A stretch of 64,000 nt of DNA, taken from Physcia stellaris (Eukaryota > Ascomycota > Lecanoromycetes > Caliciales > Physciaceae). The notes beneath the pieces were generated by a model. It was not told where the DNA came from. It did not search any database and saw only the letters and a program-made list of their open reading frames with translations. Below, one piece after another: positions 1-64,000 of this stretch. Positions within the stretch are counted from its first letter, which is position 1. Each line of letters begins with the position of its first letter. The stretch covers positions 558,001 through 622,000 of the forward strand of contig JABSSW010000011.1 of NCBI GenBank assembly GCA_018902385.1, read 5' to 3'. Made by a program: the position numbers and the translations under genes.

Positions 1-1281
1 ATGAATAGTCCCCAGATCAAATCTTCATACTGCCAGCATTTCCTCAGACCCGCAATCTGAAGGAAGAAAACGCCGTCGTCGTCAAGCATGTCGTACACCT
101 GGGTCAGGAAAGTGGAAAAGTGCCGTATACCGACATGTTCGGCCATCTCCAAGCATGTGATCTTCTTGTAGCCTCCTTGAGGTACGGGAATGTCGCGGTA
201 GTCCATGCACAAGATCCTGCTCTGGCTTTCATCGACGCCAGCTTTTCGCAACGCGTTGTTGCCCCATGCAGTTTGATTCCTTCCGAGTGTCACCCCCGTC
301 GCTTGTGCACCGTAATTCGTACTCGCAAACTTCGCGAGTGTGCCCCAGCCGCATCCGATGTCAAGCATGGTATCGCCGGGCTTAATGCCGATTTTCTCGC
401 AAACGACCGCCAGCTTATTGTCCTGCAATTGCTCCAGAGATTCTTCCTTGTTAATATCTGATACTATGCCAGACGTATATATCATTCGCGGTCCGAGGAA
501 CCAGCCGTAAAAGTCATCGCCGCGGTCATAGTGATCGCGGACTTGCTCCTCATCTACTACGATCAGTAACGCACAGTATCGCATTTCAAGCCAATGAACG
601 TACCTTGCGAGCGCGTGTGCATTATGACTTCTGGAATCATCCCGGTAAAGAAGTATTTGAACAAGCTGATGGTGAATCTGAAGTTCGCCCAGTCATGCCT
701 GTATTCCATGATTTCCAGCGCATCGCCCTTGAAGTCGACGGCTCCTTCAAAATACATCTCGTGAAACGTCTCCATGGGGATCTTGTTCTTCCCACGATAC
801 TTGATCCTGTCATTCTCACTTCGAAAGTGGAGGTAATGCTCGGTAGGCCGACCAGGATATCTCGCTTTCTCATTCTTCCTGGGAGAAATTGTAGACGCGA
901 TACTCCAAAAGGACATGAGAATGGGCACAGAGGTGAATATAGCGATGAAGATCCATGTGAATAGTCCACCACCAAGCTGCCGCGCAAAGTATGCAGGCAC
1001 TAGGGCGAGCAGGGCAAAGAGGATAATGTTGGAAAAGCTCTCGCTTCCCGCTGCATCAGCAGGGAGGGGCCCATTCTTGATTGCGGGATACTAATTAGAA
1101 GAATCAGCTTTGTCAAGCGAGATAAATATCATCCTCAATGAGTGGGCGCTCAATGGCCGTATAGCTTACTCACTGTTGTCGTCCGAACGCCATAGTCTTC
1201 AGGAGGAGGTATGGGTGTTGGTGCAGCAGGTGTCTCGATAAACTCGAAGTCGTCGGACGTGTCCGACACCGCCTGTGACAT
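1..1281 (-). CDS. MTS1: Sphingolipid C9-methyltransferase, 5' part (gene runs off the left edge)
   Basis: Transfers a methyl group from S-adenosylmethionine to C9 of the long-chain base of fungal glucosylceramide, in the ER/Golgi membrane. Three exons are visible: 1281-1174 (36 codons, starts MSQAVSD), 1090-604 and 553-1, joined by 83- and 50-nt introns with GTGAGT and GTACGT donors. All phases agree. Exon 2 gives two hydrophobic segments (roughly residues 53-105) and the family-typical block HYLHFRSENDRIKYRGKNK. Exon 3 carries the SAM-binding motif LDIGCGWGTLAKFA and later EMAEHVGIRHF, as in cyclopropane-fatty-acid-synthase-like methyltransferases. The 3' end lies outside the window. The family is well known from Pichia, Candida and Fusarium. 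No defect is seen in the visible part. A copia element sits 327 bp upstream of the start codon. Confidence 0.93.
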
Positions 1282-1603
1282 TCCAGGTCTCCCTCAGGAA
1301 AGCCAATGGATCAATGCTGGGTTTCAATTGAGTATTTGGACATTTGGAGGAAGACATTTTTCCCTTGTTGCAGGGGTAATTCTTAGCGTGCGATATCGCT
1401 TGGCAGTTTCAGGGTTTCTTTTGATTAGGGTGTTACTGACACGTGACCTGGGCAAGTCCGTTGTTCGAAAGTAATGTATGTACCTTGGGTCAATGGATCG
1501 CTTTGAGAGCTGACCAGCGTGCTATAATCAACATAGTAGAGCAAATAGCCATATCTAAAGACTAAACGTTGGAACTTTTTAGACAAAACCGAAACGTCTT
1601 TCT
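1282..1603. other. Intergenic, 5' region of the C9-methyltransferase gene
   Basis: This is unmutated, mixed-composition DNA between the methyltransferase start codon and the target-site duplication of the copia element. It must hold the promoter of the minus-strand gene. I see no clear TATA box or second gene. The composition changes abruptly at the LTR, so the hypermutation has not visibly spread into this stretch. Confidence 0.6.
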
Positions 1604-1608
1604 ACATT
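1604..1608. other. Target-site duplication, left copy (ACATT)
   Basis: ACATT lies immediately before the 5' TG of the left copia LTR and is repeated exactly at 13328-13332 after the right LTR. A 5-bp duplication is the usual product of copia-type integrase. Confidence 0.9.
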
Positions 1609-1761
1609 TGTTGGAGTAAACTCACCATCAAAGACAATGCCAAGGCGTTATTCTGTTATAGGCTAGCGTGCAAACTTTGTACAATAATTCACATTCATCA
1701 CATGTACGATAAATAATATTATCATGAATATAAACACGTTGCATTTTACATATTTGTAACA
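1609..1761 (+). repeat. Copia 5' LTR (153 bp)
   Basis: Direct copy of 13175-13327, same length without gaps. It starts TGTTGGAG and ends TTTGTAACA. Of the 20 differences from the right copy, 13 are changed in the right LTR and 7 in this one if C/G is taken as ancestral. All lie at CpT or CpC on one strand or the other. Confidence 0.93.
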
Positions 1762-2971
1762 AATTATAAGTTCGACAATGTTTGTCAAACATCATTCGAA
1801 TCGATTTATATTATTTTACAACGTTCGAACGTTGATTTCATGCATCGATCGAAAAATCTTTGATTGATTAAACGACGATCAAGTTCGAAAACATCAAATT
1901 GAATTCACAACGAGTTTATCGTCATTTAATGTCGTCAATAAAATGCATATTGTTTACTCTAACGATCGTCATTTAATTTCTCAAAAATTCAAAAAATCAA
2001 CATCGACGTCGATCGATAAAAACGTCATTTATCGTTCAAACGAACGTCAAATTCGAACGCACGATCGATCACTCGATTTCGATAAAAACGTTTTTAAAAA
2101 ACACGAAATTTTACATACACAATTCGATAATTCAATGAATTCGTCATTGTTTCGAATCGATGTTTCGAATTCATTTGTTACGAAATGAAAAAAAAAACAA
2201 ATACGACGTGAAACTTACACGTTTTACACGACTTCACGAATCACATACGTTTTTTTTTTTTTTTTTTTTCATTTATACGATTCAAATTTTCAAACTCAAA
2301 CATCACAATGATTACGTCAAACATTATTCACAATTTTGTCGTTTTTATTTCAAAGTCAAAACAATATTTCAATTGAGAAATCGACGTCACAAACGATTTT
2401 CGAATCAATCACGTTGAATGAACAATCAATTTATCAATAAAATCAATGTTTATTGTCGAGTTTTTACACGACAAAAATATCGATTGAAATTTCATCGATG
2501 CAAAAACGAAAATCAAATTCACGAATTTTATCATCGTCGTCGAAAAACACGAACGAAATTTGAATAAAATTTTTTTTTTATTTGTTCAACAATGAACGTC
2601 AATTATCGCTTTTTTATCGTTGTTATAACGAATTCAACATTATTGATTTATTAAACAAAAATAACAAAACGTTTCAAAAAGAATATTTTCGTTTTTTTCG
2701 TCGATATCATTTTCGATTTCATTGATCGATTTGTTATTTTAACGAACGTCGAATTTTATATCAAAATCGTTGAATCATTACACAATCAATTGATCATCGA
2801 AAAGATTGATTCGAAATTCATTGTCGACGTATTTTGTCAAAATATTTTGTTGTTCAAAATGCACAAATTAATTCATTTCAATTACTTCGTGATTCGTCAA
2901 CGTGACGAGTGAATTTTCGAAAACACAAATCTCATCGAAATCGAAATTTTTTTTTTGAATTTCGTTAAAGT
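1762..2971 (+). pseudogene. Copia leader and gag 5' part, degenerate
   Basis: This is the stretch between the copia 5' LTR and the inserted gypsy element. It has only short open frames (for example 1943-2188) and no domain I can recognise. By position it should hold the primer-binding site and the start of gag. A pure T run of about 20 bases sits near 2250. The opposite half of the same gag lies after the nested element, from 9446. Confidence 0.6.
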
Positions 2972-3280
2972 TGTAAAACATTCAGAATTCAAATCAATAA
3001 AACATTGCGAGTCGAATCTCGATAAGATTATATCAAACAATTCGATCATCGAAATTCGATAAATCATGAAAACGATCAATTTGATCACGTCAACATCAAA
3101 TTTTCGATTGAATTCAACAAACTCATATTTTCGACTAGATCTCGAAATGTGTGTACGATTGAGCAAATTGATTGACTATATAAACAAAAGTCTGTAAGAT
3201 AGTTAGTTTTGCAATTATTAATTTAATTATACAATCGTTTTTGCTATACATCTTTGATGTCACATCTTTTGAGTTTTACA
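2972..3280 (+). repeat. Gypsy 5' LTR (309 bp)
   Basis: Gap-free direct copy of 9137-9445. My alignment finds 22 differences, all transitions: 19 in CpT context and 3 in CpA. A spurious minus-strand open frame crosses both copies, which is how the repeat first shows. Confidence 0.92.
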
Positions 3281-3329
3281 TTCTAATAATCATCATAATC
3301 AATAGATTAGCATCACTCGTGTATACAGC

Positions 3330-4260
3330 ATGTCTACATTTTTCATCAATATCATTAGCATTTTCACGAATTTTGAAAATGAATTCATTTTGAATTTATC
3401 AGAGCTCGATGTCATCATGAAAAAATATCGAGCATATATTCAACAACAACATGCTCGAATAAAAATATTACAACGTGCATTTGTATTTTCGATCGTTCAA
3501 ATTTTTGTTTTTAAGAAGAAATCGTTCTACATTAAAATAATGAAAAACAAATCAGAATTATTCGTTGAAAATAATTACAAAGAATGAATTCAATACGTTT
3601 GAAAAATGAAAAATCAATTCGACATGAATCAAATGAACGATTACGTCAAAAATTTTGACAAAATTAAATTCTTCTTTGTTGTAATTTTTTTAAAAAGAAA
3701 ATTTATCGCGCAATTATTCTGAAACGTCAAAATCAAAAACAATTCGAAAATCAATTATATTTGAAAGAAGTATGTCGACTTTTTAAAAAAATACTAAAGA
3801 ATTTTTCATTAAAAAGAAAAATAATTTCGAAAAATATAAAAACTATAAACAGCAAATCAATCAAACAATAAAAGATTACGATGCATATCGCATCGTTTTG
3901 TTTTCGAATTTACATGAATTTATGAAATTTTCATCAGCAATAGAGTTACAGAATTTCGTATTGAATTTAATTCAAAATCATCAGAATTTTTTGATCGAAC
4001 AAGAAATTGAAAACGACAAAGAAATAATTTTGAAACGTTTCAAACAACGAGAAGATTTACAACGCAAAAAACAACGCAATGTCAATCAAAATAAATTTGA
4101 TAACGACTTTAACAAACGCAAAAAGAATGAGAATAATTTCGATAAAAACGAAAACAACAATCGTCAATCTAATAGAAATCGACGAAAGAATCGAAAGAAC
4201 GATAAGAAATTCAAATTCGATAATTTTAATCGTGAGTCAATCAAATTCAAAAAATTATGA
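3330..4260 (+). pseudogene. Gypsy gag remnant
   Basis: Broken reading frames begin with a start at 3330 (MSTFFINIISIF) and resume at 3898-4260. The later part is rich in Lys, Arg, Asn and Glu and resembles the C-terminal basic region of fungal gypsy Gag. Its place directly after the 5' LTR and before a protease-like stretch supports this. No zinc knuckle can be recognised with confidence. Heavily mutated, not functional. Confidence 0.6.
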
Positions 4261-4418
4261 CGTTGAATCAAAATCGAATACAAAAATATCGTGAACAACG
4301 ATCGATACATAGATTGCGATAAATTTGAATGTAACATCAAAAAATGTAAAAATATTAAATCGAATACTCGCTCATTCGAGAAGACTTTTCATGAGTCAAA
4401 ATCAAAAAAATAATCGAT

Positions 4419-7400
4419 TTGATAATTTTCAATCAAATTGATTCAAAAAAGAATTCAATAACAGATGATCGAATGAATTCAAGCTCGAACGAATTCAATA
4501 CGTTCACTATCGAAATCAAAAGCGCAAAACGTCGTCGTAGAAAATTTCGCATAATCAAATGCAAAAAAATCAAAATCAAAATAAATAAAGCATTTGACGA
4601 AAAGAACAAACTGAAATTCGAAATCGTTATGAATTCAAAAGCAAAAATCAATTTAATAGATTATAAATTTGTTAAACGACTCGAATTAAAATCATTCAAC
4701 GTATCGAGTTGCGAAACAGTGATCATAGAAAATCACTCATTCAAAATTTATGAGATTTATTTCGTGCAATTCGAAATACAAAATGAAAACGACGTGAATC
4801 GTTTCTTTAACGATAGCTTTCTAGAAACAAATCTAGATTGAAACATGATTTTAAATCTATTCTGAATGCAATTATTTGAAATCAATATAGATTGAAATAT
4901 CGACAAAATCGAATCGTGATCGACGATTGTAAAATTATTTCTTTTCATCACGAATCGTATCGAGAAAATCGAATCGAAAGAATTAATCAATGCAATTTTC
5001 AATGAAAAAAAACATGTTTTCGTCATGTTCGTACAAATAATTTCTGACGAGATAAAATATTTGAATGACATACATATCGAACGACGATTACAAATCGACT
5101 TTGCTTTTGCGAAAATGAAAAAGAAAAATATCAAAAGTTTTTTTCTCGAAATCTTGAAAGAATTCGTTGACATGACAAATGAAAACAAAACATACGAATT
5201 ATTTGATCATGAATTCGACGATCACGCAATAAATTTAAAATCAAACAAAAAATCATCGTATGAATTCATTTACGCGTTGTTCGAAAACGAATTTAAAATT
5301 TTACAAATTTATTTGAATAAATATTTGAAAAACGAATTTATCAAATTTTTCATTTTTTCTGCGAGCGTTTCAATTTTGTTCGTTAAAAAAAAAACGAAAT
5401 TTTACGATTGTGCGTAAATTACAAAAATCTTAATTTTTTAACGATCAAAAATAAATATTCTCTATCATTAATCGACGAAAGTTTGAATCGTTTAAACAAA
5501 GTTCGCAAATATACAAATTTTGACATGATAACGATTTACAATCGACTTCGTATTAAGAAAAAAACGAATGAAAAACAACGTTCAAAACACGATACGAACA
5601 TTTTGAATATATCGTCATGTTTTTCGATTTTACTAATGCATTTGCAACGTTTCAAAATTTCGTCAACAAAATTCTGATCGAACGATTAGATTTGTCGATC
5701 ATTGTTTATTTGAACGATATAATCATTTATTTCAAAAACGAAACACAACACGTCGAAAACGTCAAATAAATATTAAATCGTTTAAAAAAGCACAAACTCT
5801 TTTTTAACATAGAGAAATGTAAATTTTTCAAAGATAATATCGAATTTTTGAATTTTATCGTTTCATCGAAAAAAATACAAATGCAACAAAACAAAATCGA
5901 AATTATACAAAATTGATCAGCATTTAGAAACGTGTTCGAAATTCTCGAATTTCTCGAATTGTGCAATTTTTACAAACGATTTATCAAGAATTTCAATAAG
6001 TTGACATTATCTTTGATTTTCATGCTAAAAAAATCAACAGAACTTTATAAAAAGAAAATTAAAAAAAAGCGAAATCGAAATAGAAATCACAATAAAGAAC
6101 GATTATCGAACGAGTTTTTGATTTTCGAAATTTTCGAATCATTCAAACGATTACGCAAAACGTTTATGAAAATTTCTGTTTTGCAACATTTCGATTCGAT
6201 TAAATTCATTCGTGTGAAAATCGACGTCTCGAATAAAACAATAAAAAAAGTATTTTGTCAATTAAACGACAAAGATCATTGACATTCGATAATTTATTTT
6301 TCAAAAAAGATGATACTCGCGAAATGTAACTATGAAATTCACGACAAAAAATTTTTGATCATAGTTTTCGCATTCAAACATTGACGTCATTATTTGAAAA
6401 AAACGAAAAAACAAATTTTCGTTTTGACGAATTATCGAAATCTCAATCGTTTCATGATTACAACAAAATTATCATTTCGACAAATACGATGAACACAAAA
6501 ACTGTCACGTTACAATTTTGTCATCGATTATCGTTTCGACAGTAAAAATTTTGCGAACGATTTGTCAAAACGATTTGATCACATGACGATCATCGAAAAT
6601 GAAATTGAAAATAATCGTCAAATTTTGACGCGTTTGCGACAATTTTTACAAACGAACTCAAACGAATTTTCGATTTATGTGAACGAAATCAAAGCAACGA
6701 TGCTTAAGCTCAAAGAAAATGAAAAAAACAATTTTTCGAATAATTTTCTTGACGTTTCAAATACATCAAACGTGATTATCGACGAGTGAAAAACATTAAT
6801 ATTGAGTAATGCAACGATTTTCGAATCGATCGACGAAATGATTGCGCGAAAACATATTCATGAACATGATACAACATATGACGATAAAATCATTGACAAT
6901 TTTGTCGAATTGATTCGTTCATTGCTAAAGAAAAATTCATGTGCGATTCAAATGAAACAGAAATTAATTATTTTTGAAAAGTCACACTCGCTTTGAGTAA
7001 ACGAGAAAAAAATATTATGACATGAAAATTGTTTGTACGTTTCATCGAGTTTGAAAAAGAACGTTATAAAGTCGAATCATGACAATTTTTTCGCAAATCA
7101 TTTCGATGTAAAACGCATTCTGAAATTAATACGACGAAAATATTATTGATCGAATGAAAAAAAAAAAAAAATTTTCAACATGATTCAAACATGCGAACAC
7201 AAATAAAGAAATATTGCGAAACATGTGCAATTTGCAAAAGAAACAAGACATCTCGTTACAAATCATACGAAAAACTATCGTTTTTTTATATCGAAATTCA
7301 AATGAATTGACATTACTATAAACTTCGTGACAAATTTATTTGAAAGCAAAACATGAAACGAGACAACGTATAATTCAATACTCGTTGTCGTAAATTGTTT

Positions 7401-8150
7401 AACGAAAATGACACACTACATCTCGATCAAGAAAACAGTGATCGCAGAAAATCTCGTCGAAATATTGATTCGAAAAATCATTAGATTTCATGATTTTTTT
7501 TCATCGATAACAACAAACAGAAAATCGATTTTTATTTCGAAATATCACGACGTTTTATGCTATGCATTAAAGATTAAATTTAAATTATTCACGATTTATC
7601 ATTCGCAAACAGATGATCAAACGAAACGTCAAAATTCAATCATGAAACAATATTTCAGAATTTACGTCAATTTTCAACAGAATAATTGAATAGAATTATT
7701 GTCGATGATTGAATTTGTTTACAACAATAATAAACATGCGTCAACGCAAATGTCGTCTTTTGTGACAATGCAAAAATATATTTCGAGAATGTTTTTCGAG
7801 AAATTTGCAAATTTCAAAATTAAATCAAAATTTGCGAAAAACATGTCGAAGAGTTGATCGAACTGATGAAAATATTGAAAATCAATTTAGCATTCGCACA
7901 GAAATAACAAATCAAATACAAAAATGCAAAAACAAAAATAAAACGCTTTTACGTAAAAGATTACGTCAACGTCAATGACAAAAATATTCGCATCAAACGC
8001 AATAAAAAACTCGAATGAAAATTTTTCGACTCATTCAAAATATTCAAAACAATAAAAAATCAAACATATCAACTCGAAATATTCAAACGTTGACGAATTT
8101 ATGACGTTTTTCACGTCTCGTTGCTGAAAAAAGTCAAATCTAAAAAAAAA
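4419..8150 (+). pseudogene. Gypsy pol remnant (protease, RT, RNase H, integrase)
   Basis: Protease-like sequence lies in 4419-4841 (motif KINLIDYKFVKRLEL). Reverse transcriptase lies in 5025-5900: the HAINLK and CVNYKNLNFLTIKN blocks are there, and the catalytic YLDD box reads YLND at 5707-5718. RNase H follows from about 5930 to 6590. The integrase zinc finger (CETCAICKRNK) is near 7215 and the integrase core runs to about 7700 (HSQTDDQTKRQNSIMKQY). A chromo-like tail ends with a VFHVSLLKKV-type motif near 8110. Conserved tryptophan codons read TGA at 5914, 6280, 6382, 6490 and 7687. At least one TAA (near 5766) also occurs. The element cannot encode active enzymes. Confidence 0.88.
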
Positions 8151-9136
8151 AAAAATTTCGCTAGAATTCACGTATCAATCGAATATCGAAAATGACGAAA
8201 AATTCACGAACGAGAAATTTTGAATTGAAGTCATTCTGAACAGCAAAATCTATAAAGAAAATCAAATTTCGAATAAATCATACAGTGAATCAGAGTTCTA
8301 TTATTTGATTCAATGAAAAATTACGAAAAACGTATTTGAAAATTAATTGCAATGATTAAACATTTAAAAGATATGTTTCGAGAATTTTACATGAATAATT
8401 CGAAAAAAAACGATGTCAACAAAATCATCAATCGTCGACGCGTTCGACGTCAAATAAATGTAATTTTCACGATGAAATCGTTGACAAAAAAATTTAATTT
8501 TCATACGTAATTCGATGTTGTTTATTGTTTAAAATTTACGACGCATGAAGAATTGAATCGTGTCAAAAACATTTTCAGAAATTGTTGTTCGATTTGACGA
8601 AACGATGAATATATGAAAATGAAATGAAAAAAAAATCGAAAAAATTTTCGAAATTTGATATATCGAATGCGATCGCGATTACGACGTCTTTCGCGTTTAA
8701 ATTTTTTTCATCAATTCATGAATTCGATATACGAAAAAGAAAAACAAAAAATAAAAAATGATTCGAATTCAAAATTCACTGTCATACAATTAATTGTTCG
8801 TCATCAAATCGAAAATTGTGAATTGTACGAAATCAAACATTCGATTTTGAAAACAACAAACATTTGAATCATCAAATCATGTTTTTTTTGAATCATTCAA
8901 AAAAATGTATTTTCAAATTTTTAACGCAAACTGATTAGAAATCGAAAATGAAAAATATTCAAATGCGAAAATCACGATGACAATGATTTTTCAATTCAAC
9001 GTTTTCGAATGCGAAAATCGCGATTACAACGATTTTTCAAATCTTTAAAATGAAATATATTTACACAAGCTCAAAAATCTCGATGTCGAAAAATATGAAT
9101 CATTTCAAAAAATTTCGATATTAAAAAAAAAACGCA
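8151..9136 (+). other. Gypsy 3' internal region, no recognisable gene
   Basis: AT-rich, hypermutated sequence between the end of pol and the 3' LTR. Only short open frames occur (for example 8655-8867) and none shows a domain. An A-rich tract just before 9137 is where the polypurine tract would be. Confidence 0.5.
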
Positions 9137-9445
9137 TGTAAAACATTCAAGATTCAAATCAACAAAACATTGCGAATCGAATTTCGATAAAATTATATCA
9201 AACAATTCGATCATCGAAATTCGATAAATCATGAAAACGATCAATTTGATCACGTCAACATCAAATTTTCGATTGAATTCAACAAATTCATATTTTCGAC
9301 TAGATCTCGAAATGTGTGTACGATTGAACAAATTGACTGACTATATAAACAAAAATCTGTAAAATAATTGATTTTGCAATTATTAATCTAGTCATACAAT
9401 CGTCTTTGCTATACATTTCTGATGTCACATTTTTTGAATTTTACA
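9137..9445 (+). repeat. Gypsy 3' LTR (309 bp)
   Basis: Direct copy of 2972-3280, same length. See the left copy for the difference pattern. Confidence 0.92.
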
Positions 9446-10085
9446 AAAATCATCATCGATACGATAACAAAATCAAATTCAATTGCATTGATCGTTGATC
9501 GTTTCGAAAAATTTAAACGTATTCGTTTCAATACATTAAAATTTGAATACATCGATTTTTTTTGCATTAATCAAAAATGCATAAACAACGATTTCATTAA
9601 ACATGATTTTGAAAAATGTTATTATAATCATTCAAAAAGCGTTTTCAAAAAATAAATTGACAAAAACATGTTTGATCATTCATACGACAAAACTTTGAAA
9701 AAAATTCAAAATTCACAATAACAATCAACGTCGTTGATTGAATTTTGAAAACAAATTTTGTTCATTAATTATTCAATCAACGATATGTTGTGATACACAA
9801 ATTCGAACGTCAACATTTACGTATGCAAAAATCGAAATTTTATACATTTTTTCATGTTTCACATCGAACATGTTGTAATTGCAAGCAAAATTCGTTTCAT
9901 TGTTAAAAAAAAAATCAAATTATTGCTCGTTTTTTCTTACAACAATGCAAATGATCAATTTATTGATTTGTCAATTTTTTACATGTCAAACTCGTCAACA
10001 AACTTGTTGTCAATATCAACATTCGAAAAACAAAACGTTTATTGAAACATTGAAAATCACATTTTCAAATATTAAAACAAATTAA
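9446..10085 (+). pseudogene. Copia gag 3' part and pre-integrase region, degenerate
   Basis: Resumes the copia element after the nested insertion. A Cys/His-rich piece near 9565-9645 (CINQKCINNDFIKHDFEKC) looks like a decayed Gag zinc knuckle followed by a W/YxxHP-type end. From about 9940 the motif FYMSNSSTNLLSISTFEKQ matches the pre-integrase (GAG_preint) block of copia polyproteins. Frames are interrupted. Confidence 0.65.
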
Positions 10086-10198
10086 TCGAATATGTTTTTT
10101 TGCAAAACAACGAATTATACGTTTTGAAATTACAATCACATCAAATGATTATATTGTCAACAACATCATCATTGTCGTTCATCGTATGACATCGAAAT

Positions 10199-11226
10199 TT
10201 GAATTACATGAATTTTTCTTTATTACGTCAATATTTTAAAAAATTGAATTATTTTTATCAAAACGATTGCAAAAATAATCATTGCGATGTTTGCAAATTA
10301 ATTAAAACAAAAAAAAATCGAATAAAAAAATATTCATCATGTCGAAAAGCGTTTCATATTATTCACATTGATTTAATATCAATAACGATCGAAAATTTTG
10401 AAAATGAACGTTATTACATCAATATCATCGATGACAAATTACGTTAAACGAAAATATACATCGTTAAAAACAAACACGAATGATTACAATATTTTATCAA
10501 ATACATCAATTGAATCAAACGTCAATTCGATATTGACGTCAAAATCGTACGTACAAATTATAACAACGAATTTCGCAACACGCAATCAATCAATTATTTT
10601 GACAATTAAAACATTGAATTCAATTCAATTTTAACAAATGTTCAAAACGTCAATGATGTAATCGAAACACATCAACGCATTTTCATCATCATGATCAAAA
10701 TAACGTTATTGACGAAAAACATATCGAATTTTTTGTGATCAAACATCACACATGCAATGACGTATATCAAAAATCGACGTTCAATTTCGTATTTGAAAAA
10801 TCAATTATCGTTCGAAAATATTTACGAACAATTTTCGAAATTAACGAACATGTATTCATTCGAATCAATCGTTTACGTCGTCATCAACAAAAAAATCAAA
10901 AATCATTTGAAATCGAACGTCGAAAAAAAAATTTCATCGAATATGACGATAACATCATTTATCGAATTTATATATCGATTAATCAAAAAATCGAACGCGT
11001 CAAAAATTTCGATATTTATAATTACAAATCAATATCAAAAATTGACATCGAATTCGATGAAAATTTTATCGAATCAATTGTTGATTCAACAATGATGAAC
11101 TTTTTGTTATTCACATTGAATTCATTGCAAAAAAACGAGAAATTCAATTTTAAATTTTTCAAAACATTGAAATTCGATTACATATCAAAATCAAATTTTC
11201 AAATATCATTATACAAAAATCAATAA
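10199..11226 (+). pseudogene. Copia integrase remnant
   Basis: The piece HCDVCKLIKTKKNRIKKY (about 10284-10345) followed by FHIIHIDLISIT matches the zinc-binding and first catalytic blocks of copia integrase. Around 10800-11010 a stretch like IIYRIYISINQKIERVKNFDI matches the C-terminal integrase block of this family. Many frames are broken. Confidence 0.75.
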
Positions 11227-13136
11227 CGTCACAACAACAAAAATATTTTTAAAAAATTTCACAAAAATACGTTACAATGCGCTCAAACAAAAAAACAATT
11301 CGAATAAATTTTTTTATAAATTTTATCGTTTACAATGTCATAATTTTTGTCAATTTCACGATGTTTCATTTAGCAATGCGTGAATTGTTCGCAAATTGAA
11401 ATTCAAATTCAAATGATTTAATTGTTTTGTTCGACAACATTGTTGATTTTCAATCAATTTCAATTACAAACGTTGAATTTGATACGATCAATCTCGTTTC
11501 ATTGTTGATCGATTACGTCGAAAACATCGACGTTTTCTCGTTCGAAAAATTCATAACAATGTTGACGATCGACGAAAAAAAATCAAATAATTACAACGAC
11601 GTCGCACGAAGTTTTCACTTCTCACAATGATTAAAAGCAATGAGAAAAAAATTCGATTTTCTATCGAAAAATCACATTTGAAATTTAATAAATTTCACGT
11701 TCGATGAAAAAAAATCGTTGAACGATAAATGAATTTACAAATTCAAACGCAATGTCGATAACGTTATAATACGATACAAAATTAAATGATGCGTTAAAAA
11801 CTTTTTACAACAATACGACATTGATTTTGATTAAATTTTTGTTTTCGTCGTCAAATCAATGATTTTTCGAATTTTATTCGTCGTTGTCGTCTTTTTGAAT
11901 TTGAAAATTGAACAAATGAACGTGAAAATTGCGTTTTTATACGAATTCATTGATTCAAATATTTACGTTAAATATTCGATTGAATATGACAATGACAAAA
12001 CTATTTGCAAATTGAACAAAACATTGTATAATTTGAAACAATCATTCAAATTTTGATATAAACGTTTGTTCGAATTTCTTTTATAAAAATTAATTTTCAA
12101 TTTTTTCGACGCGAATCAAAGCATATTCGTTACGAATGTTGATTTCGAAAATTTCATCATTATTACATGAATCGATGATATCAAAATCATTGTTCTCAAT
12201 AAAATCATGATTAACAAAACAAAAACAAAATTCAATAACGTTTTCGATATGATTGATTTTGAATCAATAAATTTTTATTTTGATATAATCATTTTCAAAA
12301 ATCGCGAAATGCACATAATTCGTTTTAATCAAAAAACATATATTCAACGCGTCGTTAAAAGATTCGATTTACAAAATGCGAAATCAATTTGAACATTTAT
12401 GAAAAAATCATTTGATTCAATTTTCAACGTTAATCAAATCATCGATCAAAATATCAAACAATATCAAACAATAATGAATTCAATCATGTTTGCAATGATA
12501 AAAATTAAATCAAATGTAACGAATGCGATTTTTATAATCAATCGATTTGCTCAAAATTTCAATTTTAATCATATCAAAACAATCAAACGTGTTATAATTT
12601 ATTTCAATTTCACGATCGATTTTTGCATAATTTACGACGATAATTTCAACAAAAAATTAAACATCGAAACATATTGCGATGCAAATTGAATTCGTGACAA
12701 AATTTTCAAAAAATTCATCGAAACATATTTGTTTTTATTAAACGACGATTCGATAAATTGAATGTCAAAATTTCAATTCATCGTAATTACGTTTATTTGC
12801 GTCGTCGAATATATGATTATATCATTCGTCGTCAAAAAAATTATTTGATTTAAACAATTATTCGTTGATTTACGAACTCAAAATCAATCGAACAATTACG
12901 TTAAAATATTGATAAATATTGACAATCAAAACGTTAAAACACTCAATGAAAATTCGATACATCATGATCGCATCAAACACGTCGATATCGTATATCATTA
13001 TGTAAAAAACGAAATTAAAAAAAGTCGCATTGAATTCAAATACATAACGATTGACATCATGTCAATCGACGATTTCATCAAATTTTTATTTTCGTTCAAA
13101 TATCAACGATTTATCGACATGTTCGAAATGAATTAA
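11227..13136 (+). pseudogene. Copia reverse transcriptase and RNase H remnant
   Basis: RT blocks are clear: QMNVKIAFLYEFIDSNIYV (about 11915-11970), then CKLNKTLYNLKQSFKF ending in TGA at 12054 where the family has Trp. Block MIDFESINFYFDIIIF follows at about 12250. RNase H runs from about 12430 (IMNSIMFAMIKIKSNV) to YCDAN plus TGA at 12687 (Trp in the family). It continues to INIDNQNVKTLNENSIHHD near 12910-12965 and ends at 13136, 38 bp before the 3' LTR. Another Trp-to-TGA change lies at 12759. Confidence 0.87.
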
Positions 13137-13174
13137 ACATCATGATTTTATATTTTTGCAAATTCGAAAAAAGA

Positions 13175-13327
13175 TGTTGAAATAAATTCATCATCAAAAA
13201 CAATGTCAAAACGTTATTTTGTTATAAATTAACGTGCAAACTCTGTACAATAATTCACATCCATCACATGTACGATAAATAGTATTATCATGAATATAAG
13301 CACGTTGCACTCTACATATCTGTAACA
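13175..13327 (+). repeat. Copia 3' LTR (153 bp)
   Basis: Direct copy of 1609-1761, starting TGTTGAAA and ending TCTGTAACA, followed at once by the ACATT duplication. It carries 13 of the 20 C-to-T/G-to-A differences between the pair. Confidence 0.93.
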
Positions 13328-13332
13328 ACATT
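13328..13332. other. Target-site duplication, right copy (ACATT)
   Basis: Exact match to 1604-1608, directly after the 3' LTR end. Confidence 0.9.
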
Positions 13333-13463
13333 TGTACAACGAGCTGTCATGCCAATCATACATGTCTATCCCGAAGTCCAAGAGCCCGCCTGATGCCGCT
13401 GAAATGCTATCATGATATCGATCCCGAATTCCTAAATGTAGTCTTCGTATATAATGCCCTAGC

Positions 13464-16400
13464 TCAGATATAATCCATCCCAGTCTTCTCAATAAACCTT
13501 TTATACCTAGATCTCATCGCCATGGGAACATGCAAAATCAATGCAGCCAGTCGGTGTCTCTCGAACGGGAGGTTTTCAGCCCTCAAAGCATCAAGCACAT
13601 ACGTCGCAACAGTCGCATTAAGTAAGGGAGGGTCTCGAAGCAAAGCCGCTGCTTCGGGGACGGTAAAGCCCTGCTCATGCCACAGGGCGTGAGCGCGAAG
13701 GCACGCTGGCGCTGCCGTAGGTTTGTAACCTAGAGGAAGCGTGTTGCGCCAGTTGGCAACCCATTCATTCGCTGAGATGACTTCTGGTCGGCATGGTTGG
13801 GCCGTTGATCTTGGTGCTCGCTTCGGCGTAGTTGCAGGTAATGTGGGAGCTTTTAATTTAATCTTGAGAAAGTCTCTTGCGAGTTCCTCGATCGAAGGTG
13901 GCTCGCCAGGCTGAGCAGTCATCTGATCATCCTCTAAGTCTTCCGGCTCGTCGTCTGTATCAATCGACACCCCCTCGCAAGTCGAATTGGTAGGTTCAAC
14001 TCCGCGTGATACGGTCGTGGAGGCGTAGGGTTCAGCTGTTTCCTCTTGTGCTCCAGGATATGAAAAAGCTGAAAACCAGCATAGCTATCGGATGCCGCAT
14101 CTAACCCGAATTAGCAGACGCAGCTGTTGATAGGCTGATGTCACTTACACTGTACCTGCTTAAGATCCAGATCTTGGGACCAATCACTTGTCCGCGCGTC
14201 ACCTTTCCACAAAGGTAATTCAAGGTGCTCCTCTACCTGCGTAGCAAGATTGACAAGTCTTTTGTTGATGCAGCCGGCATCTCCATTTGAGTACTTGACC
14301 AATTTGTACAAATGACTGAGCTCAAATAAGCCTTTAGACTCAATACCCATAAATCGTCGAAGTCGAGTGCAGTCTCCTTTAATAGCAACACCGACTTTAG
14401 TGATATGTGGGGATTCCATGATGGCTCTGAAAGTTGGTGCTACTAAGGTGTCAAGAGACTCATGTTCTCGAAATCGAGCAACGTGGAATAAGGCTACACG
14501 TTCTTCCGAAGCAATCTGGATCAGTGATACATTCTTCCTGACCCCTTCCTTTGCCTGCGCATTTGCCTTCCACTCAATGTCGAAACCAATGACAATTTCG
14601 TCCTTGAACATTTGAGCAACTCGCTCGGTATCTGCCTTACTCTTACAGTAGTGAACCTTAACCTTCTCATTGTTTGGACCAGCATAAAGATCGTACGACC
14701 AGTAAACGGGCCGTAGATTCGAGTCTTCGTTGGGGAAACGTTTATCTCCGATGTGGCTCATCGCAAATCCTTTGGGACCTTTGGGTAAGGGATGATTTGT
14801 CGCAGGCTGAGAGTGCCCCTCTGCACTGATGGCCTTTACTTGAGCAGCATGAGATACATCTTCCGATATTTGTGATTCATAGTCATCATCAACCGCGTTA
14901 CAGTACCGAGAAGGTAAATTTGTAGACATTTGAGGTGTACGTCCAGAATTGTGGAGTATAGGAGAGGTTGCTGGATCCTGATCGTCTTGAGGCAGCCGAC
15001 ATGCCTCATTGCTGTAGCGGCGTCTTGTGATTTTGGTATCTTCGTTCTGACGTTCGGCAATTTTCTCGCCTACAAGCCCATTTCTTGCACGGGCTGTGCT
15101 CCTATTGATTCTCATCATTCTGACAGAGGATGCGCCAGATGGAAGCGCGTCGTCGTACTTATGACTGTTGCTAAGCTCCTGGGTGGGCATGGAGCTCGAA
15201 ACACTGGATCTTGAGCCGTAACTCATCCTCAAAATCCTGTCCGCCACTGGAGCACGTAGTGGTGTGCTTTTGGTGACTGACTTAGATCGCATACTAGCAT
15301 CAGTCTTCCTGGGCAATTTATCTGCTGCACGGGATCCACTGGTCTGACCACTTATAGATCCAGCAGCTCGGAAGTGGACCTTTCTCGGCTGCAGCACCGC
15401 GTCCTTGTTGCTTTCCTCGCAAACCTTCGCGAGCGAATTGCCTGGAGTCGAAGATATATCCATACTAGCATCAGTCTTCCTGGGCAATTTATCTGCTGCA
15501 CGGGATCCACTGGCTAGACCACGTATAGATCCAGCAGCTCGGAAGAGGACCATTCTCGGCTGCAGCACCGCGTCCTTGTTGCTTTCCTCGCAAACCTTTG
15601 CGAGCAAATTGCCTGGAGTCGAAGATTTATCTTTCCCCTGATGTTGTAGGTTAGCACCTTTTTTCTTCTCGTAAGCCGTCTTTTCCGTTTGATAGCGCGT
15701 GAAAGCCCAGAGCTCGGCTTCTAACTGGCCCCAGCTGCCACCAAAAGCGGGCGTTATTATCAATCCCTTTAGACCCGAACCCCCAGCTCGATCACTGACA
15801 GCCCTAGCGATTTTGTGTTGGACGAGACCAATGCTTAAACTATTAAGGCTGTTGGTCACACGTATAGCTGACTGCACACACGGGCCATGAACGTATTGTT
15901 CCTGAACGAGTTGCTTGTAGGCAACAGCCTCGGGAAATTCTGCCCCAAAAACACTGGTCAATCTTTTCGAAGCCTTTGTTTTGACGATGAGAATTGCAGG
16001 ATTGATTTTTCGTTCTGTTTCGGTCGTAGCTCGTTCAAGTAGGCCGACCATTTGCCGCCTACAATAAAATCTTTGCAGGGTATGCCAAGCACGGTACACT
16101 TCCCCCCGTGAGACAAGGACATTAAGGATAGCATCCTCGTCCTGATACTTCTGAGCTAGAGATTGAAACGTTTCCTTCGCCGACGTTCCTTCAGACCCAA
16201 TTTCAAGGCATTTCTCAATGTCACGGCGAACCAGCATAGCCCTACGAACACCATGAATACTGGACTTGGTGGCAATCGATCGATCCAAGATTTCGTCGTG
16301 CATTTCTAAAAGTTCTAGCCTGTTGAAGAGGGGTATGTAAGAAGATCCAGCCTTGGTATTCCTGATATCAGCTATCAAGCCATCTATGATTTCCTCTATG

Positions 16401-17739
16401 CAATCAATTATTCGTGTTTGGCGGATGCGAGACCTGTCTAAGATCTTGAGCATCGTGTCAAGGGTCATCTTGACCCTCACATCCGGTGTAACGACGTCCA
16501 TATACTTAGGCAGTGGCAATTGCGCTAATCGAGAGATTTCTGACGAGAGCAAATATTCTTCAGAGATCAAAGGCTCTTCTTTTTTATAAGCAGCCCAGTC
16601 ATGTGGATAAGGATTGCGTACGTTATAAGGAGCAAAATTAGGAAAACCAGCCGCCATAGTTAAGGTGTTATGATCACCAGAGAGTGAAGATACGATTTTG
16701 CCAGTATGCGACGAAGCCGGATTTGTAGAGGAAGTTTTCGCAGATACTAAACGAGATATCAGCACAGCAAAGCACAGGTAGAAGCAGAACTTCGAGTTGA
16801 TACCTTGGGATCGTGGTTCGGCGCTCTTATGTTCAGACACTGGTGGCTGCTGAGCTATACCCTGCTTAATTGGCGAGGATTTCACCTGGGGTTTGCGACG
16901 GGATGGGGCCACCAACGCGAGCGTTGGTACGCCTTGGGATTCTGGTTTCGCAAGCTTGTGTTCAGACATACTGGTATTAAACGGTTGCTTTCGAGCTGTT
17001 ATCTGCTTAGATGGCGTGGATGCTACCTGGGAGTTGGGGGACGGAGTCTTCAATGTGAGCGGAGGTTTGATCCTGCCAGGATCTTTACGGATCGCCGTTG
17101 GTTCAAATGCCGGCTGAGGATCCTGTACAGTTTGGGTCTCTGCAGGCGAAGGTGCCTTAGATGTATCTTCGCAAGACATGCACTGCGCTAGGATATCGCC
17201 AAGTTCCTCGTCATCAACTCCAAAGCTATCATCGTCATCTTCTTCGGGCCCAAACAGATTGAGTGCCTTATATTGCGTAGTAGAATATGGCCTGAAACAC
17301 GGCTGCTGCGATGTAGTGGGTGGGGGCCTCGTTGGATCTAAGGCTGGCGATTGGCACTGTCGTGCTACGGTTGAAAAGTCCTGAATTCGCGTATCACCCA
17401 CTGTCGGAATGCCATTGCGAGATGTTATTCTTGCCGGGCTGAATAGAATACTCTGGGAAGGCTGCCATCTCTGATCTTTCAGACCTGCTACAGGCGGGTT
17501 AATATTAAAAGGAGTCTTCCGAGGATATGTCACAGGTGGAGATCTAAGGCTTGAGGTAGGTCAGTGACTGTAGGAGAAACCTTAGATTCTAGTACATACA
17601 CGGGCGAGCTGCGATCTGGTGGACTAGCAGCTGAGGTCTCGTTCTCTGACCCGCCAGCACTGAGGGCAGACATGGCCAGACCAGCACTGTAATGACCACG
17701 GTGGTTGAGTGCTGAGGTCAACCGTTGGCGTAGGAGCAT
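13464..17739 (-). CDS. WRN-type 3'-5' exonuclease-domain protein (fungal), with a likely frameshift
   Basis: A nuclease of the DEDDy (DnaQ/Werner exonuclease) family, probably acting on DNA ends in the nucleus. Exons: 17739-17600, 17543-16804, 16746-14149, 14100 onward. The introns have good signals (GTATGT...CACTGAC...TTAG; 57-nt GTATCA; 48-nt GTAAGT). The first 850 or so residues are low-complexity, with an acidic patch (EEDDDDSFG) and an internal 57-residue tandem duplication. The exonuclease domain is at the C-terminal side: IGFDIEW (D, E), VGVAIKGDCTRL (D) and YAASDSYAGFQLF (Y, D). Downstream the frame breaks at a G5 run (13970-13974 on the plus strand as C5). The continuation 13969-13464 (…AHALWHEQGFTVPEAAALL…) is in another frame but matches the helical C-terminus usual for this fungal family. 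The start codon is the first ATG of exon 1; a later ATG is possible. The stop lies 137 bp from the copia LTR. Confidence 0.8.
15290..15631 (-). repeat. 171-bp tandem duplication inside the exonuclease gene
   Basis: Two adjacent 171-bp units (about 15290-15460 and 15461-15631) encode 57 residues each, starting SSTPGN and containing AKVCEESNKDAVLQPR and SGSRAADKLPRKTDASM. The copies differ at only a few residues, so the duplication is recent. It is in frame. Confidence 0.85.
16747..16803 (-). other. 57-nt intron that stays in frame if retained
   Basis: GTATCA donor and CGTTTAG acceptor on the minus strand. The 57 nt contain no stop and would encode a hydrophobic insert (YLCFAVLISRLV) quite unlike its polar surroundings, so I read it as an intron. 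Retention would keep the frame. Confidence 0.7.
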
Positions 17740-18315
17740 GATCCTCAGCGAACTCCATGACCCTGTATGTATGACTGCTATAACGCCAGGAGTAAGCCCT
17801 CAGGCATTCATGGGAGCGCGCTGAACGCGTTTCATGTGAAATGGAACCTTGAGAAACGACTGGCGAAGAGAACTGAAGCAACTGGTCTCGCCGATTTACT
17901 CTACCCGTTCTCGCGGTTGACAGAAAAATTGGAACGCCTAGTCCACATTGGGCCAGCCCCATCAAATGCAGTATTCGAACGTTCCCTCTCACATATGATT
18001 TACTTAATCTACGATTTTGAAAATCCGAAATAAAAAATCTTAATAATATCCTTTGAAGTCCATGAGCAATTTGAACAGTTTGATAGATCAAGTGTGAAAG
18101 GAAGCGTTTACATAGGTACAACTTTGGGTGAAATAAACTCAATGTGGACTAGCGTTCCAATTTTTCTGTCAACCGGGAGCCGTTTTCCCGCAAGCGGGCG
18201 CCATTTTAGCTCCCGCTTTCCCGCTGCAGGTCAAACCCCGTTTCAATCAAGCCGCATAAGCATCTCTATCCTACCACTTCGCTCTTCCAAATCCACAAAT
18301 CAGCACAAGAAAATC
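17740..18315. promoter_or_regulatory. Divergent promoter region between the exonuclease gene and LSM5
   Basis: 576 bp separate the two start codons. No further gene is supported, although short open frames cross it. Repeated GCGGGAAA-like and CGGGAGC pieces (CCGGGAGCCG, TTCCCGCAAGCGGG, CCCGCTTTCCCGC at 18174-18226) are noticeable. They resemble the MluI/E2F-type TTCCCGC core, but no function is shown. Confidence 0.5.
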
Positions 18316-18933
18316 ATGGCATCCCAACTGCTTCCACTCGGTACGTACCAGCAAGCCCCCACTCCTCACCCAGCCAACTCACTGTCTATATCCAGAACTA
18401 ATCGACAAATGCGTTGGATCTCGGATATGGGTCGTCATGAAAGGCGATAAAGGTATTTCGAATCCACCACATCTATGTCGTTTCTCCGCCTCGCATCTGC
18501 CATTTGTCAAGATCAGGACAGTAGATACAGGTAAATAATTGACTGAAAGACTCTTATTCCAGAATTCGCAGGGACGTTATTAGGATTCGATGACTACGTC
18601 AGTACGTCGCGTCCCCGCTTCATTTATCATATGATACGCCTATGAAGACGATTGCTAACGGGGATACAGACATGGTGCTGGAAGATGTGACAGAGTTGTA
18701 TGAGCCCCAATTTTGAGGTGTCGCGACATGAGGTGATTCATTGCTAACCTTTCGGGGTTCGCAGTGACTACAGCGGCTCGAACACCAAGCTACCGAAGAT
18801 ATTGCTGAACGGTAATAATATTTGCATGGTGCGCTTTTCCTTCTTTCTCCTTTTATCCAATATTGAGGTCTACGATCTAACTTGTGAGTAGCTTATCCCA
18901 GGAGGTGAAGGTCCAGTGGCTGAAGCGTCATGA
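18316..18933 (+). CDS. LSM5: LSm5, U6 snRNA-associated Sm-like protein
   Basis: Subunit of the LSm2-8 ring that binds the 3' end of U6 snRNA in the nucleus, and of LSm1-7 in cytoplasmic mRNA decay. Six small exons: 18316-18340, 18396-18452, 18563-18601, 18670-18697, 18765-18828 and 18892-18933. They give 84 residues with all splice phases consistent. The protein begins MASQLLPLELIDKCVGSRIW. It has the Sm1 motif GTLLGFDDYVNMVLEDVTEF and the Sm2 motif LLNGNNICMLIPGGEGP, typical of LSm5 (family length about 90). Five introns in 255 coding bases is dense but known for fungal LSm genes. It is divergent from the exonuclease gene and convergent with the following long gene. Confidence 0.95.
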
Positions 18934-19219
18934 CACGGATCGTGATAGTCAGCACGTAATTATGACGAAGCTGAACAGGATGAGGGAACTCAGCTACGAA
19001 AAAGCAGATGATATAGTAGCTTTTATGCTAGATCTAGAAAGCTATTGCCTATATACGTCGCGTCTCTGTGGATAGTTTGGACACAATTTGTCTAAAGTTT
19101 GAGCACAAGCGACAAGCATAGCACGAGACAAATAAGCAGGACAAGCAAAAGCTAGCTTCAGCAATGCACACAGCGCTTAGGAAGATCAGCTCCAATCATA
19201 GAACTCCCTCCATAAAACA

Positions 19220-22200
19220 TCATTCGCTCTCATCACACAGTGCCAGCAGCCCCTCCATTGCAGCATTCTCCTTGGTCTGCCTAGTCTCCATCTTCGATCT
19301 GAATTCGATGATCCCTGCTTGGCTCTCGTTGATTCTGGTCGCACAATCTTCTGCTGCAGACTGAAAGGTCTCTAAAAGCTCTTTGGTTGCCTTGCTTCTC
19401 TCCGATCGGTGAAAGTCTAATTCGCGTTGACGTCCTTCTTCAAATTGATCAATGATATAATGTCCTTGATTCCGGTAATCCTTGACCTTATCCCTAATTG
19501 CAGTTTCCTTGTCGACCAGATTTTGTGTGAGTTGCTAATGCAGAAGTCAGCAATAAAGCAAAAGCCTCAGCAGCTTGCGCTTACATGTCCGATTTCGCGT
19601 AGCTGGACGAAGATATCTCTTTGATCAGATCTAAGCGCTTTGCTCCATGCATCACCGGGGTCACTTTCACCCTCTGACGGTTCACTCTCGGCATTTTGTT
19701 GCGAGCTGGAGCTAGGGGAGCTTGGGCTCGATCCAGATGTCGTGCTGGAATCATCGTCTCCTGGTGACCCACGCTCGCCTATGAGAGTCTTATCCGGGTC
19801 ATTATCCCTAGTATTCTCATCACCAACTTGCTTGTCACGACTAGCTTCTTCTTTCTCTACATGGGTAATGCTGGATTTGCGTAATGTTTCCATAAATTTG
19901 CTTACAGGTCGATCTTGAGCCATCTCGATGAATGGATCCTTGGGGTGTTGAGGCACCACCATAGCATTGGTTTGTAAGCTAACAAAATGTCCACTGGGCT
20001 GAACCGTATGCGCTGTCATGTCTGTGATGATACTGCCAGGGGCATTGGGTGAGCTTGGTCTGTGCTTTCTGTTACTCGCCACAACAGGTCTGCATTCGGC
20101 AATTGTTGGCTGGGCGCTATGCTGAGCAACGGGTAATTTGGGCTCACCACTTGTGTTGACTTGGACTGGAAAGTCAAGCCATCCGTCAGTCTCGGAGACC
20201 TCGCTGAGAGGTGGAGATATCCTGACAATAGGGGCCGTAGCTTTTGGGATCGCTAGGCTCGACTTTCGCGAGTGGTGGAAAGGCAAGGGACTGCCGAACT
20301 CATCAACCCGAGAGCTTTGTGAGCTGTGGACGCGCATTTGCCCATTAGTATTATATACAATCTGCTTCTTGACCTGCATGTCAAGGTCATCTTCGGCTAC
20401 CCTTGTATTCCTGTCATATATCTTTAAGCGCTTTCCATTTTGAGATTGGCGTGGAGCCAAATAATTGTCATCGACTATATCTGGGAGCTTCCTCTTCATG
20501 CTTTGGCTTGCTTCAGATGCTGGACCTGCATGGAGACTTGGAATTGTTGTCTGAGGAGGCGCTTTGCTCTTCTTTGTGGACCGTATCCCTTGATTTCTCG
20601 GTCCGCTCGCGTCAAAGTGAATTAGATTAGGCTTCCTTGAGATTGTAAGCAGTTTCTTGTCCGGTGTTTGAATCTCAGCTCCAGCTATGTCGGGACCAGC
20701 ATGAGGTTCCGACTCTAAGACCTTGCTCTTCTTGGCTTGCCGAGGGTCCGCTTCTTGCAAAGGTCTCTTTTGCCTCCCTTTCGAATTTCTCTCTTTCGAG
20801 ATCTCGTCTGGTGTGTCGGCAATTAGATGTTGACTTTCTGCACAGATTTTTCCAGAGTCCTGGCCATGTTGGGCTGCAAGATGTTTGCGCTTAGGCCCCC
20901 TCCCTTCCTCCCGTGACTGCAGAGCAGGTATTGGGGATAATGCTGCTTCTAGCTTGCTAGCTATCGAGCGCTTCTTCGTAGGTGCTGGAGGTGCTTTAGT
21001 TTCCTCTTCTCTGCTCCCTTGATATTGCTGCTGCTGTCGATTGCCTTTTGAAAGATGTGGTTCTTCTGATAGCGAATGACCATGATGTGTTATGTTCGGA
21101 AGAAGAGGTTGTGCTAGCGCAAGCTCCTCGTATTCTTCGAAGTCACCAAAGACATCATGTCCTAGATTGCTGTGATCGCCCTCAGCTTCCCTATTGAGCA
21201 AAACTCCCTTATTGTTTTGCTCGATTTGAGCACTTGCTGTGGGGACGTTGACAGAAACACTGACCACATCACCTGGACCGGTTTCATGCCTAATGGTAGA
21301 TACCGTGAAGGCTTGTGCGGTTTGAGGTGTCAAAGCCTTGGGCTTTAGATCGGAGGGATGTTGGATGTTTGATTCATTTTCAGCGATATCATTTAAAAGG
21401 TTGTTAGTAGCCTGCTGCTCCCGGGGAGCTTCGTCCCCCGGCTGCTGTCGGTCTGTGTTAGTTACCGTATCCTCAATCGCTTCAGGCCTTGCTGCAATGC
21501 CGATCTTGGTGGATCCAGTAGGCGCTATTATGTCCGAATTCAAGGTCTCTCCTTGCGGAGAATCATACTTGGCAGCTGTAACCAAGGCTGCATGATGTGA
21601 AACATGATGGCGTTGCACACTATCTGGGGTTTGCTCTTTTTGGTAATCGCCGTCATTTGGCATATTATCAGGCAGAGTGAAAGCTTTCGGGTTTCTAGCC
21701 AACGGTTGGCCATTGGAAGGTCGAAGTGGATGGTCTTTTTGGTGCTCAGAAGATGCTTTCTTAGATGTTTCGGAAGGTTTTATCTGATTCTTTGCGTGTC
21801 TAGAAGTATGTTTTGCGTTTAGAGCATTCTCAACAAGAGACTTCTTTGGCGTGTGGTGATCCTCATCAGCGGAATCTGCAAGGCCCTGGATCCTTTTATT
21901 TGCCTTAAGAGCTGCAGCTCTTCTGGGCTTTCCCGTTGTCGGAGTTGGAGTCAACTTTGTGGATAAGGCTTCCATGTGCTGGCTAAGACCAGTCTTACTT
22001 TTCTTGGGCTTCGCAGGCATACTGCGCTTCTTTGTAGTTTTGATCTTGGTACTGGGCAACGTAAAGTCTGAACCGTCATCAGTTTGGAAGGCTTCAGACC
22101 AGTCAACCTGCTCGTCTTGATCATGTAAATCGCTTGTCTTCGTTTCCGGCTTGCTCGCATGGTTTGATACTTTAGCCGGGACCACTTCTGCTTTAGGACG

Positions 22201-24739
22201 TGGGCGTGAAGAATTGGAGGTAATTGCGGGAGTGGGCCCTGGCCTGGACGCTTGTTTGTGCTTTGCCTTAGCTATCATAGATGCCTCGGGTGCCTGAACC
22301 GTGCGAGATTCGGTTCCATCCTGATCAGAAGTTCCTTTAGGCTGACGCTTCTCATTTTCGAACCGCACTTTTGCTGGTGCCTTTGGTAGACCGCGATTTT
22401 TATCACCTCGTGAAGTTGGCATGGCTTGTGGCTCTGCTAACCGCTTGGTCGAAGCTGATCGCTCCGTTACCGAAGAATTCTTTCTAGCATTACTTGTATG
22501 GTTCCGCGACTGGTTCTGATCGGGAGAAGGCACCAGCTGGGGTTCCACAACGCGACCATCAAGATCGCGAAGCTGCTTGCTCAATTTCGAACCTCGAATT
22601 TCAGGTGCCCTAGGTTGCTGAGTAGCATGCGGTGCAGCAAGCGCTGACGGTAGCTTGACAGGAGGTAAGCGATTAATTTCTGAACGTTCTGCGCTCGGAG
22701 CATACAACGGGTCAAGTTTGCTAGGCTGTCGTTGAGCACAGTCTTTAGCGGATATCTCTACAGCTGGGGCTTTCGACGTTTCCGCTTTACGTCTGCTTCC
22801 AGTATCCTTTGAAGCCTTGGATTCCCCGTTATCGATGGGCCCTTGAATCCTACCTTCTAAACTCAATCCTTGTGATCCTCGTGGATGACTGCTATTTACA
22901 GGTTGTTTGATCGACGTGGAATGGACCTTGACATTACCAGTATTCGGGTCATCATGGGAGACTTGATTGTTTCGAATCTGAATTGGTGCTGCCTGCTTCT
23001 CCTGAATCGAAGTTGGCTGTATAATACCATCTGACGACATTTTTCCATCGATGCGAGGTGCGCTTGTGTGCCTTCCGCCGAGGATATGTGTGTTATCGTA
23101 ATGATTTTCATCATCTGCCATGCAGGTGATCGTATCAGACGCAATAGTTGTAAGCTCTTGTAATCTCGTTAGTTGATCATCTGTAGAGTCACTGACTTCT
23201 CTGTTCAAGGAACCGTCCGCTTCATCAGACCGAGCTGTTGCTGCCTCGGAAGGTAGAGACATCGGTTCGTACTCCAGCAGGCTAGGAGATATAGTGTTGG
23301 CTGGTAGTGATCTTCGAGCTTCTAGGGCCCTCTCTACGGTCCTTACATCTGGCTCATAGTCGAAGACCATCGCTATAGCATTGGCATGACAAGGTTTATA
23401 ATTCATGAGTTGATTATCTTTACAGGTTGAGAGCGTAACGTTGAGACAGCCTACTATCCTTGACTGAGACTGACTATGCTCTGGACGGCCTTGAGATAGG
23501 GAATCTGATTCGATGGTCTTGAAATGTGACTCGAAATTTGATATCGCATCAAGAGGAATGTCTATGTAGACGGTAGGTTGAGCGTTGGCGGCAGGTACCA
23601 TGATGCTCAACATTGTATTGACAGTGACCAGGATCGTAGAGTGGTTCCCAACATCAAAAGTCTTGCCGGCAAATTCTATGGTGTTTGCAAAGACACCGAC
23701 AGCACGCCTGTGGCTCTAATATCAGTACATGAGAGATCAAAACGGCCACAACCACCTACCGTTCATTCGCCAGATCTTGCAGATTTGTCTTTTCAAAAAA
23801 GGAATGTAGGTCCCACATCCATTGAGCAGAGGTGTGGTACTTTGGAAAGCTGTTCGGAATATTGAACGGCATGTCATCTGCCGCCCAAAGCCTGTCCTCT
23901 GGCAATTCTTGCCCAACAATCTCACGGATGATGCAGGCAGCAGTGAACTTGAGGATTTCGGATTTTTGGCCAAGAACGATATGACCTAGCGAATGCCTAT
24001 GTGATGTTAGCTCGTGCATGGCACTCATCTGAGAGAAGATGGTGTTACAGTTCCACGTCTTTGCATCTTTCTTGCATCTGCTTCTTGTTTGCTGGACAGC
24101 CAATAATGAGAATGAGGACGAAGAGACCGTACTACAATGATTGGTCAGAGAAAGTTCCATCTTGTAGCCGACCTGATACGTACAGCTCGTCGGGCAAGCT
24201 CGGACTTATTGCTGTCAAGAAACTTGGAGAAAGCATGTAACATGTGGTTCACACCCAGAGCCGCTTTATCTGCACAAATCCGCTCGCTCGCTGGACCGTC
24301 CGCAGCAGGAGCATCGTGAAGGCATTCCTGACTTGAATTAACACGGGAGTTCGACACAATCGTGTATGAGAGGACAAACTGCTAGTAGGCAATAGCCTCG
24401 AAGCTGACCACGACATTCGACTGACAATCTGAGAATCCCGCAAAATAGCATAAGACTTCTTCCGTCGAGACGTCTAAAGAGGTTTCCGTCGTCGCTGTCA
24501 ACCATGGCAACAACAGCCTCAACGTCTTTTGCCTCAATGTTGTCTCTTTGCCTGAAGATAAGCTTGAAGTCTTCCTGAAGATTGGGAGGGACTCTGGGTA
24601 GATCAATATTAGCGGTTGCTCAAATGAGGTGGAGAGAGGATCTTCACGCGACACAGCCAGGGCGTGCACGAGCTTGCTGAAGAACCTCCACGAATTTGGC
24701 AACAGCGGTGGATTGTTGGGAAGGCGTTGCCGATGCCAT
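19220..24739 (-). CDS. Large disordered protein with folded N-terminus and C-terminal coiled coil (possible Red1/SYCP2-like meiotic axis protein)
   Basis: Seven exons by my splicing: 24739-24648, 24593-24380, 24327-24184, 24131-24049, 23996-23760, 23713-19585, 19534-19220. All phases agree and each intron is 46-54 nt with a branch-point-like CTRAY. The product is about 1737 residues. Residues 1-256 look helical and globular (MASATPSQQSTAVAKFVEVL…; EDFKLIFRQRDNIEAKDV). A beta-rich segment follows (VGVFANTIEFAGKTFDVGNH…YIDIPLDAISNF). About 1200 residues of Ser/Lys/Pro-rich disordered sequence come next. The last 104 residues form a probable coiled coil (KETAIRDKVKDYRNQG…RSERSKATKELLETFQ). This order (ARM-like, PH-like, long linker, coiled coil) is that of SYCP2/Red1/ASY3 axis cores. 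The assignment rests on layout only, not on a recognised motif. Other long chromatin proteins remain possible. Confidence 0.75.
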
Positions 24740-27154
24740 CGTTGAAGATATCTTCTACCCGGATGAAGACGAGTGACCCTCGGCCAAATGAGATGGAATG
24801 AGGCTTGTGGTTATTGAGAGCACAAGATTCCAAAGTTACATTGTCGCCAGTAGATGACCAGAGGCGGTGCATTCCTTAATGAAATAGATTCGTTGTCAAG
24901 TATCAAGTAGAATCGGAGCAGGCGGGATGATTAGGACGGTTGTGATTGTGAATGATGGATGGAAGTGGACAACTGGTACCTTAAATGTTCCTTATCTCGC
25001 GTCACCTCTGAACCGGGCACGTGAAACTGTGATTTCGTGCTGATACGTCAAGCGACACCTACTTCACCTTTTTCTGCTTTCTTACCCATGGATAGGATTC
25101 ATCGGCATGTCAAGAAGTGCTACCTAGAGTACTCAGTTCAACGCAAAACTCCCGAGATATCTATGCTTCTCGCTGAAAATCCAACTAAGACGCCTTCAGT
25201 GGCCTTTCCTACAGTCATGATGCTATACCGCGCAAGACCCATCAAAAGAAACACAGAGTAAGGGTCCCACAGAACAGCATTACTGGCAACGTTGGTTGAG
25301 GTATAATTCTCGCTCATGTCATCCAGATTTCCTCACATGTTTTGAGTAATCTGTATTTACCTTCGCTCTATTAGCATTTGCAGAAACCAGGGCAATATTT
25401 GTCATGGCTCCCGAACTCGCCGTTCCCTCAAAGGGCAAGTCACCATAGCACCCAATGGCCAATGCAGCGTCCGGACGACAGACAGAGTGGAGATAGCAAC
25501 TCAGCAAGCAACCTCATGTTTGCTTCTACCTAATCCAGACGCCCTGAGAGGGTATCTTTGAAGTGCATACCAAAGCAGAGCACAGTCCGTGAACAGCACC
25601 GACACACTCTGAGAAGTCAGAATGAGTTGACCAATTGGCGGTGAGGCGTACTAGGAATATTCATTTCGTAGAGCTCATTCCCCCAGCGACTCTACACGAC
25701 CGCAGGTGTTTTACTCGGCTCCGAGTTGATCTTTTATCCTGCATGGACATGAATTCGAGTTGTAGATGAGCCAACGTTATGATATGTAGGGCACTCTCGT
25801 GTTTACCGGAACTCTTGTAAGGAATGCCCTAACCTTTGCTTGATCCACGTTGCGCAGTCCGCCAGCAGGTTTGTAGTTCTGGCTGCATAGAGGTGTTGGC
25901 TGGCATTGACATAGTTCCTACACCCGTGGTGGCATAGGTGCCGTAAAAAACCAGCCTCTCAGTATAGAAACGCAGCCGGGTAAGGCATTTTGTCTTACAA
26001 CAGCTGGCCATCACTAGGGGATGAAAGACCAATTGATTGATCTGATCATTAGCTTGCCAGCTCTTTAATCATACGTGGTAATCGTTGATGGCTTTATTTC
26101 TGCGTGCCAACTATCGGGACCAGTGATGTGGAAGCGGTCGCCGAATGTGTGATCACAGTCAGCAGTACTCATGCAACCGCTTTCGCCGAGGCTGTAAACT
26201 ACTGTACGTATATAGTGGACCAATGAAGTAGCCTTTTGGGTCACTGTCGCCGTCATATAGCTTCATCATAGTGCCGCAGGTGATAGTGCAGACATTCGCC
26301 ACGGTGTTTGAATAAGTCGACGTGATCGTAAAATTCCTATTGGTCGTAGCGTTGAATCCAGAGGTAAATGAACGGTAGGTGGGAATGCGTGATCGTTGTA
26401 CCTAGGTCGTAGTACTAGTAACTCGCGTGCCATCGATTATTCCTAGCCTGTGAATGAAGGGATCTGACTCTTCCTTGTCGAAGACACTAACATTCACCTA
26501 CGGCATCGTATAGTAACGTCAATGGCATGACCGCTCTGACTTTGAGTATGTATCAGGGTTTGTTAGGTTTGAAAGCCAGTAAAAACAGGATATAGTAGGT
26601 ATGAATGCGTCAATCGGTGGTAGGTGATTCATAGCTGCAGGGTACTTGATCCAGCACGAGTGAAGTGGAAGGGTGGACTTGGTATAAAATGACACGAGGC
26701 TTAGAGGAAGTTCTGTTCTTACCTAACTTCACACATTGATCCAACGGGCAAGATATTCCCGTAGCAAACTTCACAGCTTGTTCTGACCAGAAAACAATTC
26801 AAGGGCACAGCAGCCGGTGGTTGACAAGCCTTCACGTCCCTTGACATCGCTTCGCATTCCAATACCATGTTCTACCCAACGAAAGCTAGGTACCGCTGCA
26901 TGAGCAGGGCTGAGCTATACTCTCCGAGGGTAGCTCAGTAGGTCTCGGATTATTTGTTGAGGCAGAGTTACAGACATTGAGATGTTTTTATCATCCAAAC
27001 ATGTCAGGTCGCCCCAATCCTTGAGTAAAAGCGGAAGAATCGAACATGCCCGTGATTGTCCGCAGTATCGCAGGTGGAGAGATATCTGTACGACGCCGGC
27101 AGCTTGATCCACATAAAGAAAATGTGACCCTGACAGGCTCAGCGGACAGTGACA
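24740..27154. other. Intergenic, 2.4 kb, no intact gene
   Basis: It holds the promoter of the minus-strand long gene on its left and the 3' end of the phosphopantetheinyl transferase gene on its right. Only short frames occur. A candidate decayed secreted-protein gene lies inside (25319-26390). Confidence 0.5.
25319..26390 (-). pseudogene. Possible remnant of a cysteine-containing secreted-protein gene
   Basis: On the minus strand from about 26390 a frame reads NFTITSTYSNTVANVCTITC then GTMMKLYDGDSDPKGYF, after which the frame shifts near 26215 to VVYSLGESGCMSTADCDHTF and stops at 26065. Further pieces (25829-26032; 25319-25507 with CRPDAALAIGCYGDL) follow in other frames. The Thr/Ser/Cys content suggests a secreted protein, but I do not recognise a family, find no full set of introns and no start. 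It may be a decayed gene or coincidence. Confidence 0.3.
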
Positions 27155-28054
27155 TCAAGCGATACCAGCCGTTGGGTAAATATCTTCAACGACGCGTATT
27201 TCCTCGAAATCAGATAACAACGGTTCGGGATTCGATGAAGCAGTTCCAATCATGTAATCCTCACCATATGCCTGAAGCTCCATCTTAACATCTGTGACTC
27301 TCGAGCCGCGAAACCATATCTCCACGTCACTGCATATCTGACCGAATTGTCCGGGTTTCGATGGCTCAGGGACTTTCACCTCTCTGAACTCAAGGTCCTT
27401 AAGCCACGGAGCTAACAAAGCTTCGCCTGTCATCTTGATATACGCTTCTTTCAGACACCAATGGGCATAGAAATGGCGAAGCTTTACGCGGATGTCCTGC
27501 TGCGGATCGTTGGAACCAGGCGCTGAGTATGTGATAATGTCTTTAACCTCACGTGAGGAGAAAACCATCTCGTACGTGTTGGCCCAATTGTGGAAGCTGT
27601 TTTTGACCACCATCGGGTAATCCTTTTCCCAATTCATCTGCACTATGTCCACACCGAGCTTTGTCTTCTCACCGGCGCATCCGACCAGGGCGACCAAGTT
27701 TCCATGGTGCGAGACATTGAATTCCAAGTTCTGACTCGTGGGAACAGTGGGCTTGAAGCATGGCTTACGATTACTGTCCTCGCCAATCGTAGTGTTTTTC
27801 CAAGGAACGTTGCAGGTTTCGACGATAGCTTTGTGCTTTAACAGATTGGATCCTAAGCATAACTTCGCATCGCGAATATGGTAGAACCGAAGCGCTTTAA
27901 CCTGCTCATGAGCAGGCAAGAGGTCAAGAGCTTTCTTTACTTCTGGACCGCTGGCCCAAAGCGCTGTTGAGCTTGGTTTGTGTTCGACATGATCTGGTGC
28001 GCGCCAAATGTGTTCCACGTCCAAGAGCCAGCGGAAGATCTTGACATCATCCAT
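27155..28054 (-). CDS. npgA: 4'-phosphopantetheinyl transferase (NpgA/Lys5 type)
   Basis: Transfers the phosphopantetheine arm of coenzyme A to carrier domains, activating polyketide synthases, non-ribosomal peptide synthetases and the lysine-pathway aminoadipate reductase in the cytosol. A single exon of 299 residues. Visible motifs are NVSHHGNLVALVG (113-125), GVDIV with the metal-binding Asp (134-138) and WCLKEAYIKMTGEAL (199-213), the WxxKEAxxK signature of Sfp-type enzymes. Length is a little short of other fungal members, which have up to about 350. The start MDDVKIFRW precedes a conserved RWLLD and fits. Divergent from the next gene with 350 bp between start codons. In most ascomycetes this gene is single and needed for secondary metabolism and lysine synthesis. 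Confidence 0.95.
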   Translation of the reverse strand: MDDVKIFRWLLDVEHIWRAPDHVEHKPSSTALWASGPEVKKALDLLPAHEQVKALRFYHIRDAKLCLGSNLLKHKAIVETCNVPWKNTTIGEDSNRKPCFKPTVPTSQNLEFNVSHHGNLVALVGCAGEKTKLGVDIVQMNWEKDYPMVVKNSFHNWANTYEMVFSSREVKDIITYSAPGSNDPQQDIRVKLRHFYAHWCLKEAYIKMTGEALLAPWLKDLEFREVKVPEPSKPGQFGQICSDVEIWFRGSRVTDVKMELQAYGEDYMIGTASSNPEPLLSDFEEIRVVEDIYPTAGIA

Positions 28055-28404
28055 TGTCGAGGTAGAAAGGAGAACTTGATAAGCGCATCGCCGGACTCGA
28101 GTCTGACATTCGGTCGATGGCTGGTCCAGCGTCTCAGTCAGCCTGCGGATTCCACCGACATCTCACGCCAAGCCTCGACTTGGACCGAAGAATTGAGCCG
28201 AGGCCGATTCTTGGATGAGCTTCAGGCAAAACCCATGACAAAGCAGATGAACTGACTGAACACTTCACCACAAAGCTGCTGTGTAATCTTGCCTTTCGAC
28301 GCTGCAGGCAGCTGTTCCCTGTCCATATATGAACCGAGTATATTCGCCATTTACCCTGAAAATTGCGTCTTGCAGCACCCCACCACCATCTCACACAAAC
28401 AACA
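28055..28404. promoter_or_regulatory. Divergent promoter region
   Basis: 350 bp between the phosphopantetheinyl transferase start (28054, minus) and the cyclotransferase-like start (28405, plus). It is the only space for both promoters. No specific site is recognised. Confidence 0.5.
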
Positions 28405-29598
28405 ATGCCCTTCTCGACCAATGCAGGTACCGAAAAGGGACTCGGACCTGACCACAAGGCTGTCGCAGCCCTGTCAAAAGTCCAAAGCACAGAAACACCT
28501 TCACCACACAAGCCGCCACACAATTTCCCCTGCGCCGCTCCCTCAATCGCACGGCAACGAGCCTCCCTCACCGAAACGCCCATTGACCTCTCCGCACCCC
28601 TCGACACCTCCCTCAGCTCCGACCCCGAGAAGCCTCAAACAGTCCTCTACCTTGCCTATGGCTCCAATCTCGCAGCCAGAACATTCCTCGGCCAACGCGG
28701 CATACGGCCACTATCGCAGGTCAACGTCGTCGTCCCGGAGCTAGTAATGACCTTCGACCTCGCCGGCCTGCCCTACACCGAGCCCTGCTTCGCCAACACC
28801 GCCTATCGCACGCTCGACAAGCCCACTCCAGCTCCATCTTCACCCCCACCCGCATACTCAGAGAAATCATCCCTCCTCCCCGCCGCCTCGAAACCACCCA
28901 AATACACGAACCCCCACTGGCCGAAAGGCCTCGTGGGCGTAGTCTACGAAGTCACCCAAACCGACTTCGCCCACATCATCGCGACCGAAGGCGGCGGAGC
29001 CTCCTACCAAGACATCCTAATCTCGTGCCACGCCCTCCCCCCCTCGGCAACAGAAGTGCCCCTACACCCCACCTCCCCTTCCTTCAAAGCGCACACCCTC
29101 TTCTCGCCCGTCTCGCCCCCAGGCACCCCACCCGGCGGCCGACTCTCGCGCCCAGACCCGGAGTACGCACAGGCGTCGGCGCGGTACCTGAAGCTGATCA
29201 CCGACGGCGCGGACGAGCATGGGATCCCGGAGGAGTATAAAGCGTACCTGCGCGCGCTGCAACCGTACACGATCACGACGAATGGACAGCGGTTGGGCAG
29301 GTTTGTTTTCATGCTGGTGTGGTACCCGCTCATCATCGCGCTGTTTACGCTCGGGCGGTTGTTTCATGATAAGGATGGGAGGAGTCCGCCGTGGATGGTG
29401 AGGATCACGGGGGCGGTGTTTAGGGGCGTGTGGATTAGCTATGATGGGTTCTTTAGGGGGCTGTTTGGGGATGGGGAGAGGACTATTGAGGGTGAGGAGG
29501 AGGGGGCGGGGAGAGCGAGGCGGCCGAGGAAGCTGGTCAAGAAAAGGAGGAATTGGGCTCTGGGTGAGAAGGGAAGGCGCTTGGTCGATGGAGTGTGA
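28405..29598 (+). CDS. Gamma-glutamylcyclotransferase-like protein with C-terminal membrane segment
   Basis: The fold cleaves gamma-glutamyl amides to release 5-oxoproline; whether this member does so is not known. I chose the ATG at 28405 (context CAACAATGCC) over the frame-extending ATG at 28363; it gives 397 residues. A disordered N-terminus precedes LYLAYGSNLAARTF with the substrate-loop motif YGSNL at 85-89. Then come VVYEVTQTDFAHIIATEGGG, with a likely catalytic Glu, and ASYQDILISC. A hydrophobic segment (FVFMLVWYPLIIALF) lies near residue 310, followed by a basic Arg/Lys-rich tail, so the protein is probably anchored in a membrane. One exon. GC content is high at the third codon position. 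Related fungal proteins include GliK of gliotoxin clusters, but no cluster is seen here. Confidence 0.85.
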   Translation: MPFSTNAGTEKGLGPDHKAVAALSKVQSTETPSPHKPPHNFPCAAPSIARQRASLTETPIDLSAPLDTSLSSDPEKPQTVLYLAYGSNLAARTFLGQRGIRPLSQVNVVVPELVMTFDLAGLPYTEPCFANTAYRTLDKPTPAPSSPPPAYSEKSSLLPAASKPPKYTNPHWPKGLVGVVYEVTQTDFAHIIATEGGGASYQDILISCHALPPSATEVPLHPTSPSFKAHTLFSPVSPPGTPPGGRLSRPDPEYAQASARYLKLITDGADEHGIPEEYKAYLRALQPYTITTNGQRLGRFVFMLVWYPLIIALFTLGRLFHDKDGRSPPWMVRITGAVFRGVWISYDGFFRGLFGDGERTIEGEEEGAGRARRPRKLVKKRRNWALGEKGRRLVDGV

Positions 29599-30367
29599 AT
29601 CTACAGATAAACACACACCGACGGTACAGAACTCTCGCCGTCAACAAATTTATCTGCTCCTTACACACGACTGGAACAAATCCAGAAACGCCAGTCCTCA
29701 CGCCCCAACCATCCATAAACCCAAACCTCCTTCCATACCTCAAACCTCCCTCCAATCCCCACCATAACACGCACGAAACCTCACCCTCCCCTTATCAAAG
29801 CCGCCGCAGCCATCCTCACTCCAAACCCACTTGGCTTGCCCAAAGCAGCCTCAATTGCCAGCTCGAGAGACGCGACTCCCTAAGCTCGACCACTCGATGC
29901 TGTCGGCCAGGCTGTCCAGATGAGGGATCTCAAGTTCGCTGAGGGTTTGGGTTTGGGTATACGACCCGGAGGGAATAGTATCAAACGGTGAGGAGAAGCA
30001 AGGTTCCTGCGTGGAGAGGTCAGACGAAGTAAACACCAACGAATACTTCAACATTAAAAAAAGGAGGGGGGGGGAGGAAAATTTGGAGAGCGACGAGAGG
30101 AAGAGAAGTGGGAGCAGATTTGAAAGATGAGATGACGAGCGAATGTCGAATCTCGTCATATTGACAACTTTTGCCCTATCCCCTATTAAAGGCTCTCCAT
30201 CTATCTACAAGAACCCCAATATTTTGGATTCTCCTCAATACTTGCTCGAATTTTGCTACCTTATATAATCCCATTACCCCCACAAGATCCAATCCGTTTG
30301 CTCTATACACAAAGAAAATTAAAGTAAAAGAAAAAATCAAGCTGCAACCACGAAGCCCCCTCCCCTA
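29599..30367. other. Intergenic between two convergent genes
   Basis: About 770 bp holding the 3' untranslated ends of the cyclotransferase-like gene and of the long minus-strand gene. A G-rich run near 30065-30075 is the only oddity. No gene supported. Confidence 0.5.
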
Positions 30368-33300
30368 CTACAGCGGTCCCTGCCTCACAAAGATCGGTAC
30401 ATCGCTCAAATCAATCCCATACACCTTACCCACATCGACACTCTTCCTCGTCGCCCCCGTCTTCGGCACCCTCGTGCCCGCACTACCTCCAATGCCAACC
30501 CCCGGCTCATAGCCATACTCCAGCCCGCCCTGGTAGCGGCCTGAGAGGTTCTCGAAGCGGGAGGGGGTAGAGGGGGGCTTGGATGGGTGGGATGGGAGCC
30601 GAAGTAGAGGCGGAACTGGAGGATTTGGGTGGGGTTGAGAGATGGGTGGAAGACGAGTTAGCGGACTTCTTGGTTGGGGTGCTGGTAGCTTGTTGCTCGT
30701 TGCTGCTTGAGGAGCTTGAAGTGTTTTTGGAGAGGCTGTTGTTGGATTGATGAGCCAGTGCCGGCAGGGAGACCTTGCTTGCGGACGGTGTAGGTAGCGT
30801 CGTCGGTACGGCTGTAGTTTCAGCCGTGTTGTATTGCGATGAAACTGAAGCCGAGATGAAGCTTTCCCGTCGAGAGGTGTCGGTGGTCGAGACTGGACCG
30901 CTCACGGGTCGTACAGGCTTGAGGGAACGAGCGGACGGTTTGGGGCTAAAACAATTGATGCTAGAAACCCGTTTACGAGCAACCGAGAAGGCTGGAGGAG
31001 CTGGAGAGGCCTCAGCATGCGAATTGTATGAATCGGCGATATTCGCCGTGGGGTTACTGATAGTAGGCGTACTACCTTTAGGAGGCGACGGATCCAGGCT
31101 GGTTCTCTGCTTCGGTGTCTTCGGCAGAGACGGCGATGGTGATGGGTTACCTCTGCGAAGCCAGCCCTGTTTCTTCTCGTTGGATTCCCCCCCGGCAGTA
31201 CGGCATTGGTCATATGCCACTTCGAAGTCGCCAACGGGCAATCCATCCCATTCTGTTACCGGGCATGAGAGTCTATTCAGCGATCGCGGCGTAGAGGTGC
31301 CATTATCCCCTTTGGGTGGAGTAGGAGGAGCTTTGCGTGTCGGTGCCAGCGGAAAATAGGATTCTTGATTGGCCGCGAAGGATGGATCGTCGTGCATCAT
31401 TGATAACGGTGAGACCGGACTACGACTGACATCCTTGGGGGTGTTTGCAGAGCTGATCATGGGAGAAATGTCGATGAACTTGGAACGTTTCTCTTTCTGT
31501 ACCCGAAGGGCATCATGTAGTGACGGTGCAGCGACAGGCTGGGAGAGCCGAGTTGTCGGACGCTTGCCACCTACATGCAAGAAGTCACCGGCTGATCGTC
31601 GGTCAGCCAGCACCTGGGTGAAAGACTCAGGGTCAACATCAGATTGCTCATCTGATTTCTGCTGTGGAGAAGTCCTTTTCGGTGTGTCCTCAGTCCGTCG
31701 TTTGACTTTGTTTCCTGTAGAGTCACTCGTCGAAGGATCGTCCCTGAAAGAGTTGTCCTTTAAAGAATTATCCCGCAGGGAATCCGTTTTCCATATATCC
31801 GGAATTGCAGACTCGGGATGTCGCTTTTTCAATTTATTTACTTTGGGAAGCGGATCAAGGATAGGTATCATTCTTTCATGCTTCTCGGGGTTGGACTGAG
31901 AAGGTAAGGACATAGCTTCATTGCCGTGCTTGCAAGTACAAACATTCGTTCGCGGGCTGGATTGTGTACTTGGCTCAAACTTAGTAGCGTGAGAGTTGGG
32001 ACCCATAGCTGAGAAGGTCCGTGTCCTGCTGAATTGGTCGTCACGCGCTTCATGTTCGATGGGACGGTGCTTGAGAGAAACTTGCTGTGAGGGCGGAAGG
32101 GTCGGAACAGGCGGCGTCGAAGCATACATGCTCTTTGGTCGAATTAATTTTGCTGGACGATTATTTGATGTCGCTGTACGCACAATTGGAGCGTTCTCTC
32201 TGTGATCTCTTCGAGCCATTGCTTCAAGATGCTGTGTCTCATTGGCAGATGGTAATTCTGGGACTGGCGGCGTTTGAACCGCTGCGCTACGTGACTTGTT
32301 GTTTCCAGACTCTTGATGGCCAGGGTCCCTAGGAAAATCGCGAGAATAGAATCTATCCAAGACTGGCGGTACTTCTCCAACAAACATACTCTGAGGACGG
32401 CTGCCGCGGCCAGGGGAGTCGTTTCTATGTTGTGAGCTTGAGTAGGCTTGGGTCCTTGGCCTATCAGGATGCGGACTACTTCTTCTGTCGGGGCGAAAAT
32501 GGGAGGCTTCTGCGGCTGCAGCATCATCCATGCCGACCATAGACTTCGGCCGCGGCATGTCAGAACTCATCTGATGCGGATGACATCTATTGGCGTTGTT
32601 TGGGCTCACAGATCTTTTTTTCGAAGGGTCTCTTGCGATATCGTACGGGCTTTTCCCAAGAGAATTGGCCACAGTTCCAAAGTCAGCAGTCGCTGATGAG
32701 AAGTCCCCTTGACTCTTACGGCTATCAAGCTTCTTCGCTTTGTCTGCTTGCTCGATCTTGTCATCCTTGGCTTTCTTCTTGGAAGCTCTTGTTGGCCAAG
32801 ATAAATCTGCGGTGATGATGGCACTGCTCCTTTTGTCTATGGAATTGGTAGGAGAGGGAAAGCGAATAGGAACATAATGAAACTCGCCACTTGAAGAGCT
32901 ACTCCGTTCCAAATCCTCATCTTGAGGGTTTGGATAGGTGTGGTCCAGTGTTGGAAAATTACGAAGTCTTTCCGCATGCTTGGAAACTAGGCCTCGTGGG
33001 ATGATAGGAATATCCAGATTGGTTAGATTGCTCAATTCCTGGGTGGCTGTCATATCGACGTTAGATGACTTGGGTATTCGTCTAGCCTTCTGTAATTTCT
33101 TAAACTTGGTCGGGAATATCTCGCTTGGAGGAGGTGACAGCTGTTCTGGGGGAGGCGACGGCTGTTTGTCTGAGATTACCTGTCTATCTCCATTTTCGGA
33201 TTCGTGGGAACATGTGGCCAAGCTCGGGGTGGCATTTTCCGATTGATACTGATTTGGGAATACATGAATAACTGTCGGCACCGACGATTGAGATAGAGGC

Positions 33301-35312
33301 AGTTGGGCTTGATGCGGCCATGTAGTCATTGCACTTTGAGGGCGTGGTACAACCTCAAGGGCGGGCCGGACAATGTCCGCAGTAGACCAGTCATTCGAAG
33401 GATCTGCACAAGCCACGGTGCCGCGTAGTGACTGACGCGGTGCTTCCTGAAGGTTCGAAATAGAACTTTGTTGCTTTGACCATCGGTCGTAGTGGTTAGA
33501 TGCATGGTCGACCTCTGGCTCGCCCTGCAAGGGCTGGCCGATATCATCCCTCGAAGTATAACCGCTGTCGTAGAAGTTGGCGCGTGAAGGCTTGTAGTCA
33601 GGTGTTTGGTTGATTGCGCGTTCTGATCCAGAGGATCCTTGAGACCTTGACAAGGTGTTGCTAGAAAGTGAGTCGTATCGGTCATAGCTGCCTCGGTCAC
33701 CGGGTGAGAAGTCGATGCGGTTGTTCGGTGGTCTTTGGCTTAAGTTTCTTGGCGCGACCTCACCATTTAGAATGCGATAGGCAGCTTCCTTAGTACTGCT
33801 ATCAGCATGCCGGCCTGCTGCTTCGTCGTTGACGAAAGTCTGCCAAACGTCCCCACGTGTTACATGGGTCCCTGAAGCCCGAGTCGCTTCATCCTGAGTG
33901 GACACTTGAGCCGATGGCAGGGATCGCCCTTCGGCAGCCTCTCCGCTGTTGTGATATGAATCTGTATTACGAGGCGCCGCTTTGTATGGACTCGGCGGGA
34001 GCTCTGACATGTAGTCTTGTGCAAAGACGAAAGCACGGTCTGGTGACTGTGAGCGCTGGTTCGGCTGCAAGAAATAATCTCCATTTTGCGCTTGCGAGCT
34101 ACCAAGAGCCTGGTTATCTTGAGTTGCATCAGACTCGTCCAATGGCAAGGAGCATGGAAGACGTTGGCTCGCAACAGTTCCCCATTCTCTCTCATATTTC
34201 AGAGGGCTGCCGCGTCTTTCGTGAGGTTTGGGTGTTACATTCGTTGAGACGTTCGCCATTGTCAAAACAGAAGAGTCGTCTTCACTTCTGTTCCCTTCAG
34301 ACGCTGTGTAATACTCAACGTCTTCATGGCTAGCGTATCCGAACCCTGGGGTTTGTACATGGGCGGGAGCAGGGGCATTGACCTCCGGAGAGCTTGTATC
34401 GTTTGTAATCCTTAAAGTACCTAAACCAAGGCCTCCAAGCTGGTTGAAGTGTGTAGGAGTTGATCTTCCATTGTCCGTTCTTGCAATTGCGGCATTTCGG
34501 CATGAAGCCAATGCTGCAAGATTATCCAAGGGTGACAAGGATGGCTCATCCATGTTGTACCAGTGTTTTTCACCTTCTTGTCCCGGCTGCGGAGGCTTTC
34601 GGAGCAAGTCGTCAGGAGATCGCGTTGCCAGTCCAGGAGTGTAGAGTGAGCGTCTCCTGATCGGAGATCTCATTGCATCAGGATGCTTGTCTTCATCAAC
34701 CGGCTCGGGCACATGATTGCGTGCGGCGACGCTGTCGGTGAATGCTTTATGTGTGATTTCCTGGCGAATAAGCTCAGAGTGCTCGTTGTCGAGCTCTCGA
34801 CTCGAGGGACTTGACAGTTGAATTGTGGAGGATTTGCCCGTGGTGAGATGGTAGAGAGAAGAGCTACTCCTCGATAGCCTTTCTCTGACGCCACGCTTGC
34901 TGCTCTTTTGCTTTTGGATTGTCTCGTCGTCCGACGACTGACCATGCAGGTATTCCCGAATCTTCGACCGTGATTTCCGCCGACTTCTGCGTTCTCCATT
35001 CTGAGCTGCTATGATGGTTGCATTCTCACCAGACAAAGCTGGCTCATTAGGCACGATAGGCGAGGAAGGCTGGCTCTGCTGGTCTGAGAGGCTTAGAAGA
35101 TTAGAAGAGGAGCCCGAGGTGTTGGTTCGAGGTTTCGAAAGTCGCTGTGTAGGAGCATCGCAGGCTGGCCAGATTTTGCCTGGCATGTTGGCCCTAATCA
35201 TATGGAGAAAGAGTGCTGAGCTGAAATAATATAGCAATTGGAACAGAGTCGGGGCCACAAGCCAGGCCAGTGAAAGGAGACTATGTTTGTTATTTGAATC
35301 CAGTGGGATCAA
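30368..35312 (-). CDS. Large Ser/Pro-rich unknown protein, frame broken near its 3' end
   Basis: One long frame of about 1600 residues, mostly disordered, rich in Ser, Pro, Arg and Thr, with basic clusters (GERRSRRKSRSKIREYL) and many SP/TP sites that kinases could use. I recognise no domain. The long frame starts at 35312, but the first 42 residues are hydrophobic (LLSLAWLVAPTLFQLLYYF) and may be an artefact. The start MPGKIWPACDAPT (ATG at about 35186) is an alternative. The long frame ends at 30507. However, the sequence after a G6 run (30572-30577) clearly codes in another frame: SRFENLSGRYQGGLEYGYE and KVYGIDLSDVPIFVRQGPL, ending at 30368. One base too many in the run explains it. Such proteins are common in ascomycetes and often act in polarity or signalling, but no function can be given. 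Confidence 0.75.
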
Positions 35313-36337
35313 CTGGTTGTCTGGTAGATGGTTTGTATGTGGACAATGATGAACTTCAAGGTAGATGACAGCTAGCGGCTCCGGACACTGGCTATACCAA
35401 CCTTAAGGCTGGCGTGAAAGAGGGTCTCGGAGAAGGGCAGGTTAAGCACCGAGGCGTGCATGTAGTATTCTCTGAGCTCATATCGCTAAGCAAAGGTTTG
35501 GAACAGAGTTTATACGGTCTGAATCGCGGCGACAAGGCGGAAGGTGTACAATAGCGAGTGGAAGTGTCAGGGAAGGAAAGGAAAGGCTAGAGTGGCTTTG
35601 GGTTTTAGGGAAATGCAGGAAGTTCGTGCAAGGTGTTGAAGCTGTCGGGGAAGTACCTTAAGGTACTTGTAAACAAAAGTGTGGCGCATGTGGCTTGACG
35701 ATCTTTAGATTCGCTTGGCTCGCTTGGGCTTCCTCGACTCTACTGGAGCGATTCACATCGATCGACAAGACTTGCATGTTCGAGAATCAAGATCCACGCG
35801 GCTCGATGCACAGTCCGTGAAACCGGATTTGATTTGTGGCTGTGCTTGATCGCAACTGCAGTCTGCGAGAAGCGCTTGGCCATCTCGTCGATCGTTATGT
35901 CACGCCATCTCGTTCTTCTGGGAACACACCAGAATCTCGTTCGTGTGTATATAAGGTATCAACTCGAACATAGATGCATATTTTCATAGTGGAGAGAGCC
36001 GTACTTCAACATTTGAACTTCGGAACATTTGGAGTGTCATGGCAACCTTATTCTCTAGCGTCGAAGCTTGTCAAGAACTCCATCTTGCTCCGGCTCTGGT
36101 CACCGAACGACAGTACATTCGATAGCTACGAGCTACTCGTACCTGGCGGTGATAATCCAGAGGAGCCGGTGGTGTTTGCCATCGACTTATTTGGTGAAAG
36201 CTGATAAGAGCAAGGCTGATAAGAGCCAAGGCAACTTATGCATGAACGCGCGTCTGCCCTTATTCATCGCTGGACGAACACCACCACAACGCAGTATAAA
36301 TGAGCCGACTGGTTCTGAATAGACTAGTTTGTATCCC
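35313..36337. promoter_or_regulatory. Divergent intergenic region, 1 kb
   Basis: Lies between the long Ser/Pro-rich gene (minus) and the ATG10-like gene (plus). A GTACCTTAAGGTACTT palindrome sits at about 35654. A short repeat of GATAAGAGC/AAGGCTGATAAGAGC occurs near 36200-36225; GATAAG matches the GATA-factor core (HGATAR). No gene is supported. Confidence 0.4.
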
Positions 36338-37660
36338 ATGGATCCTCCCTCTTCTGGCTTCCTCTCGGATGAAGCCTACGTGGATGCCTGCCAAATGTTA
36401 GCGGAGCGTAGTAGAGGATCAGAAACACCTGAATTGAATTTCCAGCTTCGTCATGAGGTATGAAGTGGATTTCTATATTTAGGCTGCTTGAAAACCACCG
36501 CAAATTAAGTGAAATTCAATTGCAAGATGTCAAGAATTGACGATTGATTTCTTCATGCTCTTTTCCCGGCAGGCGAAACCCCGCTTTGGCTGTCTAGGCA
36601 GACTTGAAGAATTGTATCTCTTTCTGCTGCCGATACATGTCTGTATGGGGATATCTACACAGGTTTCACAGGCTTTCAGTGTGAACGTGTGAGAAAGGGT
36701 ACCGAACGAAGCCTAGATCCATTTGGACTACATCGAGGAGGGAGGCAAGACCCCGACTGCTAACCTATGTCATTCTGCAAGTCGAATAACTCAGATTTTT
36801 ACGTCCTCGAATATGAAAATTCACCGTTGATCACAAAGACCACTATCCAAACATGTAGCTTGCAGCCTCTGATAGATTCTTCATGACATTTTTACCTTCT
36901 CTTTTTAATTTGTGTTCTTACCGTACAAGATGTTGTCTCATTGCTATTTAGAAATGAAGAGGAATCTTCAAAGGAGCCTCCAACAAATTCAACGAATGCA
37001 CATGGCTGAGTTCCCGCTCACGATTTACAGCAAGGAACCAAGTACTTTACCACAATCCGAAGCATCGATTGCCCTCCTTCCGCGACAACCGAACCAAGTC
37101 CAGACGAAGAAGAAGAAGACGAAGATGCTGAAGGCGACAATGACCAAGTATGTTCCTCATCCCAACTCCAAAGGACACTTGATTTCTAATGCCACAATTA
37201 GTCGGCGATCCACCACCCTTCCCAAACCTCCTCGCAGACCTCAGTAGCCTACTCCATCATCCACTCCCCCACCTACCAGGTCCCAGTCCTCTATTTCTCA
37301 TTTCGAAATCTACCATCGACGTACAATCCAAACAGCCTCGACACGGTCTATCAACTGCTCGCCCCAAAAGAAACGAGGCAAGATCTCGAGAGCTTCGGTG
37401 TGATGGGTGCGATCAGCATGGCTGTCAGTACATCTAACACCTCACAGCCTTCGACAAAGACTGATGTGAAATTACAGAATCATCCAATTACCGATTTCCC
37501 GTGCTTCTTTATCCATCCTTGCAATACAGCCGAAGCAATGGGCGAGCTCCTTCGAGGGAGGGCGGTTGGTGCGTTTGAGTATCTTCTTATTTGGTTGGGA
37601 TTGGTGGGCAGCTGCGTTGGGCTTTTCGTGCCCAAGGAATTTGCCTTGAGCGCGGAGTAG
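36338..37660 (+). CDS. ATG10: Atg10-like E2 enzyme of autophagy, middle part unresolved
   Basis: Atg10 is the E2-like enzyme that links Atg12 to Atg5. The 3' part is clear: exon 37202-37423 holds SVAYSIIHSPTYQVPVLYF, and exon 37478-37660 holds TDFPCFFIHPCNTAEAM, the active-site HPC motif of the Atg3/Atg10 fold. Phases agree and the stop is at 37658. Upstream, the frame ending at 37147 reads GTKYFTTIRSIDCPP and an acidic run. The same frame continues upstream to about 36917 through a single TGA at 37007-37009, where the family usually has a Trp. A likely first exon is 36338-36457 (MDPPSSGFLSDEAY). How it joins is unclear. Either there is an extra intron or the gene carries a nonsense change. 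It is convergent with the RRM gene. Confidence 0.75.
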
Positions 37661-37933
37661 TAGCAGAGGAAGAGGGATCTTAGTTAGCTTTGGGAATATC
37701 AAACTTGTGAAGGTGACAGTTTATTGCCTTTGGCACTTCAGCGTCCGCGCCACGCATCTCATTGATGTTTTCTCCTAATCAGAGAACCACGCCTTCAAGC
37801 ACGACAGCCTTCATGTCTTCAAACATGAATGGCACCATTTATATCCCCCCAGAACTCCTCGCTAAGATGCAGAAGAAACCTGCCATGCTTGCACTGTTAA
37901 TCCTTCCTGGACCTGAAAGCCTTTCACCCTCCC
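37661..37933. other. Short convergent intergenic region
   Basis: 273 bp between the stop codons of the ATG10-like gene and the RRM gene. Terminators of both must lie here. Nothing specific is seen. Confidence 0.5.
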
Positions 37934-38676
37934 TCAATCACTATCCCCACTCTCCTCCTCCATCTCAACATCATCATCGCTCTCCTCCTCCATCGGCGCC
38001 CCCTCCTCATCCTCATCCCCACTCTCCTCCCTCAGCCTCTTAACCCCCTGCGGACCTTCACTCGCGCCCCTCCCCTCCCCCTCCCTATCCCCATCAACCT
38101 TCGCCCCCAAACCCCCTGTCGGCGCCGGCGCCGGCGGAATAGGCGGCAAACCACCCACCCCAGCCCCAGGCGGCCTCCCAAAAATCGCCTGCTGCAAACT
38201 CGTCACCTCGCTCCCCCCCTTCCCCTTCGCCTCCGCCCCCGCAAAAGTCCCCTCCAATCTCCCCAGCACATGGCTCCTGCCCTTGGCATACTCGACCCTC
38301 AGCTCCTGTCCAAAGAACTCGCGCCCGTTCTCGGCGCGCAGGGCGGCGGTCGCGTCGCGGATGTCGCGGAAGACGATGTGTGCTTGGGAGCGCATCGCTG
38401 TGGTGCGCAGCGCGATGACGTCCAGGACGGGGCCGTGCGTGCTGAAGAGGGTGTAGAGTGATAGGCGTAGGGAGGGTTTGGGGAGGGTGCGGGAGCGGGG
38501 GGGGAGGGAGGTTATGTAGAGTCTGTTGGGGGGACGGGGGGTTAGTGAAGGGGTCATGGAGGAGGTGGGAAGGGAAGAGGGGTGGAGGAGGAGGGTGGGA
38601 GGGACTCACGTTTGGTTTGGGGGGTTGGTGGATTTTGATGGGGGCCGTTGTGGGTTGCCATGGCGCGGGTGGCCAT
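37934..38676 (-). CDS. MSL1: U2 snRNP B''/U1A-type RRM protein, frame broken in exon 1
   Basis: A spliceosomal RNA-binding protein that contacts the U2 (or U1) snRNA stem loop. Exon 1 is 38676-38610, exon 2 is 38522-37934, joined by a GTGAGT/AACAG intron. Exon 2 gives LYITSLPP (RNP2), the block SLYTLFSTHGPVLDVIAL, RSQAHIVF (RNP1) and YAKGRS. A Pro/Gly-rich linker and a strongly acidic tail (EEESDDDVEMEEESGDSD) follow. The two exons as written are out of phase by one base. One more C in the C6 run of exon 1 (plus-strand G6, 38619-38624) would give PPNQT before LYITSL, exactly the family pattern. Fungi often have a single protein in place of U1A and U2B'', and I cannot decide between them. GC content is markedly high. 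Confidence 0.85.
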
Positions 38677-39053
38677 TGTGGAAGGTGAGGTGGTGGATAA
38701 ATTTGATTTGAGGTTATGGTGGGCGTGAGATGTGGGAGGGAGCTTGGACGCTGGCAGTATGATTTTTGAAGCAATAATATCTTGGAGAGTCGTGGAGAAT
38801 TCGAGATTTATGGTTGCCCAATCAGTGCGAACGGATATGCTTACGTAGTCAATTGCTTGGCATAAAAATTTTTTGAGCTGAGTTTGTGCATTGTGTGTTT
38901 ATTTTCGCCGTTACAATATTAATGACTGTTCACTGGGCAATAGAAAAGGTAGGATGAATCAGCTGAGTGAAGAATCTGGTGTAATCATAGAACTTTCATG
39001 ATACTCTTTGTATGTCGATACGTAGTTGCTTTCCCAGACTAAGTCGTCCTGCC
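38677..39053. promoter_or_regulatory. Promoter region of the RRM gene
   Basis: About 380 bp upstream of the minus-strand RRM gene, also reaching the 3' end of the next minus-strand gene. No further gene supported. Confidence 0.4.
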
Positions 39054-40453
39054 TCAGTCCCTCTCCCTCCAATTTCCATTACTCTCATCACATTCCATCT
39101 GCTCAGTCGGCGCCTTCAATCCCCCTAGCCGGAACATTGAATGTTCATGCACGACGCCTGACTCAGACACGCAGCATTTCCTCGAGATGTAGGTACAATT
39201 GCAGGGGCAAGCAAGGTTGGAAAGATACCTAGTCACTGCGTCGCTGTTGCTGTTGCGAGTCCCTTCAACATCAGTGGTACTACTGTTGGAGCTAGCCGAA
39301 GCAAGAGCAGTGATATTGCTTCCACTCTCCAAGAGCCCACGTCCAGCACCACTCGCCAGGTCCGCGAGTGGCATCCGACAGCTACTACTCCACCACTCGA
39401 TCCCTTTATCAGCAACACACTTGCACCCTTCTGATCTGCAATCGGTTGCCCTTGAACAGTAAGGGCTACGTTCACATTGAGCCGCTGCTGCGGGTCGTGT
39501 TCTCTGCCTGGAACCAGAACTGCTTGACTCTGCTTGGCTTCCTTCCACGGGTTTTTCTTCTGTAGGTCCTAGGAAAGGATTGGTGTTTTGAGAGGTAGGT
39601 CCAGCGATGTTGATCGAGGCATAGTCCATGATTCGCCCAGCGGCCACGTCCGCGCGGACGACATCGGCGAAGCGCGAGAGAGGATGGTAGAGGATTAGGG
39701 TGAGGCGGTAGTGTACGCCCACTGTTCCAGCCAATGTAATCACGAATCAGCTCGAGACCACGATCCATGGGCTTGAACTGTGGAAGACCCATTGTTGAGA
39801 TAGAAAGAGGATGGGTAAATGGGAGTATGAGGACATGGAAACATGGAAACAGTAGATAGAAATCTTAAGAGCAAGAAGTGACCGGATCGAGTGTGACGTA
39901 CCCGCATCAAAGCTACCCCCTTCCAGTAATCCAAGGGGCAGCGTCGCAGGCGTGAGGCATTCAAAAAGAATTGAGGTAGCACCTTCCGCAATATCGGCAT
40001 ACGTCCCAATATCATACATCGGCTGCCCATTCGGATGGAGGTTCGGACTCAGGAGCGCGCTGCATTCATCTACCCAATCATGCTTCGTCAGCCTTCGTCG
40101 TACCATCAATCTATCTCATATCTCGATATGTTCTTCTGATATTTAATAATAGAGAAGAAGAGGTAGAACAACGCACGATCGTGCCACGTGCGAGGTAAGT
40201 CAACCCTCATGCCCCACTCCTTCCACAACACATCATGGGGGCGGCGACTGGGGCTGCCGATTGCACCGAAGAAATGGCTTTTCTTGTCGAGGGATGAGAG
40301 ACCCTTATTGCCAGGTCGGCTGAAGAAGATGTCCTGGCAGTCTTGGTATGGGGGCGTGCCGTAGAGGGCGGCATTGCAGGTAGGTATAGTGAAAGTTGGT
40401 AAGGGGAGAACCAGTAGGGAAAGGACAGGAAAGAGAGACAGGGGATGCATCAT
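39054..40453 (-). CDS. Predicted secreted cysteine-containing protein, unknown family
   Basis: Exon 1 (40453 to about 40177) encodes a signal peptide (MMHPLSLFPVLSLLVLPLP) followed by IPTCNAALYGTPPYQDCQD, so the protein is exported. Exon 2 (about 40114 to 39917) reads KHDWVDECSALLSPNLHPNG and ATSILFECLTPATLPLGLLE. From 39777 the sequence reads MDRGLELIRDYIGWNSG and then, one base out of frame near 39718, YRLTLILYHPLSRFADVVRA. It runs on to a Ser/Asn/Cys-rich end (NLACPCNCTYISRKCC) and a stop at 39054. The coding signal is strong but the exon borders in the middle do not fit perfectly, so one intron is mis-set or an indel is present. I do not recognise the family. The C-terminal cysteines suggest disulphides. 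Confidence 0.6.
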
Positions 40454-41396
40454 TGACAGCTACGACCAGTGAGTAGGGAGAGAGGTAGGTGGGAGCGGGA
40501 GAGGCATTTATCCAAGTCATTTGAGAAGGGAACGGAGTAGTATCCACGCGTCATTCGATGGGGACCGTGACTGATTCCAGGCGTTGATAAGAGCAATTCT
40601 TTGGAGAGCGCTTCTGAGCTGACCTCCCGTGCAGATTCCAAGACGGAATGTCTCCACCGTAGCCGTACACATTGTGAGCGTTGCGACAGCAAAAGAGTCG
40701 GATGATCCATCATGACGGAAAAATGCCAAGGAATGTGTGGATATCCCACAGTCCGAATGTGGCCATGTGTGCGAGAGTTGTACTTGGCAGCTCGACTTTA
40801 TACAGTTCAGGTCGCATCCGGACATGCTTCTGAGACGAGACGATCTTGGCAAGATAGATGTTAAGACTTTTGTTGGCGACGTGAGTGGATGAATCCCACG
40901 TTTCGGGGACGGCAAGAGCCGCCCGAGCCACTGAACGATGAGAGAGAACATGAGGCGGTGGCGAGGGGCGATGGCAATTGCGTCTCTTTCCTGCGCCTTG
41001 GTTACGCAACATGCAGTTCAAGCACGATCGCGGGCGAGATAGAGCGGATATGAAACTGACGATTGCAGCTTGTGAATCCAAAATGTTTGGCCCATCGACA
41101 ACTCACAACTCACCAAGAGTGGGATAGGAGATGAGCAAGTCACATATCAAAGAGGAGAAAACAAGTGACTACAAATTGTCTATTTTGATTGCGTGCTGTA
41201 TGTAGATGATAAGTCGTAATCTATGAGAGTCTATTCCAAACCAAGCGAAAAAGGACAATGATTCCACCAGACCCACCATTCCAGCTCAACACCTTGCTGG
41301 GTAACAAAATCCGCGACCTTTGCTCACAATGACAAGAAACACGAGAGTGAAGTTCGAGCGCTGTTTTTGAGGTGATGCAATCCTCTAACGTCCCAT
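40454..41396. other. Intergenic, 0.9 kb
   Basis: Promoter side of the secreted-protein gene and 3' side of the MFS gene. Short minus-strand frames (40710-41081 and others) have no recognisable features and I did not call them. Confidence 0.45.
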
Positions 41397-43160
41397 CTAG
41401 CCATGCTTGAAGGTCTGCTTCTCCTCAAAGGCACCATCATCCATATGACGATTGGCATTGGGATCGAGAGACATGCCGCGAGCGACGCTGCCGCTGCGGA
41501 CGGGAAGGCCAGTCTCGGGATCGAGGACGGAGTGACCGCGTTGGGCAGCTTGAACGAGCTCGGGGTTCTGCTCCTTGAGGATCTTGAAGTTGCGCTCAGC
41601 CTCCCAGTTCCAGATGCTGTCGGATGCGAAGAGCAGGTTCATTTCCTCGAGAGTGCGCTGGTTGGATTCGGGGTACAGAGCCCAGACCATGGGAATGGTG
41701 ATGGCGTTGGCGGCGGCGAAGATGTAATAGGTCTTCTCGTTGAGAGCCTTGAACATGACGGGGCAGAGAAGGGTGAGCCAGCCATTGCCCATGGACCAGC
41801 CGACGACACCCCAGGCGTTACCCTTGGCACGGACCTCGAGAGGGAAGATCTCAGCGGGGTACAACCATGGGACGGTGAGCCAGGTAGCACCGAAAGTTGC
41901 TGTAAAGAGGAAGATCATGGCGACTGCACCAGATGAAAGGGACTTGGCTGCGGGAGATCCGAGAGGGTGGTTCTGGGCTGCGCGAGAGAGACCACCGGCA
42001 AGGAAGAGAGAGATACCCTGTACGACTGATCCCCAGTAAAGAGTCCAGCGGCGGCCAATACGATCGAGAGTGAAGACACAGATGAGAGTGGACATCATAT
42101 AGGTGATGGTATTCAAGCCGGAGATCCAGGCGACGTCGCTGTTGCCAATACCAGCTGTGCGGAAGATGGTAGGAGCGTAGATTGTGACACCAGCGATTCC
42201 AATCCATTCCTGCATGATTTGGAGCCAGATGACGAGTTGGACACGACGACCAGTGTGAAGCTTGCCAGAGCCGAGACCGAAAAGCATAGCGATATAGGAT
42301 TGACGGTTGGCGGTCTTGCGCTCAAGTTCGGCGATGTTGCGGACATCCTGGAATTCGGCTTCGGCCTTGCCCATATCCTCTCCGGTTTCGCCACGAAGAC
42401 GACCAAGGATGTAGCGAGCTTCCTCCTCACGGCCGACTTTGACGAGCCAACGTGGAGATTCGGGGAAGATCCAAACGATACCGAAGAGGAAGAGAAGAGG
42501 TGCAATCTGGAAGGCAATTGGGAATCGCCATACGAAGGAAGATTGGCCTTGCATGTAGAATGAGCAGCCATATTCAAGCCAATATGCAACCACGACACCG
42601 AAGATGTTCAGGGTGAACTCGATAGCAATGAATTGACCTCGAGATGTGTGATCGGCGGTTTCGGTCGCCCAGACAGGAACAATGGCGTTCAAGATACCGG
42701 TTCCCCAGCCATTAACAAGACGGGCGAGAATCATCCAGTTCGAGTTCATAGCAGAGGTTTGAAGAGAGGCGCCGAGGACGGCCCAGGCGGCACCAAGCGC
42801 GATTGTCTTGATACGTCCATATTTGTCACCGAACCAGCCACCAACCAAACAGCCAACAAGAGTTCCGACGTAATAGATGGAAACCTAGAACGAGTCAGCG
42901 AAGCTCACACCAGACGAGACATCAATACTTACAATGCCTCCCTGTAGTAGTGTATCATCAATGACCGGTGCGTCATCATCACCTTTGTGCCCAAATTTCA
43001 TGGTGTACTCATAGTAGTCCTGGGCGTTGTTGACACCGCCCATCATACCTTGATCATAACCGAAGAAGAAGATGGATAAAGCACAGACGCAGTTGATAGC
43101 AATGAGAAGATTCTTCTTCTCAAGCTTATGGACGACATTCGCGCTGCCGATGCGATCCAT
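41397..43160 (-). CDS. MFS sugar transporter
   Basis: A 12-helix plasma-membrane transporter of the sugar porter family. Two exons, 43160-42933 and 42884-41397, joined by a 48-nt GTAAGT intron in phase 0, give 571 residues. Visible signatures are FFFGYDQGMMGGVN in helix 1, GDKYGR in the loop after helix 2, PESPRWLVKVGREEEA before the central loop and DRIGRRWTLYWG after helix 8. The C-terminal motif reads PESNQRTLEEMN where most relatives have PETKGRTLEE. The substrate cannot be read from sequence; hexose, polyol and sugar-acid carriers share these motifs. The start MDRIGSANVV fits the family. Two CreA-like SYGGRG sites lie upstream. Confidence 0.93.
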
Positions 43161-43460
43161 GGCGACGACGGCCCTATGGGGCTAGCCTACTCGAGGATGT
43201 ATAAAGAAGGTTTCCAACAGACCCTATGCTCTGCAAGGGTTGTGTTCAAAGAGAGGACTGATAAAAGAAGGAAGAGATGGAGACTCTTGAAGGAGGCTGC
43301 GGAGGAATGGCTGATCCGTTTAATGAAGAGGAGACAGACAGGGAGAAGTCTTATATATCAGAAACACCCCAGAGTATCTAGCTTCCACGTCCAGATTTGG
43401 GGTAACCGTGGAGAGAGGGTGTGGAACTTTCACGCGAAACACAAAGCTAGTGTCTGGGGC
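43161..43460 (-). promoter_or_regulatory. Upstream region of the sugar transporter with CreA-like sites
   Basis: CTGGGG at 43454-43459 and its complement CCCCAG at 43367-43372 match SYGGRG, the core bound by the carbon-catabolite repressor CreA/Mig1. Such short sites occur often by chance. A sugar transporter is a plausible target. Confidence 0.3.
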
Positions 43461-46400
43461 CGCCAGCCCAGTGGCAGGTGGTAGGGAAGTGTGGAGCGAC
43501 AGTATTGGTTGGCGTATTGAGGATGAAGCTTCATGAAGAGCTTACCGGTGCGGGAGCTCTGGGAACACGACCTGATGCGCGAGTCGCATTACGCATACCA
43601 TCGTAAGAAACATCGCCAGATGCCAACGTTCCGGGACTCGCTTGCGCATCATGTGTCATGTAAGAGGGGTCAAGATAGGTATGCAGGGAAGGATGTGAGT
43701 CGTCTGATGGTCGGAATCTTGCGGTGCGCGATACTCAAGTCCGCATAAGTGCACATGACCGCTGCAATAAATCAGAGCACCATGATACGCTCGCGAGCGG
43801 ATGATTGAATTGCCATCGGGCAAGGAAGGAGAGAAAGGATGGGCAGGGCGCTGAGTCGGTAAGCGTCAATGTCGACAAGCTATATGCGCCGCTTTGTCAA
43901 TGGTCAGCAAGCACACTTTCTTAGCGCTTCATCTCATCCCAGCTCAGCCAGCCTTCCTTGTAAAGCACAATCGAGAGGTTGTCCATCCTCCGCCTCGGTC
44001 CTCCCCACCTTTTGCTGCTGGAAAGGAAACGGCTGGAAGGGCAGAACACGCCAAGAACACACCTAGAATGAAGCTAGAAGGAAGCTAGAAGCTTCTCACA
44101 TCCCGTCGATTCCAACCAAAACCCCATCCTCCTCCAAAGCCTCCAAAGGATCAGCCTCAATGTCCAGTCGTCGCCCTCCTTTACTGTTGCAATTGAAGCA
44201 GACTGTCTTCCTTTGCACGCGAAGATACTAGACCTCGCTTCACACACGTAGATTACGTGCTCAAACCTTCTGCTTTCTAGCAGAGTCCAGCGGCATGCTC
44301 CACATCCAAGCAATGTCTGCAAGCCGGAGCAAATGGGCCTCGGGAGTCGTTATTAGCTACCTCTCGAGTCATTGGCTGATTCACCTTCACGGTGGCAATA
44401 CCTAATTACGGCTTTTGCTGTACAATTGTCTGATCGGGTCACTGTCGCCCTCGTTACCGTGACAAAGGGATTGACTCCGAAAGCCTAGGGATTGAAGCAA
44501 TTGGAAGCTCTGCTCTCACCAGTCTTTTCGCATGTACCTAGATACATGCATGCTCTACCCAGCCCCGCTGTGCGTCTTATTGCCCGAGGTAATCCTTTGC
44601 TTTCTGAAGCTGGTAAGCATCGGCATTCAGGTGGTCATCTGAAGTCTATTCCGAACCAGCCTCGCCAGCTTCTATGTATTGCTGGTAAACCTTAAAGGGT
44701 CAGACTGAATCTGCATGAAAGCGACTCCTGTTGGCTGATGGAAGACGCTGGTTGCTTCTCCAGACTCGAGTCCAGAGGCTTGGAAAGTGGTATACTCGAA
44801 ATTGCTTGGAAGGGAAGTGGGGGTACATGCGAGAGACCTGCCAGCGACCACATGCAGATATTGAGTGGGTAACCGTTGAACTAGGTATGCGTAACGACTA
44901 GCCAATGAACGTATCGCAGGTTGAGTTGTCATTTCAGTCTTCGCCTACCTAGTCGCGTTCACTTAGTACTGAACACCTCGATATCACAATTTCCTGACTA
45001 CTCTACGACTGTGGAGTGACCTCTACCAAACGACGAATGAGCATTTCCTAGTTGACGCTATACATAGACCAATAGCTCTTGGATCATCGAAGGACCAGGT
45101 GCGGCCTGATCCATTGACGTGATCTCTGGTCGGATTGTCATCCGACTCAATTTTTGTTTCAAAGTGCTTGAAACGTTGTGCCTGGGTACTGTCACAGCCT
45201 GGTCGCGTGTTTGGGGCTACATCACCTGGCCTCAGAGTCAGCTCACACTCACAGCTGCCGTCTCTTCTTCACCCGCGAATACAAAACGTCGCTAGGAGCT
45301 TTTTTGAGACCCGTTTAGCTTCCGCATATCTTTGGTCCGGATAGACGCTGTTAGACGGTATCTCCGTACTTACCACGGTGAAATCCAGATCTGCATCCTT
45401 TCCTGAACAAGGCCGCCACTTCGTGGGGCGAATGACCTCAACGCGGGTGGTTTGCTCTGATCTGATACGTACGGCGATTTCGCCGCAAATATGCACTGGT
45501 CACGACGACCACTCTGCTGGGCCATTCGTCTAGATCCTCATTCACCGCAGAAGCGCTTTGGGACACTGACAGCTCTGGTACAGTCGTACTACTTTGTAGA
45601 CGTTCCATCAGGTGAGGAGGATCTCGAACTTTACCGACCCAACGGATCCCTTCACCCCAAAAAGCTTCTCGATCTCGCTTCTTTCTCAGCCTCGGATCCG
45701 ATCTCTCGCCCCTGCAAGCTCGATGCCTCCCTGGGCCCGCGCAGACGAGCCAAGCGGAGTGACATCTGCTCTATTGTGGATGCAATGTGATACTAAAGCC
45801 CCAGACTCCGGTTCTGGGGCAAATGTGGGGATTTGTTTCATATGCACCGGAGCCTTTTCCTTTGGCTGAAAACCTACATTTCTCGCTAAAAACGCTGAAG
45901 CTTTCCAGGCCTCGAACCATGAAGATTCCAAGATCCTAATAACTAATAGTCCAACCAGTGAGCATGCCTGCGTATCCACGACCACAAGCGAGTACCCGAT
46001 AATGCATTGGCTCGCTACTCAAGGTGAAAGATTAAGCTCTGCACTTCTGAAGTCAGTCTTTCACGCGTCTTGCGACAATTTTTGCTGGATGATGCTCATG
46101 ATCACCTCACTCTCCCAGTAACAACCTGGAAGAGATTGACTATTCTCTTGCGCTAAGTTCTCGCTCATGTGCGAAACCTCCAAAGTGAAGATATCGTAGT
46201 GTACTATGTTACAAGGCTTCTCGGAGCTGACAACTCTGAACATTCTCTATGCTTTTTCATCCACGTGGTATTGCCATGCATTGCAGTCTGAGAGGTTCGA
46301 ATTCCTGACATTTTACCTTGGAGGGAATTCCAACATCTCATATGAGTGTATCCACTGGAGACAAGACCCCATGATTTTAATCTAGAAGAAGCTCACGATT

Positions 46401-49400
46401 TATTATCGGTAGCCGGACCAAGCTCGAACATGATTATGCTGCTTGTTGGGAGCTACATCGCAGGCTCTACTCCCGATCGGTGGGCACCTTGAGATGGCAA
46501 CGAAGCGTCGAGTCTCCGAGTCTATGGGCTTTGTACAACGCGACTTCCAAGGGCCAAAGACTTACGCCAGTGGTGCAGAGCCCACGAACCCCGAACGCTG
46601 TCTGCATCCCGTCTCATCGTACCCAAACTTGATTTCTACACTCCAGATGTTAAGACACCGAGCGATGAACCCAGGATTCTGATTCAGTACATCTGCACGT
46701 CTCGGCAATCGTGTTTATACAGATGTACGACTATTGAAGAAGATATTAAAAACGACCAACAAAGTCGGGAAGTTTCAAAGGACAGATTCTCATTTGATCG
46801 TACACCTCTTTCTCACCTACATCCGCCATCAGAACGATGGCTACCCAGAAAACGAGAAGTCCTTGAGGCAACTCTCACGAATTCCTACTTTACCAGTAAA
46901 ATCATCGCTCTCGAATACCTCCCCAGAACAACAACTCCCGGCCCTAGAGTCATCTATACGTTGTTCTTCATTCTTCGACGGCCTCTTCCCCATCGCCTGC
47001 AATGGCTGCCTCAGCCCCCCGCTCCCGTTGGCAGCTATCCAACAACGCTGCATTCAGCTCATGGACGTAATGAAAAGCCCATTCCCGGTACCCCTCCCAC
47101 ACCGCCTTCAGCACAAGGGTATCAGCACGTCGTGTGCCGTCATCAAGAAAGACGAGTAAGGGACTTGCCGTCATAGCGAACAGGCATGAAGATGGGAGAG
47201 TAAGGCCCCTGAATGGTCACTGTGAATATGGAATGCTGCTGATAGATGAAGGAAGGCCTGAAGGGGAATGGGTAGTGACGACGGGCTAGGGATCTGACAT
47301 GTTGGTTTGGATAAATGGGGATAGGAAAGACTGTTTGAATTCTGATGAGCCTCATCCTTTGGCATTTGGACCGCTTCAAGAATAACAGGAATAAGATCAG
47401 CAGCCCCAGCGAGTCACCAAACTCTCAAGAAGTTCGGACGAAGGATCTCTTACAAGATGCGGACGAGAGCTGGTAGAGACTGCCTGCTTTTCCTATCTGA
47501 TAAGTGCGAGGAGAGCACGAAGGACCGACACAGCCAACATACGTGCATTATGACCCCCATGGCCAGACCCTCTCAGTCTGAAATGATGGATCGATCTGAA
47601 CCCTACCCTACCCATCGTAGCAAATGGCTAGAGCAATGCCGGCAGCTTTACCACGGTGTTCCATCAATGGATGATCTTGCCGTCGGTCATGGAGGTGAAG
47701 CTCTTTAGCTTCATTAATGCTTACGCAACTGATTTACCTAGTCTAGACCTGCACACAGAGATTCACACAATCCATCAAAGAAGCTCAGCATCCAAAAGCC
47801 AACATGCCTCAACTCTCTAATCGTGAGCGTAAATACGGTCAACGATACAGCTCGTGGGGATGGGAAGTGCGACCACTCAACGTCCACGCGTCCAACAGTA
47901 CGCATCCCATGATCCTCAAACCCTACTGCGACAGCGTCCTCCATCTATGTAGACGGGCTCCATATGCCTCGCCGACTTCGGCCAACAGGACGCATAGCGC
48001 TCGCCCCGTATCTGCACGCCGGAAGCAAGCCTGCGCACCCCACTATTACCTCGCGTCTGGGGGCTTGTGCTTCCGATGTGTTTGATGCCGGGTAATGCGC
48101 TCTTTCATTCCCCGACTCGAGGGCATGCCGTTCTCACTGCTCAGAGACTGAGATAAGTAAAGTAGAAGCTTTTTGTATTTGCTATTATCCTCCGCTCCAT
48201 CGCAGCGCGCTATAGGAGACTGTCATATTGGATTTCTCCGCTCGAAGATGGACGGAGATGGAGGAATCCACCCCCCACCCCGTGGGGTTCCTAAGCGCCG
48301 GTGTAGCCCCTGAGAATGTCACGTGAGCTACCCAGAACTCCGGCTCCACCACCCCCGTAGGTGACCCCCGTTCTGGGATCATGTTCTCCAGCCCCCGCTT
48401 TCTCACAGTTGAATACGGACAGCCTCCTGCAATCCTTTCGCCAAAATTGGCACAACAACCCTCTCCCAGCCCCCTCTAACATCCGCCTAGACCCTCGCGC
48501 CTCAATCATTACTACCAGCAGGAGTCGAGAATGGTCCGGGTAGTTAAGCCCCAACCCCCGCTATCCCCCTAATCCCCTCCACCCCACCCCCTCCACCACC
48601 CTCCCAGCCCCTCCCAGAGTCACAAACCTCCCCCTCACTCACCCGATCCCCACTCCACAATTAAAATCCAGCATGTACTATCGCATAGGGAAATTATCCA
48701 GTGCATGCACTATTTCGACAAAAACGCGGTATTTTGAAATTTATTTTTGGGACCGAGTGTATGTGCGTTGTTTTGGGTCTGGGAGGTGGGCGGAGGGTAT
48801 ATGTAGGGGTATGTATGGGATGAGCTGAAGGTGAGGATGCCTATTTTCGGAGGTACTCTATCGGACTCCTGGTTACTTGTGTGAAGGGGTCGTATTTGTG
48901 GAGATTGGTAGTGGGGAGTGCGCAATGGATGGTGTTGGCACAGAATTGGTTTCTACGTACTCTGTTGCTATCTACGTCTTTCCTCCCTACTACCCAGTAG
49001 AATACTTAGGCGGAGTAGGATTGCTCTGCTCCAACTTCGAGCCTGCGTTCTACTAGCGACAAAAAGACGGAGGCGCCGAGGGAGGGGATTTCCCTCTCTT
49101 TTGTTTGCTTGTTTACTTTCCCCATGACATCTCCTCCTTAGTTGGATCATGTTGGATGTATTCACCGTCCGGATCAACTCTCCAAATCTTTGACGTCAAG
49201 CTGGTTGATATCTACTAATCATACCTCGTCTCTGGAACAATCCTCTCATGATAGTCAAAGTCTATCATAATTGGGGGCGGTTTCCGAATGCGCCTGCCAT
49301 CGAAAAAACGAAGATTCCAATCCTGTGGACTGAACGGTCGAGATCAAGTGAATTCAGACTGTTCCTGATGCTGTATCACTTACATGCTGTTAGATCCCGA

Positions 49401-49931
49401 GCTTCCACGATGTGAATTGTTGAAGTGATGATTTACTATCACGTTGACCGAAGCTTCCGCATTCACGACAGGAACTCCTCGAGTGTGCCACAAGCGTCTA
49501 TCTGCTACAGCGCCTGTGCAAACCTCAATGACGAGCAAGAAGTCCCAGGCCAGGATGGGGAAGTGATGCGCTTTATCATACCTTTGTGATATGGTCTATG
49601 CTATAGGTTTATCACACGTGAAACAAGGAAATCCCGAGTTACGTTTACAGGCTTCACGTTGCGTTGGATGCCTCGTCGAGTATAAAGCGAGGCTGACGGA
49701 CACTCTCACTGGATCATTTTATGAGAACATGAAAGACATCCTCCAATTATACAGACCTTGAACAGCAGCTCCACCAAAATCTCCACCTTTTGGACAACGA
49801 ACCTCACCTTACCTTCTAACCAACCTCCTGCACCAACATGCTCTTCCCCGCCCTCGTCTTCGCAACCTGCTGCCTCGAAGCCTCGCACATGTTCCTATTC
49901 CCCGAAAAATCCTCCAACCCTCCCCACCACC
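43461..49931. other. Gene-poor stretch of 6.5 kb
   Basis: Read in all frames, I find only short open frames without domains, signal peptides or convincing spliced continuations. Candidates looked at and set aside include 45491-45790, 46734-47159 (plus) and 46968-47174 (minus). Composition is ordinary, not the hypermutated type, and no LTR pair or terminal repeat is seen. A C-rich, CCACCCC-type tract lies at 48550-48650. Non-coding RNA, regulatory DNA or decayed genes are all possible. Confidence 0.4.
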
Positions 49932-50201
49932 ATGTGCGAAGGGATCAAGACCGGAATCCCAGACGGAGAAGCACCCGAGAAAGCCGATCGACACAGGAGG
50001 GCTTCCAGCGGCGACAATCTCTCCATACGACAACCCAAGCGGCGTATTGGCGACAGGGCGACGCTGGTGGTCGTCAGCAACGCCCGTATCGGGGCACGTA
50101 TCGTGAGCACGCTGGACGGTACGACTGATGTGCGACGAGCGTATGGTGTCGGAATCGTGAGGGACTTCATGCAGCGAGGCGATGAACAGCCACCGACTTA
50201 G
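49932..50201 (+). CDS. Possible small protein of 89 residues
   Basis: ATG in a good context (CCACCATGTGC) opens a frame that reads MCEGIKTGIPDGEAPEKADR, then a basic stretch (KRRIGDRATLVVVSNARIGA) and ends at 50199. The frame is open further upstream to 49758, but that part is low-complexity. No domain is recognised and there is no intron. The charged, ordered composition argues for a real gene. A long alternative frame on the same strand (49838-50128) argues for caution. Confidence 0.4.
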   Translation: MCEGIKTGIPDGEAPEKADRHRRASSGDNLSIRQPKRRIGDRATLVVVSNARIGARIVSTLDGTTDVRRAYGVGIVRDFMQRGDEQPPT

Positions 50202-51012
50202 CTTTCACAAGCGGAGTGCCATCGAGGGGCCTCTCCAACCGAGCGCCTGCGTTTCAGAAGCCGTGCTCATGGGGAACGGGCTTATTAGGGGAGGGGGAAA
50301 TGGGGTCATTCAATGTGTGTGTGTACAAAGCAGAATGTTACAACTATGGAAGATGGTGGAAAGGCCGTGCCTTTTACATTAACTTGTACCTAATTAAATC
50401 CCACTATGCTAGGAAACATGTATGAAACACCGGGCGCTGGAACTGCCTTCAAACCTTACCGTTTCTCTCTCCATCTTACAAAATAGTTCGGTTCGCGGGT
50501 ATGAGCGTGGAAATTTTTAAGCAAATTGGCGAGTACATCGAACGCCGGCTGTGATAGATATTACAAGACGAAGCATACATAGTTGGACGTTGAAGCCTGG
50601 ACGGGAATTTAGGAGGATCGAACAGTACCGTGACCGCCATGTTAGATGGAGTGACCGTTCGTAGTGCGGGCTTGAGATTCTAGCATAAGGGTTGTGTTTG
50701 GAAAAGACAGTCTTGTACAGGGGTACGAGCTGTAAGACGGTTGCTGTGCCGTGCATAATGGTTTGTCTGCTAAGGATAGTTCTGTACAGAGGCATGAGTT
50801 GCAATACGGTTATTGTGCCGTAGAAGCCCAACCATCATCATTATTCCACCATGCTCGGCCAAGTCACCAGAGGTGGAAATCCCCAATCTCCAAGGTCCAA
50901 TTTCGGCATGACACTCTGCGATGTGATAGAGACTTTTCCGCAGTCTGTAATGGGTATAGTATTCATTCATCATCCTGCATTGTCGATTTCGACGTGTGTG
51001 GTCTGCCCTTCG
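50202..51012. other. Intergenic, 0.8 kb
   Basis: Lies between the small ORF and the stop codon of the HMG-box gene. A near-repeat is present: related pieces around GTTCTGTACAGAGGCATGAG and CTTGTACAGGGGTACGAG occur about 70 bp apart (50710-50800). No gene supported. Confidence 0.4.
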
Positions 51013-52951
51013 TCAACTTCCGCCGCTACCTTTCCCACCTCTTCTCAGTCTCACTCGTCTTTCTTCCCTGTCCACCATACGTCCAGCGCAAGCCAAAACA
51101 CTCAATGGATCAGCGTCGGAGTCTATTGGGGTTGGAGAAGCCTCTGTGTCGTAATCACTCTTGAAGGTCGCCTCTTGCCCAAGCATTGATGTTGACTCAT
51201 ACTCGCCCTTGAAACTGGCCTGCACATTGCCGCCTTCTGACGGACTTTGGGTGATGCTCGCTGGTCTTGTGCTGACCGTGTTGATGGCAGCAATTGGCGG
51301 GGGCAGTGTGACGGCACCGAAGTCACGCCTAAGGCTTGGATAATTATTTGAATGCGACATTTGAGGACGTCCTGTCTCCGACGAGGCTTTGACTATTGTG
51401 GAGAGAGGTGGCAGTCGGCGGGATGGAAGTGCATCAGCAGGGGATGTAGCCCCACAGCCAGAATTCATAGAAGTGAGGCTCGAAGACTGTGCAGGCTGCG
51501 TATTGGTGTTGCTGGAGAAGGCGGACGAGATAGGAGACGAATTCGAAGACTGAGAGGTTTCACGGTGAAGCATCGTGAGGGAGCTTGTGCGGGCACGAAG
51601 CATGTCGGCATCTTGCATGAGATTGACTAATTGGTTTGGAGTTGCACGGGTCTCGGTTTTTTCAACGGATGGCTGGCGCTTCTGTGAGTCGACCGACATC
51701 GATGGAGGCTTGTCGACATTAGCGAAGACAGGATTGAAGTTGTTTGATGCTCGGCGGGCCCAGGGACTAGCGGTCGAGGCTGAGGCAGACGAGTAGGATG
51801 AGGGGAAGGTGGTCTGAAATGCGAGGGGCTTGCAAACAACGATGGCAAAGGTTTGATCAGATTGGCGGCCGTGGGGGATGGATGATCGCTAGCAGTGGAA
51901 TAGGTGTTGACGGAGCCAGTTGAGTCTGCTCTTCGGTGTCGCGATGGCCTCTGAGCCTGTCTCGTCTCCACATTGTTATTCTCTGCTTGTTCCGGGCCAC
52001 TTTGACTGTCTGTTGCGCTGGGCTCCTTGTGCAGTCTTGGTCTTTTGTCGTCGGAGTTCTTCTGCTTGAACTCGAGGAGGTACTCGTTGTACTCCCTGTA
52101 GTTGTCGGTCTTCTTGTACTCTTCCAGGTCGGCGCGATACCGCTCCTTGGCCGAGGCGGCCTGGGAATCGAAGATGCCTTTGACATCGGGCGTCAGCAAT
52201 TGCCATTGCTCGCCGACCCGTTTGGCGATCTCAGTGAAGGAGAGGCTCTGTGGCTTGAGGTCCTCGCGCATCTCTGTCTTTGGTTAGCCCAGCCAAAAAC
52301 TTTCCCATGGCTTCGGAAGTTGCTTCCGGACAAACCCACTGTTGGAGAAAATCACATAGGCCGACGGCGCACGCTCGGGCGCATTTTCATCCGGCTTTAA
52401 TGCAACGGACCAGACGTTAGCGAAATGCCATAACGTGTTGTTCGGGTCGGCTCCGTAAAGTATTCCCTACATACCTTGGGATGCCGCCTATACTTCCTTT
52501 TGGCTCCCGATGCCCCAGCCCTTGCTGCACCTTGCTTGCTATCGTCTGCTCTCTCGACATCAGCCATATGGCTATCGACGAATCCCTGGCGCGTGCGAGG
52601 TGAATCGAGATTCTGCTCCGTCCCTACCCCACGCGCAATTGCGATCTCTCGTTGCAGCTTCTGAATGTGACTTTAGCTACCGTTCATGGGAAACGTCGGC
52701 CCTCCCAATGAATTGCGAAGACTGCTTCGCATAGACTGGACTGACCCTTCGGTGCCCTAGCTTCACATCCAATTCACGGCTGGGAATGGTCAGCAACAAC
52801 GAGGCGCCAGTTTTGGAAACTCGCCGTACAGATCGGATTCCGTAATATCCAGCAGCGTTTCCCATGTGTCAAACCCTTCCGTCACAAACCGTTCGAGATA
52901 CTGGCTGAGGCCAAGACGAGCGAGGATTGGTGCCAATGCAGCCATTGCCAT
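51013..52951 (-). CDS. SAM-domain plus HMG-box protein, frame broken in the last exon
   Basis: Probably a DNA-binding nuclear or mitochondrial HMG protein. Exons: 52951-52830, 52779-52746, 52660-52475, 52394-52340, 52273-51013, with consistent phases. Residues about 5-65 form a SAM domain (LAPILARLGLSQYLERFVTE, then DVKLGHRRKLQREIAIA), a protein-interaction module. A basic linker (KRKYRRHPKPDENAPERAPS) leads into the HMG box (AYVIFSNKMREDLKPQSLSF, GEQWQLLTPDVKGIF, YRADLEEYKKTDNYREY). The Ser/Pro-rich C-terminus changes frame at a G4 run (51825-51828). With one more base, the sequence continues as FQTTFPSSYSSASAST and QLVNLMQDADMLRARTSSL to a stop at 51013. The start is the first ATG of the SAM exon. 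A CAG acceptor just upstream suggests a further 5' exon. Confidence 0.85.
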
Positions 52952-54204
52952 GGGAGAGGGCAATGTGAGGCTCTGCGCTGACACAATCAGACTTGGTCAT
53001 TAGCCTCAAAAGGCTTGTGGGATCCACATGAAGCTCGAAGGGAAGCAAGCCATAACGGCGGGTGCGGGATACGATTAGAATAACAAAAGGCAACGGGCGC
53101 ACAGTATAATATGGAGGAGAACGGGTCTGGCGTTCCTTCTAGCCAACCTTTTCAAGTGGGTTTCGATCGTCGTTCACCCGATGATAGCCCATCCGGAGTT
53201 GCTTCGATTTGTTTCTGTCAAGCGATCTCGGATGCTAAGTAGGAGCACATGGAGCTTTGGGTCTCTGAGCGCCTGAAGTTCGCTGCCGTTGTAACCGAGT
53301 GGATGTGGTGCAGGATGTAAGATAGATGAATTTTACGAGATGGCGCAAGTGTTGTCAAATACAGACAGCGACAAGTTGAGGAACATGCATCAATTCGATG
53401 TGCAGCACAGCAGAAGTTGGTTAACTCTATGTATGTAGTTGCGACTTATCCATGGACTATGAAGACTTGAAAATCGGCAAAGGTCACGATCTCGATCCCG
53501 GCAAAATCATCGGAACCAGATCTGCGATGTGGCAGTCCCGGGTCGAAAAGTTGCAATGGGCATCTGGATAATTCTTAAGCGTTCGAGCGTGCAACACCTC
53601 TTGATTCGCGGATATCCATTTACCCTGCGTCTCAAGACCCCTTTGTGGCAATGATGTCAGGTTTACCCTGATCCGGGCATAAGTGTGTGTACTGTTACCA
53701 CTGCAAATAGATTGACATCCGAGCAGACTACACCCTATCGACATTTATTTCTCGATGACGGATGACGATAGGCGCGATGACGAGTTACCCAAGATATGTA
53801 CCTCGGGTACTACCCCAGTAACTACTACCGTATATCATATTTCACATTATGCGTTGCTAAGATTGCGACTCGCTTCAGCCTTACTTGTAAATGTCGATAT
53901 TGTTCTTTGTACCTCCAGATTCATAATCGAAAAGAGGAGGGGTCATCGTACCCTCGGTTATCGGGCCCTTTCGGGCTTCTCCCCCACCAGGACCCTGCAT
54001 AACCTAGCAAGTACCTTAGACCAAGGGGTACCCTGAAACTGGCCCTGAGAGTCGAGACCCTTCAACAGAAATCGTCTTGGTGCAGCATTCCCATTAATAA
54101 TGTCGCGACATGTCCTACGATAAGTTCCGTTTGACATTCAACCACACTTCGAAGAATTTCCATCTAGCCTGTTGAATCCACCCTGCAAATCTTCCCGCCA
54201 CTCC
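52952..54204. promoter_or_regulatory. Divergent intergenic region, 1.25 kb
   Basis: Between the SAM-HMG gene (minus) and the small two-exon gene (plus). It may hold an untranslated or short first exon of the HMG gene near 53000. No other gene supported. Confidence 0.4.
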
Positions 54205-54479
54205 ATGTCGCCACCATCTGATGACGCAGATTTTGCCCAGGCTTTTCAGGAACTGGCCAAGTTCGTTCATCCGCTGCTTGGCTCATGTGTATCGTCTGAC
54301 TTACCGTTCTTTAACCACGCATCAGGGGCGAGCGGACTGCGGCAGCTATGGAGACCCAATTGACCGCTCTCGAGCGCAAGATCGATGACCTTTTGGCCAG
54401 CGTGGATAACGGCTCCTCTGAGAAACATGCGGCAGCAAACGATCCGGAGCAAAGCAAGGAGAAAGGGGCCCAGTCGTGA
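54205..54479 (+). CDS. Small helical protein of 69 residues, two exons, unknown
   Basis: Exon 1 is 54205-54260, exon 2 is 54326-54479, separated by a 65-nt intron (GTTCGT donor, CTGAC branch-like site, CATCAG acceptor) that keeps phase. The protein starts MSPPSDDADFAQAFQELAKG, continues ERTAAAMETQLTALERKIDD and ends in a Lys/Glu-rich tail. The middle is an amphipathic helix with a heptad-like pattern, so a coiled coil is likely, perhaps as a subunit of a complex. I do not recognise a family. The single-ORF view misses it, because neither exon is long. The clean splicing and codon pattern are the evidence. Confidence 0.6.
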
Positions 54480-55763
54480 AAGATGCCGACGTTGCACGAT
54501 CGATACCCCGTTCGGGAGCTACACCTAGATCTCGTGAACGAGACAAAACCGCGTGTGATTTCCCATGCAGCTGGCAACATGTCTACGGGATTGAAACCAG
54601 TCAGTTACTTCGAAATTGGGGAGCATATTTTGGCGTTTTACACATACTCCAGGAAACATTATGCATTCCCCCAGTCACAGGCAGATTACCAGAGTTCCGA
54701 ACTCTCTGCTGTCCAGCTCCTCCATTGATTCATAATCGGCATCGCGGCTTTCTCCTAGCTGGGTGCGAAAGTGCTTTGTACCTTCAACGTCTGCTACCAC
54801 TGAGCTATCCGCGTGGAGTTGTCATGAACATTGTGGTTACGGTTATGGGCGCTTGTTTAGAAATTTCTAGAGGTGTAGCCTTCAACTTTGTGGGCAACAA
54901 CTATAGATCCATGGTAACGGAGCCATGTGAATCTAAACCCTTTTCAAGCCTGTTCACATCGGGAGCAAGAGACATGAAATCGTCAATACGAAGATCGGTA
55001 AGCCAGACTCTGCTCGATGTGCCTAGCAATACCACTGTCACCCTGATCATTAGATGTGGTCATGGTCGTTTGCATATGATATTGCAATCCGTTCCGTTGC
55101 TCAACAACCATGAAGCAGATCGTCGAATTAGCATTTGCCACCCCAAATCAAACAAAGGAAATGTTTTCAGAAGAGTCTCAAACTGTTGAGTACCTCGAGA
55201 TAAAGAAACCAAATGTGTACTAGTATCAAAATTATGAGGTACCCTTCAAGCAAGCCATGAATATGCATTGTGAACATCTCAGCCAACAGTTTCTATGCAT
55301 TTTCTCGACGACCATTTGCACATGGTGAAGTATGCTTGTAACTTTTAATGGAAGTATGAGTGCACGGCACACCAATTGATATATCTGAAACTCGAAGTCG
55401 TTCCCAAGACCCCTGTCACAGTCATGTACCCCGGATCGTGACTCGGCGAGCTTGCGCTCAGTTCATTGGAGCCTCCGACGTCACCTTCACGAACTGTACT
55501 GCCTATTAAAAGCTATTCAAAGACGCAAGGTATTCCACTTTACACCTAATACTCAGCATCTTGTACATCATCAGATTCATCTACCCGCCCGAACGTCAAC
55601 CGTCAACTGCAAGGATGCGTGCGCGATCTACGTTGATGCGCAACAACATAACATGACATTTGCCTGGGAGAGCTTCAGCAATCAGAGTCGTTGACTTTGA
55701 ATACATGCAGCGAACTCGAAGCTGTACTGTCAAACACCCCCTCTCCAGCGGTTGTGCTTGACC
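54480..55763. other. Intergenic, 1.3 kb
   Basis: Upstream of the ArfGAP gene. Frame 54476-55189 is long but has no recognisable content. A tRNA D-arm-like piece on the minus strand near 54790-54812 lacks the rest of a tRNA. Confidence 0.4.
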
Positions 55764-58700
55764 ATGGGCAACGTTGGCAGTCGGCCGGAGGAGGGAGCTG
55801 CGCTCCTCCTTCGAGACCAGGCTCGCTGTGAGCCCATAAGGCCATGCTGTTAAGGGATCATATTTTGCTAATCGCGTTCTTGTGTAGTATCGATTGCATC
55901 ACTCACCGTTACCAATGCTCGACGAAAAGTTCTCCTGAACATAGTACCCAACGCATTCCCCGCCAGCAGGATCCTGGCCAGAAAAGAAGCCAACGATGAG
56001 AGCCCGATCGCATACATCCAGGTAGCTATCGGCAGTACACTGAATGAGTCCTAATTTCTAATCACGATTAGGACCCCGAGTCTTCCTCAACATCGCCTTT
56101 ACCATCCTTTATACCCTCCCTCAGCAATGAGGATGAACTCGACCTTACCTTCACGTTTATTATCCGTCAATCGCAAAGTAATGTTTCTGGTGCATCTGAT
56201 GCTGTGGATACGTTTGTCAATGGTCTCACATTCGCTTTTGCGTCTAGCAATAAAGATCTGGACAATCTGGTGACAAGGGAGTTCCACGCAGACCCGAATT
56301 TACATAAAAACTCAAATGTGGAGTTAGTGGGTGATTATTCAACGAACGGGTGTCCATCAATGCGATTCGAATGGTCTTGGAGATGGAGACCGCCTAAGCT
56401 GATCGAAGACAGAGGCGGAGGATGGCGAAATATATGCAGCTTCGTCGAGTATGATCAGAAGGCTCACAGGCTCGCCACGCTTGCAACATTCACTTTCTGG
56501 GTCCAGAACAATCAGCCGCCCGTCAACAGTCCCTTTCTCGGGACTCCTGCGTACGAGCTGAAGGTGCCGCCTCGTCTGCGATTACCATCCTCGCAGTCGG
56601 TTCAATCAGCCATGAGTGAGTCAGATCAGACAGAGTACATGGGTCCGCCTTCACCGGTTGGAGAGGCGCCTGACGATGGGTTGGGACTTGTGCATGCAAT
56701 AACGAAAGATACTATGAAGATCGATATTGCTTGCGTCAGACCAGGTGAGGACATGAGCGCGACAGAGGACGGTCCACTCTTTCGAGCCACCATGAAAGCT
56801 CTCGAGCAAAAGACCGGAAATATGCGTTTGAGGATGAAGAAAGTCTTGAAAAAGGCAGAAGCCGCCCAGGCAGCGCAGGTGGACTGTAACGAAGCAGTGG
56901 CCGCCTTCACAGAAGCACTCCGCGAAGCGTGTGCTTCGAATGCGAATGCCGTCCAGCCGGCCCTAGAGCATTACTTTGAGAAGATTGCAAAGCAGATCTT
57001 ACAATACGAGAAGCAGAACACTATGCATCTACGAAAACTTATCATCGAGCCACTGTCAAAGCTGTACAATATAGACATCAAACAAGCCGAGGCCAAAAAG
57101 AAAGACTTTGAAGAGGAGAGTAAGGACTATTATGCGTACGTGAGCCGTTATCTAGGTCAGAGACAAGATTCTCTAAAGGAGAAGAAACGAAATGAGAGCG
57201 ACTCCAAATACCAGACGAAGCGACGGAATTTCGAGTTGAAGCGTTTCGACTATTCATCGTTCATGCAGGATCTCCATGGAGGAAGAAAAGAACAAGAGGT
57301 TCTTTCCTGTCTTACAAGATACGCCGATACGCAAGCGAAGAGCTTCCTAGTTACGGCGAATAAGGTGGAGGAGATGACACCACAGCTTGAAGCTCTAATC
57401 AACGAGGTCAATAGGGCGGACAAAGAATTCCAATTCCAGCGCACCGAAAGGGAAGAGAAGCGACGAAACCTCGAGAAGAGCACTACGACCTACATCGAGC
57501 CTGAAGCAACATCGGCGTCGACCGCGCCTCAACCGCCTGCAAGTAATCAAGCCAATGGGAATTACGCCTCAGATTCCGAAATGTCACGCTCGGATAGTAA
57601 TCACCGAAATGGCTTGCATTACTCTTCTTCGGTTGCGTCGCAGCATGGGCCTACTTTAACAGTCCAATCGCCCAACAATGGAAACGCTGTAACATCTAAC
57701 AGTCGGCCTACCAGCGTTTCATACATGAGTCCCGACAAGTTCAAAGGTTTTCGTGATCTCGAGGAAAGAGACCATAGCTATGCAAGCGGATCTGAGAAAA
57801 TACAGCACAGGAAGGAAGGGCTTCTTTGGGCACTGAGCAGGCCAGGCTCGCACGCGGATCCAAAAGGGCTCAACAAGCAAGCATGGCATAAGTTAGTAAT
57901 TGATGTAGTAGATGACAACAACGTTACTAACGTATTACAGATTCTGGATTGTCCTTGATCAGGGTAAGCTCTCGGAATACAGTAACTGGAAGCAAAGGCT
58001 TGATCTACACATGGAGCCGATAGACCTACGAATGGCTTCCGTCAGGGAGGCTCGTAATGCTGAGCGAAGATTCTGCTTCGAAGTCATAACACCTCAATAC
58101 AAGCGAGTGTACCAGGCCCCGTCTGAGGAAGACATGAACAGCTGGATCAACTCGCTCAACAATGCCCTTCAAAACGCATACGAAAGCCGAAGTAGACCAC
58201 AGTCTTTCACACCCTCGTCAAACAGCGAAACACCTCATCGCGACATCGGATCCGTTTTGACGGGTAAAAGCTCTTCCTACTCCGGCCATCACCACACACC
58301 ATCACACGTAACAAGCAGCGTTCCCCGACGGACAACTGTTGGGGCAAGGCCGATCTATGTTCGCAGCGAAAGCAATAGCTTCGAAGAGAATCCCTCCAAA
58401 CTACTCCAAACTATCCGCGACAACGACCAAGGAAATTGCTGGTGCGCCGACTGCTGTTCCGGCAGCAAAGTTGAATGGGTTTCCATCAACCTTGGCATAA
58501 TCCTCTGTATCGAATGCAGCGGTATTCACCGTTCCCTAGGAACCCATATCTCCAAAGTCCGCTCCCTTACCCTCGACACCACCTCCTTCACCACCGACGT
58601 CGTCGAACTCCTCCTCCTCGTCGGCAACCGCATCAGCAATATGGTCTGGGAAGCCACCCTCGCACCCGACCTCAAGCCCCCACCCCACGCGAACCGCGAC

Positions 58701-59246
58701 CGCAGGCTCAGATTCATCACGAGCAAATACGTGGACCGAGCCCACGTCCAACCCATCACCTCCACCCTCTCCCACTACTCCACCCCTGACGAAACCCTCC
58801 TCGCCTCGGTCAAGAAAAACGACATCCAAGGCGTCCTCTACGCGCTCGCTCTCCGCGCCAGCCCCAACGCCGCAGACCGCTCCCGCAACACGCACTGCAT
58901 CTTCCTCGCCCTCGCAGCCGCCGACCCCGCCGCTCCGGCCGGGGCGTCCCCCTCGCTGCACATCCGCTCCACCTCCGCCACGCACAAGAATGCGCCGCAG
59001 AGCGTGACGGCGTTTCCGATCGCGGAGCTGCTGGTGCAGAATGGGGGCGTGCTGCCGACGACGCTGCCGGCGTTTCCGCTCAGTGCCAATGCGCTGCTGT
59101 ATCTGGAGCAGAAGAGCGCGAGGGATACGTTGGGCGAGTTGCCTGTTATTGGCAAGGGGGGAGGAGGTGTGGAGGGGGCGAAGGGGGGCGAGACGGCGAA
59201 GTTGCAGAAGAGGGTTGGGCCGCCCGTTGTGAGGAAGCAGGTTTGA
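55764..59246 (+). CDS. csx2: BAR-PH-ArfGAP protein (Csx2/centaurin type)
   Basis: A GTPase-activating protein for Arf, acting at membranes in vesicle traffic. Exons 55764-55827, 55888-56021, 56072-57891 and 57941-59246 give 1107 residues with all phases consistent. The N-terminus MGNVGSRPEE carries a myristoylation-type glycine. A helical BAR-like region (LFRATMKALEQKTGNMRLRM to TPQLEALINEVNRADKEF) lies at about residues 270-470. A PH domain follows (FWIVLDQGKLSEYSNWKQRL to EEDMNSWINSLNNAL). The ArfGAP zinc finger reads CWCADC, then CIECSGIHRSLG with the catalytic Arg. The C-terminus has ankyrin-like helices (LLASVKKNDIQGVLYALALR). Length and order match fungal Csx2/Cnt-type proteins. GC content rises strongly in the last 700 bp. 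Confidence 0.95.
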
Positions 59247-59953
59247 TGGAGGAGTCTTGTGGGGATGTGAGACGGAGGGTATGAGATCTTTTTTTTTGTT
59301 TCTTCATTAGAGACTGTTTCGACGAAGCGATGTTCAAGGAGCACTGGGCATTGAAGCTACGAGATGATGTCCTCTGGTGTTTTAAACAGGTGTCTGGGTC
59401 AACGGGCATGGGGAATGGCGTTCTGGGTGTTTGTTTGCGTATGCCGGCTTCAGGATACCACGGCGGCGTTGGCACGGCTTTCATTACATCGAGCATCGTG
59501 GATGCTCGGATATTCATAATCAGAGGGAACATCGGCATCTGGCTAATGTCTAGTTGTTAGGGAATAGGAGAGTGTACTGCTGGCATTCCCGGCGAAGGAA
59601 GGGGATCTTTGTCTTAGCTCTATTATGGTCATTTTTATACTTCTGATAAGTGGACTGTTATAGTGCATGGGCTTCGTTCACAGAGAGTTCCTTCTGGTTC
59701 CGTTCTCTTGTCTCCTGACGATAGAGAGAAAGGTGGTTGTATGTAACCTATTCGGCCCGAGCAAACTCTTGTGTATGACCCAATCGATTTGAAAGAAGCC
59801 AAATCGGCAGTCCAAGCCCTCACCTCATCCTGGTCGAAGACTCACAGCTGGGCAGAGATAATCGACACATTCAAAAGCTGCATTCCGGAACTCGCTCTAT
59901 GAAACCCTGATGTACATGCAATGGTAGTCCGAAGATCGCCCCAAGCGCCTTTT
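59247..59953. other. Convergent intergenic region, 0.7 kb
   Basis: Between the stop codons of the ArfGAP gene and the proteasome gene. It starts with a T9 run soon after the ArfGAP stop. No gene supported. Confidence 0.45.
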
Positions 59954-60818
59954 CTAATCCTGCCTTCCTTTCAACAGCCGCTTTGTGACTTTATCTTTTT
60001 CGATGATATAGACATGCGCGCCCCAGCCCGAGAGCGCGTCTCGATCCACCGCGTTCAGCAGCGCTTGCGAGATTGTTTCGAACAGATCTTCCGGTCCCTA
60101 GTGAGTCCAGAAACGTCAGCATTTCATTACCCACCCTTGCGGAAAAGCCAGCCAGCGGGAGGGAACCCCCAACAAAGCTCATTCGAGAAACAACGGGGTA
60201 TCGAAGCGTCAAGCCGACATACCAAATCCGGCTCCCACAGCCCCTCGCACGTCCCAAACAGCTGATCGCTCGCCGTGCCGGACACAATAAAGTCCTTCGC
60301 GAAATCAATACACCCAATACTATCGAACCCACAAATAAATGGCTCGCCCAGCTCCCCGGCCTCCTTGGGGGGCATGATGCCCGCAACAACGGGCCCCACG
60401 AACCAAGGGCCGAAGCGCTTCTCGTAAAGCGACGTGCTGACCAGATTCGCCATCGTCTTGGGGCTTATGGCGCGCTCCTCGCGCAGGCGGTACATGTTGA
60501 CTTTGTAGCGCAGCAGGTCGGACACGGAGGCGATGTCCGTCGCTAGCCCCGTGAGGCCGACGTAGAGGTTTGGGCCGTAGGGGAAGATTTTGGGGAAGTT
60601 GTTTGAGATGGTCAGGGCTTGGAGGCCGAGCCGCAGGTCGCAGGCGATGGCGACGCAGTTTTTGCCCGTCATTGCTAGGCAGGCGCCGCCGTCTGGATGG
60701 TGTGAGTTGGGTGGGAAAGGCTTGGGGTGGCTTGGGGGAGCTTACTTATGCTGAAGGGGAGCTCTGGAGGTTTGGGTCAGTATATGTGGCTTGTCTGGGG
60801 ACGGTGGAGGCGTACCAT
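59954..60818 (-). CDS. PUP3: 20S proteasome subunit beta-3
   Basis: A structural, non-catalytic beta subunit of the 20S proteasome core. Exons: 60818-60816 (the ATG alone), about 60761-60746, 60692-60223, 60097-59954. Exon 3 starts [20 protein letters not shown] and includes [36 protein letters not shown] and [19 protein letters not shown]. The last exon gives [20 protein letters not shown] and ends KRLLKGRQD, all highly typical. The short second exon is ambiguous. With the acceptor at 60764/65 it is out of frame; with the next AG two bases further it reads LPFSI before NGGAC. One extra C in its C4 run would give SSPFSI, the usual fungal start. It is convergent with the ArfGAP gene. Confidence 0.93.
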
Positions 60819-62189
60819 GACCGAGGGATGTTGAGGGTTTGACTTGGTTTCTCCGGTTGCTCGGTTTTACTGAGGGATGCTCACTGCAGTGAGGGAAGGA
60901 CTTGCAGAATATACAGGCTTCGAGATATTGCAGAGCTTCACTCCACTGGTCTACGCGTAGTTGCCCGGGATGGTCGGTCCGCATCCCTCTAGCGTTTTCA
61001 CTGCGTTAGCTAGCCGAGCTAGTGGGGCGAGAAATTTTCAAGAAGGCAGCATGGGAGACGTCTCTATGTATTTTCGTTGATGTTATGTGGGAATTTTCCT
61101 TGGTTTCTATTCTGCCAGTGTTTCTTTATCATCGAAGGAACCTTTTGCAACCAAATTTAGCCTCCTATTCCCATCTCTTTAGCATCGAGCACCCTAGAGT
61201 AACCCGGTGTTTATCCCATGGTCAGTGGTGCTCCCGCGTATCGTCACTGGCCTACCGCTCTTGACACGGAGCACATGAACATAAACTCGAAGAGACATTA
61301 TCTTCTGATTTTGTTCCAAGTCGGGTAACAGTAGGTGCGTCGGGTTATAATATAAAATTAGCACCACTGAGTATCAGACCATGAGATAAGTCAGGAATTC
61401 GCCGCCAACACTACTTCTCTCTAAACCAGGAAACCGACTAATGTCTGCATTCTCTCAAAGACCACATTCTGGTCTGCCAACGACCGGCTTCGTGTGTCAA
61501 CGAGACCGAGATAACATCAGATTAGACTATCCAAAAGTCCTTTCTTCCCTTGAAAATTCCGACAGCAACGTCAGGAAGCCGCTTGCGAAAACGAGAGTGA
61601 TTGATATATGAATCAAGTCCGAGCGATCATTATTCATCACAGGCTTCTCTCAGACGATCCAGGCCCCTTCAGCCTGTTATTCAGTTGATACTTTACCACC
61701 GCTTCAAACGAAGTCCTCGATTTGGGAACGATTGGACGTGGCATCCAGGTGCCGACTAATCGAAACCCGCGGCTTCCAGTAGTTCCTTGAATTGCGTCTG
61801 AGTGCGATCGAGGGTGGAGAGAGCGCCTTTACTGTAAGGTCCAGCTAGCCATCGTAGAGAGGAACCATAGCTTCTGTCTTCCCTTGGCAATTGCCAAGAT
61901 ATATGACTCAATTCCAACATCAACTATTTGATCATCCAGCAGCGCTTTCGGTGTAATGAGAATCAACGGCGCCCAACTATAAGCGTTGTAGCAACTCACT
62001 CACACCATATCCTTCTCATTACCCGTGGGGTGCGCTGAGTTCCGGTCAGGGAGGTGGATCTCTGCCTCTTGTTCGACTTGGATTTCATCTGGATGAAAAG
62101 CGAGATCAAATACTTCGTGTGAGCTGTTGGAACTGGGGACATTCGTCAAGTTACCAGTCGGGTTTGCAGAATTCGTCATCCTCCTTAGT
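60819..62189. other. Intergenic, 1.4 kb
   Basis: Holds the promoter of PUP3 and the 3' flank of the rhodopsin-domain gene. No open frame with recognisable content on either strand. Confidence 0.45.
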
Positions 62190-63337
62190 TCAATGTTCGA
62201 ACGCTTCTGGTAGATTCCCTTGTTCGAATATGTTGGCCCGGGGGCTGAGGGGTGTTCCTTTGCGAAGACGATCGAAGATAGGCTTGAGGGTCGGGATATT
62301 GCCGCAAATGATGACTAGGGATACCTCTGCACTATTTCATACAGCAATTAATAGGAGGACTCGAATGATCGGGTAAGCTTTAAACTCACGCTGCCCATGC
62401 GGAGATCGGAATCTGTGCCCCTAGGAGACGTCAGCATTTGTCCGGAGTCGGACTTGGCAGCTCTTCCTTACAGGTGAAATCTGTTCCGGGTCTCGAGAAG
62501 AACGCTGCAGTCTTGATAGCGGAGCATATTCCAGCACTATGTCTTGTAAGTCATGATCAACAGTCGCATGAGCAGCGGCAGCCTACAAGACACCAAGACT
62601 TAAAAGACAACAAAGGCCGACCTTATGCTTCGGGTGCATGTTTAATTTCCAAAGGACGGTACTTGGAATCAAGGCTAAGGCAAAATCCATGAAGGTGCCG
62701 TATACTGTACTCTTCATCAACCAGGTTACGATCTAGAAGTGTTGCAGACTTACACGACTGAAGCAATGCAATGTCTGAAAGGACATGGGGTTCTCGGCAC
62801 CCTGTGCCAGGGGTCTTCTGCCACAACGCCGAACATTGCACAAAGGCTAATATGATATACACGACAGTGATAGCCATGTAGAGGGCCAGATTAGTATATA
62901 TAAACCACTTCTGCCAATAGACGCTTTTCTGAAGGATTCGCAGCATTAAAACCGCAACACTGGCTTTTCCAAACGCAGAAGCCATGATGCTGAAAGGGTT
63001 GGCCAAAATTGCGTATTTCAAGATCAGCGTCACCTCAGTTGAGTTGAGATAGAATAGGTGTCGAGCTCCCCCATTGGTCATTATAACAGTAAACAGCCCA
63101 CACGTTATCGTAAACAGAACCTATCAGTATTAGTAAGTCGGCAAGCTCTGATATGATTAGGATTACCGTGGCGAGGGCCATTAAGTAGTCATCCATACCA
63201 AGCCTCTTGGATCGAAGACGTACGAAGACTCTCGCAAACGTCGACATCAAAGCAAATCCATAAGGAAACCAAGTTATAATCAGCAGAGGAGCTGCTCTAT
63301 TACGATCGCCATCCGGTGGTGGTGAGAGTACCTCCAT
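62190..63337 (-). CDS. Fungal rhodopsin-domain (SAT4-type) integral membrane protein
   Basis: A seven-helix membrane protein of the large fungal rhodopsin-domain (DUF/PF20684-like) family, whose function is mostly unknown. Six exons: 63337-63167, 63120-62754, 62704-62587, 62536-62472, 62420-62390, 62331-62190. They are joined by 46-58-nt introns with consistent phases and give 297 residues. Typical blocks are FARVFVRLRSKRLGMDDYLM, LILKYAILANPFSIMASAFG, LFTITCGLFTVIM, MDFALALIPSTVLWKLNMHP, SLGVFAGICSAIKT, DFTWAQIPISAW and VIICGNIPTLKPIFDRLRKG. It is a little short of the common 350-400, with a brief tail after the last helix. The exons are small, so single-frame views show only fragments. Confidence 0.9.
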
Positions 63338-64000
63338 TTCATGAAAAGCCAAGGGTACTGTGATAATGAGTGATGTAAATTTCCTTGTTCTAGGGATCAG
63401 GACGAGAGAAGGGAAGGGAACGCTCCTTAGCCCGTCTCGATCCACCACTTAGTAATTAAGGCAATTCCACGGAAACAGGAAGACATCGCGGTGCGTGAGT
63501 GCCCGTCGACTCTACCATCAAGTGAGTCAGCTGGACTGGTTGCATAAAAATTGGTGCGAATGATTGACAGACTGCACAAGACACTGCTGCTGACATGCAT
63601 ATTCACGCATGTACAGATCTCAGTGCGGCCGTACACGGGACGACGGCCAGCAAGAGACAGCTACAACAAGAAGAGAAGTAACTTTCAGTGCGTCTACTAT
63701 CGCAGCAAACAAATCACCGCTTGCAGGTCGTAGACCTGTGCACAGGTGGAGGATAGCACAAGTAGTTTAGCGCGTGGGAATCGCCATTTGATGCACAAGA
63801 AACTCCCCAAATATGTTTGGACATGATGAGGGACCGGCGTTGGGGTTGGCCTTGGGGCTGAGCTCTCCTGGAAGCCTAATTAGAAAAGGTGTGCCATACC
63901 AACCTAATGCATCGAGCAATGCAGTCATCCAACGAACGCACTGGGTGCAGTCAGTCGGTGTGAGGTTGCGTAAGAAATTAAGCGAGAATTAAGCCACGTG
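63338..64000. promoter_or_regulatory. Upstream region of the rhodopsin-domain gene
   Basis: About 660 bp to the right edge. Short frames only. It should contain the promoter of the minus-strand membrane protein gene. No other feature supported. Confidence 0.4.

Follow-up and report, generated by a model that had tools for sequence, protein, structure and literature searches.

A preference for CpA is typical of RIP without strictly defining it. The closest described system is RIP of Neurospora crassa, with RID and a second, DIM-2 branch, in which, as in the case reported here, C-to-T changes fall on both strands of repeats, unique flanks stay normal and RID- and DIM-2-type genes are present. 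Its targets are ranked CpA>CpT>CpG>CpC in the excerpted text of PMC5496416, and a 2025 kingdom-wide screen came to the conclusion that RIP-like defences have a CpA preference in common (PMC12543289). Mutation at CpT has been recorded as well. Among alignment-based forms, CpT to TpT is said to predominate in fungi capable of RIP (PMC7882544, excerpt), a CpT excess is described for Neurospora Tad1 and some Stagonospora repeats (PMC2621366, excerpt), and in Botrytis, Sclerotinia and Magnaporthe CpT is mutated together with CpA, CpC having 0 occurrences in the main text of that report (PMC4352252). Excerpts on basidiomycetes also describe context-dependent C-to-T mutation, namely CpG or TpCpG hypermutation in Microbotryum and a CpG bias in Rhizoctonia. 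Among lichen fungi, degraded AT-rich repeats like those described below are documented, again in partial texts, for Cladonia rangiformis, with a transposon peak near 16% GC (PMC12542154), and for Endocarpon pusillum, whose repeats conform to CpA-type RIP indices (PMC3897900).

The DNA studied here is a 64,000-nt stretch of the genome of the lichen fungus Physcia stellaris (the window; all positions are window positions), a species that has been cultured from ascospores (PMC7513301). It contains an island of two nested LTR retrotransposons, a gypsy-type element inside a copia-type one, with the following features.

1604..1608, no strand: copia target-site duplication ACATT, 5′ copy
1609..13327, + strand: outer, hypermutated copia-type LTR element with a 153-bp LTR pair, TG..CA ends, flanking duplication ACATT and an RVT_2 match on the + strand
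1609..1761, + strand: copia 5′ LTR, the first ~55–70 bp of which retain 5 CC/GG and many CT/AG
1763..13174 (11,412 bp), no strand: zone without any CC or GG by dinucleotide count
2967..2971, no strand: gypsy target-site duplication AAAGT
2972..9445, + strand: inner, gypsy-type LTR element lying within the copia one, with 309-bp LTRs and an RVT_1 match on the + strand
2972..3280, + strand: gypsy 5′ LTR
5551..5859, + strand: degraded gypsy reverse transcriptase stretch (RVT_1; G000:C11:563551-563859) with 1 TGA and 2 TAA stops
9137..9445, + strand: gypsy 3′ LTR
9446..9450, no strand: gypsy target-site duplication AAAAT, one transition away from the AAAGT copy, in AG (CpT) context
11703..12401, + strand: degraded copia reverse transcriptase stretch (RVT_2; G000:C11:569703-570401) with 5 TGA and 2 TAA stops
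13175..13327, + strand: copia 3′ LTR, with 1 CC/GG left
13328..13332, no strand: copia target-site duplication ACATT, 3′ copy

Between positions 1763 and 13174 the number of CC/GG dinucleotides is 0; the base composition of the island itself would predict ~401, and 13328-64000 has 123 per kb. CT/AG is reduced to ~21% of expectation (327 seen vs ~1,560 at the 15001-64000 rate), CpA is little depleted (1,458 vs ~1,620 expected), CpG is at its expected level (1,310 vs ~1,310) and TpC is raised (873 vs 539). The first-pass annotation had described CC, GG, CT and AG as nearly absent and CA and CG as frequent; this holds for CC/GG and for CA and CG, while CT/AG is strongly reduced rather than nearly absent. 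The outermost, copia LTRs are mutated only in part (5 CC/GG in the 5′ LTR, 1 in the 3′ LTR). The unique flanks of this island are spared: the nearest CC/GG lie 20 bp to the left (1589) and 25 bp to the right (13352) of the element, and the remaining window is normal.

Comparison of the two LTR pairs reproduced exactly the counts of the first-pass annotation: 42 differences, all transitions, with 33 at CpT, 6 at CpC, 3 at CpA and 0 at CpG. The copia LTRs contribute 20 of these (14 CpT and 6 CpC) and the gypsy LTRs 22 (19 CpT and 3 CpA), with 0 transversions in either pair. Both strands are affected, with 10 C>T and 10 G>A changes in the copia LTRs and 10 and 11, over 300 bp, in the gypsy LTRs. 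CpC is a stronger target than CpT despite its minor share in these counts, which is minor because CpC had already been exhausted.

The elements are repeated in the genome, with 40–44 match rows per family search. Mutation spectra were determined against less mutated or intact relatives. The window copia element, compared with a less mutated copy on C20, has lost CpC at 287/291 sites, CpT at 392/418, CpA at 61/560 and CpG at 5/396. The changes are one-way and comprise 745 C-to-T changes and 4 transversions in 3,716 sites. The C20 reference is probably itself lightly mutated, since its own RVT_2 stretch has 4 TGA. In a gypsy family other than that of the window (gypsy-B), 10 mutated copies out of 44 match rows were compared with an intact relative; four (L041-L044) came from the search and L045-L050 were hand-picked across the identity range. 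Losses amounted to 3377/3631 for CC (0.93), 2798/3654 for CT (0.77), 272/3526 for CA (0.08) and 155/3479 for CG (0.05), compared to 14/371, 12/371, 11/355 and 7/350, respectively, between two intact copies. The gypsy-B copies form a graded series from light to full mutation, the lightest having 480 C-to-T changes and 18 transversions. Two copies that are 95% identical are still unmutated, so not every repeat is caught. In the window's own gypsy family (gypsy-A), pairwise comparison of 19 copies gave the same context order; these are the 19/30 loci with >6,990 bases, the 11 shorter ones being excluded, and the CC figures come from few sites (162/180 and 43/45). Thus, in these three families neither of the outcomes that the first-pass annotation had named as refuting its proposal is seen: CpA is not the main context, and the C-to-T bias persists once polarity is known. 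CpA is partly hit, the fraction lost being 0.11 in the window copia element and reaching 0.16 among diverged gypsy-B copies. The GC content of the most mutated copies is ~22–26%.

Expressed as raw hazards, the rate at CpC is 1.1–2.9x that at CpT (near 2 prior to saturation); CpA is hit 12–46x less than CpT, and CpG less still. Neighbours beyond the dinucleotide have weak influence. In nine gypsy-B copies losses ranged, with the base at −1, over 0.92–0.95 for CC and 0.75–0.83 for CT and, with the base at +2, over 0.87–0.97 and 0.76–0.84; L042, which shares a common history with L041 (phi 0.82), was counted in the 10-copy totals and excluded from this table. Otherwise, CpT histories are nearly independent among gypsy-B copies (phi −0.05 to 0.28 in 44/45 pairs). 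In L041 the 3′ C of CpC was spared before a purine (CCA 1/93, CCG 0/86), and CpC losses were unequal between strands, 177/197 on one and 116/163 on the other.

Stops in degraded elements were mostly TGA, as predicted from CpC targeting, which converts TGG to TGA. Among the matches listed, RVT_1 stretches held 250 TGA, 33 TAA and 3 TAG in 150 rows (150 of 527 candidates), and RVT_2 stretches 401 TGA, 101 TAA and 3 TAG in 137 rows (150 of 165 candidates; TAA share 101/505), tallies in which 10 and 4 rows, respectively, are free of stops. DDE_3 transposase stretches held 47 TGA, 6 TAA and 2 TAG in 23 rows, TAA and TAG being tallied by hand and stops scored from the matches rather than from the underlying DNA. 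Five of the ten gypsy-B copies were tabulated over an intact stretch of 933 codons with 10 TGG: 10/10 have become stops in four copies and 7/10 in the fifth, compared to at most 3/51 CAA, CAG and CGA codons. With most CpA and CpG left intact, it is Trp rather than Gln or Arg codons that become stops. Unlike the repeats of E. pusillum, the island does not conform to canonical, CpA-type RIP indices, which called 0/44 island windows RIP.

The genome encodes three cytosine-5 methyltransferase genes (C6, L001; C5; and C3, L002), putative counterparts of the RID and Dim-2 homologues that the first-pass annotation had suggested looking for. Two of the proteins (C6 and C5), which group with single-domain fungal homologues, we provisionally take to be RID-like, of the RID/Masc1 type, a name assigned independently of any comparison with Neurospora RID or Ascobolus Masc1 sequences; the large L002 is presumably DIM-2-like. 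In NCBIfam none of the three receives a name more specific than DNA (cytosine-5-)-methyltransferase, the DIM-2-like one scoring below cut-off, and the BAH match of L002 scores 19 bits, under the cut-off of 30.8. L001 matches PF00145 with 134.5 bits (cut-off 22) and its long frame holds the catalytic PCQ motif (SPPCQSFSP). In a quick tree of 62 chosen rows, with deep forks unsettled and long branches meeting, it falls in its own clade of 20 rows (SH-aLRT 99), separate from the P0121 clade. A diagnostic residue near PCQ is Gln in 11/11 compared clade members and His in 11/11 compared outsiders, and 6/16 diagnostic columns, as a raw count with P0030 left out of both groups, are within 26 residues from the catalytic Cys.

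The features of RIP found here are C:G to T:A transitions on both strands, confinement to repeats with spared unique flanks (for this island) and an encoded methyltransferase that we provisionally assign to the RID/Masc1 type; CpA is not the preferred target (272/3526 vs 3377/3631 for CpC in gypsy-B). We consider it probable, at roughly two in three, that the nested retrotransposons were inactivated by a RIP-type process with the order CpC>CpT>>CpA>CpG, putatively executed during the sexual phase by a RID/Masc1-family cytosine-5 methyltransferase. Such a process would direct C-to-T mutation of both strands at multi-copy DNA and, in P. stellaris, would require that the target cytosine be followed by a pyrimidine. 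The altered specificity could plausibly reside in the divergent RID-like paralogue L001; the other candidates are the C5 RID-like protein and the DIM-2-like one on C3. The CpY preference proposed in the first-pass annotation holds in the window copia element, in 10 gypsy-B and in 19 gypsy-A copies, while enzyme and timing are what we infer. A tentative extension is that a lineage of lichen fungi may have re-aimed RIP, with the divergent L001-clade enzyme, altered near its PCQ motif, reading a 3′ pyrimidine, so that RIP would be nearly CpY-only, turn the canonical preference round and leave CpG and most CpA intact.

The mutations could instead stem from the DIM-2 branch, a heterochromatin-guided cytosine methyltransferase favouring CpT and CpC. 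The DIM-2-like L002 is present, Neurospora DIM-2 is credited with a CpT preference while RID in vitro catalysis is listed as not detected (PMC13297926, excerpt), and a second RIP pathway is attributed to DIM-2 acting together with DIM-5 (PMC12543289, excerpt). However, this branch is described, in the passages available, on single-copy regions flanked by repeats, whereas here CC/GG resume 20–25 bp outside the element, and those passages hold neither a DIM-2 preference for CpC nor a sparing of CpA and CpG; we regard this origin as unlikely. Still less likely is CpY methylation of repeats (MIP-like) followed by slow spontaneous deamination without an active mutation step. It would share chemistry and substrate with the RIP-type process, and the copies are indeed graded from light to full mutation. 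However, C-to-T changes far exceed transversions, which serve as a clock of other changes (745 vs 4 in the window copia element, 480 vs 18 in the lightest gypsy-B copy, 20 differences with 0 transversions in the copia LTRs), suggesting a burst rather than slow decay.

C-to-T changes would also result from UV damage, to which sun-exposed lichens are subject, from an APOBEC-like deaminase or from editing in the course of reverse transcription. These agents read mainly the 5′ neighbour. In the repeats studied, by contrast, the context is set on the 3′ side and depends little on the 5′ base; in L041 the second C of CpC stays intact before a purine, and TpC is raised, not lowered. The LTR changes are strand-balanced. 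Neither the 5′-base context nor the strand bias in retroelements expected of APOBEC-like enzymes is found, and DDE_3 transposase stretches are likewise TGA-rich in their stops. We consider such agents very improbable. The possibility that the elements were born CC-free through compositional bias agrees with the CC-poor stretches closely examined being transposable elements, but is refuted by relatives that contain 291 (C20 copy), 474 (L035) and 499 (L036) CC dinucleotides and by the one-way changes. Reading also covered 10 of 20 randomly drawn places, 1 kb each.

The RIP-type process favoured here differs from that of Botrytis, Sclerotinia and Magnaporthe in having CpC as its foremost target and in largely bypassing CpA, and is opposite in context to that of the basidiomycetes, since CpG is the best protected dinucleotide; the most mutated copies, at ~22–26% GC, lie above the peak near 16% in C. 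rangiformis. The reports of CpT mutation (PMC7882544, PMC2621366) temper the novelty of CpT as a target but not that of CpC, and no CpC-led RIP case was found in the open-access literature. Since standard RIP indices are blind to this island, systems of this kind would escape any survey built on those indices. The dinucleotide least favoured in Neurospora, according to the excerpted PMC5496416, is the most favoured in P. stellaris. With two RID-like proteins, a DIM-2-like one and a class of dinucleotides that is hardly touched, what sets RIP target choice is directly testable in this fungus.

The hypermutated island of the window consists of two nested LTR elements:

1609-13327, outer element, copia-type, 153-bp LTRs, TSD ACATT on both sides
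2972-9445, inner element, gypsy-type, 309-bp LTRs, TSD AAAGT/AAAAT

The single difference between the two gypsy TSD copies is a CpT-type change. A recount of LTR differences gave numbers identical to those of the first-pass annotation: 20 in the copia pair and 22 in the gypsy pair, all transitions with no transversions, at 33 CpT, 6 CpC, 3 CpA and 0 CpG sites. Base loss affected both LTRs of each pair: of the differing copia sites, 13 keep C/G in the 5′ copy and 7 in the 3′ copy, and over 300 bp of the gypsy LTRs the corresponding numbers are 12 and 9. CC/GG, earlier described as nearly absent from the island, is missing altogether from 1763-13174 (11,412 bp), compared to ~401 occurrences expected from the island's own composition and ~1,400 at the rate seen in the window to the right of the island (123 per kb). 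CA and CG had been said to stay frequent, and the depletion of both was indeed small. The outer LTRs still hold CC/GG (five in the 5′ LTR and one in the 3′ LTR), and mutation therefore fades across them; the nearest CC/GG outside the copia element are 20 bp to the left and 25 bp to the right. Very long open frames lie to the right of the island, at 14141-17533 (1130 codons), 19567-23613 (1348) and 30507-35312 (1601).

By canonical RIP indices the island (TpA/ApT 0.44, substrate 1.38) is further from RIP than the remainder of the window (0.66 and 1.28), and none of 44 island windows of 500 bp passes. On the CpY index, (CpY+RpG)/(TpY+RpA), the island scores 0.055 and the sequence outside it 0.940.

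Since a saturated target is invisible in LTR comparisons, mutated copies were compared with less mutated ones. The reference for the window copia element was a copy on contig C20, which is probably itself lightly mutated because its RVT_2 (reverse transcriptase) stretch carries 4 TGA. For gypsy B, a different gypsy family elsewhere in the genome, two unmutated copies were found, L035 (near 1,165,500 on C5) and L036 (near 59,300 on C12), with long open frames and 95% mutual identity.

C-to-T changes per sites compared, by context (CC; CT; CA; CG)
Window copia vs C20 copy: 287/291; 392/418; 61/560; 5/396
Second mutated copia copy (C54) vs C20 copy: 288/291; 363/421; 34/560; 8/396
Gypsy B, intact vs intact (control): 14/371; 12/371; 11/355; 7/350
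Gypsy B, 10 mutated copies vs one intact: 3377/3631; 2798/3654; 272/3526; 155/3479
Gypsy B, lightest mutated copy: 293/360; 171/363; 9/352; 7/348

Between the C20 and window copia elements there are 4 transversions over 3,716 sites, and 11 changes run in the reverse direction. In the lightest gypsy-B copy most CpC is gone while CpA and CpG losses are at the intact-intact level. The raw CpC/CpT hazard ratio was 1.1 to 2.9, with its lowest values where copies are diverged or close to saturation; the CpT/CpA ratio was 12 to 46. Across nine gypsy-B copies, fractions ranged over 0.92-0.95 for CC and 0.75-0.83 for CT depending on the base at −1, and over 0.87-0.97 for CC and 0.76-0.84 for CT depending on that at +2. 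In the lightly mutated copy L041 the 3′ C of CpC was spared before purines (CCA 1/93, CCG 0/86). CpC losses in this copy are unequal by strand (177/197 and 116/163), which may reflect strand-wise events.

CpA is a minor target rather than a forbidden one. The window copia element has lost 0.11 of its CpA and gypsy-B copies L048-L050 have lost 0.12-0.16, with CpG loss of 0.04-0.10 in these three; L049 and L050 have the most transversions among gypsy-B copies (66 and 70). This excess of CpA over CpG loss could reflect a weak side activity at CpA or some other decay. In L035 and L036, CC is normal both within the element and over 1.5 kb flanking the stretch on each side, despite many mutated relatives; these copies either escaped the process or arrived recently.

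Pairwise comparison of 19 copies of the window's own gypsy family (gypsy A) gave C-to-T fractions at CC, CT, CA and CG of 0.90, 0.69, 0.07 and 0.04 in one subfamily and 0.96, 0.74, 0.12 and 0.09 in another, the CC values resting on 180 and 45 site comparisons. Thus, the CpY preference proposed by the first-pass annotation holds in three LTR families, against less mutated copies for copia and gypsy B and pairwise for gypsy A. The middle stretch of 30 gypsy loci contains, on both strands, 0-7 CC, 17-253 CT, 211-512 CA and 200-498 CG. CpT histories of gypsy-B copies are nearly independent in 44 of 45 pairs (phi −0.05 to 0.28). The lightly mutated L041 (C95) and L042 (C51) have most CpT mutations in common (phi 0.82), and therefore probably descend from one mutated ancestor, the segment having been duplicated after mutation. 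Stretches of 1 kb were read at 10 of 20 randomly drawn places: two were AT-rich, their CC counts over both strands being 0 and 4 per kb, and eight were normal.

CpC targeting on the complementary strand would turn Trp TGG into TGA; CAA, CAG and CGA are CpA/CpG contexts and would mostly survive. Among the matches listed, stops were TGA 250, TAA 33 and TAG 3 in 150 RVT_1 (reverse transcriptase) rows and 401, 101 and 3 in 137 RVT_2 rows, where the TAA share fits the CpA leak of the copia element. An intact stretch of 933 codons has 10 TGG, converted to stops in 7, 10, 10, 10 and 10 cases in five copies; its 51 CAA/CAG/CGA codons became stops in 0, 0, 0, 1 and 3. Because these codons are mostly spared, open frames may stay longer under CpY mutation than under CpA-type RIP. 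A 163-codon open frame persists at 10735-11226 within the degraded element.

The C-to-T changes occur on both strands in CpY context, in bursts relative to transversions, and affect repeated elements of several classes (three LTR families by DNA, DDE_3 by stops), sequence just outside being normal. An editor linked to reverse transcription is argued against by the DNA-transposon-type DDE_3 transposase stretches, which are also TGA-rich (TGA 47, TAA 6, TAG 2 in 23 rows). The imbalance of transitions and transversions makes an origin in spontaneous decay of CpY methylation less likely. We infer that a methyltransferase of the RID family (or DIM-2), active during the sexual phase, would account for the pattern.

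The search for RID/Dim-2 homologues suggested earlier was undertaken with PF00145 and yielded four matches, representing three C5-methyltransferase genes on contigs C3, C5 and C6. The C3 gene, which we take to be DIM-2, encodes a large protein whose BAH match is weak and below threshold. The C5 frame is 99% identical, across 99% of its length, to P. stellaris protein G7Y79_00005g016670 (P0121; annotated at 932 aa). The C6 gene (L001; match at 791557-792528) is shorter. The C5 and C6 proteins are presumably RID/Masc1-like. A quick tree was built from 62 chosen rows; its branches are long and its deep forks open. In it, L001 falls in a clade of 20 rows (SH-aLRT 99) that includes one Heterodermia MAG protein; P0121 groups apart with Usnea, a second Heterodermia MAG protein and others, so that both types occur in Heterodermia. 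Six of 16 columns diagnostic of the L001 clade lie within 26 residues from the catalytic Cys, one being Gln in 11/11 clade members and His in 11/11 others. L001 appears intact, judging by frames resembling the Heterodermia protein, and is a putative second, divergent RID-like methyltransferase.

The window spans positions 558001-622000 of contig C11, and the source of the genome (43.97 Mb, 147 contigs) is taken to be the lichen-forming fungus Physcia stellaris (Lecanoromycetes, Caliciales, Physciaceae). Its genome note describes a 46.57-Mb assembly from an ascospore-derived culture with 43.32% G+C, and 'repeat-induced' does not occur in the main text (PMC7513301). The island's failure on canonical indices may be why CpY mutation escaped notice. 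The printed order of RIP targets is CpA>CpT>CpG>CpC in Neurospora and CpA ~ CpG, then CpT>CpC, in Trichoderma (PMC5496416). In Botrytis, Sclerotinia and Magnaporthe, mutation at CpT accompanies that at CpA (PMC4352252). CpT to TpT is reported to dominate alignments of RIP-capable fungi (PMC7882544), and with RIPCAL an excess of CpT was seen in Neurospora Tad1 as well as in some repeats of Stagonospora (PMC2621366). A kingdom-wide screen concluded a common CpA preference (PMC12543289). CpC-led RIP was not found in the open-access papers searched, and our strongest claim is therefore that the P. stellaris process is a new variant of RIP, for which there is a plausible candidate enzyme.
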